From Acholoe squamosa (taxonomy: Eukaryota > Annelida > Polychaeta > Phyllodocida > Polynoidae), in contig OX439035.1 in the NCBI GenBank assembly GCA_949317995.1, positions 78,475,459-78,539,458 on the forward strand: a stretch of DNA of 64,000 nt, given 5' to 3'. How positions within the stretch are numbered: the stretch's first letter is position 1; each line of letters opens with the position of its first letter. Position numbers and translations under genes: made by a program. Of the stretch, positions 1 to 64,000 are shown piece after piece. The notes beneath the pieces were generated by a model that had not been told where the DNA came from, searched no databases, and was given only the letters and a program-made list of their open reading frames with translations.

Positions 1-1442
1 CATAGAGGGTAACCAATTACATCACTGTAAGCACAACAGTTTGGGGATTAATGGGCTATATTTTGCATCAAAAGGAACTAAGATAAGTATTATAGATCAT
101 GTTGGAAAGTCAAAATTTTCTAAATGGCAGTGTGATAAGCAGACCTGAAATTCTTGGATTTTTTACTAAACTCTCCTATACTCTTTAGCTTTGGGCTAAT
201 TTGGGCTAATAGATAATAAATAGCTGATTAAAGTTCCTAAAAGTACACACTTTTGTGGTTATCCCATATAAGTTTAAAAAAGTTACACAAATATTTAGTT
301 TTGATATTTTCGGGTTTAAGTCATAACTCTTCTGAAATATATACAATCTGTCCAGATATTTCATTCTTTCTCCCTCTATGGTAACTGATAATATCTTAAG
401 CTTTCAATAGAGGTCTCAAATGTAAAAATTGACCAAGAATTAACAAAAATATCAGCATTTTATATTTCAAGGTTTTATAGAAATTACAGTCTGCGCACAC
501 CAATACCCTTTGAGAACTGATAAGATATCAAATCAGTGACTGGATCTAGAGTAAAATGACCCACAAATTCTGATTCCTTGGTTATTTTTACCCTTGGTAC
601 ATGAAAATAGTTAATGTTGACAGTGGAAAAGAGCCCTAAAATAGAAAATCATATTGATTGGTTTACTATAGTGACAGATAGGGACTAGCGGGAGTGGGGG
701 CAGGGGTGTTATTCCTACATATACGGCATGTGAATGCAGTGTCCCTCCTGATGTCTCTAGCCTCTAGGATTATGAACACTTACAGTCATACCCCCTTCTC
801 TTTTGTTTACAATTCATGAGTAGGCCTAGGCCCACGAACGTTGAGTAACTACCTAAATCATTGAGCGATAATGTGTGATTTGCTTTGTCACACACGAGAC
901 AGTGCAGATGTGGAGGACAATTCCTTGCCAAATAAAAAGCAGATATACTCACCCCTGCTCCAATCGAACTCATTTTTAGTTATGCAGTTATTTGACAGCT
1001 GGTTTACAAGGGAAAATCTTTTACGGTCAATTTTGTTAGCAATATTTGATAAGAAGTCAACTTCGATGTTTGCCGGCTTCGCTGGAAATAACCCAACCTC
1101 GGGTACCAGCGGCCTTGAACTGGTGCCACAGACTGCTCTGATAGGCCCGAAATGAAAATTGGAAAATCGAGGGCACGGGCACCTGTCTACGAGACTCGTG
1201 GTGACGTCTGGTGAGGAAGAAAGAAAATAAAGTTGCCGGCTTCCGGTCTGTCCCACCAGCGGGGTTTTTGTGCAACAGAAATGTCATTTTAACGTAAATA
1301 CGATAAAGTACAGCCCAAACTTCCCAAGACTACAAGGCCGGAGTGACCTCTCATATACATCTACTAGTCTGTATAAACTAACTTTGATTTGCATCCCGCA
1401 TGACTGCTCTGTAGGGGTAAACCTTGGTGGCAATTTGGTACT
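1..1442. other. upstream flank and probable promoter/5' UTR of INTS7
   Basis: No coding exon is recognisable here. The last 400 bases before the INTS7 ATG are richer in CpG than the AT-rich DNA further up, and they contain a CRE-like TGACGTCT at 1202-1209. These are weak hints of a promoter and 5' UTR. Several short open frames overlap on both strands without protein-like content. Confidence 0.4.
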
Positions 1443-4400
1443 ATGTCTGCGGCGAGGATGGCACTGTTTGGAGAGGGGAGTGGACAAAACGATCAGGATA
1501 AAGATGCCAATGCTCAGCTTGTTGAGTTAGATAATGGTAAGTCTTGACAACATGAGTACATGTCGTTAATTATTAGATGGGTGAGGATGTAGGCTTAGAT
1601 CTAGACTCAAGTCTCTTTAGACAATTTTTTTCGGGCCCATTTTCTCCATGATTTTCAAAAAACAATTTTGGCTAGAGGTATCATAGGCCCTGAGGCTATC
1701 ATAGGGTAGGCACTTACCTAATTTTTCAAGACTTTATCCCATTAAACTTATCTAATGAGCAATGGATAGATCTTGAGAAAAGAAGTGGATATGCTTTTTA
1801 AATGAAGTCTCTATGTCAATTTAAAGTGGAATTATGACCAGCCAAAGGTACCAAATCAGACCCAGAATTCTGCCATAGTTAAGAGTTTAATTTGGATCCA
1901 ATTTTGTGATCAAGCAAGATGAATCCAAGGTAGACTAGATCACTGAAATGATTATTTTGGGCAATTTTTTTTTTTAGATATACCCCCAGGAATGTAAATA
2001 ATAATGCATTTTATCATAATCAAACATGTAAAAGCAAATTTTTGAGGTCATCTTTTCCCTTGAACTGTGCATCTGACAGAACCACGGCAGAATATCGTCT
2101 TTGACTAAGGATTTTTGAATGATCATAACTTCCATTTAAATTGTCTTAAAAGCTTCATTTAAAAAGCAAAACCACTTATTTTTATCACAGCTATCAATTT
2201 CTCACCATATAAAATGCATACAATAAGGTCTTAATTGAAAAGTAAGTGCCCAACATGGGGGAGGTTGGGACAAGTGTCCAGAAATAATCTCGCCCAAAAA
2301 GTTTGCAGGGTCTGTCAAACATACTGCAGCCCCTTAGAAAAAGGAAAGTTATACATTTTCTAAATAATTTTTAACCATAGAACAGGTGGGAACCATTTAT
2401 TTTTAGGTGCTCAGTGATTCCCTGCATTAAATCTTGTACAAAAAATATTCATTTTGAAGGTCTAGCCAAACTTGTTAAAATGAGCCCTTGTTTGTAAAGA
2501 TCCTCCAGTAAATAGCTTCAGAATAAGCTTTCAAAGAAAGGAGAGTTTAACACTACCCAGTTTCAGCTTTATCACAGTTTCACACCTCTACTGCAGCAGA
2601 CTCACTCAGTGGAGGTATTTCAGTGCCTACATAGGGGCTGTCAAAGCTCACCCATCAGCTAGGTTTCGCTGCAAGCAGACTAAAAGAAGAAATGCAGGAG
2701 TATTTACAGTATGAAATGGAATATACACATGAAGTTGAAGATGGTTTGCATTGAGACAAGCAGAAAGTTTGGTTGGTAGACCAGAATGAGCTGGTCTATT
2801 AGGAATCTGTACAACAGTCATGGATGAAACGATGTGTAAATATTGACGATACGGTACAGCAAAGGATATTATATAGCAGCAAATATGTATAGGAGTGTTA
2901 CATTATTAATAAATCTATATAAAGTGAATGAATGTTATAGCGTGAATGCAAATACAAGTCCAATCAGATTCTTATCTAGATCGACAAAGGGGGTAATTGA
3001 TAATAAACTGGAATATACATTTAGTGAAATACCGGTATTATTAGAGCTCAAGTTCCAAATATTGTAGGCAAATGCAACCTCCCATTGTACTGTAACCAAA
3101 TCAATATCCATTTGATACTAAGAATCCAACCATATACAAAATTTGCCAGTACTTGTCGTAACTAATATGCATTTTCTGAAGGTTATTTTCATTGGTTCTT
3201 TTCACAAGACCTATGTGTGCATATTATGTATAGGACCTATGTCCTAATAAATATATTCACAAATTTATGTTTAAATAATCATAAATCGTAGATATGCATG
3301 CATGGTGCCGACATTTGGTCTGAAAGCCCCTTTCAACTGTTCCTTACACAGTTAAGACGTGTGTATAGGTATCTTTTAACTCTTATTTTTGCATTTCCAG
3401 CTCTGCGTTCATCTCGTGTTGGTGAACAATGTGAGGCAATTGTTCGGTTCCCCCGTTTGTTCGAGAAATACCCCTTTCCCATCCTAATTAACTCAGCGTT
3501 CATTAAACTGGCTGATGTATTCAGGCGTGGGTGAGTTTCCAAGTCAGAGAGCAGCTTGTTTTCTTTTTCATTTTGTATAGACTTTAGTGGTAAGATATGT
3601 AAAATATGTTTTAAGTTGGAAACGCGGAATGGTTACTGGTTCATTTGTTGGTCGTTCACAGAGAGAACACCTTTAAGTGCCAAGGTTTACCTTTACAAGT
3701 ATGGAAGGTATTCATTGGTCGACTCAGAAAGGACGAAGTTGAAACTGTATTATATCTGTCCGATAATTAATCCACATATCTTAATTTGATTTTTTGTGTT
3801 GCAGGACAAATTTCCTCAGATTGTGTGTGCTCAAAGTAACACACCAAAGTGAAAAGCACCTAGACAAAATAATCAACATAGACGAAGTGATTAAACGCAT
3901 CTTCACTGTTATCCATAGTAACGACCCAGTTGCTAGGGCCATCACATTAAGGTGAGTCGCTATGTACCGACGTGGTTACTCGAAGTTCTGTCTCTTGGCT
4001 CCAAATAGATAGAAAAGTAACATGGCTAGCCTAGTCTAAAAGGGTTAAATTAAAGTCCCCGCTACACACACGCAGTGGCTACACAGCTGTAGTTATGTCT
4101 CACCAAAATGAACTGATTATTTATCTTTTTTTTTTCTTTCCACAGAACTATTGGAAGTTTTGCGTGTGTTATAGGTGAGAGGAAGAATGTTCACCACAGC
4201 ATCATCAATGCCCTTGACTCCCATGACTCCATTGAAGTTGAGGCAGCTATATTTGCAGCTGATCGCTTTGCAGACCAGTCAAAGTAATTTGATTTAATTC
4301 AGGCAATTTTCCTTACACTTTATATGTAGTTTCTTTTCGCAGATAGTAGTTCCTTTATTTTGAAAAAAGTTATTGACTGCAGGAGAGTAATTACTTCCCC

Positions 4401-7400
4401 TTTGTTATTAATAAAAGCTGCCACCGAGTATCATTAAATTGCCCATGAAAAAATCCCCATTGTAAGTTCGCCATGTACGCATTGAAGTGCCTATCAAATT
4501 ATCTATCGTTTTTAGATGTGAACAAGAATTGAGAGCAGTTCATCTATCTCCTACTTGACTGATCATAGTAAAATGATATTTCTAAATAAACTATCTTTGC
4601 AGGGTGTTTGCTAACAGTATCTGTAACAAGTTGGCTGATATATTAGAAGGTCTTGCCACGCCGATTGAAATGAAGATGAAACTTATTCCCATTCTGCAGA
4701 ACATGCACCACGATCCAACATCTACCGCCAAGGTTAGAGCAAATAATCTAACGCAATTAGTTTTGATTCTGATTGATTATTCTTTTATTTAAATTCTGTA
4801 GTAGAGTGGACTACAAGCCTGTGTATGATTCCGCTACAGAGTGCATTGGGCACTAGTAAGTTCTGCAGCTATGCGTCACATATAATATAGTAATATGATA
4901 TAATGTAATAATAGTAATAAAGAATAATAATAATGTAGCAAAAAGGGCATGAGACCTAGGCGACTGCATAGATAAGGGGGTTTGAATGCATTAGTTAGGT
5001 GTTCTCTTCAAGTTGTTAGTAAATGATGCTACGTTGCCATAGAACAAACATCTTGTGTTTTGCCAATCAGTAATTTTACTGATGGCATTGATGTTGATTT
5101 TTGCTTGAGACTTTTTACTCCCTGTTGTAGGGGATCCCCTTTGTGGGTGATGGGCTGATGGTATTGCTCTTATTATCAGATGTTACTTGATCAGGACTGA
5201 TGTTATTGTACCAAGAAATGAGAGAAATATTAGAAATAATTAAAGTAATCTAATGAAATTCAAGTATGAGTGATATGATACACGTTGATGTGCTTGGGAA
5301 TCGTTAGCATTTATCATTATTATTTCTCAGGTGCGAAGTCTGTGTATGCAGCTGCTGTCAAGTTACCCCGGCCGGGGCTTCGTATTGGTAACTCTCCACA
5401 TGCTGTCCCAGCTTGCTGCCCGCTCCCTTGTAGACATACCCCAACAAGTAAGAAAAGTGCTGTCAATTTGATATAGTACAGTATGGAATATAGTAAACCA
5501 GTCATTGTAATCGTTCCCTTCAACAGAAATATTGTATACAACGCGCCGCCACAATCAAAATACAGACATTATATTTGAATCGAGAAACACCAAGTTTCCA
5601 TGTTTTCATTTATAAGAACTATACTTTTATGTCATCTCACCCACAAAGTATTTAGTAAATAGAACTCATATCTTATAGATAGAGCTGCTTCTGGACTACA
5701 TCCTCACGGACCCACGCCGAGCTGTGAAGATTGCCGCCTTAAAGGATCTGAAGTTGCTCGCCTCCAAAGGACCTCACCGGTGGACGTCTGAAAACATTGA
5801 GGTACTCAGTTCTGAAGTAATCTACTGTACTTCATTGCCAACATAATTCCATTTGAAAAGATATTCGGCCAGATATTCAAATCACTCATGTTTTGATCAA
5901 GTGGAGTGAAATTATATTCTCATTGATTAAATTGGAATAACATCTTGGGGAGATATATCACCCATAAAACTCGATACATTACCTACTGGACACTTGAAGT
6001 GTAATCTGAACTGGAATATAGGATACCGTTTAAATAAAAGCATGGGTATATGAAACAACCCGGGTTTTTTTTCAGGTGCTTTGTAAGTTTGTCAAGGATA
6101 CACCGTTTGAGGAGTTCACTCTCGGTGGTCTACACGTGCTCTCCACCCTTGCTTCAACCATAGCCATCTCCAGATTCCCCATGCGAGAAGGTACAATTAC
6201 TTGAAATTTAGTTAAATAGAAGTATTCAAAACTAAACAGAAAAAATATCTACCATGCTTTTAAAAATATATGGCAATGATGACGTATAAAGGGGATATTC
6301 AAATTATCATACCACTTTTCGTTTCTTTACAATGAGAGATGTTTATTTCCTTCGGGGGGGGGGAGGTATTTGGTTATAATTGATTTTTAAATCAGTATTG
6401 GTTGAAGTGATATAATCTTGTATTATTATTATAAAATATCCAACTTCAAGTTGTATTCATGATAACTTCTGCATTTCCTTCTAGATTCCCCTTTGATGGA
6501 AATTTGCAGCACCTATTGTTACCACAGTAGTATACAAATAGCAGTCAAGGCTACGGAACTTCTAACGCAACTGGCCATCGCCAAAAATAAAGGTATTTAC
6601 AAATGCTCAGATTGTTAGGAAGTTTAATATCGAAATTTCACCACCCCCACCTCCAATTGCACTTTAAATCTGCTCCATCTATTCTGATCTTTAGAATACA
6701 TGTACTGATATAATCTCCACTGTGTCTTCAAAGTTTAAGACGAACGGTAAAACATTTGTATATGTGCTCACAGATTCATCAGAAGAACACAAGGAACTGA
6801 TTGAGGACGCCGCCATGGCACTAGAAGGATTGCTGGTGGCATCCACAACTGACCCGTCTCAGAAATACATAGGCTCGTTGAAGGTAAGAAGAGTTTGTGT
6901 TAGGTAGACCCCCGTTCATCCCAAATAACACCAATCTGCGTTGAAATCAATCTCCAGCTTCTCATCTGTAAAGAACTAGACCTGCCAACCGGTCCCTAGG
7001 CATATGATGTTAGGGACCGGCTCCTCTCTATTATGAGACCTTTCAGCTACTGGTGCTGCATCCTGCCCATGCACAATTCGGTCTGGGTTAATAAATTTCA
7101 ATTTTTCCTATCTTAAAATAATCGTAGGTTCCACAAACTTTCAGCGAAGCTAAAGGAGGGTTGGATGTATGTATATCTAAATTTTTAGAAGGATTAATTA
7201 GCGCGGCGACTAGTGAGTACTACTCATGAGATGAGTAGACTAGTGTATGGTTCACAGTCGCCACGGTGTAAGGGATAGGGAGGCCTTGCAATCTATTTTT
7301 GTTTGTGGCTCCTCTGCTATGGACTATTCCTGCTCACTATTCTAATGTAATAACAACAGTGTGTGTACTTTACTTATCAGTGAAGGAATTTTCAGAATAT

Positions 7401-10400
7401 ATCTCATACTTTTGATTTTATTCGCAGATAAGACATTTCATCATTTGGAGCCCTATGGCAGATTAGCATTAGAGCATTTTAAGATTCAGAAATGCATCCC
7501 TGTAGCCTTTGTTTTAGAATTGTTCGTTTTGAAACTACTATATATATGTAGTACAGGTTTTATCTCAGTGGGTTATGGTACAATTGGATCATATTTTCTG
7601 TATTTGAACAAAATATTCACTGTCAAAGATCTCTATGGAGAAATCAGTGCTAAAGTGTGTGTTGCCATATGTGCATTTTTGTAAATCAGAGGAGGTTGAA
7701 GTGTAAGGCCACCTTGTGGAACTGCTACATTCTTTTCTGTGTAAAATTTTTAGTTTACATTGAAATAATGCTTTCTCAGAATATGTATCTACTATTGGTG
7801 ATGAAACATTAATTTGATTACTCCTTTCATTATATAAACGATTTTGTGGAACACTGAAAAGATGTATGTACTTACACTGTGCTCCCCCTCTACAGAGAGG
7901 TGGAGTGATCTGGCCGGTTTGCTGACCACTGGCCTGTGACGAGGTACAGACTATTACAAGTGATTGGCAGTTGGGTGTGTGTGTGTGGGGGGGGGGGGGA
8001 GGCAGAGTAGGCTTCTGGCAATCTTAGACAGTGTACACTCATAATGTCACACCTGTTGACTATGGCATTGAACATTGAATAAGACAGGTCCCTGTGGCAG
8101 CTGAGTGAGGTGCATGCAGAATGGACAGTCTACAGACTATTAGTACTTTGCTGCAGTGGGTAGTTCAGGTTGAATTTGTGCTATATACTACCAAAAGCCC
8201 AGATGATAGTATGCCCTATCTGTCTCACCAACTGAAACTAGACACAAGATTACAAGTCGCCGCGCCATGTCTCACAGAACTGTTCTCTACTATTGTATTA
8301 AAATCTACAACACTATGGTTTTATTAAGGATTGAATGCATGAGAGGTGCGCAGAAAGTCCTCCTGCAGGGCTGAAACATTTGCTATTATAATATCCCACA
8401 CCGTACAGAGCTCCCTGAGCGGCAGACGGTGTGGAAACCCCCACACTATAAAGAACTGGTGCCTGTCAGATTTAAAATTTGTATCAAATATTCTGTCATT
8501 GTTTCAGTTGGTTTTACAATGGATTGTCCGTCTGTGTGTGTCCCATCCATCAGTGGCAGACCGCTTTATGGACCTGGCCGTCATTGCTGTGACTACTCAT
8601 TCTGGTAGGTGGATATGATATTCATTTCATACCAATTTAAAAAGTTTTGTGGTGTGGTACTTGAACACTTATCTCCTAAGCTGCTTTCTCTGTGATGACA
8701 TAAAATTCACAAATGTCTTAAGTTTTTACCATGCTGGGCTCTGTCTTGCATCATGACATGGCCCAAACCTTCACAACATGTTGACCAACAAGCTGAAAGC
8801 ACCTTCCTGAGTAGGGGCCTTGAGGCTTGACTTGGTCTCTTTTAGTTTGCCGAACCATATTATGAAATGCGCTGTCCACCCAGGCACATGTGCTAGCATT
8901 GTCCACTATACAAACAGTAAACGTGTCTTTTCCCCAGATGAGAGTTCCCTGTTGGTGTGTGAGAGCCTGGCAGCTATTGGTAGTCATAGCAATGAGCTAC
9001 TCCCCAGCCTCACAGACGACCTGCTCACTGCGCTCAACAAGGCGCTCACCTCAACACACAGTCGGGACGGCATGGTTCGAGCACTCTGTACAGTACTGCT
9101 ACAGGCCTCTGTAGGTGAGGCAGTGGGTGAGAATGTGCGAGTGCCCATGTTGCATGCCCTGGAGGCAGTCACTCCGTGGACGGCATACCGAGTGGCTCGC
9201 CAAGCGGCACGTTATGGCCACCATCAAATGGCAGCACAGATATTTGATGGCCTGACCTCCAAGGTGAGTGTTCCATATCTGGTTTGTCAGTAATTCTACC
9301 GTTTTATGTAGGTTTAAAGGAAAGTATTCAGTTACCATTGGCTATCAGTATGACAGAGTTCTAAGAGTTGCTAAATGTTCAAAACACTATACGCTACCCG
9401 CCTGTCAATTAATCCAATGGTTAGAGACCATCTTGGTGCAAAAGAGTATAACACAGTCCCATACTTTCACCAACAGGTATCTACAGAGCATTTCTACTTT
9501 TGGATTGGAGCGTTAAAGTACCTTAGTGTGGCAGAGACCTTCCTACAAAGACTGGTTGATTCCACGTCTTCATATATCTCCAACATATCTGAAGCAGAGA
9601 CGCATTACCACAAAGCAATCTCCTCTCTAAAGGTAGGTTTATATACAAGTTTAAAACCTCTATGATTCAGCTTATACATCACTAGATATGAATTGGTTAT
9701 AGTGTCTTTTACACGACTTTTATTATCTTTTTGAAACTATGTATATGTAAGACAATTCACATTTACCTCTCAGATGTACCTCTCAGATGTATTGCCACTC
9801 ATTGTAAATTCGTCCTTTGGCTTCCTTCAGGCGGCCATGACCCCAGGTTCCCAGCTGACGTTCCAGTGTCAGTACCTGGAGTTACGTACACAGATGCTAC
9901 AGACACATGCACAGACAGTACACATGTGCTGTAGCTTCCAGACCAGTCCACCACCCGCTATTGCGTCTTCACTCGCCATCACCACTGGCAAGGAAATACA
10001 TCGATGTGGCCACATCGTCACTCAGGTACACCGCCAGATGCAGAAATTTCAGTTCAACAAATCAATTTCTGTTCAAAAGATATATGACTTTGAAAGATAC
10101 TTTTGTCTCAAAGTTTTATTGCTCATCTGTATTTCAGTGTAGGATTGTTATACCTTTGCTCCTTTTTCTTGTTTTGTAGATCCAGAAATGCAACCAACAG
10201 TTTGAAACACTTTGTCGAGAGTATGGTGAGCTCTACCAGTCATCATTTGATGCTGACCCGGGGACGCTGATGAACCTGCAAATGTATCCTTGATCGATTG
10301 TCATCTCAAGAAGACCATGTTACGTCATTATGTTTCCTTTGCATAGCAAATTATTTTGAATAATAAAAAGATATGAAGATCTCATGAATTTTAAGTGCTA

Positions 10401-12868
10401 CTAGCCCGGTATACACAGAGAATTAATCGGGTAATGGGATGGACGGCATAGTTAGTATCCTTGACCAGTATGCAGCCTACAACAGTCCTGTCAGATCATG
10501 ATCCACGTCCTTGAAGCAGTGCTTAAGACTTCAAGGTAAGACACTCTTAATGCCTCAACTTATAAAAACTAATTCAGTGATGATAATAAGTTAGCTTGGG
10601 TTTATAAATATAACCTACCGTAATCTCCCGCATATAAGGCGCAGCCCACGTATAAGGCACACCTAGAGTTTTGGAAAATTCTCAAAAAAATGAAAAATTC
10701 ATAACTTTGGTTCTACTGAATGAATTTTCAAAATTCAAAGACCTATGTGTAACTTGGGCCCCATGGACCCCCTGGGCTCCCATATATCCTATTATGGCGA
10801 AGGGGGCATGTAACATATCAAAAGAAAGGTTTTGGAGTCCCCTTTGTGGATGCAATGAGAACTAACAAGAAATGCGGTTGTGACCGCTTAAAAAAACGCC
10901 TCCCGTCGTTAATGTCGGTATACCAGTGTTTGATGACATGTCTCATAAAAGCAGACATAAAGAAGATTTCACAATTATCAATTTCTCTATTCAGTAATTT
11001 TGTATTGTGAGACCTCATCACATGGGGAAATGTGGCGTGGGAGGTGCTAAAAAACCCTGTATAAGACGCGCCTTATACACGGGGGATTACGGTACTGGTC
11101 TATTCACAGGCCATGCCTATCCTCTAAAGCTATAAGAGTGTATTGTGCAAATGTATATTGTATTATTCAATGAGTAATATTCTCCCATGTATTTACAGTA
11201 CGGCAGACTCATCCTTATCACCACCACTGTCAGGGTCACTTGTAGAACACCAGCCATGGCTGTCTGCCGCTCAGCAAGTGTCGCGCAAGTTACACGAGAC
11301 TCTGACTGTGAGTCCACCTGATCCCAGTATGGGTGCTGTCAGGCCACCCTCTGCAGAAGTAGGTGTAACTCTATATGTGTATTGTGGAAGACGTCCAACT
11401 TCTTTTTCACATAGTAAAAATGATAAGTTCATATGCAATAAAGTCATGTGTTAGCCCCGGGAGTTAGCACAAAGCAGAGACTCTGCCAAGGGGGATATAA
11501 CATGCCTTTTTTTTAGTGGATTGGTCATAGTATACGTAGAAAAAGACAGTAATCTTTCACCAGTATTTATTTAACTTATCCTCTCCTGCCGCTAAAGTTA
11601 ATGAAACTACATTTAGTTCAATTTCATGTTCTCATTGTTTCAGTTAATGGAGTGTATCCAGGCAGCATCTGTGTCGTTGATGTCAGTCCCTCTGTGCCTA
11701 CCGCGCTACTTCTTCCAGAACTTACAGGCCACCTCCATTAAGGTGAATCACTCACTCAGTTTGCTCCATCTCAATTAGAAACCCTATCTTGGACATAACA
11801 GTTTTACCCAATACCGTAGTATCTCGCTAAACTGCCCAAGGTGCGGCTTATAACATTTCCTTTAACCCATATAGCACCTTTATGTGAGATGCGTCTTTTA
11901 TGCGAGGTACTGGAGTAAGTTGAAATCTTCTGTTCCACAAAACCAATCTATTTTTACTTGTTTCCAATAAAAACATTGTTTTCTTCAAAATTGAAATATA
12001 TGCTACATTCTGTGTGTATATACATGTACAAGAATTGTCTGTGAGTGTTCACACTTTTTATCTGCAGATCACTGATTTTATCTGTCCTCTTTGCTTCCCT
12101 AGTTGGCCATCTCGCCCCAGCCGCGTATGAATGAGCCCATCTTGGTGCACTATGACTCACATCTTACAATCAAAGTGGAGGGGGTCATTCAGCATGGAAC
12201 ACAGCCAGGACTCTTCAGAAAGGTGGTTGGTGTAGCACTCAGCCTCTCCTCCGCTCAACAGAGCAGGGCCAAGATGATAGCAGAGGTCAAGGTAAGAAAC
12301 TGCTGAAGATGCATACTTTGATACTCTATCTCCTCTAGAAATACCACACTGTTGCCTAAGAAGTTTAGGGATTGTGTTTTCCCACTATATCTATGTATTT
12401 ATGGGGTACACGTTGAAGTGCACATCGCTGGAGCATTCTTCCCAAGAGCTGAACTCGAACAGCGTTAAACAATGATAACAAGTCCAAAAACTTCTAAGTA
12501 TTCTTGCTCGCTTCCAGGTATTCTTGCTTGCTCCCTATTCCCCAAAATACAAGCTTCACGATAAAAAGTTACATATATTGATGTTACAGGTGAAGGAGAA
12601 TCCCACAAACAGTATGCGGCAGGTGGCTGAGCCCCACAATGACTATTTTAGTGCTCAATTCCTGCTCGCCTTCCCCATAGCCGGTATACACACAGTAGCC
12701 ATTGAGGCCGCTGTCGAGGATGAGAATGGAGTTGAGTGGAAGACTGGTCCTACAGCAGGTCTAACGGTTAAATCATACGATGAGGCTGTACAACGACAAC
12801 AGCAACATCAATATGCTGCACAGCGACAGCAACAACGAGCGGCAATGTCTACCGCCAGTGCCTTCTAA
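1443..12868 (+). CDS. INTS7: Integrator complex subunit 7, 20 coding exons
   Basis: INTS7 is a helical-repeat scaffold subunit of the nuclear Integrator complex, which cleaves snRNA and paused mRNA transcripts. Coding exons: 1443-1536, 3401-3530, 3805-3951, 4146-4283, 4603-4732, 5331-5447, 5679-5801, 6076-6190, 6485-6592, 6774-6883, 8508-8604, 8938-9263, 9477-9632, 9831-10025, 10180-10283, 10476-10535, 11199-11358, 11644-11742, 12103-12291 and 12590-12868. All introns are GT-AG. Phases match throughout and give 2877 nt, that is 958 residues, against about 962 in human. Recalled human matches include GEQCEAIVRFPRLFEKYPF in exon 2, SNDPVARAITLR in exon 3, TSPPPAIA in exon 14, VEGVIQHGTQPGLFRK in exon 19 and EPHNDYFSAQFLL in exon 20. 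The C-terminus is glutamine-rich, as in vertebrates. The start is the first ATG of exon 1 (MSAARMALFG), ahead of the conserved DANAQLVELD. Intron 16 carries a complete MITE. Confidence 0.96.
6974..7386. repeat. two dispersed repeats in INTS7 intron 10
   Basis: Bases 6974-7075 have an inverted relative at 49394-49480; the shared part includes the palindromic pair CCGGTCCCTA/TAGGGACCGG. Bases 7192-7386 recur in inverted orientation at 34096-34295. Both are therefore mobile or dispersed repeats, not gene parts. Superfamily unknown. Confidence 0.6.
8325..8445 (-). repeat. dispersed repeat with hairpin CCACACCGT
   Basis: This segment in INTS7 intron 10 matches 48915-49030 in inverted orientation; the hairpin alone recurs near 38530-38575. 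The hairpin pairs CCACACCGT with ACGGTGTGG around CTGCCGCTC and GAGCTCTGT. It looks like a small non-autonomous element. Confidence 0.55.
10616..11094. mobile_element. MITE of the CGTATAAGGCGC family (long form) in INTS7 intron 16
   Basis: The ends are TA-CCGTAATCTCCCGC and GGGGGATTACGG-TA, forming terminal inverted repeats with a TA at each border, as for a TA-targeting DNA transposon. Internal sequence next to the left end is shared with the copy at 13252-13547. No transposase frame is present. Confidence 0.75.
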
Positions 12869-13019
12869 TCTATATTGTTAATGACCTGTTAGATTCTGTT
12901 GTTTTTTTTTTGTAGGAGAAGAAGAATTTTTTTATTACTTTATCTTTTGCACTATGTGTTCAAAAATCCTTCATTTGCAGATTATGTGACCATGTGTACA
13001 TACGCAGCGATCTTGTATT

Positions 13020-13150
13020 TAAAGCATTAAAAATGGCCATTTTACCTTTAAAAAAAGAAACAACTTAAGATACTAGAGCAATAGTGCTTTGATATGAGAT
13101 ATACATGAACTAAGTACTGTGACCTTCCATGTTAACATTGCAGTAATAAA
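13020..13150 (+). terminator. probable INTS7 polyadenylation signals
   Basis: ATTAAA at 13026-13031 and AATAAA at 13145-13150 lie about 160 and 280 bases after the INTS7 stop. Either could define the transcript end; which is used cannot be read from the sequence. Confidence 0.45.
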
Positions 13151-13251
13151 TATGATTTTGTACAGTAACACACTTATTCCTCACTGGACGAGACCTCATA
13201 AAGCATTTGCGTTCAACGAATGCCCCTCCCCTAAGGCTTTGAGTACTGTAG

Positions 13252-13547
13252 TACCGTAATCTCCCGCGTATAAGGCGCAGCCCGCGTATAAGGTGCACCT
13301 AGAGTTTTGGAAAATTCTCAAAAAAATGAAAAATTCATAACTTTGGTTCTACTTAATGAATTTTCAAAATTCAAAAACCTATGGGTAGCTTGGGTCACCT
13401 TGGGCCCTCCTGGGCCCCATTTTGTCCTATTTTGACCAAGGGGGCATGTAATATATCAAAAGAAAGGTCTTGGTGTCCCCCTTGTGGATCCAATGAGAAC
13501 TAAAACCCCCCGTATAAGACGCGCCTTATACGCGGGAGATTACGGTA
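13252..13547. mobile_element. MITE, CGTATAAGGCGC family, subtype 1
   Basis: A 296-bp element runs from TACCGTAATCTCCCGC to GCGGGAGATTACGGTA, with near-perfect inverted ends. Its interior after the left end matches the element at 10616. It has no coding capacity. Confidence 0.8.
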
Positions 13548-13559
13548 CTGTTCTCTACA

Positions 13560-13805
13560 TACCGTAATCTCCCGCGTATAAGGCGCGCCTTATACGCCAA
13601 ACAAAATGCTGCTGAGTCTTATATGTGGAAGGGACATTGCCTTGAGTTTGGGGTGCGCCTTATAGGGGGGTATTTTTACTATAGAACAGTACTAAATTAG
13701 CAAAAATCTGCCCTTAGAGGTGCGCCTTATACGTGGACTTGCATTCTCTGAGTTGTGGGTGCGCCTTATACGCGAGCTGCGCCTTATACGCGGGAGATTA
13801 CGGTA
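13560..13805. mobile_element. MITE, CGTATAAGGCGC family, subtype 2
   Basis: A 246-bp element starts 12 bases after the previous MITE. It has the same terminal inverted repeats but a different interior, with repeated GTGCGCCTTATA motifs, which recurs inverted at 35363-35596 and truncated at 61261-61411. Confidence 0.8.
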
Positions 13806-13953
13806 TATGAATTAGTCTATAAGGCGCACCATGACGTTGGGCTGATCCTGTGAGGTGAAATCAGCCGTGATTCCACGTATAGCCCGTATTACTACAGTAA
13901 TATAGAGCTACTGATACTCATGAGAAAACAATTTCAAAATTACATGTCACAAA

Positions 13954-14128
13954 ATATTTATTGTTCAGAGTAGGGGATAGCAAAATCGGTCATCTAAAAC
14001 AGCTATTAGGTATCATTCATTATCAGGGATATGGATTTCCAACAATCTATTCATGAGGTCTCCCAAAGGGTCACCATAAGGATAGAGGTTCTGCCTGGAC
14101 TTCTTGATTGCTATGGTCCATTTCAATC
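13954..14128 (-). CDS. terminal exon of an unidentified minus-strand gene
   Basis: Reading the minus strand, an acceptor (AATTCTTCAG, with AG at 14130-14129) is followed by an open frame from 14128 to a TGA at 14015-14013. It encodes 37 residues ending LLEIHIPDNE; the core is LKWTIAIKKSRQNLYPYG. An AATAAA lies about 55 bases past the stop (near 13955-13960). Acceptor, protein-like frame, stop and poly(A) signal together suggest a real last coding exon that begins two bases into a codon. I do not recognise the protein and found no upstream exon. The phase does not fit the neighbouring selenoprotein W exons, which are all phase 0, so it is probably a different gene convergent with INTS7. A chance frame remains possible. 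Confidence 0.4.
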
Positions 14129-14537
14129 CTGAAGAATTGCAAAATTGTACATTTGTATAAAACAAACCCAATACAAAATACTTTGTTTTGCAAATATTCT
14201 AGATGTAGTTAAGAGTAAACGGGTTTCATTATTTCATACCCCCGCAGTTTATTAACAGCATCTGGATCTCTCATATTAATAACAGAGAATAGAATATTTT
14301 TATTATATACCGGGGGTATGTATTTATTTTAAGTGTTTATTTCCTGCCCTAGATTGAAGATAAAGGTTCAAGTACAAGTATTAAAAGAAAAATATAATCC
14401 ACCTGTGTATTCATGTTAGTCTGTGGGTTACCATGTAACCAGTAATAGGTTTTGGGGATACGATAGTAATTTCAACTTATTTGATACATAGGTATTTGAT
14501 ATTAGTATTATTATACGGAGAAGCATCCAACACAGAC

Positions 14538-14608
14538 TGGCACATGGCTATCTGAAAGGTCCACCAAGAGGTTTAGGAACCATTTCGTCATCAAGGCCAT
14601 CTGTGTTG
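14538..14608 (-). promoter_or_regulatory. SECIS element of the second selenoprotein W locus
   Basis: On the minus strand, helix I pairs CACA with UGUG and GGC with GCC. The quartet is AUGA (14591-14588) opposite the GA of AGAU (14553-14550), and the apical loop contains AAACC (AAA at 14574-14572). Helix II pairs GAAA with UUUC, GGU with ACC and CC with GG. It is a close copy of the element at 24105-24175; one G-U pair there is a G-C pair here, which supports the fold. A pyrimidine-rich acceptor (CTTTCTTTCCAG, AG at 14629-14628) precedes it, as in the other copy. Confidence 0.75.
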
Positions 14609-14792
14609 GTGCAACCAGGTAAGACAGCTGGAAAGAAAGTAGTACCTCACCTTAGTTGATGGCTGGTCGACTGTACTTTACTGATTCTGAGAGCAAGGGA
14701 AATCGATTAAAGCGGCCATCTTGGATTCTGAACAGATCTGAGCTGTGTTTCTCTATTTTAAAGCAAAATAACCCCATAGGGCCATGACAAAA

Positions 14793-14923
14793 ATGCAAAT
14801 GCCAACTCCCATGGAATATTTTTGCATCGCATTCCCCTCAGTGAGTCTGCCTGCCGAGTTGAAAACGGCATACTCACTTCGGGGAATACTATGCAAAAAT
14901 ATTCCATGGTCATTGACATTTGC
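14793..14923. repeat. imperfect hairpin, possible small MITE
   Basis: Inverted arms include ATGGAATATTTTTGCAT and its complement ATGCAAAAATATTCCAT, plus CAGTGAGT and ACTCACT around a loop near 14860. It lies between the 18-codon exon and the SECIS of the second selenoprotein W locus, roughly where further coding exons would be expected. Confidence 0.6.
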
Positions 14924-14988
14924 CTACCGGTATATACTTAACGACAGCCACATGATATTGCTGGATATCAATGATCTCTTCGGCTCAC

Positions 14989-15306
14989 CATTTCAATATA
15001 TCCTCCATATTTCCCCTTCAACTGTGATTCCAGTTTCCGGCACTGAAAATCAAGTGAATGAAATATGAGAGACAGTTTAAAACTGTAGACCCATATAGAA
15101 TGAAATACATTGGACCTTCCGGTATAAATCAAGTGTTCGACTAAAACATTGAATTGACTTTAAAAAGGGCAATATGTGAATGAACGCTGGTAAAATGAGA
15201 CAAGAAAAGAAAGGTCATGCATGCTAGCTTCAAGAGGATTATTGTGTTGAATTTTGCATACTTTGGACCAAGCCTTGAAGGCCTGGAGGCGTATCCTCAC
15301 GCACCA
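14989..15306 (-). pseudogene. second selenoprotein W-like locus, partial and probably disrupted
   Basis: Two exons match the gene at 25225-27855. The Sec exon starts after an AG acceptor at 15308-15307 and reads T GGT GCG TGA GGA TAC GCC TCC, giving GAUGYAS with UGA at 15299-15297, once a preceding TG completes the Cys of CGAU. The exon at 15042-14989 is exactly 18 codons (CRKLESQLKGKYGGYIEM), as in the paralogue, with AG acceptor and GTGAGC donor. The Sec exon has no usable donor at the expected place, the exons for the TGYFEV strand and the C-terminus were not found, and a 1.8-kb element ends at the Sec acceptor. Its SECIS survives at 14538-14608. A decaying duplicate is the simplest reading; a rearranged but live gene is not excluded. 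Confidence 0.65.
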
Positions 15307-15312
15307 CTGTTA

Positions 15313-17140
15313 TAGGCCGGGGGCTGACAGGGCCCACCATGCACCCCCCCCCCCACATCCCAAAGCGAGGGGTATTTTTTCGATCCTTAGGGTCCCCTGA
15401 ACAAGATTCAAGATGTTAACATTGATTATCTTTGTATGCACTACCGGTTTTGGCTCATTATCCATGTGCAGGTTCAGACCACTTTTGGGTCAATTTTGGT
15501 ACCAGGTTATTCAAGGGGTATGCTCAATCCCCAAGTTCTAAGACTATCTTACCTTTGTTTGGATCCTGAAGCTATTGGTCTTGTTGGAAAGAAGACATAA
15601 TAAGCGTTTCATTAAACCCTAATACATGTTTTTAAGTTCAGATTTAAGTGTATCAGACAGTCGGGAAGACGGAAGATTGAAATTACAAAGTTCCTTTTTT
15701 TTTACTGAAAATCTTAAATGCTCTCCAGATACATGTATAAAACTTGCCTTTATCCCCATCTAAGCACAATATCTAATATGATTTATGTAGGACAAACCTT
15801 TCTGAGTAATATGAGACATTTTACAGAATTCCTTGATGACTATGACACACATTATTACCTTGGACGCAAAGACACTACCTTGAGCCAATACAATGCTGTT
15901 CCATTTCAATAATCTCCCTCTTTATGTGAACGGATGTTTTTCCATGCTAAATCTTTATCAATTCTCCTGATTCTTGTGCTAAAAAGAGTGCTGATTAAGA
16001 ATATGCATGTTTTTACTTCATAAAATTTAATGGCGAGGCTGTATATTGCTGAAATTCAAAATGGCCGACAATAGATTCAGATGTCACTTTGAATTACATA
16101 AATGTGCAGTCTAGAAAGTATCTGGTGGGGCCTACCCCCTATAAATCACCTTAGTAGAATACAGTGTTGCTTTTGTTTTGTTGCTAAGTGGAGTGGTTGC
16201 CTAGGAACAGCAGCTTTGCATAGCAACCAAGCCTGAAAATATGCTCGAATGCTCATATCTGCATGGTTTCCTTTCAGCAACATACTCCCCTGATGTAAAC
16301 TTGTATATAACTCTTCTGTGACTTCCATCATAGACTAGGAATATAGGTGATAAAAGGTTGCTAGGTTGTGTGGTGGCCTAGCAATAGCAGTTTTGCATAG
16401 CAACAATGTCTAGATTCATACCTGTAGTGCATAGTCTCCCCTCAAGGACTTAGTTCACTGATTTCAAATTGCATATAGCTCCCTTTTGCACATCACATAG
16501 TATGAACATAGGTAGAAATGATTGCTATGTCATGTGGTTGCCTAGCAACTGCAGCTTTACATAGAACCCCATGTCCAAATCTATGCAGATAGTCACAGAT
16601 AAGTGTATGATCTCGCCTCAGGGATGTATTGCAACATACAGTTTATAATAGTAGCGAAAGGTTTGTCCTACATAAATCATATTAAATATTGTGCTTAGAT
16701 GGGGATAAGGGCAAGTTTTATACATGTATCTGGAGCGCATTTAAGATTTTAAGTAAAAAAAAAAGGAACTTTGTAATTTCAATCTTCCGTCTTCCCGACT
16801 GTCTGGTACACTCAAATCTGAACTTAAAAACATGTATTAGGGCTTAATGAAAAGCTTATTATGTCTTCTTTCCAACAAGACCAATAGCTTCAGGATCCAA
16901 ACAAAGGTAAGATAGTCTTAGAGCTTGGGGATTGAGCATACCCCTTGAATAACATGGTACCAAAATTGACCCAAAAGTGGTCTGAACCCGCACATGGATA
17001 ATGAGCCAAAACCAGTAGTGCATCCCAAGATAATCAATGTTAACATCTTGAATCTTGTTCAGGGGACCCTAAGGATTGAAAAAATACGTCGCGTTGGGAT
17101 GTGGGGGGGTGCATGGTGGGCCCTATCAGCCCCCGGCCTA
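15313..17140. mobile_element. long-terminal-inverted-repeat element (1.8 kb)
   Basis: The arms 15313-15802 and 16656-17140 are inverted copies of about 490 bp with few differences. Outer ends are TAGGCCGGGGGCTGA and its complement. TTA flanks both sides (15310-15312 and 17141-17143), consistent with a 3-bp target duplication. The roughly 850-bp centre holds three degenerate repeats built around GGTTGCCTAGCAAC-like motifs (near 16170-16230, 16350-16410, 16510-16570). No transposase frame is visible, so it is non-autonomous. TTA/TAA targets suggest PIF/Harbinger, but the superfamily is unproven. Confidence 0.8.
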
Positions 17141-17582
17141 TTAATGGTACAAAAATAAGAATGGTTAGAATAACTAATGAAATTAGAGCATATTTACATA
17201 GATCTCCCTCTTCCCACATTCTTCACATACATCATGTATATTAATTCGATAGACCTACTAATGCAGATAGCATTCCTGAATAACCTTTTACTATATCACC
17301 TAGACACCCCAGATACAATTATGTATATTCCATATCCGTCATTTTGTAGTGAGAGATACGTCCTAGTAGCGAAAGATAAGACCCTCTAACCCGACCCTCC
17401 AACACTGGTGGATCAATTTGAATACCTAAATTTTTAACAGATGCTGTGCTTTGTTTTTCTGGAAAATCGTAGCAATAAAATGTAATGAGTTTCATAAATG
17501 AAACATATCCAACCTAATATTGTGGATTTTCGGTGTGTGCGATGCATGCATTGTCTTTTGGGGGTCTAGATGGGGGGTCCCC

Positions 17583-17795
17583 ATGTCACATGTCGATTTT
17601 AAGAAATGGCCATGTCACTTGTCACTAAATTTCTATTTTCCCATGTCCTTGTCACTAGGCTTCATGTCACATGTCGATTTTAAGGAAAGGCCTTGTCTCT
17701 TGTCACTAACTTTTTTTCCTTTCCATGTCCTTGTCACTAAGCTCCATGTCACATGTCGATTTTAAGAAATGGCCATGTCACCCTGTCGAATTTAG
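17583..17795. repeat. tandem repeat, period about 80 bp, about 2.5 units
   Basis: The unit begins CATGTCACATGTCGATTTTA and continues through CCATGTCCTTGTCACTA. It recurs three times with minor changes and has no coding meaning. Confidence 0.7.
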
Positions 17796-18761
17796 GGGTC
17801 TAGGCCCATTCTTTTAGCAGTATCGTTTTGGGCACAAGTCAGCTGATGAGTGTAAATCTAGTTGAAGTTTGGATTCTCTGGCCTCTCTGTGCACATTGCA
17901 TCAGATTTGGTCCCACTTTCGGACCCAATGCCTCCACCTTTAAGTGTAATAGCTTGTACCACGGGTACCTAAACCGCACCCCATAGTTTAGGAAATAGAT
18001 GAATCAATATCTTTTAGAGCTTGAAGCCTGGCCTTCCTTAAAAAAACCATGCTTAGAGATGCTGTATATAGAGTACCCTTTCTTGATCCAATTTATCATT
18101 TTGCTTTGACCCTACCATACTTAGGAGGAATGGGTCTCCTATAGCTGCTGATAGCTTTTAATTTATTACAAGACTATTTCTGGAAAAAAAATATTCATCT
18201 TGCACAGCACTCGTTTAATGTAGGGTCTACCTACAAACTTTAAGGCGATCTGGTAGAAACTGGTGGTGGGACCCTGTGGACATTTTGAGAACTTTCACAT
18301 GCACACTAACTCCACCTGGTGTCTGACACCTTTGAGAAAAGTTTTTAGTTGAAAGTTCCAAGAGTAGTACTGGGGCCCAGTCAGTAGTACCTACAGACAG
18401 GTGTAATAAGCTATTAATGTATGGATATTTCCAGCTAACCTCACCGAGTCCTCCAATATCCATGCATTAATGGGTTTATTGCACTTATTCATCTTTTATG
18501 TATGAATTTCTTACCTTATAACCCCAGAATTAATCCAGGTGAAGATATTTGGTAAGTGCATGCGATCCACACAATTTGCCAAGCCGTCGTGGCCATGTTG
18601 TCACTCTGCCCGACATACCTTTTTTCGGGTAGAATGCAATGGTGTTGAGTCCTGTACTTCTAGCACCGCCAAATATACGATCTCTAGTTGGTGTTCGCCT
18701 ACATTTTGTATCAATTTTCTTCGAAATAAATGAGAATCCAATGATTTTACATTGTGATCCA

Positions 18762-19693
18762 CATATCAAGCAGCATTCAATGAACTGCGTGATAGTTACA
18801 GAGATCACGTACCAATCTACACCGACGGATCACATATGGCAGACAAAACAGCATCTGCAGCCGTTCTAGGACCCCATGCCTTCAAAGAACGCCTGCCAGA
18901 CGAAGCCTCCATCTACACAGCAGAGCTACATGCGTTATACCTAGCACAAGATCACATTGAGACATCAGAAGGCAACAACTACCTGATTGTATCTGACTCC
19001 AAATCATCACTGTCAGCAATGCAGCATAGCAAGTGGACACACCCTCTCGTGAAAAGAGTGTTGGAACGACACAATAGTCTTGCTCTAGCTGGAAAGAAGA
19101 TAGCGTATGCTTGGGTACCAGGCCATGAAGGAATCCATGGCAATGACCTAGCAGACGTTGCTGCCAAGGATGCAACAAATCAAGTTCCAATAGATATGCC
19201 TCTACCATCAGAGGACCTCAAACGGAAAATCAGGAAATACATCCACCAAAAGTGGCAAGAGTCATGGGACGCTGAAAGAGACAATAAACTCTACAAAATA
19301 CAGCCCAAGATAGGCACAACCAAGAAAGCCAAATGCAAGAGCAGAAGAGAAGAAATTGTCATGAACAGACTAAGAATAGGCCACACCAGACTAACGCATT
19401 CACACCTGATGAAGAGAGAACCCAGACCGCTTTGCAACAGGTGTCAAAAACACCTGACGGTGGAACATTTCCTTGTGGAATGTAGCCAGTGCCCCATCAG
19501 GGCACAATACCATCAATGTACAACACTGAAAGAGTTATTTGATACCTGCAGACCGGATACAATACTTGCATATGTCAAGAACCTGGGATACTACAGTCAA
19601 ATTTAAACAGTAGAAACTTTCTTCCATAAAACCTTTAGGCACAAATAGCCATCACCAGTAGCTGACGTGCCGTAAAACACTAACTAACTAACT
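18762..19693 (+). mobile_element. 5'-truncated non-LTR retrotransposon with RNase H domain
   Basis: The open frame from before 18779 to 19606 encodes an RNase H domain with its acidic core visible: YTDGS, TAELHAL, VSDSKSSL and GNDLADVAAKD. A Cys/His-rich tail follows (CNRCQ...VEHFLVEC). This layout is typical of I/Jockey-group LINEs with a C-terminal RNase H. The 3' end is a short (TAAC)n-like tail, ACTAACTAACTA. ATTGTGATCCA is duplicated on both sides (18751-18761 and 19694-19704), an 11-bp target duplication. Endonuclease and reverse transcriptase are missing through 5' truncation, but the RNase H frame is intact, so the insertion may be young. Confidence 0.9.
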
Positions 19694-20042
19694 ATTGTGA
19701 TCCAATGCACACGGCCATTTTGTCTTGTTTAGCGAAGCTGGGAAGGTGCCCAGATGTAACGACATACTTTCGGCTGAAGAACTAGGTCAAATACAGTTTG
19801 AGCAAGGAATGGCCGGACGGGGCGGGTGCCAACCCGTATCGCTATGGAAAATCATTGGATTCTTATCTATTTAGAAGAAAATGGAGAAATTAAGCATGGC
19901 ATGTTCTTCAAGGATATCTAAGGATGTTTCCCTGTTAATAACTCGACCTGGCACCGTTGGATTCTATGCTAACGAGGTGTGTAAACATCAGGTATGTCGG
20001 AAAACTTATTCAAATCCTTCATGTACATTGATTTCTAGTACC

Positions 20043-20110
20043 GGTCGGCTTGGTATAGTGGACAGCGAGCTCGTCTCCTGCCACAGCGGCCGGGGAACGA
20101 TTCCCATAGG
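20043..20110 (+). repeat. tRNA-like segment in unit A
   Basis: The box A TGGTATAGTGG matches TRGYNNARNNG. The box B region is GAACGATTC, one change from consensus. It is the counterpart of 21063-21130 and is less well preserved. Confidence 0.55.
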
Positions 20111-20314
20111 GCCTGGAACGGTTTTAATTGGAAATGTATGGCGAGGTTGACTTTGTATACTTCACCAATTTATTAACATGTCCAGGTTGAAACCAGCACC
20201 TTCTTGAAGACAAACAAAAGGTCTCAGAGTGCGGCTATACCCCAATAATGGAACTGGGTTATGACCAAAAAAGCACGCTGATGGCCCTGAATCATGAGAT
20301 AATCAGCTATCAAT

Positions 20315-20423
20315 GCATGGATATTGGAGGACGAGGTGAGGTTTGCTGGAAATATTCGCCCGACCGTGCAGCGGGAGGGTGAATATTTCCAGCTAACCTC
20401 ACAGAGTCCTCCAATATCCATGC
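20315..20423. repeat. palindromic junction between repeat units A and B
   Basis: Arms 20315-20357 and 20381-20423 are inverted and about 90% complementary around a 23-base spacer. They are the right end of unit A and the left end of unit B, so the two units abut. Confidence 0.8.
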
Positions 20424-21330
20424 GTTTATCGCACTTATTCATCCATTATGTATTAATTTCTTACCTTATAACCCTGTATTTAATGTAGGAGAAGACATTT
20501 TGTAAGTGCATGCAATCCGCACGGTTTGCCAAGCCGTCGTGGCCATGTTGTCACTCTGCCCTACATACCTCCACCTTTACACACATTTTTCGGGTAGAAT
20601 CCAATGATGTCAAGTCCTGTACTTCTAACACCAACAAATATACGATCCCTTCTTGCTGTTCACCTACATTTTTCTCTCCATTTTCTTACAAATAAATAAG
20701 AATTAAATGATTTCACATAGCGATCCAACGCACACGGCCATTTCGTCTCGTTTAGCGAAGCGGGAAGGTGCCTGGATGTAACCTGACATACTTTCGGCTG
20801 AAGAACTAGGTCAAATACGCATCAAACAAGGAATGGCCAGACGGGGCGGGTGCCGACCCGTATCGCTATGGAAAATCAATGGATTCTTATTTTGAACAAA
20901 ATGGAGAAATTAGGCATGGCATGTTCATCTAGGATATCTAAGGAAATTTCCCTATTAATAACTCCACCTGGCACCATTGGATTCTATGCTAATGAGGTGT
21001 GTAAACATCAGGTATGTTGGAAAACTTTTTCAAATCCTTCAGGTACATTGCTTTCTACCACCGGTCGGCTTGGTATAGTGGACAGCGAGCTCGTCTCCTG
21101 CCACAGCGACCGGGGATCGATTCCCCGTTGAACCCTGAACGGTTTTAACTGGAAATGTATGGCGGGGTTGACTTTGTATACTTCTCCAATTTATTAACAT
21201 GTCCAGGTTCAAACCAGCAGCTTCTTGGAGAAGAATAAAAGGTCTCAGGGTGCGGTTAAACTCCGATAACGGAACGGGGTTATGACCAAAAAAGCATGCT
21301 GATGGCCCTGAATCGTGAGATAACCAACCA
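20381..21330. repeat. repeat unit B, uninterrupted copy without a recognisable right end
   Basis: It aligns with unit A along its length but has no LINE. At the place corresponding to the LINE target (near 20718) it reads GCGATCCAACGCACACGG, an empty-site relative. The right inverted end found in unit A is not visible here; similarity stops near 21330. Confidence 0.65.
21063..21130 (+). repeat. tRNA-Gly-like SINE head with Pol III boxes
   Basis: Box A is TGGTATAGTGG and box B is GATCGATTC, 33 bases apart. The T arm is perfect: CGGGG, loop ATCGATT, CCCCG. The anticodon region CTCCTGCCACAG resembles tRNA-Gly(GCC). The acceptor stem does not close, so this is a tRNA-derived repeat, not a functional tRNA gene. 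Confidence 0.65.
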
Positions 21331-21570
21331 TATTGCAGTGACAGCCGGGCAGCAGTGAACCAGGGACCTGCACCAGTTTGATAATTATTACTCATTAAAT
21401 AATGCCACTACAGCCCCATACCTTGGTCAGTCCTCTTAATTTACTGGACTTTTGTCAATGACACTTGCATGTCAAACATCAGGGCCAGTATCTGATAGAA
21501 ATAAAGTCAGTGATCTGGTTCACTGTTGCCCAGCTTGGCGACCTCCCTGTTGATAAATAATGACCACTCC

Positions 21571-23712
21571 CTTAGCCTGAGGCTTAGGGAGAGTGTAACC
21601 TCATTTTACACAAATAGGTATTCAATGTCCTTACCAATTTCTTGCACACTTGTATAAAGCTTTCTCCTCCTCAGCCTCAATGTCTCCCTTTATCTGAACT
21701 ATTCATGAAGACGAAAGCCTACCTCCGTCTACTTCGAACTCCTACCCTTCTTTTCAAAATCTAATTCCATGTGATTTACTGCATATCGGGGTGCACAAAT
21801 GTAAATATCCATAAAGTGGGGTAGCGAGGAGGGGGACTGTCTGTTAGAAGCGGGATACTTTCTATTTCAAAACACTGTCCCTGCCTACACCAATCTACAG
21901 TGCAGTAGCCTTTGAAGAACCAGTTGGCATTCCAGATCTATGTGTATTATCGATGCCTGATGCTACCTTTGGAGTAGATATATTTTACAAGACAAACTCG
22001 ACCTTCTAAGAATGTTAAAGATGTTGATGAACTTTATCCACATGAGGTGGACAGGCCCTATGTTTCAAAGGAACAAAGTCGAAGGCTGAGGCAATTCCGG
22101 TGAATAGTATGCGCTAATACGCAAGGCATATTTACAGGTACTATGGATACATGAGTTTACAAGTTATAGACATAATATCCATTTACAAGAGAAAAATTAA
22201 GCTTATGTACCATCATTAGATCCCCGGACATACCAATAATTTTGAAACATAATCAGACCTATTTAGTAGACACCCATTACCTGTACCAGATTGCCAAATT
22301 ACAAAAAATCATTTGGAATTACCGGTACTACAATATCATCTATTGTAGAGTATAAAGAGTTCCCGTATCCCTTTACCTCACTCCGATGACACAAAACACC
22401 CGAGAGTTTGAGGGTTGGTCCTTTTATCATTGGGAAGGGGGACATTTTCATAGATCTAGCTAAGCAAATTTCCATACACTACTTCTGAAGCTCCAAGCCC
22501 CACAGCTAGCATTGCCTTTGCAAAGAGGACAATAACATTTACGTTTTTACATCCTCTTAGTAGTGTGAGTCCCTTTACTGCCATGTAGTTTATGTTAATC
22601 GATGATGAGATTTTGAGCCCCCTCCCTCCCATATAGGGAGGGCAGGCTCCTAACATCCACGAGGAACCGACCCCAATATGTTAATCACATCAGATTATGA
22701 TTAAATTTTGTGTCTAAATTCTGAGCACTTTTTTTTTTCATTTGCGAGCTGGCACTAATCATGCAAGCCCTTTTATTGAGCAAATTTCACGACATGAATG
22801 AAGTGATTATGATATTTGCTCAATATAATTACAAGCTCATTGAGTCAACCTGTTACAGTATATGTTCGTACTACTGAAATTTCTAATATCAATCTACCCA
22901 GTGTTTTTAGGCAATGATGATATGATGAAAATGTGAAAATGAGAGTAACAGAGTATCACTGTAAAAATACCATTTTGACACCAAGCAAAAAGGACTAGTA
23001 TATATTGATACTTGTTGCCAAAATATGAATAATGGACTAATATGGACTAGTACAAGTAATGACACAATATGACAAGAATACATCTAGATTTGGCTATAGC
23101 CCAGTAAAAACCTGGGTCAAAATGAAGGGTGGGATGTAGGGAATTTAAGTACAAGGCTGTTTGAAAATTAAAGATTCTTTATTACTATTATCCATCAGAT
23201 TACATCGTCTTTTCACAAACTCTAGACCGCTGAACAGAAATATCGGGTCGATATACTGAAATCTCATGCTAAACCGCCGCTGCTAAACCCAGGTTATCGC
23301 AGGTAATGACTACAGTCACGCATTTGTTTAAATATTCGACATTAAGAGACAAATCAATCCGTAAATCTGGATTATTTGTGAAAACACAGATTGGTTTGTA
23401 TACAATCAAAACCTAGAGCTTAAGACAAGGTGCCATGCATTATCTTTAATTTAAAGATAATCTCTTATCTTTAAATTAATAGAGATTAGAAGGGTGTCTG
23501 CCACTCACTAAAAACGAGTCAAGTAAATGGGCATATATAGATTGTATAGTGGAGGTCATAGGCAAGTAACCAATAGAGCTGTTAGGTGTAGATGAAGTAG
23601 ATCTATGGTATTACTTGACTCGTTAATAAGCAAAATGGACCTGAGTGTAAAACCTTAAAATATAATACTGCGATAATGATACCAGTAGCTGTAGAGAAAA
23701 TCTCTTATAGCC
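21571..23712. other. gene-free stretch between repeats
   Basis: It starts with a half MITE end (GATAAATAATGACCACTCCC, TTA border) near 21552-21573. The rest is AT-rich unique-looking DNA in which I see no exon or RNA gene. Confidence 0.4.
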
Positions 23713-23715
23713 TAA

Positions 23716-23967
23716 GGGAGTGGTCATTTTCTAACAAGGAGGGGGGGTTGGTGAAATTCCATGCGGGCGTGACGAAAATTTTTCCGTCCCCCCTCCGAGG
23801 GGTCTGAAATTTTCCTTCCCCCCTTTTATTCTATAGTCGCACGCGGGCTTTTTCGCTGAAAAGGGGCGAAATATTTTTTGTCCCCCCCCCCTAAGAGGGG
23901 TCTGAAATTTTTTTGTCCCCCCCCAACCCACTAACCCCCCCCCTGTTGTTAAAAAATGACCACTCCC
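23716..23967. mobile_element. MITE of the GGGAGTGGTCATT family
   Basis: Terminal inverted repeats GGGAGTGGTCATTTT and AAAATGACCACTCCC are flanked by TAA on both sides (23713-23715 and 23968-23970). A 3-bp TWA duplication is the PIF/Harbinger signature. The interior is rich in poly(C) and poly(T). The minus strand carries an AATAAA at 23830-23825. Confidence 0.8.
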
Positions 23968-24104
23968 TAAGCCTTGTAATAACTCTATGATATGATGTTG
24001 AATATGACATTCTTTGGAAAACAGTACTTGATGTTCCATCACCTATTATAAATCTCTTTCTTCCATATGCAGAGAAGCACTTCTAGAATTACATCAACAC
24101 AGAC

Positions 24105-24175
24105 TGGCACAGGGCCATCAGAAAGATCCACCCAGGGGTTTAGGAACCATTTCGTCATCACGGCCATCTGTGTTG
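24105..24175 (-). promoter_or_regulatory. SECIS element of selenoprotein W
   Basis: SECIS elements recruit the machinery that decodes UGA as selenocysteine. Read on the minus strand, helix I pairs CACAG with CUGUG and GGCC with GGCC. The quartet is AUGA (24158-24155) opposite UGAU (24120-24117). The apical loop holds AAACCCC (AAA at 24141-24139), and helix II pairs GAAA/UUUC, GGU/AUC and CC/GG. Spacing fits the family. It lies in the last exon of the selenoprotein W transcript, after an acceptor CTCTCTTTTCCAG whose AG is at 24197-24196. Confidence 0.85.
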
Positions 24176-24478
24176 TTTTAACTCCAGAAGATGAGCTGGA
24201 AAAGAGAGAAATGAATGTATGGAATATCTGTTGGTATTATAAGATATGGATTCTCTTATAATTCAAAAGTTCTGTTTTCAAGTCAATACTTGTACCACAC
24301 AGGGGCACATGATAAATTGATAACTTTGGTGCCTTCTGTCACCTCCCTTGCGTGAATCTAAGGCGTGCTGTGCCTTATAGAGTCTGGGTGCGTTTTATAG
24401 GCAGGTTACTTTTAGCATTTCTTTCTACTCAAGGTGTGCCTTATACGCGGGATTCGCCTTGCATGCGGGAGATTACAC

Positions 24479-24737
24479 TACCATAATCTCCCGTGTATAA
24501 GGCGCATCCCTCGTCTTACCTAGAGTTTTAGAATATGGTAAAAAAAATTTAAAAACTTTTGTTCTACTCAGTGGATTTTACAAATTCAAAAAGCTATATG
24601 TAGCTAGGGACCCCCGACCCCCTAGTGTCCTATTAGGGTAATATATCAAAAGAAAGGTCTTGGTGTCCCCCTTGTGGATCCAGGGAGAACTAAAACCTCG
24701 CCTATAAGACGTGCCCTATACATGGGATATTACGGTA
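24479..24737. mobile_element. MITE, CGTATAAGGCGC family, subtype 1
   Basis: Ends are TACCATAATCTCCCGTG and ATGGGATATTACGGTA. The interior shares CAAAAGAAAGGTCTTGGTGT with the copy at 13252-13547. It lies in the selenoprotein W 3'-UTR intron. Confidence 0.75.
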
Positions 24738-24901
24738 TGTATAAATATACACATGTGTACAAGTACATTGCAAATGTTTATAATGTATTCAGTATTTATA
24801 CGACATATACCTTTAAAACCTTTTCATCCTTTTCTGACTTGTTTTCCAAAGATACAGACAAAAGCTCTGTGAGTTTCACTTTCAAAATTTAACTTGGCTG
24901 T

Positions 24902-25129
24902 TGCCGTAATACATCGCGCATAAGGCGCGGAATATACGCGAGGATAGAACCATGTTATGCCTTATAGAATCTGTCTGAAGTCAGTATGTGGCTTATAGGC
25001 AAAGATTTATCACTGTAGAACACTACTAGAATTTTCAAAATCTGATCCGAGATGTGCCTTATGGGTCTAACATGAACTCCGGGAACACCTTATATGTGAG
25101 GTCCGCCATATACGCGAGGTTTTACAGTA
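24902..25129. mobile_element. diverged MITE, CGTATAAGGCGC family
   Basis: Inverted ends are TGCCGTAATACATCGCGC and GCGAGGTTTTACAGTA, with internal CTTATA motifs. It is more decayed than the other copies. Confidence 0.6.
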
Positions 25130-25224
25130 CCTATGGTATATGTTGAAACTAGCTGCTGTGCTGTAGAAGCCACATTGATACAAAATACATACCTTCAATC
25201 CGCACCACATCTGATTAATAATTT

Positions 25225-27855
25225 TCAGGACAAAGCCTTGTCAATAGCGGCCGTTATCTTGCCCAGCTTAGCATTGTTGTTCACGTACCCATCGCCATTC
25301 TGAATCAAACGACAATTATTTCTTTGATTTCAATTTGGCCATGACAAAATTTAAGCACCGACTTGGGAATCAATTGATGATTACTGGTGTGCTTTTAAAA
25401 CTATAAAACTAAAAATACTAGCTAACATAACATCCATCAATATTGGAACTCTCATCGTACTTTTGTTGTGACTTGGGATTCCAGTACTTCACTCACAGTA
25501 CGCGATAATTTTCTAGGTAAAATTGACTGCTAAAATGAAGGTAAAGGCTAGGCCTTAGGCCTACGTGTAATTGACTACTATGTCCTATGTTCAATGGCGA
25601 CCACAGAATCTCTATTCTTTTATTCATTCTGCTGCCCTTCAAGGGTTGATGTGATGCCATTTCCTGATCCGTTGTATCTTAAGGTGAACTGGTGCTATGT
25701 GGCACTGAAAGGGTTAATGACCACTGGTGCATGAAGGCTGGAAGAAATAGACTAATCCCCTATTGTTAATGGCCACTGAACTGGTACACAACCTAATCTC
25801 TGTCTCTGAGGTGTAAATGCTACCCATACCATCTACATGGCCTATGGGCTACCTTCAACTATATTATATACCAAAAACATATACACCAACACCAATGTGT
25901 ACAGAGACAGAGTATGGGCCATATTTCCCTCTTTGTCCCTATGTCTGTCAGAATCCCTCTTTGTTTCAATGTGGTTTTGTGCCTCTGTCTATGTATATAT
26001 AAGTATGTGATTGACGTCTAGTCAATCACATAATAAGGAGATATCTGAGATGCCCAGAACTGTTCCAAAACCTGTGATGATAGTATGCCATATTATTATT
26101 GACCATATGCGTAATGCCCAGCCTCCAGTGCATACCTTCTTAGAATGGATGAGTTCATTGTTGACGTGCACTTCAAAGTAGCCAGTGACCCCAGGAGTTG
26201 CCTCATACCTCTGAAAAAGAAGGAAATGATTTCTATAGATTTGACGTCTACGCACAAACTACAAAGTTGTGAATTTCTTGCACATTCGTAGGTATATATT
26301 AGTATCTATCATAATTCTCTTGTATAAGCCATGGCTTATACCAGAATCCAAATCAAAATTAGGCTTATAGGATCTGCCAAATGAAGGGGTGCGGCTTATA
26401 CGAGGGTATTTGGCATTATAGAACAAAAATAAAAGTCGGGGGTGCGGCTTATACGAGGGTGCGGCTTATACGAGAGAATTTACGGTATTAACCTAAAACC
26501 TATAGGGCATTAGCACATTAGGCTATGGAGGCCGCCATTAGACCCCGACTGCACTATGACTAACACCTTCAGCCCCCGTCTCCGCAGTAAATGCCAGGGA
26601 TGCTTCCCATTGGTCAATAATACAATAGCCATGTGCCGTAAATGTGCCGCAGCTAATACGTGGAACTACTGAAAGTCAAACCCCAGGTAAGACTTACAGC
26701 ATTCTCGCAAAGTAGGAATGCTGTTTATAAAACCATATGCTTGGTTTTATAAGTTAGAAAAATACTAGAATGTCACAGTGAAACCTAAATATTCACGCCT
26801 TCAATTGGTCAAAAATGTTGATATACACAGTCATGTATCAAAAAGACACCTAAGAATAAGTTGGCCAAGGAGTTTGTTGCAGTGATTATCAACGAATACC
26901 TAATCATAAGAAATTTTCAGATGGAAAATCCAGAATAGCCTAGAGTTACATACCCATTCGAGATCGCCTCGAAACTGATCCTCCAACTGGGACTTCAGTT
27001 TTTGGTACTAATATGAAAAAGAAAAGTTCAACATAAATACATTAGTACTGTACCTGATATACAGAAGCAGTGTTAGTTAGCACATGTATCTCGACTAGAA
27101 TTTAACTTGTGTTTCCTAAGTTACCATTTACTGTCATCTGGTGTGCTTAGTTAGGTGAGGCCTGGATGCATGCAGCGACTGAGGGGGACAATTTCACTAT
27201 ACTCTTTTTCGAGGTTGTGGGATGTCTTATGGACACAGCCATTGCTGAAGCTGGTTATCAGCGGTTATCACTAACAACAGTTATCAGATGTGTACCTTCT
27301 ACCCCCGCAAAGTCTGCAGTGAATAGTAGGGATTATCCCACAGAGTGGCTTTTAAGCCAGGGGTAGCTATGCTATATATTAGGACCTCGCTTGCAGGTTG
27401 CCATTCTTACAGCGACCACCGTGGAGGTAGGAGTTAGCCTCCTTACCCTCCATGGCACAAAGCTTGCAAAAGAGACCAGCGAGCAAGCCGGCCTCACGGA
27501 ACCTACACAGCGAAAGCCATGGCATTAAGCCATAGGGGTAGCCCACCTGTTCGCATTACTCTCTACCCGCCCTATTTCACGGGATAATCTAACTCAAAAT
27601 GGCTATGACAAATACATGACAACCTGCAAGCGAGGTCCTGCTATATAGAATAGCTACCCCTATGGCTTACTGTCATAGCTCTTAGGAATAATTTATATTA
27701 GACTACACAAGTTAGGTTTAATATTCAATTACTTCATGAGCTGATGATTAATCCCTCATTCGGTCAATACAACCAAACATCTCATACATTACAAACAAAC
27801 ATTATAAATCCTATGATTTAGTTGACATACCTTAGAGCCGTACCCTCAGGCACCA
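25225..27855 (-). CDS. SELENOW: selenoprotein W, Sec-containing, 5' exon not located
   Basis: A small thioredoxin-fold redox protein of the cytosol with a CxxU active site. Exons on the minus strand: 27855-27831, 27007-26954, 26210-26136 and 25299-25225, all phase 0 at their ends with AG/GT borders. The first found exon reads T GGT GCC TGA GGG TAC, so a preceding TG gives C-G-A-U; the Sec UGA is 27848-27846. The following exons read YQKLKSQLEDQF, then TGYFEVHVNNELIHSKK, then NGDGYVNNNAKLGKITAAI ending KALS and TGA. Recalled vertebrate SELENOW has CGAUGYKSKY, TGFFEVMVAGKLIHSKK and GDGYVD in the same order. Length after the Sec fits the family. The start exon, about ten residues ending in Tyr-Cys, was not identified. 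A SECIS lies downstream at 24105-24175. Confidence 0.92.
26307..26487. mobile_element. MITE related to the CGTATAAGGCGC family
   Basis: The right end is GAGAGAATTTACGGTA and the interior repeats GTGCGGCTTATACGAG; the left end near ATTCTCTTGTATAAGCC is weaker. It lies in a selenoprotein W intron. Confidence 0.6.
27353..27669. mobile_element. 317-bp MITE with roughly 45-bp inverted ends
   Basis: Left arm: TAAGCCAGGGGTAGCTAT, then GGACCTCGCTTGCAGGTTG. The right arm, ending at 27669, is its inverted copy. It lies in the intron just 3' of the Sec exon of selenoprotein W. No frame inside resembles a transposase. Confidence 0.75.
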
Positions 27856-28079
27856 CTGCAATGAGATGAGAGAAAATCATGTATTAATGATGAGTCATTT
27901 AACACGCACATTATATAATGCTAATTCTAATCCGGTCATCTTCTATTGTGAACTGGCTTCTCTGCAACAACACATAATACTCAAGGTTCTCTCCACATGA
28001 TACCGGCGTGCCACATGCATCCTTTTCTCTGGTGCCAGTGTAATGTTATACAAGCATCACCCCCCGTGTCATTTTCAAC

Positions 28080-28319
28080 TACCATAAACTCCCGCGTATA
28101 AGACGCGTCCTCTACGCCAAACAAATGCCTGGTGCATCTTATAGGATCTACTGAAGTTTGGGATGCGTCCTATACGAGGGGTAATTTTAATATAGAAATG
28201 TACTAATCTTACAAATTTCAGCCTTAAAATGTGCGTCTTATACGCGAAAATGCATGTGCTGAGTTTGGGGTGTGTCTTATATGCGCAGCGTGTCTTCTAC
28301 GTTTACGGAGTTTACGGTA
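28080..28319. mobile_element. MITE, CGTATAAGGCGC family, subtype 2-like
   Basis: Ends are TACCATAAACTCCCGCG and ACGGAGTTTACGGTA, with internal GCGTCTTATACGCG motifs. It lies about 230 bases upstream of the Sec exon of selenoprotein W. Confidence 0.7.
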
Positions 28320-29110
28320 AATATACCACATAATTAGGCCATAATTTTTGAACAAACACTGGCAGATACATGTACTAGCTTCAAAAACTGGCCAAATCCT
28401 CTCAACTCCTTTCCTGGGAAATCTTTGGTTAATCGTTATAAAAAAAAAATAATAAAAAATTCACCCTCTCCACATATGTGATGTGCAGAATCCATTGACA
28501 AAAGAAAAATTTTTAAAAAATCAAAAAAAAAAATCGCCCTCCCTCTCCATTTTTCAAAATGAAAATCCATAGACTAACTTTTTAATTTGGTGTGGCCTGA
28601 TGGACTAAATCACTGACAAATAGTGACTGAAGTGACCTAATACAAGTCATGTGCATTTTTACGGGAATTCAGTATCAGTACTTACGAGTTCAACTGCCTC
28701 CAAAATCGTGAAAAGTAGGCTTTTTTATAGTCTTTAAAATGGTCCAAGGTTAGGGGGGGCGCTTATTAGGGGGAGGGCGCTTATAATTATTAGGTCGAAT
28801 ACGATACTATCTAACTGCTGACAAACAGTGACTAAGTAGTTGAGTCTGTAGGGTTGTCATGACTTTTCTGATGCATGGCGACATAAAGCATTATGCAGCC
28901 CTAAGCATTAATCATTGGTCGTGTTCAGAAAATACAGGGCTTTATTGATGCATCATGACGACATATAGCACTCCAATAAGTGTCGGCATGATACTTCATA
29001 CACCACTGCAACGAGTATTCAAGCGACTGATATCGCTGGTAACTCAGAAAGCATAGGTCTCGCAATTTTGACACTCTCTTGCCGAGTCTTGGAGTTCAAT
29101 ATCCCAGACA

Positions 29111-29386
29111 ATGAAAAAACGTAGTTCATATGAGGGATTAATCATCAATCATGTCTTCTTACATTGTAACATGCCCGAGATGAGAAACGCACGGTCAGTG
29201 TTTGAAACAAAATACCTCAAGTTCGTTGACTACTATAAAAGACATGATGACACTAGGAAACTTTCTCAAATACTAGCAGTGGCCCCATATTGCAAATCAT
29301 CTAAAAGGCCAGGAGCTGTAAACTGTATATGTGGCCAGGTGAGGGAAAATATGCCTCCTGGGGAGAAATGGCTTTTTAAGGTTTAA
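29111..29386 (+). pseudogene. possible LINE C-terminal fragment
   Basis: The 91-residue frame contains NHVFLHCNMPEMRNAR and CICGQV. The HxxLxC-type pattern resembles the Cys/His tail after the reverse transcriptase of many non-LTR elements. No domain beyond that is visible and no ends were found, so this is tentative. Confidence 0.3.
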
Positions 29387-30890
29387 GTCATGGGCTTTAA
29401 AATGAGATATCTTGAGCTAAAATATCCCTGATAGTTTTGCTGTAATTGCTCGTCAAACTTAGGTTGGTGTGTACAACTGAAAATAGGAAATAAGCTCTAG
29501 ATGCATTATATCCTATCATAAACACTAATAATGCAAAAAATACAGTTTTGTAGAAAAATAACCAAATAACAGTAATGTTTTTGCCATAAAATTAGTTCTA
29601 GAGGGAATTTTTGAGCTCTGTTTTCGGTTCTGGGTTCCTGAGGGGATTTTAAAAAAGGATTGTGGGAAAAATTCCCAATTGGAATAGGGGAGTGGTTTCC
29701 ATGACAACCAGAAATTGTGTTATCTACCAATTTTTTATGTTTCCATGGCAACCAACATTCCAAAAATGGAAAATTTTCAGTGGTGATGGAATGATTTTAA
29801 GCATATACCACTGGATTTCACATCAAAAATGCATCTAAAGCTTTTTATAGCATATTTGTCAGTGTTTTACCCATATACTGCCCCCTGGTGGCCAAAACCA
29901 GTACTAAAAATCCCCCCCCCCCCCCCGAGGCACGTTCTCCCCTGTTGGGCCACATATACTCAGATATAAAATCTGTCTACAACATTGTAAATGAAAACCT
30001 GGTGCTGACATAAGTGTACCTGTACATTAGTCAATAAAGCCATCTTGAATCTGAATCTTGAATCTATGTATGATCATTTGCATGACACCCAACCTGGCCT
30101 GACCTGACACCCAAACTGACACCTCAATAGGATTACATTGACAAAGCGTCTTACATCCATTTTGAGATGACCTACTTTTTTGAAACCTTAATATCAGAAA
30201 GATAAGAACCAGATAACAGGTAACCATTACACCTCTATGATCCTGAATATGTACACTATTTCATGACAGGTTTCATTTTCTCTCATATCTAACCATTTTC
30301 ATGTTATTTGAGGTTGAAGTGAACAGTCCCATCTCTGAAACAGGCATTTTCAGTTCTTAAAGTGACACCCTGCCCCCACCTGTCTCTAAAAACTCGGAAC
30401 TTTCCGAGTTGATCAAGACCCACCAGGACAACATTCCTGCATCGTGACAAGCAATGTGCATGGTGAATTATTGCACTATCCAGCCGTTAAAGAATTAATA
30501 AAACTGTAATGTTGTAGATTTTAATAGAATAGTAGAGAATAGTCCTGTGAGACATGGCCTGGCGACTTGTTTAAGTTGGTGATAGAATTATTCAGATTTA
30601 TTATGTAGAAGAACCATTGGAGTAAATCAGGACTAAAAGTGTAGTTATTGTAAGGCCATGGTGGTGAGTTCCGCATATATAGTTGAACTTATTACACGAC
30701 TTCTGTGATTTTGGGTGCTTTTTCTGGATATTCCCATGCACATACCTGTCGATATTGCATGGCATGATGCATGCATCATGACTTTTGTAAGGTGTGCGGT
30801 TATCCAAGGATAACAGGCACCCAGTGCTATTATCCATGGATAACATGTCTCCTTACATGTCATACGTTACATGTTAAAACCTACGAAATA
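29387..30890. other. gene-free stretch
   Basis: AT-rich DNA with a poly(C) run at about 29911-29926. I see no exon, RNA gene or paired repeat here. Confidence 0.35.
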
Positions 30891-30895
30891 TTCAT

Positions 30896-30972
30896 TGCCA
30901 GGGTAGGGGTCAAACCTGCACTCTACTGATCCCAAATCCAACTCCCTATGCATTGCGCCACAGGGACTGACG
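30896..30972 (-). repeat. tRNA-like segment, minus strand
   Basis: On the minus strand TGGCGCAATGC resembles box A and GTTTGACCC resembles box B with one change. It probably represents a tRNA-derived SINE head. Confidence 0.45.
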
Positions 30973-31069
30973 AGAAACAGTGTGTTTGCTTGGTTAGAAT
31001 GCCACCAGCTGCTGCTCCCATAACGGCGACGACTGCGGGACATGTTCAAACCAAACCAAGCCAAGCCGG

Positions 31070-31340
31070 GCTGTGTGTACTGGTGGTCTAGTGGGTAGCG
31101 CTCAGCTTGTAGAGGTAGGCGGGATGAGTCCCGGTTCGGGCGTACATTTTTTTTCACAGTATGTAAACACACTATGGCTGGCTTCAAGTACCGGGGAGGG
31201 AAAGATTTTTGTTTTCAAATTATATTTAGACCAAACCAACAGCTGCCGGGCGCCGAAGTGTGTATACCGATCGTGTACACACACTATGGCAGGCTTCGAG
31301 TCCTGGGGAGGGGAAACAATTTTTGTTTTCAACTTGAATT
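31070..31340 (+). repeat. tRNA-like head followed by two tandem units
   Basis: Box A TGGTCTAGTGG and a box B-like GTTCGGGC lie at about 31082-31136. They are followed by two similar units of about 105 bp that begin ACACACTATGGC and contain TTTTTGTTTTCAA. This looks like a SINE with a tandemly repeated body. Confidence 0.5.
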
Positions 31341-31769
31341 TATTGATATTCTATTGATTATCTATTGATATTGTTTAATAAAATAAGTAGTTAATGGATA
31401 TGTCATATATATCATATACATTCATTAATTACTTGTTCAATACACCCCCTCCCCTACATGCCTAGGAGACTGTAGAACAGTGTATGTTAAAGAACTGGAC
31501 TATATGTATACTACACTCTACTGGTGGTCGGCATTGAATGGTTCTAATATGTCTGGAACTACTGATGTCAATACAGATGCTGTAGGGCTAAAGGTATATG
31601 AGTGGCAAGTGTGTGTTGTCAACTACTCTTTAATAGGCGTTGTAGGCCTACTCTCACCCAGGCTTGACCCATCCAGCCCAAAAATGTGTGTGTAAATGGT
31701 CAGGTAGCTATACCATGAGTCGAAATTAGTTCACTGGTTTGTTTGCCTGCAGAGACCTTTTTCCCCCCA

Positions 31770-31922
31770 AATCGTAACCTTTCTTCTGGTACCAAAATTA
31801 TTAATCTGCGATAAAAATAAGGTCCCCTGGCACTGATTATACCAAGCAAAACACTGTTTTTAGTTGGGACTATTTAGGTGTCCTAGGCTTACCTGGGCGG
31901 ATTACTACCGTGACACCTCGAG
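31770..31922 (+). repeat. dispersed repeat, copy 1
   Basis: It matches 48753-48902 closely in the same orientation, including CTGCGATAAAAATAAGGTCC. No ends or frame were recognised. Confidence 0.65.
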
Positions 31923-32473
31923 GCGTTCGGGTAGCGGTTTTCTTACATTTTGCAGTGCATTGTGGGTGGGGGTGACCTTGAACACTAACTACACAACCTT
32001 AGCTTGTTCCCTCCTTCCCTTTCCACCCCAGCCAGGTCTGGCTAGGTACCAGTCCTTAACTATGCTTGGGAGGGTAGTAAGTTGACTTGGGGATCAACAT
32101 TGACCCACATGGGGAGGACCAATAGGGGGTGGCCTTACAAACCAGCATTGATCCCTCGGCTGTACTCCGAACGCCTTGACTGTAGACCATCTCGTCATTC
32201 AGCATTGGTCACAACCCCCCCCCCCCAAATTGGTAACCCCTTCTGCTCTGTAGACAGGCTACACCAAGTTTAGCATTGCTCTCTTCATAGAGATTTACGG
32301 AGATTTTAAACATTGAATATCGTTTTTAAATACAGAAAATGTGACCCAAATCTACTATAACCCCCTGAGATGAAAGCTCTACAGCATATATGTAGCGGTT
32401 TCAGAACAAATGCTAATGCTAATATGCCAAATGATGAAATGATCTGCGAATAAAATTAAAAGTATGATGTATG

Positions 32474-34067
32474 GAAAACGATGCTATTCCACATGGAGAT
32501 CTGCTCAACTCTAACAGCTATCGCGTTATGAGCACTTTGATTTGAAAAGTGCTCTTATATAGTACCCCCCCTCTTTTCCATAGCGATGTGATGTCACAGG
32601 GTAACATGGTTACCATGTTGCATGGACACAGCCTAGTTAGTCAACAATATTGTTTTGTTGGCTTGGTAAGGCCAGTAAACCACAACAGAATGTGATTTTG
32701 GTGAGGGAAAGCGGTTTCATCTTGTGAATCCTCAGGCTGTATGGGAGTTTAATTCAAAATAAAGTCAAAGTTGAAAATATTTGATAGAAAACAAGCGGTG
32801 TCCTGTGGTAGGGCCACAGGAACTTTCAAAAAATATCCAAAGTAGGTCAAAGTTTGGCCAAGGGGTTGGGGATTTTTGATTTTATAAATAATGTGTATTT
32901 ATTCAAAGATTGGGAACACGGCTGTGAAAATACAGTGTAGCATTCTATGGTTCAGCGATGTGGCCAATCAGCATTTTCGGGGTGGAAAACGCTGTTGGTT
33001 GGTGTGTCCCAAAAGGCCCTAACTGTATTAGAGGGGGGAGCCGAATAGGACATGGTCCAGGCCGGCGTACTTTTTATTATTAAAAGTCGGGGTGACTAAG
33101 TTGTTAGGATTCTAAAAATTTGCTTTACGTGACTAGGACAAGCAAAGTCACCCCCCGCTGTGAGCTGGGGATGTCTAAATAAACCGTGGTGCATCCATCA
33201 CATTCAATCCCACTGGTGAGATTGTATGTAATCGATGGATCCAGTTCATCTTGATCAAGTCCCGCAGGTATTTGGATTTAGAACCCCGAGGGGGGGCATA
33301 GACAAAATCCAACACATGTAATTCTATTGGGTATGTTTTGGGGTCCTTTGGGTCTCCATGATCCGGTTTATTGAAATGCCTGGCAATTTCATAATCCGGG
33401 TCATTTTGCTTTACTCTCCCAAAGTGTACACCCAATCGAGTTTTGAGGGGACCGAGGGTCTGGCCGACATATTGTATGTCGCATTTGGTACATGTTATGC
33501 AATAGATGAGGTTGGAGCTCGAGCAGCACACATTGTATCTACTGATGTACTCTCTCCCATTGGCTGAGCATCGTACTCGACCAGTGGTATTCAGTTTAGG
33601 GCAGTAAGTACAGGATTTAGGTCTAAGGCACCTGTTCTTATTGGGGAGTGGTTTTGGTCGCGCTTCCACTGGCCTCATTTTGGCCCTCACCAGGACATCC
33701 TTTATGCTTTTTGGTTTCCTAAAGGAGCCTATGAATGACTGAGTGTGTACGTTGCGGGTTGTACATGATTTGCCAAGCATGTCCCAATTCTTCTGCACCA
33801 ATGCTTTCAGGCCCATGAAGCCTGGATTGTAAGTGGTGCAAAGAATGTTGGGAATGGGTTCGTCATTTTTGATTTTGGGGATCAAAAGTTCGTCTCTATT
33901 CCTGTGGTAGGCCTTAAGGAAGGCCTCCCCCAGGAAGTGTAGGGGGTATCCACGGCGGGCAAAGTTGAGCCCTTTGATGATACAGTGTTTGATGAACTCT
34001 TGTTCATCAGAGCAAATCCGTCTCAATCTCAGAAATTGTCCATAGGGTATGCCCCTCAGACAAAAAA
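32474..34067 (-). mobile_element. 5'-truncated Penelope-like element with GIY-YIG endonuclease
   Basis: The minus-strand frame 34062-33175 encodes the end of a Penelope-like polyprotein. It starts with the linker RGIPYGQFLRLRRICS, has a Cys cluster (CLRPKSCTYC), then a GIY-YIG nuclease: NLIYCITCTKC, QYVGQTLGPLKTRLGVH and ARHFNKPDHG. The frame is open to its natural stop. A 22-bp direct repeat (AAAATTAAAAGTATGATG plus TATG) flanks the element at 32452-32473 and 34068-34089, so the insertion is bounded. The reverse transcriptase is missing through 5' truncation. About 700 bases of 3' non-coding sequence include a hairpin at 32530-32554 (GAGCACTTT/AAAGTGCTC). Confidence 0.9.
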
Positions 34068-34095
34068 AAAATTAAAAGTATGATGTATGTTCTGA

Positions 34096-34295
34096 AAATC
34101 CCTTTACTGATAGGTAAGTACACACACTGTAGTTATTACATTATATTATTGTGCAGGAATAGTGTATAGCAGAGGAGCCACAAAGAAAAATAGACTATGG
34201 GTCCTCCCTATGCTTCACACCGTGGCGACTCTGAACCATACACAAGTCAACTAGTCTCATTAAGTACTACTTAGAGTCGCTGCGCTAATTATCAT
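34096..34295 (-). repeat. inverted copy of the INTS7-intron repeat at 7192-7386
   Basis: Shared features include GTAATAACAAC-like and GGCTCCTCTGCTAT segments read on the minus strand. It begins just beyond the Penelope-like element. Confidence 0.6.
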
Positions 34296-35059
34296 TGGTC
34301 TTATTAGTACCGGATGTTGTAGGTACATTAGATTAGTGAAAGGCCAATTAGTGTGTAGCGTGAGGCGTTGCTGTGGTCATTATACATGTAGGTGATATTA
34401 GTACTAGATGACTTAGATGTACATGTAAATAACCAGTCCCAATCATATCCAAAAACTGTTCCGATCCTTCACAAGAGACGCCTGCTCCCAGCTGGTGAGC
34501 TAACTAAAGATGCCGTCTTACATGAATACAATGACAGCTTTCAGTACCTATAGGCCCACCTGCACATTTTGAAATCATGGCAGAAGTCGTGCCAGTCCAG
34601 ATGCCTAATAATCGTCAGCCAATCACCAAGCGGGGGAAAGAGAAAGAAGCATTTGACAGGTATATGGCTTTGGGTATCTGGCCGAAAAAAGGATATATTC
34701 AGGAATTAAACGTGCAAAAAAAAATCACGGTAGGTAGCGTTGCCTGAATACAACACTTGATGGCAAAGGTGGATGAGCCCACTCCCTTGTGCTCAAACAC
34801 ACTCATCAGGGAGGCCCTGAAGAAATTCTGGGTCTGTATCCCGGGTCTGTATCAACCCAAGTCAGACAGTCAACAAGGCATTGATGAGGCTTCTTTCAGA
34901 TCCCAACACTGAAGGAACAGGTGCTGTCATTTCATTGGCTGATAATCAAACCAGCTAAGTCTGTATAGCAATGGTGGGAGCCATAATGCAGCTAAGATGA
35001 ACCATGACAACAGATTGGTGGCAAAAGACGCCAATACCATTATATAATCTCTACTCTAT

Positions 35060-35150
35060 TTGTCACAGTTCTTCACAAATTTAAGTTCAACCCTACAACC
35101 CCTTTGGATGCTAACTAAGGATGGTGTGAGCTTCATATGGCCAGAGACAG
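35060..35150 (+). pseudogene. short Ty3/gypsy-type pol fossil
   Basis: The frame reads FFTNLSSTLQPLWMLTKDG, matching the segment that links reverse transcriptase to RNase H in gypsy-type elements. Only this fragment is recognisable; the element is broken and old. Confidence 0.5.
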
Positions 35151-35362
35151 CTGGAGAGCCAAGGCCCTCTTTGTGTCAGCACCCACTTATAACTTTGAAA
35201 GGATCCTTCGAAAGGACCTTCTCAAGGAGTAAAAAGTTTAAATCTCTCTAAAGTTTCATGAATACGTAACACTTTATCACCAAGTTTAAAGTACCGTAAT
35301 TCATAGTTCTTACGCCCCTCTCTGAGTACTTTGAGTCTGATATAGCGAGTCTTTGACTTTGA

Positions 35363-35596
35363 TACTGTATAAGGCGCTGCTCGCATATAAGGCACACCCC
35401 CAACTCAGAGAATGCTAGTCCATGTATAAGGCGCACCTCTAAGGGCAGATTTTCGTTAATTTAGTACTGTTCTATAGTAAAAATACCCCCCTATAAGGCG
35501 CACCCCAAACTCAAGGCAATGTCCCTCCCACGTATAAGACTCAACAGCATTTTATTTGGGGTATAAGACGCGCCTTATACGCTGGAGATTACGGTA
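35363..35596. mobile_element. MITE, CGTATAAGGCGC family, subtype 2, inverted
   Basis: Its interior is the reverse complement of 13560-13805, and its right end is CGCTGGAGATTACGGTA. The left end (TACTGTATAAGGCGC) is slightly degraded. Confidence 0.75.
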
Positions 35597-35866
35597 TAAT
35601 ACGTACCATATGAGTCTTTGAGTTTGATATGATAAGAGTCTTTAGTTTGATGCTTTGCTCAATTATGAAATATAGAGAATAGAACCTTTAGTCTATAAAC
35701 TTTATGATAATACAGATAACTTGGGTTTTAATGATAATGAACAAAACTAAACTTATGGAGAACTGTTACTAGCATGTCATCCACTTATGAACCTTCAGCG
35801 TTCATGCCCGTAATCTAGTCCTTAAACCTGTCTGGTTTGCGGATCTCTCGACCCAACCTAGACTAA

Positions 35867-36098
35867 GGGGGGGGGGGTCAAAATAATTTTATCTGTTTTC
35901 AGTGAAAAAGCCCACATGTTTATACATGTACTATATGTAGGTTAAAAGCTGAAAGGGCGATTTTTGTGCCCTATGTCTATGCCCAAGGCTATGGCCATGG
36001 AGAGGAGAGTCTTGAGAGGGGGGGAGGTCAATTTTTTTTTTGCGCATCTGCGCACAAACCCACCAACCCCCCTTCCAAGATGAAAGATGATCACTCCC
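35867..36098. mobile_element. degraded MITE of the GGGAGTGGTC family
   Basis: The right end GATGATCACTCCC with TTA border is recognisable and the left end is a poly(G) run after TAA. The interior shares the 'GTGAAAAAGCCC' and 'GCGCATCTGCGC' style of the family. Confidence 0.5.
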
Positions 36099-36193
36099 TT
36101 AGTCAAGGCTTTAGAGTTGGACAAAGTCAACCCAGTCATAATGGTCAAACCCCTAGGCTAGCCTAGGCCTAGCTCACGGAGATGAGAGTAAAC

Positions 36194-37277
36194 CGGGGTG
36201 ACTTTAATTCACCCCAAAAAGTGTTGTTTTGATGCCTACAAATACTATCTAGGCCCTTGGAACAAGGAATATAGCATCAAACATTTTCTATAACACAAAA
36301 TGATTATTCTATGCTATTTAAAATTGGACGATTCATGAGAATTTGCATGAAAAAAATTTAAAACAATAATTATGATTTTTTAACAAAAATTACGCATAAT
36401 ATAGGGAAACTTTCATCTGGGCATCTAAGTCTATCATACATAGCATATCTTTTCTACCCCAAAGTGAAGAATTGTCACACTGGTATTTAAGATCCATGAG
36501 AAAAATAATGAAAAAATATAATTTTAGTGGAAAAAGTTACAATTTTTTATTTTTAGAGGATTTTTTAGTAAAAAATGGGGTGACTTTGGCTCACAGTGTG
36601 ACTTTGGCTCAATTCATTCATTTGCCATAGTCTCGCACTGTATTTGACCTAATATTTAAGGTCCCTGTCACCTCAAAAATATAATCTGAATGGAATTTTA
36701 GTACTTCAGGGTTTAACTATCTCCAAACCGATGAATATTTGTGCTTCTGTCTAGTCAATAAATTTTGCAAAAGATGGAGGGGGCCCTTAAATGGAGACAG
36801 GTGCTTGTTAGGTAGAGCATGTTGAATCATACAACAAGCCTAAATTATTACCAGTATCTGTTTTTCATATCACTGAACATAATATTACATCATAGCCCTG
36901 ATATAATCTATAAATTCCAAGAATATCTGTAAAACAGTATTTATCTTATGAACCCTATCATGTGAGCCAGGACCTGGGTTGGGGGCCCGGGGTGGGGATG
37001 GGGGTTGGAAGGCAGGATGATAGGGGGGCAGGGCACCTATACCCAGGGCTTGCCACCCCCAGTCCATGGATGTCATATGATATGGGGGCACAGTGAAGAA
37101 AGTCCTTATTTATGACAGAATAGAGAGGTTGGCAATTAGGTTTTCAATCATAGGTTACATTGCAGTTTAAAAATTTCCTACAGAACTTGTAAAACCTATA
37201 TGGATGTAGTGTCTCTATGAAAAACCGATAACCAACCTTGAAAACTATTTAATCTCTTTTGAGCCAAAGTCACCCCG
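36194..37277. repeat. possible element with ends CGGGGTGACTTT
   Basis: CGGGGTGACTTT at 36194-36205 and its complement at 37266-37277 bound about 1.1 kb. GTGACTTTGGCTCA also recurs inside at about 36580 and 36600 and next to the right end. There is no coding frame. Confidence 0.4.
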
Positions 37278-37343
37278 AAGCCCAGTGACTTTGGCTCACT
37301 CAAAACAGTCCAATTTAATACCTTCCACATAATCTTTTTAGAA

Positions 37344-37345
<2 letters not shown>

Positions 37346-37405
<60 letters not shown>

Positions 37406-37541
37406 TCGCTTTTCGCTTCAGCAAGTTAGCTAATTCCGGTTCACAAGCACACATCAAGTCATTTGAATAGTTTATCAGCTTTAGCAAGTTAGCTAATCCA
37501 GTTCACAAGCTCACATTAAGTCATTTAGATAGCTAAATGTG
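37346..37541. repeat. (TA)n microsatellite followed by a 66-bp tandem duplication
   Basis: About 29 TA units at 37346-37403 are followed by two copies of a unit containing AGCAAGTTAGCTAAT and GTTCACAAGC. Confidence 0.85.
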
Positions 37542-38879
37542 TAAGTCACCTCATTGACATGACTTAAGGTTAAGCGAATTATTTAAGCTAATTTTAAAAT
37601 CTTTCATCAATCACTCAAAACCTGTATTTGTGCACTACTGTTGTAAGAGACAGCTCTTAGGGTCACAATCTCCCAGTCTACCTAAAAGAAAATTGGCAAT
37701 TACTATCAAAGCTGCATTAAGTAACTTAATGCTGCTAGCTGTATTAATGCAGGTAAACATTTGGACTTGCACCATGTAAATGATTCACATTTAAGGTACA
37801 TAGAAATATTATTTTTTCATGCCCCTCATTGTTGTGATGTCCAATTTATTACTTAAAATACAGTAAATCTTTCTTTTACTTTTGGTTAAATCACTTAATT
37901 AAGTTGCTAACATTGGATTGTGAGCACTTTTTTATCCTCTAATACTTGTAATTTTGTAATTTTTTCAACTGCATGAGAAAAGGGCAACTTGTTTGCTTTC
38001 CAATCCACTCAATTTAGAAATCAAATGTCTAAAATTGAATATTTTAGGGCATTTTTTTTTTGAGTTATAGACTATGCGCTCTACTGCCAGTTCGCCCTAC
38101 CCCCCCGGACCATTCGCCCAACTAGATTTTTTGTTAAAACCATGATAACATCCTTCAAGTTCTCATAGAACTTGAAGAAACAACAACCCTAGTGATACTG
38201 TCCCTACACCGTAGTACTAGTGTGAATGATCTAGGGTGTAGTCTGTAGAGCGAATGTGTGTGTAGGCCGACCAAATCAGCCATTTCCCATTTTTTCCAAA
38301 CCATTCCTGATTTTGAATGCATTTAACTCCAGACTGGCACATTGATAGGCTGACTTTCTGTCACTGGTGACGACAGTCAGCCTATCAAAGCGCTGACTGT
38401 GATTAAGAGTTTCCTCCACTTTTAAACAATAGGTTTTCTGAACTCTCACAGGGTCAGAGGAACAGAGATGAGAGTTCAAGAACTGAGCTACCAGTAACCG
38501 GTTGGTGGGTCTAACTCCGGGGTCTACCTAGTGTGGAGGTTTCCACACAGTCTGCCGCTCAGGAGCTCTGTACGTCATATGCCTAGGGACCGGTTGGCAG
38601 GTCTAGGGTCTACCTAGGATCTACTAGTTGGACTACTCAACTCAAACCTATGGGAAAGGGGTCAACAGCGGTGACAAAGGGCGCGTTCGAGCACAAACTA
38701 ATGTCTAGCTGCAGTTTGCTGAAGGTCGGGTCACATTAGTATGTGGGCATGCTCAGAAGGCAGCCACAGAGGCATGACCTAGATACCGCCTGAACAGCCC
38801 TGGTCTAGATCCTATTTCCCATAAGGCATACTGTCAAATACTCATGTGTTGGGTATGGAAAGCCGGTGCAACATGCCAG

Positions 38880-39075
38880 TTCTATGATTTGCCCCTCCAA
38901 AATAAAATTTTTAGGCCCCTCTTAAGGGGGGGCATAAACAATGTTGACCTCTCTTGGGGGGAGTGTAAAAATTTACCCTCTTTTTAGCAAAAATAGCCTG
39001 CATACTACTATAGATCAAAGAGGGGCACGAAAATTCTCTGCACCTCCGGGGGGAGGGGGCAAAAAAGTTTGACTG
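38880..39075. mobile_element. MITE of the GGGAGTGGTC family, interrupted by the LTR element
   Basis: The interior (GACTGCCGTC, GATCAAAGAGGGGC) is the inverse of the copy at 45114-45396. It breaks off at 39080 and resumes at 44275 with GAGGGGGAGGGG. Its outer ends are lost. Confidence 0.65.
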
Positions 39076-39080
39076 CCGTC

Positions 39081-39226
39081 TGTAACGTATGCACCTGGCG
39101 CCGTCTTGTGTGTAGAATGTTAACTACACCGAGAACCGGAAGTTGAGTGATAATACGTGAATTAAACGTTAGTCTAGCATGAGGCACCGAATTGTAAGGT
39201 CTTGGTTCTTCCTTCAACTCATTACA
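39081..39226 (+). repeat. 5' LTR
   Basis: 146 bp, beginning TGTAACGTATGC and ending CTCATTACA. It is followed at once by the primer-binding site. Confidence 0.92.
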
Positions 39227-41182
39227 TGGTTGTCAGAAGTGGTTCTATAGCTGTAGAAGAGGAAGCAAACCCACCTATTAATACCAATTGATGAATTGAT
39301 GTATAACCTTACCAGGAGATGTCATTTTGAAAAAGAATTGAATCCAGGAAATTGTGAGTAGACCAAAGTGTCCAGCCTGGATCTCAAGTCAAGAACCCTG
39401 AAAGTGAAGACACATGTTGGTGCTTGGTTGAACTCTGCTAGTCTACTGTGAATTTGTATGCTACATGGGAATTTTAGTAATTTAGTCCAGCCAATCCCAT
39501 ATTGAACTGACTTTGTGCCATTTGCTTGTTGAGGCCTATTCTAGCTGGTAAAGTGTGTTAGTTTTAACATTGACTTAGTGGTGCTGGCAGCTACAGTGAT
39601 TTAAAGGCTCAAAATAGTAAAAATGACTGAGAAAAATATTCCATCCATGGATTGGGATGCTTCAGACCTGGTTAGAGAATGGAAACGGTTTAAGCAACAC
39701 TGTGTTTTCCATTTTGGTGGTCCACTGGCTGGCAAAAGAGAAGTAGAAAAAGTGAATTATTTGATGACATTTATTGGTAACAAAGGTCGCGAATTGTATG
39801 ACACCTTCCCTTGGGAGCCTGCAGATGGAGATGACGCGGCAGCAGAAAATGAAGTTCTTGAGTCAGTATTCAAAAAGTATGAGGACTATGTCAAACCCTT
39901 TAGAGATGAAATCAGGGCTACACAGCTAGGTTTTTGCGTCATAGACAGAAGCCTGATGAGAAATTTGATGACATTTTACGACTTCTCTGTGTGTAGTGGT
40001 AAAGGACTGTGGATATGGTACACATGAGGAGTGAGTGAGCAATAGTTTAATGCCATTTCGACAGCTAAGGTCCTATTCATGGCGAGAACAACATTACACA
40101 ATTTCACAGAGGAATGTGTCAGTGCCCATGCAGACATGATAGTTATTGGGTCCCGCCATGCAAAGGTCAAGGAGAAGTGCTTCGACAAAGGGGAGGGACT
40201 CACCCTCAAAGAGGCTATCACATTTGGTCAAAGCTATGAATCCTCAAAAGAGACATTACAGGAGGTGAATTGGGAGGAGGATGACACTGTTAAGGTAGTT
40301 AAGAAACAGGAGCCATCCAAAATGAGAAAAAAGACCTCGACATCTAAAGAGAAACCACCAAGGTTATAACTATGTAACAAGTGTGGCTAGGATGCCACAC
40401 ATGAATATTGCCCTGCCCGTGGTGCAACCTGTAACTACTGTAAAAATAAAGGCCATTTCGCAGCAGTCTGTTATAAAGCAAAGAGAAAAGTCAAAAGTAA
40501 GTCTCAGAAAGGTGCACATGCGGTCGATGATTGGTGGTGTCAAGGTTCGGATTCAGCTCAACACTGGTGCAGCCAAGTCTTTCATGTAATAATCGGATGG
40601 TGAATAGACCTCTGATTTGTCCAACCAAGCTTGTTTATCAATCCTAGTTTAGAAAACGTCTTGTTTCCTCTGACCACGACCACAAAAGCGCCCTAGGACC
40701 GCCTGGGAGAGCCCAAGTCACCAGTCTAGCCTCAGTTTGGTTTCCCACTCTTTTCTCAAGTGCCAAATCTATGATCCTATTGGTTTATTTTTGTTGATTG
40801 ACCTAGATCCACCCCATGCACACTGACAGATCCTCTGTCACTGTCAGGATCCCTCACTGACTGAAATTAGGTCAGGGATGGTGGGTATAGAGAAAAGTGT
40901 ATGGGATAACAATCAGTGTTATTTCCAGAACACCCAGTATGTGTATTCACTACTGTGTAGTGGCAATTGGTAGGGTTAGGGTGAGAGGTTATTATTTTTA
41001 TTTTTTGGTAGCATCCAAAGTGTATATGTTTTTGTACGGACCTCTGGTCCAAACACTACCCCCCCCCCCATTTTCCTAAGTGTTTCTCAATCCTATACCC
41101 AGCACCCAATCCCACTACTTGGCACTGCAGTATTCCCAGTCATATGGAAGTCTCATGAAATATAAGATAAGGTTTACATCAC

Positions 41183-41560
41183 AGTTTGTTTGTTTGTTTG
41201 TTTAGTTTTACGTCCGGGGGCCATCGAGGAACTCAGACATTCAAGAATTTTAAACTATTCAATAGTAATGGTAGGCTGCAGGCCTACCTCGGGTTTGCGC
41301 ATATGAGTGGGTGGGTGTGTGTGCGCGCGTGCATATATTTATGAGTCTGCTTGTAGCAGTGGGACACGGCTTGTAGCAGTGAAATACCACTCGTGGCTCA
41401 AGGCCCCTCTTTATCGTGCTGCCTCACGCAGGTAACATGTCGCAAACTGTAGACACATCACCCGGTCGGTCACATTATCCTGACACCGACGGACCAGCCT
41501 TACAGAGCAGGACCAAACTCCACTCCTATCAGGGTCAGCATGCACACAATTGGGTCTCTT
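41183..41560 (-). mobile_element. non-LTR/SINE 3' end nested in the LTR fossil
   Basis: On the minus strand it ends with GGACGTAAAACTAAACAAAC and more CAAA units, a typical LINE or SINE tail. Upstream of the tail is a conserved-looking segment (GATAATGTGACCGACCGGGT). The 5' limit is uncertain. Confidence 0.55.
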
Positions 41561-44123
41561 GAAGCGTATCCACAGTCGATCGAGGCATAGATCAATACCT
41601 AGAGCTGAAGAAATTGACAGAAACTCTTCCAGGGATTTACTCTCTCAAGATAGATCCAACCGTAAAGCCAGTTGTGCATGAAGCCCGACGTCAACCCCAT
41701 GCTTTGCGTGAGAAGATTGTGGCAAAACTGAAAGAAATGGAGGAGGATGGTCACATCACCAAAGTCACAGAACCCACAGACTGGGTAAGTTCCATGGTTA
41801 AGTTCTAAAGGTTGACCCAGACAAAGTCAAGGCTGTAAGAGAGATGCCGACACCTCAGATAAAGGAATGTGTATGTCGATTTCTGGGGTTTGTTCAGTAT
41901 ATTTCAAAAGTTCATCCCTAACCTCAGTGAGAGTGCAGCACCTCTACGTGCACTCACAAAGAAAGACTCGGAGTTTGTGTGGGAAGAGCCTGAGCAGTGC
42001 AGCTTTGAGAAGCTGAAAGACCTGTGTTGTAATGCCCCAGTACTGGCATACTTTGATGTGCGGAAACCAGTCAAGATTCAGTGTGATGCATCCAGCTCCG
42101 CATTAGGAGGTGTGTTGCTCCGAAATGACAAACCAGTGGCATATACCTCAAGGGCCCTGACAAGCACAGAACAAGGATGTGCTCAGATAGAAAAAGACGC
42201 TAACTATTGTCCACTGTTGCAAGAAATTTCATCACTATGTCTTTGGCAAAGAAGTGGTTGTGCAGTCAGACCATAAACCACTTCAATTGATCTTCACGAA
42301 GCCTATGTTAGCAGTGCCAATGAGACTCCAGACAATGATGCTACACCTTCAGCCATATGACCTAAATGTCTGCTATGTTCCAGGAAAGGATATTCCTATG
42401 GGAGATGCACTGAGCCGGGCAAACCTGCCAGAAGCAGAAGAAGACATAGAACACATTACAGTTAACATGGTTAACTTTATCGCTGTTACTCCATCCTGGT
42501 ATCGGTTTCCAAGAAACAACAGCTGATGAGATGAACGAGCTGTACAGCATCATACTCAAAGGTTGGCCAGATACAAAAGAACAAGTGTCACACAGCATAA
42601 GGGAGTACTGGTCCATTAGAGATGAGCTTGCAGTATCGGATGGCATTGTGTATAAAGGGATGAGGATTGTGGTGCCACCTAGTCTTCGAGCAGAGATGCT
42701 CACCCAGGTTCATGGATCCCACATTGGCATTACAAAGTGTAAACAGAGAGCGAGGGAAGCACTGCACTGGCCAGGGATGAGCCAAAGAAGCGAAGAACTG
42801 GTCAGTAATTGTGGAACCTGTAATACTTATCAGAATAAGCAGCCATCAGAGACCCTACGTCCAATCCCAACACCCCTGGCAGGAGGTGGTTAGTGATATA
42901 TTTGAATGGACAGGACAAAACTATTTGCTGACTGTAGACTATATGACTAAATTTATTTAAGTAGACAAACTGCATGACATGTCAACGGCAACTACACAAG
43001 AGACTTTGATGTGCCAACTAGCAGTTCATGGCCTACCAGAGACTTTTAGGACAGATAATGGACCTCAGTTCTCCAGTCAGGATTTTAAACAATTTTGTGT
43101 TATAAGACACATTACACATGTCACATCATCTCCAAACTACCCTCAATCTAATGGGGAGGCCGAAAGAGTGCAAACAGTGAAAAGTCTTTGGGCCAAAGCC
43201 AGTGACAAATATATGGCACTGCTAGGTCATAGAACAACACCGATGGAGAGTTGTGGCCTGTCACCGGCACAGCTGAGTATGAGCAGGAGACCATGTAACA
43301 CGATTCCAATAGCTACAGAGTTACTAAACCCAAAACAGATAGACATTAAGGATGTGAGAAAGGCCTTGGACCAATCTAAAAGGTCACAGAAACATTATCA
43401 TGATGCCAAGCACCCAAGTGACCTACCACCACTTAAAGTAGGTGATCCAGTAAGAATGTCACTATTCCCAGGATCTAAGAAATGGGTGCCCGGGACTGTT
43501 GTGAGACATCATGAGGAACCAAGGTCTTATGTGGTGGAGCGTGAAGGGCGAAAGTATTGGAGAAACCGTCAGCATCTACGATTGGCAATACATGAGGCCT
43601 ACAAGAATGCTAACAATAACTGTACTCCTGAAGTAACTAGGGCTACTGTGGCCCAGAGAACAACTGTGAACATACCACCTATCGATATCATACCGACTCC
43701 AACTAAGCTACTTTCGCCACAGAAATCACCTCACCCAACTGTTACTGTTAGTTGCCCAAAAGAAGTGCCTCCAATTCCTACTTGCAGAAAAGACTGCTCA
43801 AGGTGATGGTGCTCCATATCGCACCAGTAGTGGCAGGTTGAGAAAACCACCCAAAAAGCTCGATCTTTGAAACATTTATGTGTTATCTTCAAAAGGACTG
43901 TTCAGTTAGTCATTGTGACATAAACTATAAGTGACCCAAAGGGATTTGATATTATGGTATTTTGAAACTGTTCAAGAAAAGAAGACAGACACTTGATTTT
44001 TTTTTTCACATCAAAGTAGCCCTCACTATATTGAAGACTGGTCAAGTCATGTTCATTGGTGCATTTGATGGTTGTGCTATATAGTAACTTCTCTGTTATA
44101 TAAAAAAAATAGAAAAAGGGAGA

Positions 44124-44269
44124 CGTAACATATGCACCTGGCGCCGTCTTGTGTGTAGAATGTTAACTAGACTGAGAACTGGAAGTTGAGTGATAATACG
44201 TGAATTAAACGTTAGTCTAGCACAAGGCACTGAATTGTAAGGTCTTGGTTCTTCCTTCAACTCATTACA
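44124..44269 (+). repeat. 3' LTR
   Basis: 146 bp, aligning with 39081-39226 without gaps. It is preceded by the purine tract and followed by the CCGTC target copy. Confidence 0.92.
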
Positions 44270-45113
44270 CCGTCGAGGGGGAGGGGGTGTAAATAGGCAT
44301 GGCAGGGGGTTTGCAAATATTTTTCAAAAAAATCAAAAAGCAGAATTTAACAATACTTTAGGATGCTAGAAGTCTGAGAATTTTGTTTTTATCAGGATTT
44401 GATATGGGTTTGATAGTCAAATTCATCATCTTGTGATGCTGTCAGAGACAGGTTTTTTTCATTCAGAATGGCCTGAATCTGCCCAAAGAGCGGGTGCTGG
44501 TGAGAATCCAAGAAATTAAAAATCCATTTTACAGCTATCTATTACCAGTCATAGGGAAGCCTAACATTTTCTCTTTATGTATCAGTTGGATTTATCAAGT
44601 TAGTGTCAATAGTATTTGTACAGGAGGTGATTGTGTGGAGGGTGTCAGAGGGTGTTTCCACAGAGAATGACAAAAACACACACTTGACATCGTGAATACA
44701 AATGGTCATAAATCATTGAATTCTAAATAGATTTTGATGGTGTTAGGTTTTCTTTGGAGAAAAAAAGATTGTATTATCTGATCATTTCTTCATTTTAGAG
44801 ATGCTGTAATGTTTTCATAATTTTTAAGACTTTCCGACGATCACTGCCATGCACAAATCCATGAACATTACACTGATTTACATAGAAAAATAACAACTAT
44901 CCATGTCTTATATAGTGTTTAAGGAGAATCACTAATTTTGTCAATTTTCCAGCATAGCCTAACTTTGAAACTTTGATATATATCCTTGGTAATTCATTTT
45001 CACTAAAATTATGGCCTGATACTCAAACTAGAGGTGTTGTAGGCAATAATAGTATTTGGAATTATTCAAATATCCCTAGATTCTCCTCCAGGGTGGGGTC
45101 AAAGTTGACTTTA

Positions 45114-45396
45114 GGGAGTGGTCATTATTTATCAACAGGGGGGGGTTTCGCGCGGACGCATGACAAATTTTTACGCCCCCCCTCGACGGCAGTCAAAATT
45201 TTTTGTGGAGAGTTTTCGCGCCCCTCTTTGATCTATAGTAGCGCACTGGCTTTTTTGCTAAAAAGAGGGTAAATTTTTTTAGCCCCCCCCCCTCTAGAGG
45301 GGTCAAAAATTTTTTAGCCCCCCTCGGGAGGGGTCTGAAAATTTTACGCTCCCCCTTCAAACCCACCCCCTCTGTTGATAAATAATGACCACTCCC
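45114..45396. mobile_element. MITE of the GGGAGTGGTCATT family, best-preserved copy
   Basis: Terminal inverted repeats GGGAGTGGTCATTATTTATC and GATAAATAATGACCACTCCC are flanked by TTA on both sides (45111-45113 and 45397-45399). It contains an uninterrupted counterpart of the LTR element's target, CCTCGACGGCAGTCAAAA at about 45181. Confidence 0.85.
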
Positions 45397-47130
45397 TTAC
45401 CCAGATAGAGGAGGTCGGGCAGAAATGGCAGCCTAAGTAGGCAGAGTGTATGGCTCGCCACCTGGTGAGTACGGCCATGCCTAGTGTAAAAAAATGAAGG
45501 GGCAAATGTTTTGGAGGAGCAAATTCCAAGGAACTGGCAAATTTTAGTGTGTCAGAAGAGCAAATTTCCTTTCAATGTGCAAATTTTGTTCAAGCATCAA
45601 TTAATAGCATTGAGCAAATTCTAAAACAAGCATGTCACACTGGCTTTCCCTAGTACCGTACAGTTCTTCCCACTTCCAGTTCCAGAACCTGACTGCACCA
45701 AGCCCCCTGAGTGTGGTCTGCCCTGGTGAGCCAGCCTGAAGAACTAGGCCTGTTCTGGCGGTTATCTAGGGCAGATTAGACCCAAAATAGGACACTAGAC
45801 CAGGTCAAACCGGCCGCATGAACAGATCTAGACCCTTGATGTATGAATGGGCGCCGGGAGGCTCTTACGACCATCTGTATACCTGTCACTATAGTAAAGT
45901 GAGTGGTTTCAAGGCCTTAATTTTTGCCCTCTCCATCCATGGAAAATGATTATATTAAGGTATCTTATGTAAAAAGACCCATATATTACGAATATAATAG
46001 CCATTTGTGTGTGATATGAAAGGCTTTTTAGATAATACAGTATGACTTTAATGATGTTTACTGTGTCCAGAGTGATTCTGGTCCTGACACCATTTGCTAA
46101 AATAACTGTAATTTGAACATTTCTTTACCAAATTCAAAATTCCTTGCTAGTGCATGAACCTAGAAACATAGACGCTCATTATCAGGTAGAATTTGTCAAA
46201 AAAATCTTTTTAATTCCTAAAAATTCAGATTTTTTTATTATTTTTATCATTTTTTGAATATGTGAAACTTTCACTCACCTTTTAGAACCCCATCAAAATG
46301 ACTGGAAAAATGTGCTGATTAAGAATCTTAAGTTAGTTTTAATCTATCTATAAGAGCCTTTTTGCTAGAAGCATAAGAGTAACTGCAAATTTGGCTAAAA
46401 ATTGAAAAATTCTGACCTGAAGATTTTACTCCCTAACCATGAATTTCAACTTTCCCTTATATTTTAAGATACATCCCCTGGTTCGATTTTTATGGACCCT
46501 ATATGGCTGAAAGTGGCAAAGTGTCTTCTTTAATAAGATATATTTGGATTTCTAATGTGATGATGTGGTGAAAAATAATGAATAAATATGTTAGACAAAG
46601 GCAAAATTGCTGTGCCTCCACAGTGCAGTGTGCGCAGTGCCGATTGTCTTTCTTCTGCTCACTGAGGTGGAAAACACATGACCGAAAAATATCACATACT
46701 TCTATCTCAAAAACTTTCATATCTTTGGCTATGTGCCTCTACATGGGTAAAAAGTTACGCTCGTGACGCTGTGACTCAGGGGTTTTAAAAAGTGACGCTT
46801 GTGACACAGGGGTTTTAAAAAGTGACGGACGGCAACACTAGGAAAAGTTTCCAGTACATTGGCATATACGCAAAAAGTGACGGAGTGACATGCCATCCCT
46901 CCTAAAAAGTGACGATGTGACGTCCTTAAAATTTTGAGCACCCATGTATACAGTATAGGCACGGCTATGGCTATGGTTATTCAATTTTCACAATTCAAAA
47001 AACATTATATTGACAAATTCTCAGACTTTCCAACAGTATGCCTTTTTATCAGGTCACCGACAATTAAAATTTTGGACCCCCATCCCTACTTGATGGACGA
47101 CTATAGTGTACCATAGTTTACGCTCGAGAT

Positions 47131-47197
47131 AGCTTAGAATACTAAACTCTCATCTCTGTACCGCCGGTACAGAGATGAGAGTTTAGTATTCTAAGCT
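47131..47197. repeat. perfect 32-bp palindrome upstream of B3GALNT2
   Basis: Arms 47131-47162 and 47166-47197 pair without mismatch around GCC; the arms contain TAAACTCTCATCTCTGTACC. Weaker relatives occur at 47737-47784, 48126-48160 and 38440-38477, so it is a small foldback repeat family. It lies about 350 bases before the predicted start codon. Confidence 0.85.
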
Positions 47198-47545
47198 AGC
47201 TCGAACCCGACCAAACTCCAAAGGGTTTTACCCTGGGCTGGGGTCTACTCAGAGTCTGAGTCAGACTACTGGTACAAAGGCTTGTCAAGTGTCAAGGATT
47301 AGACTAGAAACGATTTAGCAGACCATTACTTACCAATAGACTACAAAAATCTCCACTTTACCCATCTTGTTTGAGTGAGTTTAGAACCCACGACCTCCTT
47401 CGTTGCCAGAGCGAGTCAAATGCAGGCTCAAAGGCAAAGCTGGCCAACCACCACCACCAACCGGGAAAACATACGCCGTCGTAACATTTCCCAGCGACAC
47501 AATAACAAACTCCATTTCGCTCCCGGCCCGGTGCCATCAGTGAAA

Positions 47546-50500
47546 ATGGAGAAGTTTACTGTGTTTTATGTTATATTGCCGTTGTTTGTGGCATATCTAG
47601 CAATTCAATATCGTTTTGTGTGGCTTATGTTCCTCAAAAAGCTAACAGTTCCAGGTATGTTCATCGACAATGTTTGTTCTTTGATAGAATCCTATATTAT
47701 CGCTCACTGTCACTGCCAGTCACAGCCTAGCTTAGAAATCTAATCTCTCATCTCTGACTCTGTACCGCCGTGAGAGATTAGATTAGAAAACCTTCTCTTT
47801 TCTAGTGGGTGATGGCCTGTGTATCTGCTCAAAGACCGCACATTTTCGGCCATTAATACTTAGAATTTCTTGAAAATTTCAAGTTCCCTGTATAGCCCAA
47901 CTTGTTGGGTACACAGTAACACACTCACCGATTTTGGAAATCGGATGGCTTATAATAAATGTTTTAGAGGAGATTTCCTGAACAAATCTCTTGCCATTCT
48001 GCCACCTTCCCAGCTGAGTGGGAGAATGGTGGAGGTATAAATAGACTTGAAAGTAGGTTAGAACTCTATGCTTTTATCCCTCCTCCCTGAAGAGTTCTTC
48101 ACCCATCTGTAAACATCCGGTTTTCTAAACTCTCACTTTGGCCACGGAGATGAGAGTTTAGATTTCTAAGCTAGTCGCAGCCGGGCCGTTTGTTGCCTCT
48201 CTGTCTACTTCTAGTAGGCTTCGCCAAAGCCTACTACCAGAAGCCTTCCCACGCTAACCAATCAGACTGTCATCTGAACTCTTAAACGTGGTCATTATTT
48301 ATCAACATGGGGGGTGGTGGGTTTGGGGGGGGGGCTAAAAAATTCAGACCCCTCCCGGGGGGGGGGGGCTAAATAAATCTTGACCCCTCTTGAGTTGGGG
48401 CCTAAAAAAATTACCCTCTTTTTTAGCAAAAAAAAGCCAGCGTGCTACTATAGATCAAAGAGGGGTGCGAAAATTCTCCGTTTGGCAATAATCCACACTT
48501 TTCTTCTATGTGACAAGGACTACAATTTCTCCCCATGAAAATAAAGCTGAAGTCATTCTTGATTTTTTTAGCATGATCAACCATAACGGAGTCAGACCTT
48601 TTTTTGCACCAGTTGCCATGGAAACCACCATGTTGAAAAAATCAAATGATACAGGTGCACCTGACAGGTTACAAATGTGACCTTGGACCCCCCTCTGACA
48701 CAATAGGTTTTCATGGTGACCAAAAATTTATTACAACTTTCCCCCCCCCCCGAATCGTTACCTTTCTTCTGGTACCAATTTATTAATCTGCGATAAAAAT
48801 AAGGTCCCCTGGCACTGGTTATACCAAGCAAAACACTGTTTTTAGTTGGGACTATATAGCTGTCCTAGGTTTACTGGGGCGGAATACTGCTGTAACACCA
48901 CAAGAATGTGGGGATTCCACACCGTCTGCCGCTCAAGGAGCTCTGTACGGTGTGGGAGAGTTGTAATAGCAAAAGTTTTGGTCCTGCGGGAGGACTTTCT
49001 GTGCACCTCTCCTGCTTTCAATACTTAATCAATTTTCAAAAAATTGTAGATAGATAGGGACGGAACCCTTTTAGCCTTGTTGAAAGTTTGGGCATCCTGC
49101 GATTATTTTAAGATAGAAAAGTTGACATTTACTAACTCATATATGGACTGTACAGTGTACATAAAAAAAAAGATGACGGCCGTCGGAAACCCAAACCCTT
49201 GTATGGCCAACTTCTACCAGCTGTATCTAAATAAATATGGCAAGTAAAGCCTCTGTAAATGTTGTAGACATGACCATAAACTCTTGCTCAAAACATCTAC
49301 AGCACTCAGTTTTACTTCTAAATATATCGGTAAGACATTTGTAAACAACCCCTTTGCAACTTCCGTTTGCCAGTACCCCAGCCAGTACATAACAGCAAGG
49401 GCAGCATCAGTAGCTGAAAGGTCTTATAATAGAGAGAAGCCGGTCCCTACCATTATAGGGACCAGTTGGCAGGTCTAGTCACTCACTGACACAGTGGGTT
49501 CACTCGGTCGCAGACCACCAAACTATTTCTCAATATGATTCGCCAAAAATTTAAGTCAGATCATTCAAAACGTCCATATTTTGAGGCCACTCTTTATTAG
49601 ACTGGGGGGGGGGGCAAAAATATTTCCCCCCTTTTCAGCTAAAAAGTCAGCATGCTCAAAGGGTCCTTGGGCTGGGCCCAGGGGGACAGAACTTTTTTTT
49701 ACTGCAAGCATTACCGCATTAAAATCAAGGTCAAGGTAGTCTGATGCAGCCCCCATTCAGTCCCTCCATAGATAATGGAGGTACGGAATGCATTACAGCC
49801 CAGGCGTTACAGGCTGGACCTAGGTCAAGGGCCAAGGTAGACTTGCTCAAGTCTCAATTTTAATGCAAGATAATTGAAATAAAAATTGAAATGATTTCAA
49901 GTTTTAAACAGAAAAATTAAGAAGACCTCTAATGAATTGAGCTCAGCAGCCAGAGGAGGAGAGGCATGGGGGGTATAGTGACGTTGGGAGGAGAGCTCAG
50001 GGACTGCAGCCAGTCTACCTATAGCATAGACCTACACAATATACTATGGATTGGAAATGCCCATAGACCCAATGCTAACATGTCTGCCTCACCTATGGTG
50101 AATCAGCTATTTTACTCTGAGCTCATCTAAACATACCAAACCTTAAAGCAGGCACCCTGGGGATTATGGATATGTATTTAGATTTATCCTATCTTCAAAA
50201 TTGACTGAGTGGGGCCATTTTTAGAGATTTTGATAGGAACCAACCCCGACATACACTTTAGCCACCTAGACTGAAATGACATCAAACGCGTAATTCTTTT
50301 TTGAAGTTGCCATAAAGATGCAGCAATGATCTAAACAGATCTGGAATCCTCTAGGTGAGGGCTACACATTGAAATCGTAGGGAATGGATATCTCAAGGCC
50401 CTCAATTATTTCAGGGGGCTCAATATAGGGGATATGGAAAGCTTTTCAGTCAACAGTTTTCCCGAAGTTCAAGACTTGTCCATACCCAGCATCACTTATT

Positions 50501-53392
50501 ACATTCTAAACTCATCTAAACACATCAAACCTTAAAGCAGGCACCCTGGGGATTAGAAATATGTGTTTAGATTGATCCTGTCTTCCAAATTGACTGAGTG
50601 GGGCCATTTTTAGTGGGATTGATAGGTATCCTCCCAACGGACATTCCAGCCATAGGGCCCGAAACGACATGTCAAACGCGTAATTCTTTTTTGAAGTTGC
50701 CAAAATGATACAACAATGATCTAAACAGTTTTGGAATCCTCTAGTTGGGGGCTATGCACTGAAATCGTAGGGAATGGATATCTATCGGCATAGGGGTTAT
50801 TTTTTATCCTTTTTCCATTCATAAGGTTATCATTATAAAATTGTCCCCTTTTTGAATAGAATAGTTCATCATATAGATAAAGTGTTACATAGTCAAAGGT
50901 AAAGATTTTTTACTTTTTTTTTCAAGTGTCATTTTGACCAATTGTACAGGTCCATGCCTATAGTAATGCGCAGGCTTTTTCACTGAAAACAGGTGAAATT
51001 ATTTTGACCCCAGAGGGGTTGAAAACATTTTTACCCCCCTGGTAAAGGGGTAAAAAAAATTCTGCCCCCACTCTGTTGTTAAAACAAGAAAAATGTGGCA
51101 AGGACCATGGATAGGAGTTGCGCTCATAGATCATGGCAACATTGCTAGCCACTGCGGGTGACGTCACTGAGGCAGCATGACGTCACCAATGACGTCATAG
51201 GTGACAGGGAGAAAACCGAAAACATTATGAAGTTGCTACGGTCGCTACGCTCCCGGCCGCTGACGCGGCTTGCAACTCCAAAAAATGATCATTACAGACC
51301 GAGGGCTTCCCTACACCCTTTTGATTCAAAGTGCTCACCAGCTCACCCATGGCAGACTGACTACAATGCTATGAGGATTCCCATCCATTACACTAAACAT
51401 CCATGGATAATAGGCGTCTGGACCCACCAAGTGGGTCCGCCATTTTTAATTTCGCTTGTTGACGTATATCCCACTGATATCATAAAGATCTTGTCCAAGG
51501 ATAACACCCACTTCCAGGGATATGCTGGTCCCATCTTTAATATCAGTTCTTATTAGGGACGAGTCATTTATTGCTAGGTGGGGGGGGCTTGATGGATTTA
51601 GGCGGATCGCCAGATTTTGTCTGATCCCCCACCGCTATGACAAAAATAATTGCGACCCCCCCACCCCCACTAAGAACTGATTTTGCAAAATGACCCTCCC
51701 CCCCCAAAAAAAAAAAAATCTGATATGTGTGTGGAATGACACGTCGCGATGGGTATTTGAATTGCCCATATTTAGTTTTCACCCCCCACCATGTGAAGGT
51801 TTATTAGGTTTTGGCCCCCCACCAAGGGGCTCTTTTTCAAAATGCCCCCCCCCATATCAAACAAGCCCCCCCCCCCCACCTGGCAATAAATGACTCGTAC
51901 CTTAGTGCATCTTGCAAGAACCAGCTCCAGACCCGCTTGTAGCCAATACATGTACGGTATTTAGTAAATATATAGAGGATACTATGGTCCTAGAGCTACG
52001 TGAGATGAAATTAAACATTAGGCCTACAAAGAGAGAAAAGTGCATGAGACCTAAATGAGAGCTGCATGTATGTACGCATCACAAGGCCACAATTATCTAG
52101 CCAAAGGCTAGGCTATATCAATGACTTCTAGCTATTTTCCTATGTTGGCTTCTCGCTGAGGTGGGTTAAATTGTCTAAACGTGCCAAGGGAGAATTCCAC
52201 TATCCTACCAATGAGCTCATTGCAAAAGCAAGTTCCCAAGAAGTTACATCTATGACAAGCCAAATGTCATAGGGTAATTCAGAGGACTACTGCAGCTTTT
52301 AACAGTGTCCTCAACTCAGGATGCATCTTATTGTTCGAAACTACCCATACTTTGAAGTAGAGGGCAACTATTTGTGTTTATTTAAAAGCCCCACCTGATA
52401 CATGGGCAATCGGTATTATGTCCATAATGTTCTCCCTCTGTCTTTCAGAAATGGAACAAAGGGAAATTGTCATAGGTGTGTTGTCTGCAAGGGACCACTT
52501 TCAACACAGGCAAACTATCAGAAAGACATGGCAGAGATCTGTCATCAACAATGACTCAGTATCCGACAGGTAACAGTTGCCAACTTCTGCTAGAATAAGG
52601 TTAATATGTATTATCCATGAACTTACCTATTGCTGATCACTCTATCTTAACCCGTTTATACATGTTGGAGGTTGTCAATGAGTTGTTTTTTTCTCTTTCA
52701 GGGTAGAGGTCAAATTTGTCATTGGGCAAAGCGCTTGTCAAATACCCATAGCAGACCGCTATGATCCATATACATGTCAACTGTATAATATTTCAATACC
52801 AGGTAAGTTTTCATTTGCATGCACTTACAAAAATCACCCTCTATGGGGCATGAAGAAAAGAAATCGCGTTCAGTGGGTAAAGTCTTTTTCACAAGACAAT
52901 TGAACTATATTTACAAATAATTCTGAACCCTATTGATAATGCTGTTAATGAAAATGTAATGTAAAATACATTCATCATTTCCAGACGTATTGGAAGACAT
53001 ACTGGCCGTTAAAGAGCATCAGGTGGCAGAACCACAAACAACAAAGTGGAACTATGCTCTACAGATCTTGCCCTTTAAGGTACCTTTTTATACATGTACA
53101 TAGATTCAACAGAAGGCAGATGTAATCATCCAGGAATTCATATCCTCAGAATATCCACAAATAGAAATGTTAATTGATGCTTTATCTACAGGGCCAATCT
53201 TAATTCTGATTCAATAAAACTCATTTTTTCAGTTATTGTGTAAGATATTTCCTATAAAATATGTGCATATATATAATTGATGAGGGTTGCCTTGTTCAGG
53301 TCCATCATCCGGTGGTGCTAGGTAAACTAGGAATTCATGCAGATAGTTTGCAGCATAAACTTGCCATCCGCCTTCTTGACGCCGTCACACAG
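47546..53392 (+). CDS. B3GALNT2: beta-1,3-N-acetylgalactosaminyltransferase 2, first five coding exons
   Basis: B3GALNT2 is an ER glycosyltransferase (GT31) that adds GalNAc to GlcNAc on alpha-dystroglycan O-mannosyl glycans. Exons: 47546-47654, 52449-52569, 52702-52802, 52985-53079 and 53300-53392, which total 519 nt, 173 codons, all in phase. Exon 1 begins ATG and encodes a type II signal anchor (FTVFYVILPLFVAYLAI). It ends in phase 1 and exon 2 supplies two bases, giving EMEQREIVIGVLSARDHFQ, the conserved start of the transferase domain. Exon 3 (VKFVIGQSACQIPIADRYDP) matches recalled human [20 protein letters not shown]. Exon 5 (VHHPVVLGKLGIHA) matches the human PIVITSLGVFYD region. The DDD-containing catalytic half was not found and probably lies beyond the window or long introns. 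The link of exon 1 rests on phase and topology. Confidence 0.85.
48283..48480. mobile_element. left half of a GGGAGTGGTC-family MITE
   Basis: It contains GTGGTCATTATTTATCAAC, poly(G) and GATCAAAGAGGGG, and stops at about 48480. It lies in B3GALNT2 intron 1. Confidence 0.6.
48753..49030 (+). repeat. composite of two dispersed repeats
   Basis: 48753-48902 matches 31770-31922. 48915-49030 matches 8325-8445 inverted, including the CCACACCGT hairpin. Two families meet here, or one longer element is represented piecewise elsewhere. Confidence 0.6.
50112..50790. repeat. tandem duplication, period about 395 bp
   Basis: 50112-50395 and 50505-50790 are similar throughout, sharing GCAGGCACCCTGGGGATTA, AACGCGTAATTCTTTTTTGA and AAATCGTAGGGAATGGATAT. 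Both lie in B3GALNT2 intron 1. No coding frame is shared. Confidence 0.8.
51556..51901. mobile_element. 346-bp MITE, ends GGGACGAGTCATTTATTGC
   Basis: Inverted ends GGGACGAGTCATTTATTGC and GCAATAAATGACTCGTACC are flanked by TTA on both sides (51553-51555 and 51902-51904). Next to the ends are poly(G) and poly(C) tracts. It is a second family with a TWA target, probably related to PIF/Harbinger. Confidence 0.8.
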
Positions 53393-53559
53393 GTAATTGA
53401 AATTGCTTTTACTATTGATTTCATTCGTTTATTTAGCCAAAGAATGTAATATAGCCAGCAAAATCGAAATGGTGGTCTGTTATGCTTCACTTTAGCCACG
53501 TGACACATATTGTCCAGATCACATTTTTTCACAATACATCTGCAATGGCCCAGGGCAAG

Positions 53560-54000
53560 GTGTCCAAAAAAAATGTTCTTTCCACAGACTATTTTCGCAG
53601 AGTGTCCATAAGATACAATTTGTCCACACCCAACAATGACAATGTATCCACAAAATACACTCTGTCCACAACCTATCATCACAAAGTGTTCACAAAACAC
53701 ATTCTGTCTACATACTTTCATCACAAAATGTCCAAAAGATTTTACCACAGAGTATCCACAAAAACCACACTGTCCATATTCAACTTGAACAAAGTGTCCA
53801 CAAATTACAAATTGTCCACAATTTATCATCCTAAATTATCCACAAAACACATTTTGACCACTAGTGTTCATCGCAAAGTATCTACACAACACATTCTGTC
53901 CACAGTGAATGGTCACAAAGTGTCCACAAAATTCATCTTATCCACAGGATATATACACAAATTGTCCACAAATTACATTTTGTCCACAGGCTAAAATGTG
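53560..54000. repeat. 42-bp minisatellite, about ten units
   Basis: The units contain TGTCCACAAA and TCTGTCCACA. Because 42 is a multiple of three and units lack stops, 170 codons (53482-53994) stay open on the plus strand with the 14-residue pattern HKVSTKYxLSTxYH. A long minus-strand frame is open too, which argues against coding. Confidence 0.8.
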
Positions 54001-54109
54001 TCCGCATGGACACTTTGTGATAGTTTGTGTGGAAAAAGGGGGTCTGTGGACATTTTGTAGCACATTGTGTGGACATTTTTTTATGTCAACACCCTGTGGT
54101 GCCTAGTAA

Positions 54110-55043
54110 GAATGTGAACAATTTGTGATGGTTTGCTGTTGACAAGGGGTGTATTTCAGATATTTATAGGTACAGCAAGGACACACAGTGGGTACTTGGT
54201 GATTCTTAACAGTGAGACCACCCTGATTATGTATCTTAATGTTGCCAAGCTGGCATTGCTGGGCTTATTTCATACAGCATGATTTTCTTTAAGGGGTCGT
54301 AAGGGGGAGATTCCACAAAATCAATTTCTCATGAAAAATAAGTGTGTAATAAATAAATAGGTGGACAAAGGCTACTTTTCTATACATTTGCTGTATAAAA
54401 ATGGTTGAATTAGCAAAGAATTAAAGCATTAGTGGAACCAGTTCTTGATGACCCTGAAAAAAATAATACTTTCAGAAAGCACCCACACTATACGCTAGTG
54501 ATCCCAAAATGACTAACATTCACATTTAATTTCTCAGCCTCTAGAGAGGCAAGGGTTTGCATATGTAGATGATCAGGATAAAATTACTTAGCATTCTGGG
54601 TAATTAGTCTTGGAAAAGCTGTGTTTACACTGAAAAGCAGTTATTGAAAAAAAAATCTATGTACCAAATGATATTTTACTTAGAATTTATAAAACTTGAC
54701 AGTTTCACCTTTACCTGAAACACCTGCATTAGCTTCTACAGATTCTATACATCATGTTACTTTTGTTAGCTGAGAGAAGACACTATCATGCCAGAATTAT
54801 CCAAAATACCAAGATTTTCAACAAAATTTGATGGACCAATTTTAAAATATCTATACTGAACTTTATGTCAGAAGTCTCTGTTAAACAATTGTGGAATGTC
54901 TGAAATGTCGAGGAAAGATCTATTGAAAACTTAAGTTGAAGATGAGGGAAAGTTTCATAACTCGATATATATAACAATATATGCTTTATAGCCAGTTTTA
55001 TTGAATTATTTTCATTTATGAAAATAATTCATTCACATGTATA
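54110..55043. other. gene-free stretch
   Basis: AT-rich, with no exon matching the missing part of B3GALNT2 and no paired repeat seen. Confidence 0.35.
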
Positions 55044-55206
55044 CCCTCGCGGTAAAATTTAGACCAATAGCTCATCTGCTGAAATCATCAGACCATGACC
55101 TAGACCGCTGAGGCCTTGATGAAGTCCTTTCAGTAATTCATTTTTTCTGTGCCACAATAGATATAGTACTGAAGACCCATCTCATTAGGCCCACTCACTG
55201 TAAGGC
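55044..55206 (+). repeat. left copy of a 160-bp inverted flank
   Basis: It matches 60428-60779 in inverted orientation, including AAATTTAGACCAATAGCT and CCTTGATGAAGTCCTTTCAG. The copies enclose about 5.2 kb of tandem repeats. Confidence 0.75.
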
Positions 55207-55994
55207 ATGTGTAAGTCTAGTGTTATCACACATATGTCACGGCATCGGCCCTCTCTATCCCCCGGCCATCTCTATCCTGTCCTGTTCTAAGAGACGTTCT
55301 TGTTGATTTCATGAAGCCGTGAAAGCCACCCGCATGCATGCATCCATTAACCCACTAAAGGCCACCTACATATATAATGTATATACATGTACACATAAGT
55401 ATGATGCACCTTATTAACTCGGAAGAGTTTTAGGAGCCACCATGAATTAAGACTTTTTAGGGAGGGCAAAAAATGTCATGAAAATTGAAATTGTTTGGCT
55501 AATAAAGCTGTCTTAGCAGTGAGGATTCATATAATGTTGGGGTTCTCTGTGGAGCTTATGATATATAGATTAAGATGGTATATATATCATTGAATTATCT
55601 CTTTTAGATAAGCTGTTATCAGTGAGAAAGAGCAGGCATACCTGCTACCACTGAAAGGCGACGCTTCTTTGCTACAATGTTAAAGTGTATACATTCCATT
55701 TGGAAACCTTTGTTAACCTTCTTTCCCACCCTTTTGTGGTGTGTTAACCAGCTGCAGTGCTGATGTCATACATGTACTATGACAGAGTCTGAATGATACC
55801 ACAAACCACCCCTCCTCTTCCAAGTTAGGTGCGACTACAGTGCATTCCTCTAGTTAGGAGTTCTAAGTGGCGTGTCATTGGCTCATTTGGAGTCTTGGGA
55901 CCGTAAACATGCGTGCCATTCCCATATTAGGAGCCTAATCATGTAGTTTTGTTATATTTGGAGGCGCTAATGCGTCCAGTAGAAGGTGAGGGAG

Positions 55995-56700
55995 GGAGGG
56001 GTGGTGGTGTGTTGAATTGTTTTGTCCCAGGTCGTTCTGGGGCAGGCTGATAGCTTCTAGGTGCCTCCAAATACCTGTAGTGAATTGTTATTGTCTCAGG
56101 TCGTTCTGGGGTGGGATGATAGCTTCTACACCCGATCTAGGTGCCTCCAAATACCTGTAGTGAATTGTTATTGTCCCAGGTCGTTCTGGGGCGGGCTGAT
56201 AGCTTCTACTCCAGATCTAGGTGCCTCCAAGTACCTGTAGTGAATTGGTTTTGTCCCAGGTCATTCTGTTCATTGATGTACTTATTAGGAGTTCAAACTG
56301 ACATGCCATTGACGCTAGGAAAACAATAAGATTGTATATTAATTTGTAGGGCCAGACAGATACCCTTCTACCTTGCTATAGTGGTGCATTGACGCTAGGA
56401 AAAGAATAAGACTGTATATTAATTTATAGGGCCAGACAGATACCCTTCTACCTTGCTACAGTGGTGCATTGACGCTAGGAACTCAATAAGACTGTATATT
56501 AACCTGTAGGGCCAGACTAATGCCCCTTCACCTTGCTCCAGTGGTGCATTGAAGCTAGGAAGTCAATATCACTTTATATTAATTTGTAGAGCCTGACTAA
56601 TACTCCTGTACCTTGCTGTAATGGTGCATAGACTGTATATTATTTGTAGGGTCGGACTGATACCCCTGTGCCTTCCTATAGTGGTGCATTGGCGCTAGGA
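55995..56700. repeat. two adjacent minisatellites with periods of about 80 bp
   Basis: 55995-56275 holds about three units containing GTCCCAGGTCGTTCTGGGG and GGTGCCTCCAAATACCTG. 56308-56700 holds about five units containing CATTGACGCTAGGAA and AGGGCCAGACAGATACCC. Confidence 0.8.
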
Positions 56701-57239
56701 ACTGAGTTGACGATTACGTTCACCAGTTCTAGCTACCCTTAAGTTATAGGTCACACTATGGGAAACTCCTATTATTAAGGGAGATATGATGGTTTTTGTA
56801 AAACTGCCAGTTCTTGGACCTTTCTGCCAGTGCCTGGACTGATGTGTGCTCCCGCGTCTAAAAAAACCCTTCATGCCTATCCGTTCCTTCCTCAAACCTG
56901 CCCTTTTTCGCCAGTGACGCTTAAAACAGATAGGTTTTGGCTGGAGGTAGGGCGCATGCACACTGTGGTAAGGGCACAGGTGGACCGGCTGGGGCCGAAA
57001 AAAGGCTCCTAGTCAAAAACATTATTTCGCTTATTCTTTTTCGCAACAAATTTTTTAACACCCCAGATTCGTACCGAACACTCCATATCCGTGCATATTG
57101 TTTGCATAATTAACATAATTATGCTGTGTCCTGGTACTTTTCAATATACATAGATATTTTCTATTGCTCTTTTGTAGAATTCATGTGCTAACAAATTGAC
57201 ACTACTAATACATGGTGACTGAGTGTATGCAGTGCCTTA

Positions 57240-58166
57240 TCAAGCAATGGCTGCCTCCATTGAACTATATATCAGCAATTATCAATACATGTCAGTATTT
57301 ACTCACAATATGTCAGCAAAACCTCTACTACCGAATTCTATTGTTTTCCATGTGTGTTGGCCATCTTGGTTTTAGGAAACACAGGGATCCAGGTCATATA
57401 TGGTCAATTTTAATCTTTCAAAGTGATCAGGTGGATGTTAGTAGCCATCTGTTGAAACCAGTTGAGAAACAGCAGAGAAAGAACCATTGATTCATTGGTG
57501 CATCATGCCTTGACTGATATTTGTCAAAATATGTCAGTACCTGTGCACTATTTGTCAGCAATTAGTCAAAATGTGTCAGTAATTATGCACTATTTTTCAG
57601 CAATTAGTCAAAATATGTCAATAATTATGCACTATTTGTCAGCAGTTAGTCAAAATATGTCAGCACTTACTCACTATTTGTCTGCAATTAGTCGATATAT
57701 GTCAGAAATTACTCACTATTTGTCAGCAATTAACCAGAATTTGTCAGTAATAATGCAATAACTGATAATAGAATTATTAACCATAACTATATATCAGCAA
57801 TTATCAATACATGTCAGTATTTACTCACAATCTGTCAGCAATTAGTCAATATATAACAGAGAAATAGCCATTGATTCAATTGTGCATCCTGCCTTGACTG
57901 GTATTTGTCAAAATATGTCAGTATCTATGGACTATTTGTCAGCAATTAGTTAATATATGTTAGTAATTATTCACTATTTGTCAGCAATTAGTCAATACAT
58001 GGTAGTAATTACTTACATTTTATCAGCATTTAGTCAATATGTTAGTAATTGTTCACTGTTTGTCAGCAATTCGTCAATATATGTTAGTAATTACTCACTA
58101 TTTGTCAGCAATTATTCAATATAATTTATATTAGTAATTACTCACTATTTGTCAGCAATTAGTCAA
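57240..58166. repeat. satellite array, unit about 42 bp
   Basis: The unit is roughly TATTTGTCAGCAATTAGTCA plus ATATATGTCAGTAATTACTCAC. It resumes at 59209-59260 and 60180-60420. A 99-codon open frame at 57462-57761 is just the array read as HYLSAISQNMSVIM. Confidence 0.8.
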
Positions 58167-58168
58167 TA

Positions 58169-59206
58169 CAGTCAATTCTCACCTTACGACCACCCCTATA
58201 TTGCGACCACCCCACCATTACGACCACTTATGCAAAGAGTAAACCGTGTTTCCCTTTATTTCAATGTGAAATAATCCCTCTAATACGAGCATCCCAAATG
58301 GTAGTTTGCTCTCTCTACTGTGACCACGGAGTAGGATTACCCCAGGTACCCAGATTTTAGTGGCAAGATGAGGGGTACCCTGTGCCTTACTGTGGGGAAA
58401 CTGGAAGTGAGGGACAGGGGTGTATCTTCCCCTGATAGCCGACTTGTAGTCAGGTGAGGCAGGGGACTTTTCTTCCTCTGATCTTCAACCTGTAGTCAGG
58501 TGCTTGGATGTGGGGGGTGGGCGCTGGGGAGTGTTCCTCTGATGCCCGACCTGGAGTCAGGTGAGGGAGGGGGCTCTCTTCCTTTGATCTCGACCTGTAG
58601 CCAGGTGAGTGAAGGTGGTCATGGAGGTGGGGGGGGTCTCTCTTTGACGCCCGTCCAGTTGTCAGGTGAGGCAGGGGGCTGCTCTAGAGCTCCCTCTGAT
58701 GTCCCAATTGTGGGCAGGTTAGGCAGGGGCCCGGGGCTACTCTTCCTCTGATGGTCAGGCAACGGAAGTAGGGGGGGGTGACTCTCCCCTTTCCTATTCC
58801 TTCCCTAAAACTTGCTTGAGTTCCCCTCTTCCTCTTCTTAATAAAGGCCCACATATACCCTGCCTCTATCACTAAAAAAATAATTTCCAGCAACATGACA
58901 AAAAATATTGAGGTTGGCAGGTGGGATTTTGTTTTTAGTATTCAAGGCCTCATATTTTCAAACTTTGCTAGGTTTTCACTGGTTATTATAGGAAAGTCAT
59001 AGCTGCCTTGCCAAGTCTTCACCTCCCGCCTACACCTGATGACCTGTGCAGCCACAGGTGTCTATAATCAACTATTAAGGTTCTATATAATGGGCTTATC
59101 GTCACTTCCAAAGATTCAAATCTTGACTCCCCCTAATGCGACCACCTCTCCAATACGACCATTTCTACAAAGTCCCTAGGGGGGTCGCAATGGAGAAAGT
59201 TGACTG
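58169..59206. mobile_element. TA-targeting DNA element (mariner/pogo-like) in the satellite
   Basis: Ends CAGTCAATTCTC and GAGAAAGTTGACTG are inverted and bordered by TA (58167-58168 and 59207-59208). The flanks are the same satellite unit, so the array was split by insertion. Inside, 58440-58760 is a minisatellite of about 60 bp built on GACCTGTAGTCAGGTGAGG. No transposase frame is present. Confidence 0.7.
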
Positions 59207-59274
59207 TATATGTCCGTATTTACTCACTATTTGTCAGCAATTAGTCAATGTATGTCAGTACTTAGATATAATAC

Positions 59275-60120
59275 ACTTTGAAATCTGTCAACAAACAGCT
59301 GAGAAATAGGCATTGATTCATTGGTGCATCATGCTTTGCCTGGCATGATGCACTCTATCTCAGCAACCATCAAGAATATAGAACTAAAAATGTAAAAAAT
59401 GGAATCGGCATGGTTGAAGACCTTGAAATCGATATATTACATGTTGAAATCTGTCAATAAACAGCCGAGGAATAGGCATTGATTCATTTGTGCATCATGC
59501 CTTGACTGGCATGATGCACTCTATCTCAGCAACCATCAGGAATATGGGTCTATAAGTTGAGAAAATAGAATCAACGTGCTTGAAAACATTAAAATCGATA
59601 TATTACACTTTGAAATCTGTCAATAATCAGCCAAGAAATAGGCATTGATTCATTAGTGCATCATGCCCCGATTTCCATGATGCACTCTATCTCAGCAACT
59701 ATCAACAATGTGGATCTGAAAGTTAAAATAATGGAATCGACATGGTGGAAAACCTTGAAATTGATATATTACATGTTGAAATCTGTCAATAAACAGCCAA
59801 GAAATAGGCATTGATTCATTAGTGCATCATGCTTTGCCTGTCATGATGCACTCTATCTCAGAAAGGGAATATGGGTCTATTTATAAGTTGAAAGAATTTA
59901 ATCAGTATGCTTAAAACCCCCATTAAAATTGATATATTACACTTTGAAATCTGTCGATAAACAGCTGAGAAATAGTAATTGATTCATTTGTGCACCATGC
60001 CTTGACTGGTATGATGCACTCTATTTCAGCAACTATTGGGAATATGGGTTTGGAAGTTTAAAAAATAGAATTGGCATGGTGGAAAACCTTGAAATTGATA
60101 TACTACATGTTGAAACCCAT
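59275..60120. repeat. tandem array, unit about 165-178 bp with internal palindrome
   Basis: Five to six units each start near TTGAAATCTGTCAATAAACAG. Each contains GTGCATCATGC and its complement GCATGATGCAC around a short loop. Fragments of the unit occur at 57446-57540, 57850-57910 and, inverted, 61083-61140. Confidence 0.85.
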
Positions 60121-60427
60121 TGATAAACCGCAAAGAAAGAACCATTGATTAATTTGTGCATCATGCCTTGACTGGTATTTGTCAAAATATGTCAGTACCT
60201 ATGCACTATTTGTCAGAAATTACTCACTATTTGTCAGCAGTTAGTCAACAATGTTAGTAATTACTCACTTTTTGTCAGTAATTAGTCAAAATATGTTAGT
60301 AAAAATGCACTATTTGTCAGCAATCAATCAATATGTCAGTAATTACTCACTATTTGTCAGCAATTAGTCAATATATGTCAGTTTTTAGTCACTATATATC
60401 AGCAATTAGTCAAGATAAGTAATATTG

Positions 60428-60779
60428 CCTTAAAATGAGTGGGCCTAATGAGATGAGGTCTTCAGTACTTTATTTTATGTGAATAACTTTATTGACTAAA
60501 AACATAAAATAAATATAGAACTAACCTCCCCTGGTGTCCTCGGTGGACGATCCACCCCTCGGGAGTTGTCTCCCCCTCGGGCTAACGCCCACGAGGGAGA
60601 CAACTCCCTCGTGGTGGATCGACCACCTCGTACACCACGGTCGTTTAGTTCTATCTATATACCTATTGTGGCACAGAAAAAATGAATTACTGAAAGGACT
60701 TCATCAAGGCCTAAGTGGTCTACGTCATGGTCTGATGATTTTAGTAGATAAGCTATTGGTCTAAATTTTAGCGCAAGGG
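60428..60779 (-). repeat. right copy of the 160-bp inverted flank, with an insert
   Basis: The copy is split between about 60457 and 60655 by sequence that includes the hairpin at 60515-60654. Confidence 0.75.
60515..60654. mobile_element. GC-rich foldback element of about 140 bp
   Basis: Near-complementary arms of about 65-70 bases run from ATAGAACTAA to TTAGTTCTAT, through GGAGTTGTCTCCC and GGGAGACAACTCC, around CTAACG. It sits inside the right inverted flank, which the left copy lacks. Confidence 0.75.
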
Positions 60780-61260
60780 AACCTACTTAAATATTCTGGT
60801 CATCAACCTTGGCAAAATAAGTCATCACAGCTATGCTGTGCTCTCCTCAAGGTTTTCCTGAAGTCCTCAAAAACATGCCTCCTCGAAGCTAGAGTAGCTG
60901 TGGCACCTTAAGGGCATATCATCCCGGGTGGCTTTACAATGAATATTTTCTTCAAAATTTCTTTTTACATTTTGACAAAGGAAGGTCTTTTACACATTAC
61001 CCATGGGGTATAAGAGAAAGACTGCAATATATTTAATTGCTTGATCATTACTGGTATAGATGAATGTATTACTGGCACCATAGAGTGCATCATGACAGGC
61101 AAAGCATGATGCACTAATGAATCAATGCCTATTACTGGTATAGATGAATGTATTATTGGCACCATAACCATTGTAATGCCATTTTATGAGGCACCTGTGT
61201 CATAACTACCATAAAGAGGATCTGCCAATCTAGATTGAAATAAAGGTAGTCCAAATAAGG

Positions 61261-61411
61261 TACCGTAATCTCCCGCGTATAAGGCGCGTCTTATAGGCCA
61301 AACAAAATGCTGCTGGGTCTTATAAGTGGGAGGTAAATTGCCTTGAGTTTGGGGTGGGCCTTATGGGGGGGGGGGATTTTTTATTATAGAACAGTACTGA
61401 ACTAACAAACA
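61261..61411. mobile_element. truncated MITE, CGTATAAGGCGC family, subtype 2
   Basis: It starts TACCGTAATCTCCCGCG and follows 13560-13805 for about 150 bases, then breaks off. Confidence 0.7.
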
Positions 61412-61439
61412 TGATGTATAGAATAGTCAAGTATTACTT

Positions 61440-61690
61440 AAAGTAATCAAATTATTGCCAACCTAGGGTTGACCATTACACAACGGCTAGGCACAAGAAA
61501 CTGTAGACCTCTTCATTGCTGGCCACTCTCTCCCTACCTCCACCTTAAATGGATAAGTGACCTCACCCCCCTCTCTAACTATGTGCCCAAGGAACATCAC
61601 TCTTCACAATTAGATGGTTTCACCTTTAGCCCTGCTGCAATTAGTTGATATAGGACCTAAGCCCATGGATTTAGCCATGCCAGGCAGATA
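61440..61690 (-). pseudogene. Ty3/gypsy-type reverse transcriptase fossil
   Basis: Minus-strand frames show short RT-like segments such as LKVKPSNC and VMFLGHIVRE, as in the end of a gypsy reverse transcriptase. It is broken and has no visible LTRs. Confidence 0.5.
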
Positions 61691-63165
61691 AATAAAAAGA
61701 AGGCCTGTTGCTAAGCAAATAATGACATAGCGTAAGGGGAATAACAGAAATGAATTCCCCAGACTTGAGTTTGTGGGAGTAATAGGAGGGCAGTAGAAGC
61801 TGCCTCAGAAGTGATTTAATACAGGATCATTACTAATGGCTACAACTTGCTTTTCCATATTTATGCATATCTTAGGATTCAGGAAAGTGCTGTTGTACTA
61901 CTGAAATCATGTCCATATAATATGAAACTTTCACTCTTTGAAACCGATTTATAGTGATGAGAGATGTGGTTGGACAGGGATGTTTCCTTGTCGTGCATAC
62001 ATTGAGTTATATAGGCATGGTAGTCCAATGGATGCACAGCTCCTCTAATAGGTCTGCTGTGCAATTATGTTGGTAGCCATGAATATATGATTTAATAATG
62101 CAGGGCAGTGGTATCTTTTAACACCTTGTTATAACAGGAATAAGGCCACTTCGAAGGGGAGGGAGTGTGAATATATTCCCAAATAAAGACCTTGGGGTAA
62201 CCCCAGTCCTTATTGGGTAATAGATGCACACCCGCTCCCCTTCTGCATACTACTTCTGCTAATGTTCTAGTCACCTTTGGCCATCATGAACAACACATGT
62301 AATTATGATTGATTGACCAATAACTATTTTCAAACTCAAAACTCTTCTGCGTGCCTTACTCCTTAAGTACCCTATATCTCCAGAACAAAACACTGTATAA
62401 AAGGAACCTTGGTAATCTATGAAACATCTACAGTCTAGTGACAAATGGAGAGAAAACATGCAGTACGTACCCTGAAACAATGTCAACTACACAACAGAAT
62501 GATAGGGTTCCATTAATACCAACAACTGAGCAGATCTGATGTTATTACTGACACCCCCTATCAAATCCACCAATTTTTACATTACTTTCAAATTGACTAT
62601 TTTGGGAGGCAAATGACATTCTTAAGTATTGTAAACATACTTTATTTCGCACTGTACATATTTTCACAAATTTCGCAGAAATGAAAAATTCATGAATTGA
62701 GGTACATTGTGAAAATTTGTCCTTTGTAGATGGTCTGGCTCATGCAAATGGTGGATGGGGAGTAGTGATGACAACCTACTTCTCTCAGTCTCTGTGACTT
62801 TTGCAACTACATTCTGGGGCACAATACATAGGGCATATAATCCAAGTTCTAAACCACAAAAGAAATTACAGAAAGTACATGTATTAATAAAATGTGTATC
62901 ATAATATCAAACATGAAAATAGATAATTATTTTCACCAGCACACACGAAGCACAGGGTATCAATAGTGCATGGGTACATGTACTTGGAAAAGTCACAGAT
63001 GTTTTTTATATATCGCTTTGTACTTAACACCCTTCCACTATATTGTCAGTAGACCGTTATAGGTATTGTACTTATCATATTTATTTTTCACCTTGACTCT
63101 ACCATGTAACCCAGTGTCCGAGTCTACCCACAAGCCAAACCATACCAAAGACCAAAGGCTGGCGG
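61691..63165. other. gene-free stretch
   Basis: AT-rich DNA without a supported exon, RNA gene or repeat pair. The missing B3GALNT2 exons were not recognised here. Confidence 0.35.
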
Positions 63166-64000
63166 TGTCAACTGCACTCAGTGACCCCGCCTCCTCCCAC
63201 TGGAGGATACGCCGTCAATCACAAGCAGCCCGCTGCATGCTGGGAATTCCTAGCAGACAATGTTTAGAAACAACTCCCCCTGCTGGAGGACATGCCCATT
63301 GATCATGAGCAGCTCACAGCATACCGGGAGTTCCCAGCAGCTATATTTAGAACCACACTGAACTCTGTGAACCCCAGTGCTATGTTTGGGATCCCCCCTA
63401 CATACCTGCACTGGAGTTCCCCAGTTACTATATTTAGCTCACCTGATACTATTTTTAGGATGAGCTGGGTGAGCGGCTCCTACTACAAATACCTGTGGAG
63501 GGAGCAGCTCACTCATCTTTCCACCTCCATACTTCATACCTCACACACTCACGTGAGACCAAGGCCCTTGGCTCAGGGGCTAGGCTTGGACACTGTTGGG
63601 CACCTTTATACTGTATCACCAACTATACCTTGTGGACTTCAATGAATAAAGTGGATATCAAACTGGATTCCTGATTCGTCTGTATTCATCCTTATTCATC
63701 ATTTACGGACTCGTTGACAATGGTGGAGAACCCTCACGTATCATCCCACAAGTTACCACCTCTCATGAGCCATGGACAACAGTGAGACCCTACCAAAAGA
63801 GCCAGCCCCACAACATATCCCTACATCTCCAAACAGAGATCAGCAAGAAGCCACAAGTACACAGTACACCACCCCGATAGACTCCTCGCCAGACGCGCTC
63901 CAGCTGGACCCAGTGCTGCCAGCCCATAGACGCACACATAAACAAACACCTGTGAGTTCAAATACCTTACCCTTTTCATCTACTATAGTAGACACCAACA
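63166..64000 (+). mobile_element. 5' end of an LTR retrotransposon running off the window
   Basis: A probable 554-bp LTR spans 63166-63719: it starts TGTCAAC and ends GTTGACA, a 7-bp inverted pair, and has AATAAA at 63645-63650. A primer-binding site TGGTGGAGAACC starts at 63721. A gag-like frame opens at 63772 (MDNSETLPKEPAPQHI) and stays open to the window edge. What is visible looks whole. Family is unresolved; Ty3/gypsy is the likeliest from the leader. Confidence 0.7.

Follow-up and report, generated by a model that had tools for sequence, protein, structure and literature searches.

A long-inverted-repeat element in the Sec-exon acceptor of a probable decayed selenoprotein W copy in the polychaete Acholoe squamosa

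What becomes of a selenoprotein gene when a mobile element comes to lie between the pyrimidine tract and the AG of its Sec-exon acceptor? The question is raised by a stretch of 64,000 nucleotides from Acholoe squamosa (contig OX439035.1, positions 78,475,459 to 78,539,458), the whole of which is hereafter denoted the window and supplies all coordinates below. A sequence-only reading had placed a long-inverted-repeat element, with its TTA target, directly before the CAG of the acceptor of a Sec exon, and had proposed that the insertion may have killed or re-routed a second selenoprotein W locus; the inverted repeats and both TTA copies are seen, and the minus-strand order is as it described. 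A transposon at a selenoprotein W splice site has no prior report among the matches listed in the open-licence literature, as far as the accessible portions of those texts go.

Two selenoprotein W loci

The window contains one complete-looking selenoprotein W gene (locus 1), made up of six exons:

47334..47365, minus strand: exon 1, coding part; reads MGKVEIFVVY, ending TG/GTAAGT
27831..27855, minus strand: exon 2, the Sec exon; reads GAUGYGSK
26954..27007, minus strand: exon 3
26136..26210, minus strand: exon 4
25193..25299, minus strand: exon 5; stop TGA at 25227-25225, donor AAG/GTATGT after 25193, exon end set by inspection
24095..24175, minus strand: SECIS; Rfam match 24168-24103, putative exon 6 from 24195

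Joined, the exons read as a selenoprotein W of 86 residues that contains a single in-frame TGA. It carries the CxxU motif in the reading CGAUGYGSK, and exons 2-5, with C entered for Sec, match the Pfam Rdx family (PF10262) at 46 bits, against a cut-off of 22.6. Because 19.5 kb separate exon 1 from exon 2, sequence and phase are the sole basis for assigning exon 1. The SECIS, located in the 3′ UTR, aligns to positions 1-64 of 64 of the SECIS_1 model and has the SECIS motifs AUGA, AAA and GA, and the stretch has a conserved duplicate at locus 2. Its score of 21.2 bits is below the gathering score of 35, and Rfam by itself would miss it.

About 9 kb downstream, on the same strand, lies locus 2 (15306-14528), with three recognisable parts, primed below to distinguish them from their counterparts at locus 1:

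15262..15306, minus strand: exon 2′, the Sec exon; reads T-GGT-GCG-TGA-GGA-TAC...; some 20 additional bases precede its GTATGC donor
14989..15042, minus strand: exon 3′ (CRKLESQLKGKYGGYIEM); flanked by AG and GT
14528..14608, minus strand: SECIS′; putative exon 6′ from 14627

Exon 2′ has 20 of the 25 bases of exon 2 and shares its acceptor phase; minus-strand positions 15309 and 27858 are the two places in the window with the pattern CAG-T-GGN-GCN-TGA-GGN-TAY, which 100 shuffles never produced. A scan of 127,894 placements, covering both strands, ranks exon 3′ first after exon 3 itself, with 35 of 54 bases identical against 29 for the runner-up; no further placement that reaches 26 matches has AG and GT beside it, and in exon 3′ these stand exactly at the borders. 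SECIS′ is identical to the SECIS at 74 of 81 bases (91%; BLAST E 1.9e-28), with all seven differences outside AUGA, AAA and GA. Locus 2 keeps both a Sec codon in context and the SECIS core.

Were the Sec-exon match a product of chance, the element would lie in ordinary intergenic DNA, and the scores against family models do lean that way: exons 2′ and 3′ together give 14.2 bits against the Rdx cut-off of 22.6, and SECIS′, like its counterpart at locus 1, falls short of the Rfam gathering score, at 18.8 bits. Three parts in the correct order and on the correct strand nonetheless speak against it, as do the shuffles, the homology of SECIS′ and the placement rank of exon 3′, on which grounds we reject a chance match, the outcome that would have undone the sequence-only reading, as having practically no probability. 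What that reading had called a second selenoprotein W locus is accordingly homologous in exon 2′, exon 3′ and SECIS′, as a partial copy only. A second locus is in itself unsurprising, since two or three selenoprotein W genes were found in four of six invertebrates surveyed, according to the part of that survey available to us (PMC3473315).

Several other features surround the two loci. Between exon 3′ and SECIS′ is a short inverted-repeat hairpin (14795-14923; 57-nt arms, 84%), matched far below gathering scores by several microRNA families and perhaps a small MITE. An Integrator subunit 7 piece (8811-9293, plus strand; Pfam INTS7_N, 58 bits) lies on the opposite strand, converging on locus 2, and plus-strand frames after 9293, up to 12868, may be further parts of it; with the transposon frames and the split gene, this match marks the DNA as eukaryotic. 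A dispersed repeat family, its units resembling CGTATAAGGCGCGCCTTATACG and delimited by TACCGTAATCTCC, has several copies around both loci (13252-13808, 24433-24737, 28080-28322, 35367-35597 and 61261-61371). Within intron 1 of the complete-looking gene, at 39082-44269, an integrase-core frame (42961-43806) and other retroelement-like frames stand between two 145-nt direct repeats, 95% alike and 5,043 nt apart, which are perhaps LTR parts. Two further frames are each possibly a retroelement remnant, one matching RNase H in Pfam at 52 bits (18758-19606, plus strand), the other giving weak matches to GIY-YIG and Siva that do not reach the cut-off (33175-34071, minus strand), and dense arrays of 80-nt, 166-nt and 21/42-nt repeats occupy 56056-60420.

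The element and the acceptor it divides

The insertion and the splice signals on either side of it are arranged as follows:

15313..17140, no strand assigned: long-inverted-repeat element, 1,828 nt, termini TAGGCC...GGCCTA, without a long reading frame
15313..15802, plus strand: left arm, 490 nt
16656..17140, minus strand: right arm, 485 nt
15310..15312, no strand assigned: left TTA copy of the target duplication
17141..17143, no strand assigned: right TTA copy of the target duplication
16180..16575, plus strand: three degenerate direct repeats inside the spacer, the others 82% and 73% like the first over 55 nt
15307..15309, minus strand: native CAG, intron 1′ acceptor
17164..17168, minus strand: branch-point candidate CTAAC, branch A at 17165
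17138..17140, minus strand: new TAG supplied by the end of the element, at 27 nt from the branch A

The left arm and the reverse complement of the right arm are 94.9% identical over 491 columns, and enclose a spacer of 853 nt in which Tandem Repeats Finder reported no repeat. Twenty-six frames of at least 40 codons overlap the element, the longest of 69 codons; six of the 26 were compared with Pfam and gave no transposase match, the two matches obtained both being far below cut-off. No second copy is present within the window, and a pattern built from the inner arm ends had no match there, in a search that carries little weight. There were likewise no exact matches in viral and bacterial/archaeal collections, where a eukaryotic element is not expected. 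The element has the terminal inverted repeats and target duplication of a non-autonomous TIR DNA transposon and presumably arrived by transposition; we keep it unclassified within the non-autonomous TIR elements.

Read on the minus strand, TAA (15312-15310) is followed by CAG (15309-15307) and by exon 2′ from 15306. The empty site rebuilt with a single TTA (...ATTTTTGTACCATTAACAG) agrees with the sequence given by the sequence-only reading; the stretch preceding exon 2′ in it, with one TTA kept, is TTCTAACCATTCTTATTTTTGTACCATTAACAG. In the intron 1′ acceptor the element parts the pyrimidine tract from the AG, and the branch point and tract, said earlier to have been removed, have rather been displaced by 1,831 nt. 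For the branch-point candidate CTAAC at 17168-17164, the distance from branch A to the AG is 27 nt in the empty site and 1,858 nt with the element, and 112 AG dinucleotides now occur from branch A through the old AG inclusive. TTAATAG, composed of the duplicated TAA and the TAG of the element, replaces TTAACAG at the same 27-nt spacing from branch A. Splicing usually takes the first suitable AG after the branch, which makes the new TAG the simplest replacement acceptor; a reading continued from exon 1 through it would meet a stop after 26 residues.

Splice sites were scored with a rough, general table, which discriminates poorly, as the low rating of the locus 1 exon 5 acceptor (0.35) indicates. 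The empty site scored 3.15, the new TAG 1.18 and the displaced CAG 0.91; with 2.66 for an AG at 17069 inside the element and just 0.35 for the locus 1 exon 5 acceptor, these values are not decisive between acceptors. The empty site does score higher, as had been claimed in calling it the better acceptor, but on so rough a measure the difference is modest. The empty site looks to be a sound acceptor, and the displaced CAG, which outscores the exon 5 acceptor in the same rough terms, may still be usable.

A transcript reaching intron 1′ would find the branch point and tract facing the element-end TAG at the distance formerly held by the native AG; it would most easily be spliced into the element, with the Sec exon lost or rarely used. 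The re-creation of an AG at the native distance by the element end is thus a plausible and concrete route to re-routing. Of the earlier proposal that the locus had been killed or re-routed, it is the second part that gains from the TAG 27 nt from the branch candidate, whilst killing is unproven, given the other lesions described below.

The same inverted repeats allow a different outcome to be considered. In the predicted fold of 1,931 nt of the transcript, one arm has 471 of its 490 bases paired in register, to within 12 positions, with the other arm. If this hairpin formed before splicing, branch A and the old AG would be 32 nt apart when counted through the base of the stem (27 before the insertion); with all predicted pairs used the count is 19 nt, starting from the neighbouring A. 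Such a hairpin could fold out the 1.8 kb so that the Sec exon is still joined, and locus 2 might then make a SECIS-bearing RNA, for example one encoding a short selenopeptide or serving as a decoy for SECIS-binding protein. We give this model of a splice-tolerant element only a slim chance. If true, it would mean that a transposon can invade an intron at its most sensitive point and yet not abolish splicing, and a natural insertion, in a gene of animal type, would offer a test of the idea that structure shortens the branch-to-AG distance.

Damage beyond the insertion, and what it implies

Locus 2 looks damaged apart from the element, with missing exons and, among the five tested, no GT donor that keeps the frame. 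Whole-window ungapped scans (best 12 minus-strand and best 3 plus-strand placements per exon) gave no exon 1′, 4′ or 5′ above background, and among the best 25 exon 1 placements listed no convincing candidate lies within 15313-24000. The best candidate for exon 1′ in that range, at 16962, falls inside an element arm and was set aside, as was MFQNYC at 22235, which scores like background. A remnant of exon 5 fused into exon 2′ (CAAGGCTTGGTCC vs CAAGGCTTTGTCC) was likewise discarded at E 17, a chance level. The missing exons may be located beyond the window or have diverged past recognition.

Five GT donors lie within 110 nt of the exon 2′ start, and none of them joins exon 3′ in frame. Of the eight GC dinucleotides in this interval, four would preserve the frame, and none of the eight has AG/GCAAGT, the usual form of a GC donor. 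Locus 2 does not yield a complete five-exon reading frame. Differences between exons 3 and 3′ fall 7, 5 and 7 of 18 at codon positions 1-3, respectively, with no sign of selection.

The introns add little to the shared sequence. In a same-strand comparison of 15312-12800 with 28400-23900 there was no clear homology beyond the exons, the SECIS stretch and dispersed repeats; in that of 17144-24094 with 27856-47333 the clear matches were dispersed repeats, the strongest at 23921-23810, and 17144-21546 had no match with E <0.03. SECIS′ is better kept than exon 3′ (74/81 vs 35/54; Fisher p 2.4e-4), and a wider match of 110 columns gives 94/110 (Fisher p 0.004 vs exon 3′); both stretches were chosen as the best-matching ones, a choice which favours a difference. 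Such preservation alongside unshared introns is hard to square with long neutral decay: either locus 2 was functional until fairly late, or gene conversion renewed SECIS′.

We consider it probable that locus 2 is a decayed partial tandem copy of the upstream selenoprotein W gene, retaining exon 2′, exon 3′ and the SECIS exon, and that a non-autonomous DNA transposon with inverted repeats of about 490 nt entered a TTA at the boundary of tract and AG in the intron 1′ acceptor, so splitting it. That locus 2 goes untranslated, and how the spliceosome would behave at the split acceptor, we infer from the features above. Most likely this decayed copy carries several lesions, with no order among them implied. 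The insertion could instead have been the killing event, locus 2 having been a working selenoprotein W paralog until its acceptor was split, with the frame break and exon losses following later; the conservation of SECIS′ suggests a late end of function, the arms are still 94.9% alike, and the acceptor looked sound beforehand. The identity of the arms provides no date for the insertion, however, since arms can later be made alike, and the missing exons or the frame break at the GT donors would each have sufficed alone, so that we regard this order of events as unlikely.

It is also conceivable that exons 2′, 3′ and 6′ constitute an alternative downstream exon set of one gene, with the exon 1 at 47365 in common. 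Just one convincing exon 1 exists in the window, and strand, order, the acceptor phase of exon 2 and the borders of exon 3 are all the same in the two sets; but a transcript of this kind must skip locus 1 exons 2-6 and the 3′ end of that locus, exons 4 and 5 have no counterpart, and the frame from exon 2′ to exon 3′ is lost with all five GT donors tested, which together leave it very improbable. For the partial tandem copy with a split acceptor, the presence of other damage makes the insertion part of the anatomy of gene decay, not proof of how locus 2 died. Taken in that way, the window would provide a snapshot of a duplicated selenoprotein gene in decay, its SECIS outliving the reading frame and a transposon end re-creating an AG at the right place.

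Comparison with known systems

The element shares its 3-bp TTA target duplication with PIF/Harbinger transposons, for which TTA/TAA duplications are described in the portion of the source we could draw on (PMC2213677). The arms of such transposons are 14-25 bp, in contrast to about 490 nt here, and the element end reads TAGGCCGGGGGCTGA, without the G(N)5GTT motif, which was set for plant (Medicago) elements. A further difference is that no transposase was found in the element (six of 26 frames against Pfam), although non-autonomous copies lack the DDE transposase anyway. Long inverted repeats are shared instead with Foldback/Mutator-type elements such as Tetris and Tm1, and Tetris resembles the element further in having a middle without apparent coding capacity; their target duplications are mostly 8-10 bp and not 3 bp, in the excerpts available (PMC4079207, PMC3169594).

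With its CxxU motif and 86 residues, the complete-looking gene resembles selenoprotein W of the Rdx family (PF10262), from which locus 2 differs in retaining just exons 2, 3 and the SECIS exon. Mammalian SelW and SelV are described, in the sections of PMC3316567 that we used, as having six exons, with coding sequence in 1-5 and the SECIS in exon 6, and locus 1 shares this plan of five coding exons and a SECIS exon 6. From the same sections, the conserved SelW pseudogene of primates comprises two coding exons and a recognisable SECIS stem without GA near its end. Locus 2 is, like it, a SelW copy probably without function whose sequence is well kept and whose SECIS stem can still be recognised, but differs in keeping intron positions and the GA of SECIS′; an insertion at an acceptor is absent from that description, to the extent that it was accessible (PMC3316567).

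Hairpins that bring branch point and AG closer together have been described for yeast introns, in the part of PMC12350175 consulted, and the predicted fold of the element likewise sets a hairpin in that interval, where it can reduce the effective distance. Unlike those hairpins, as there described, the stem here is about 490 bp and transposon-borne, and its effect on splicing is a prediction.
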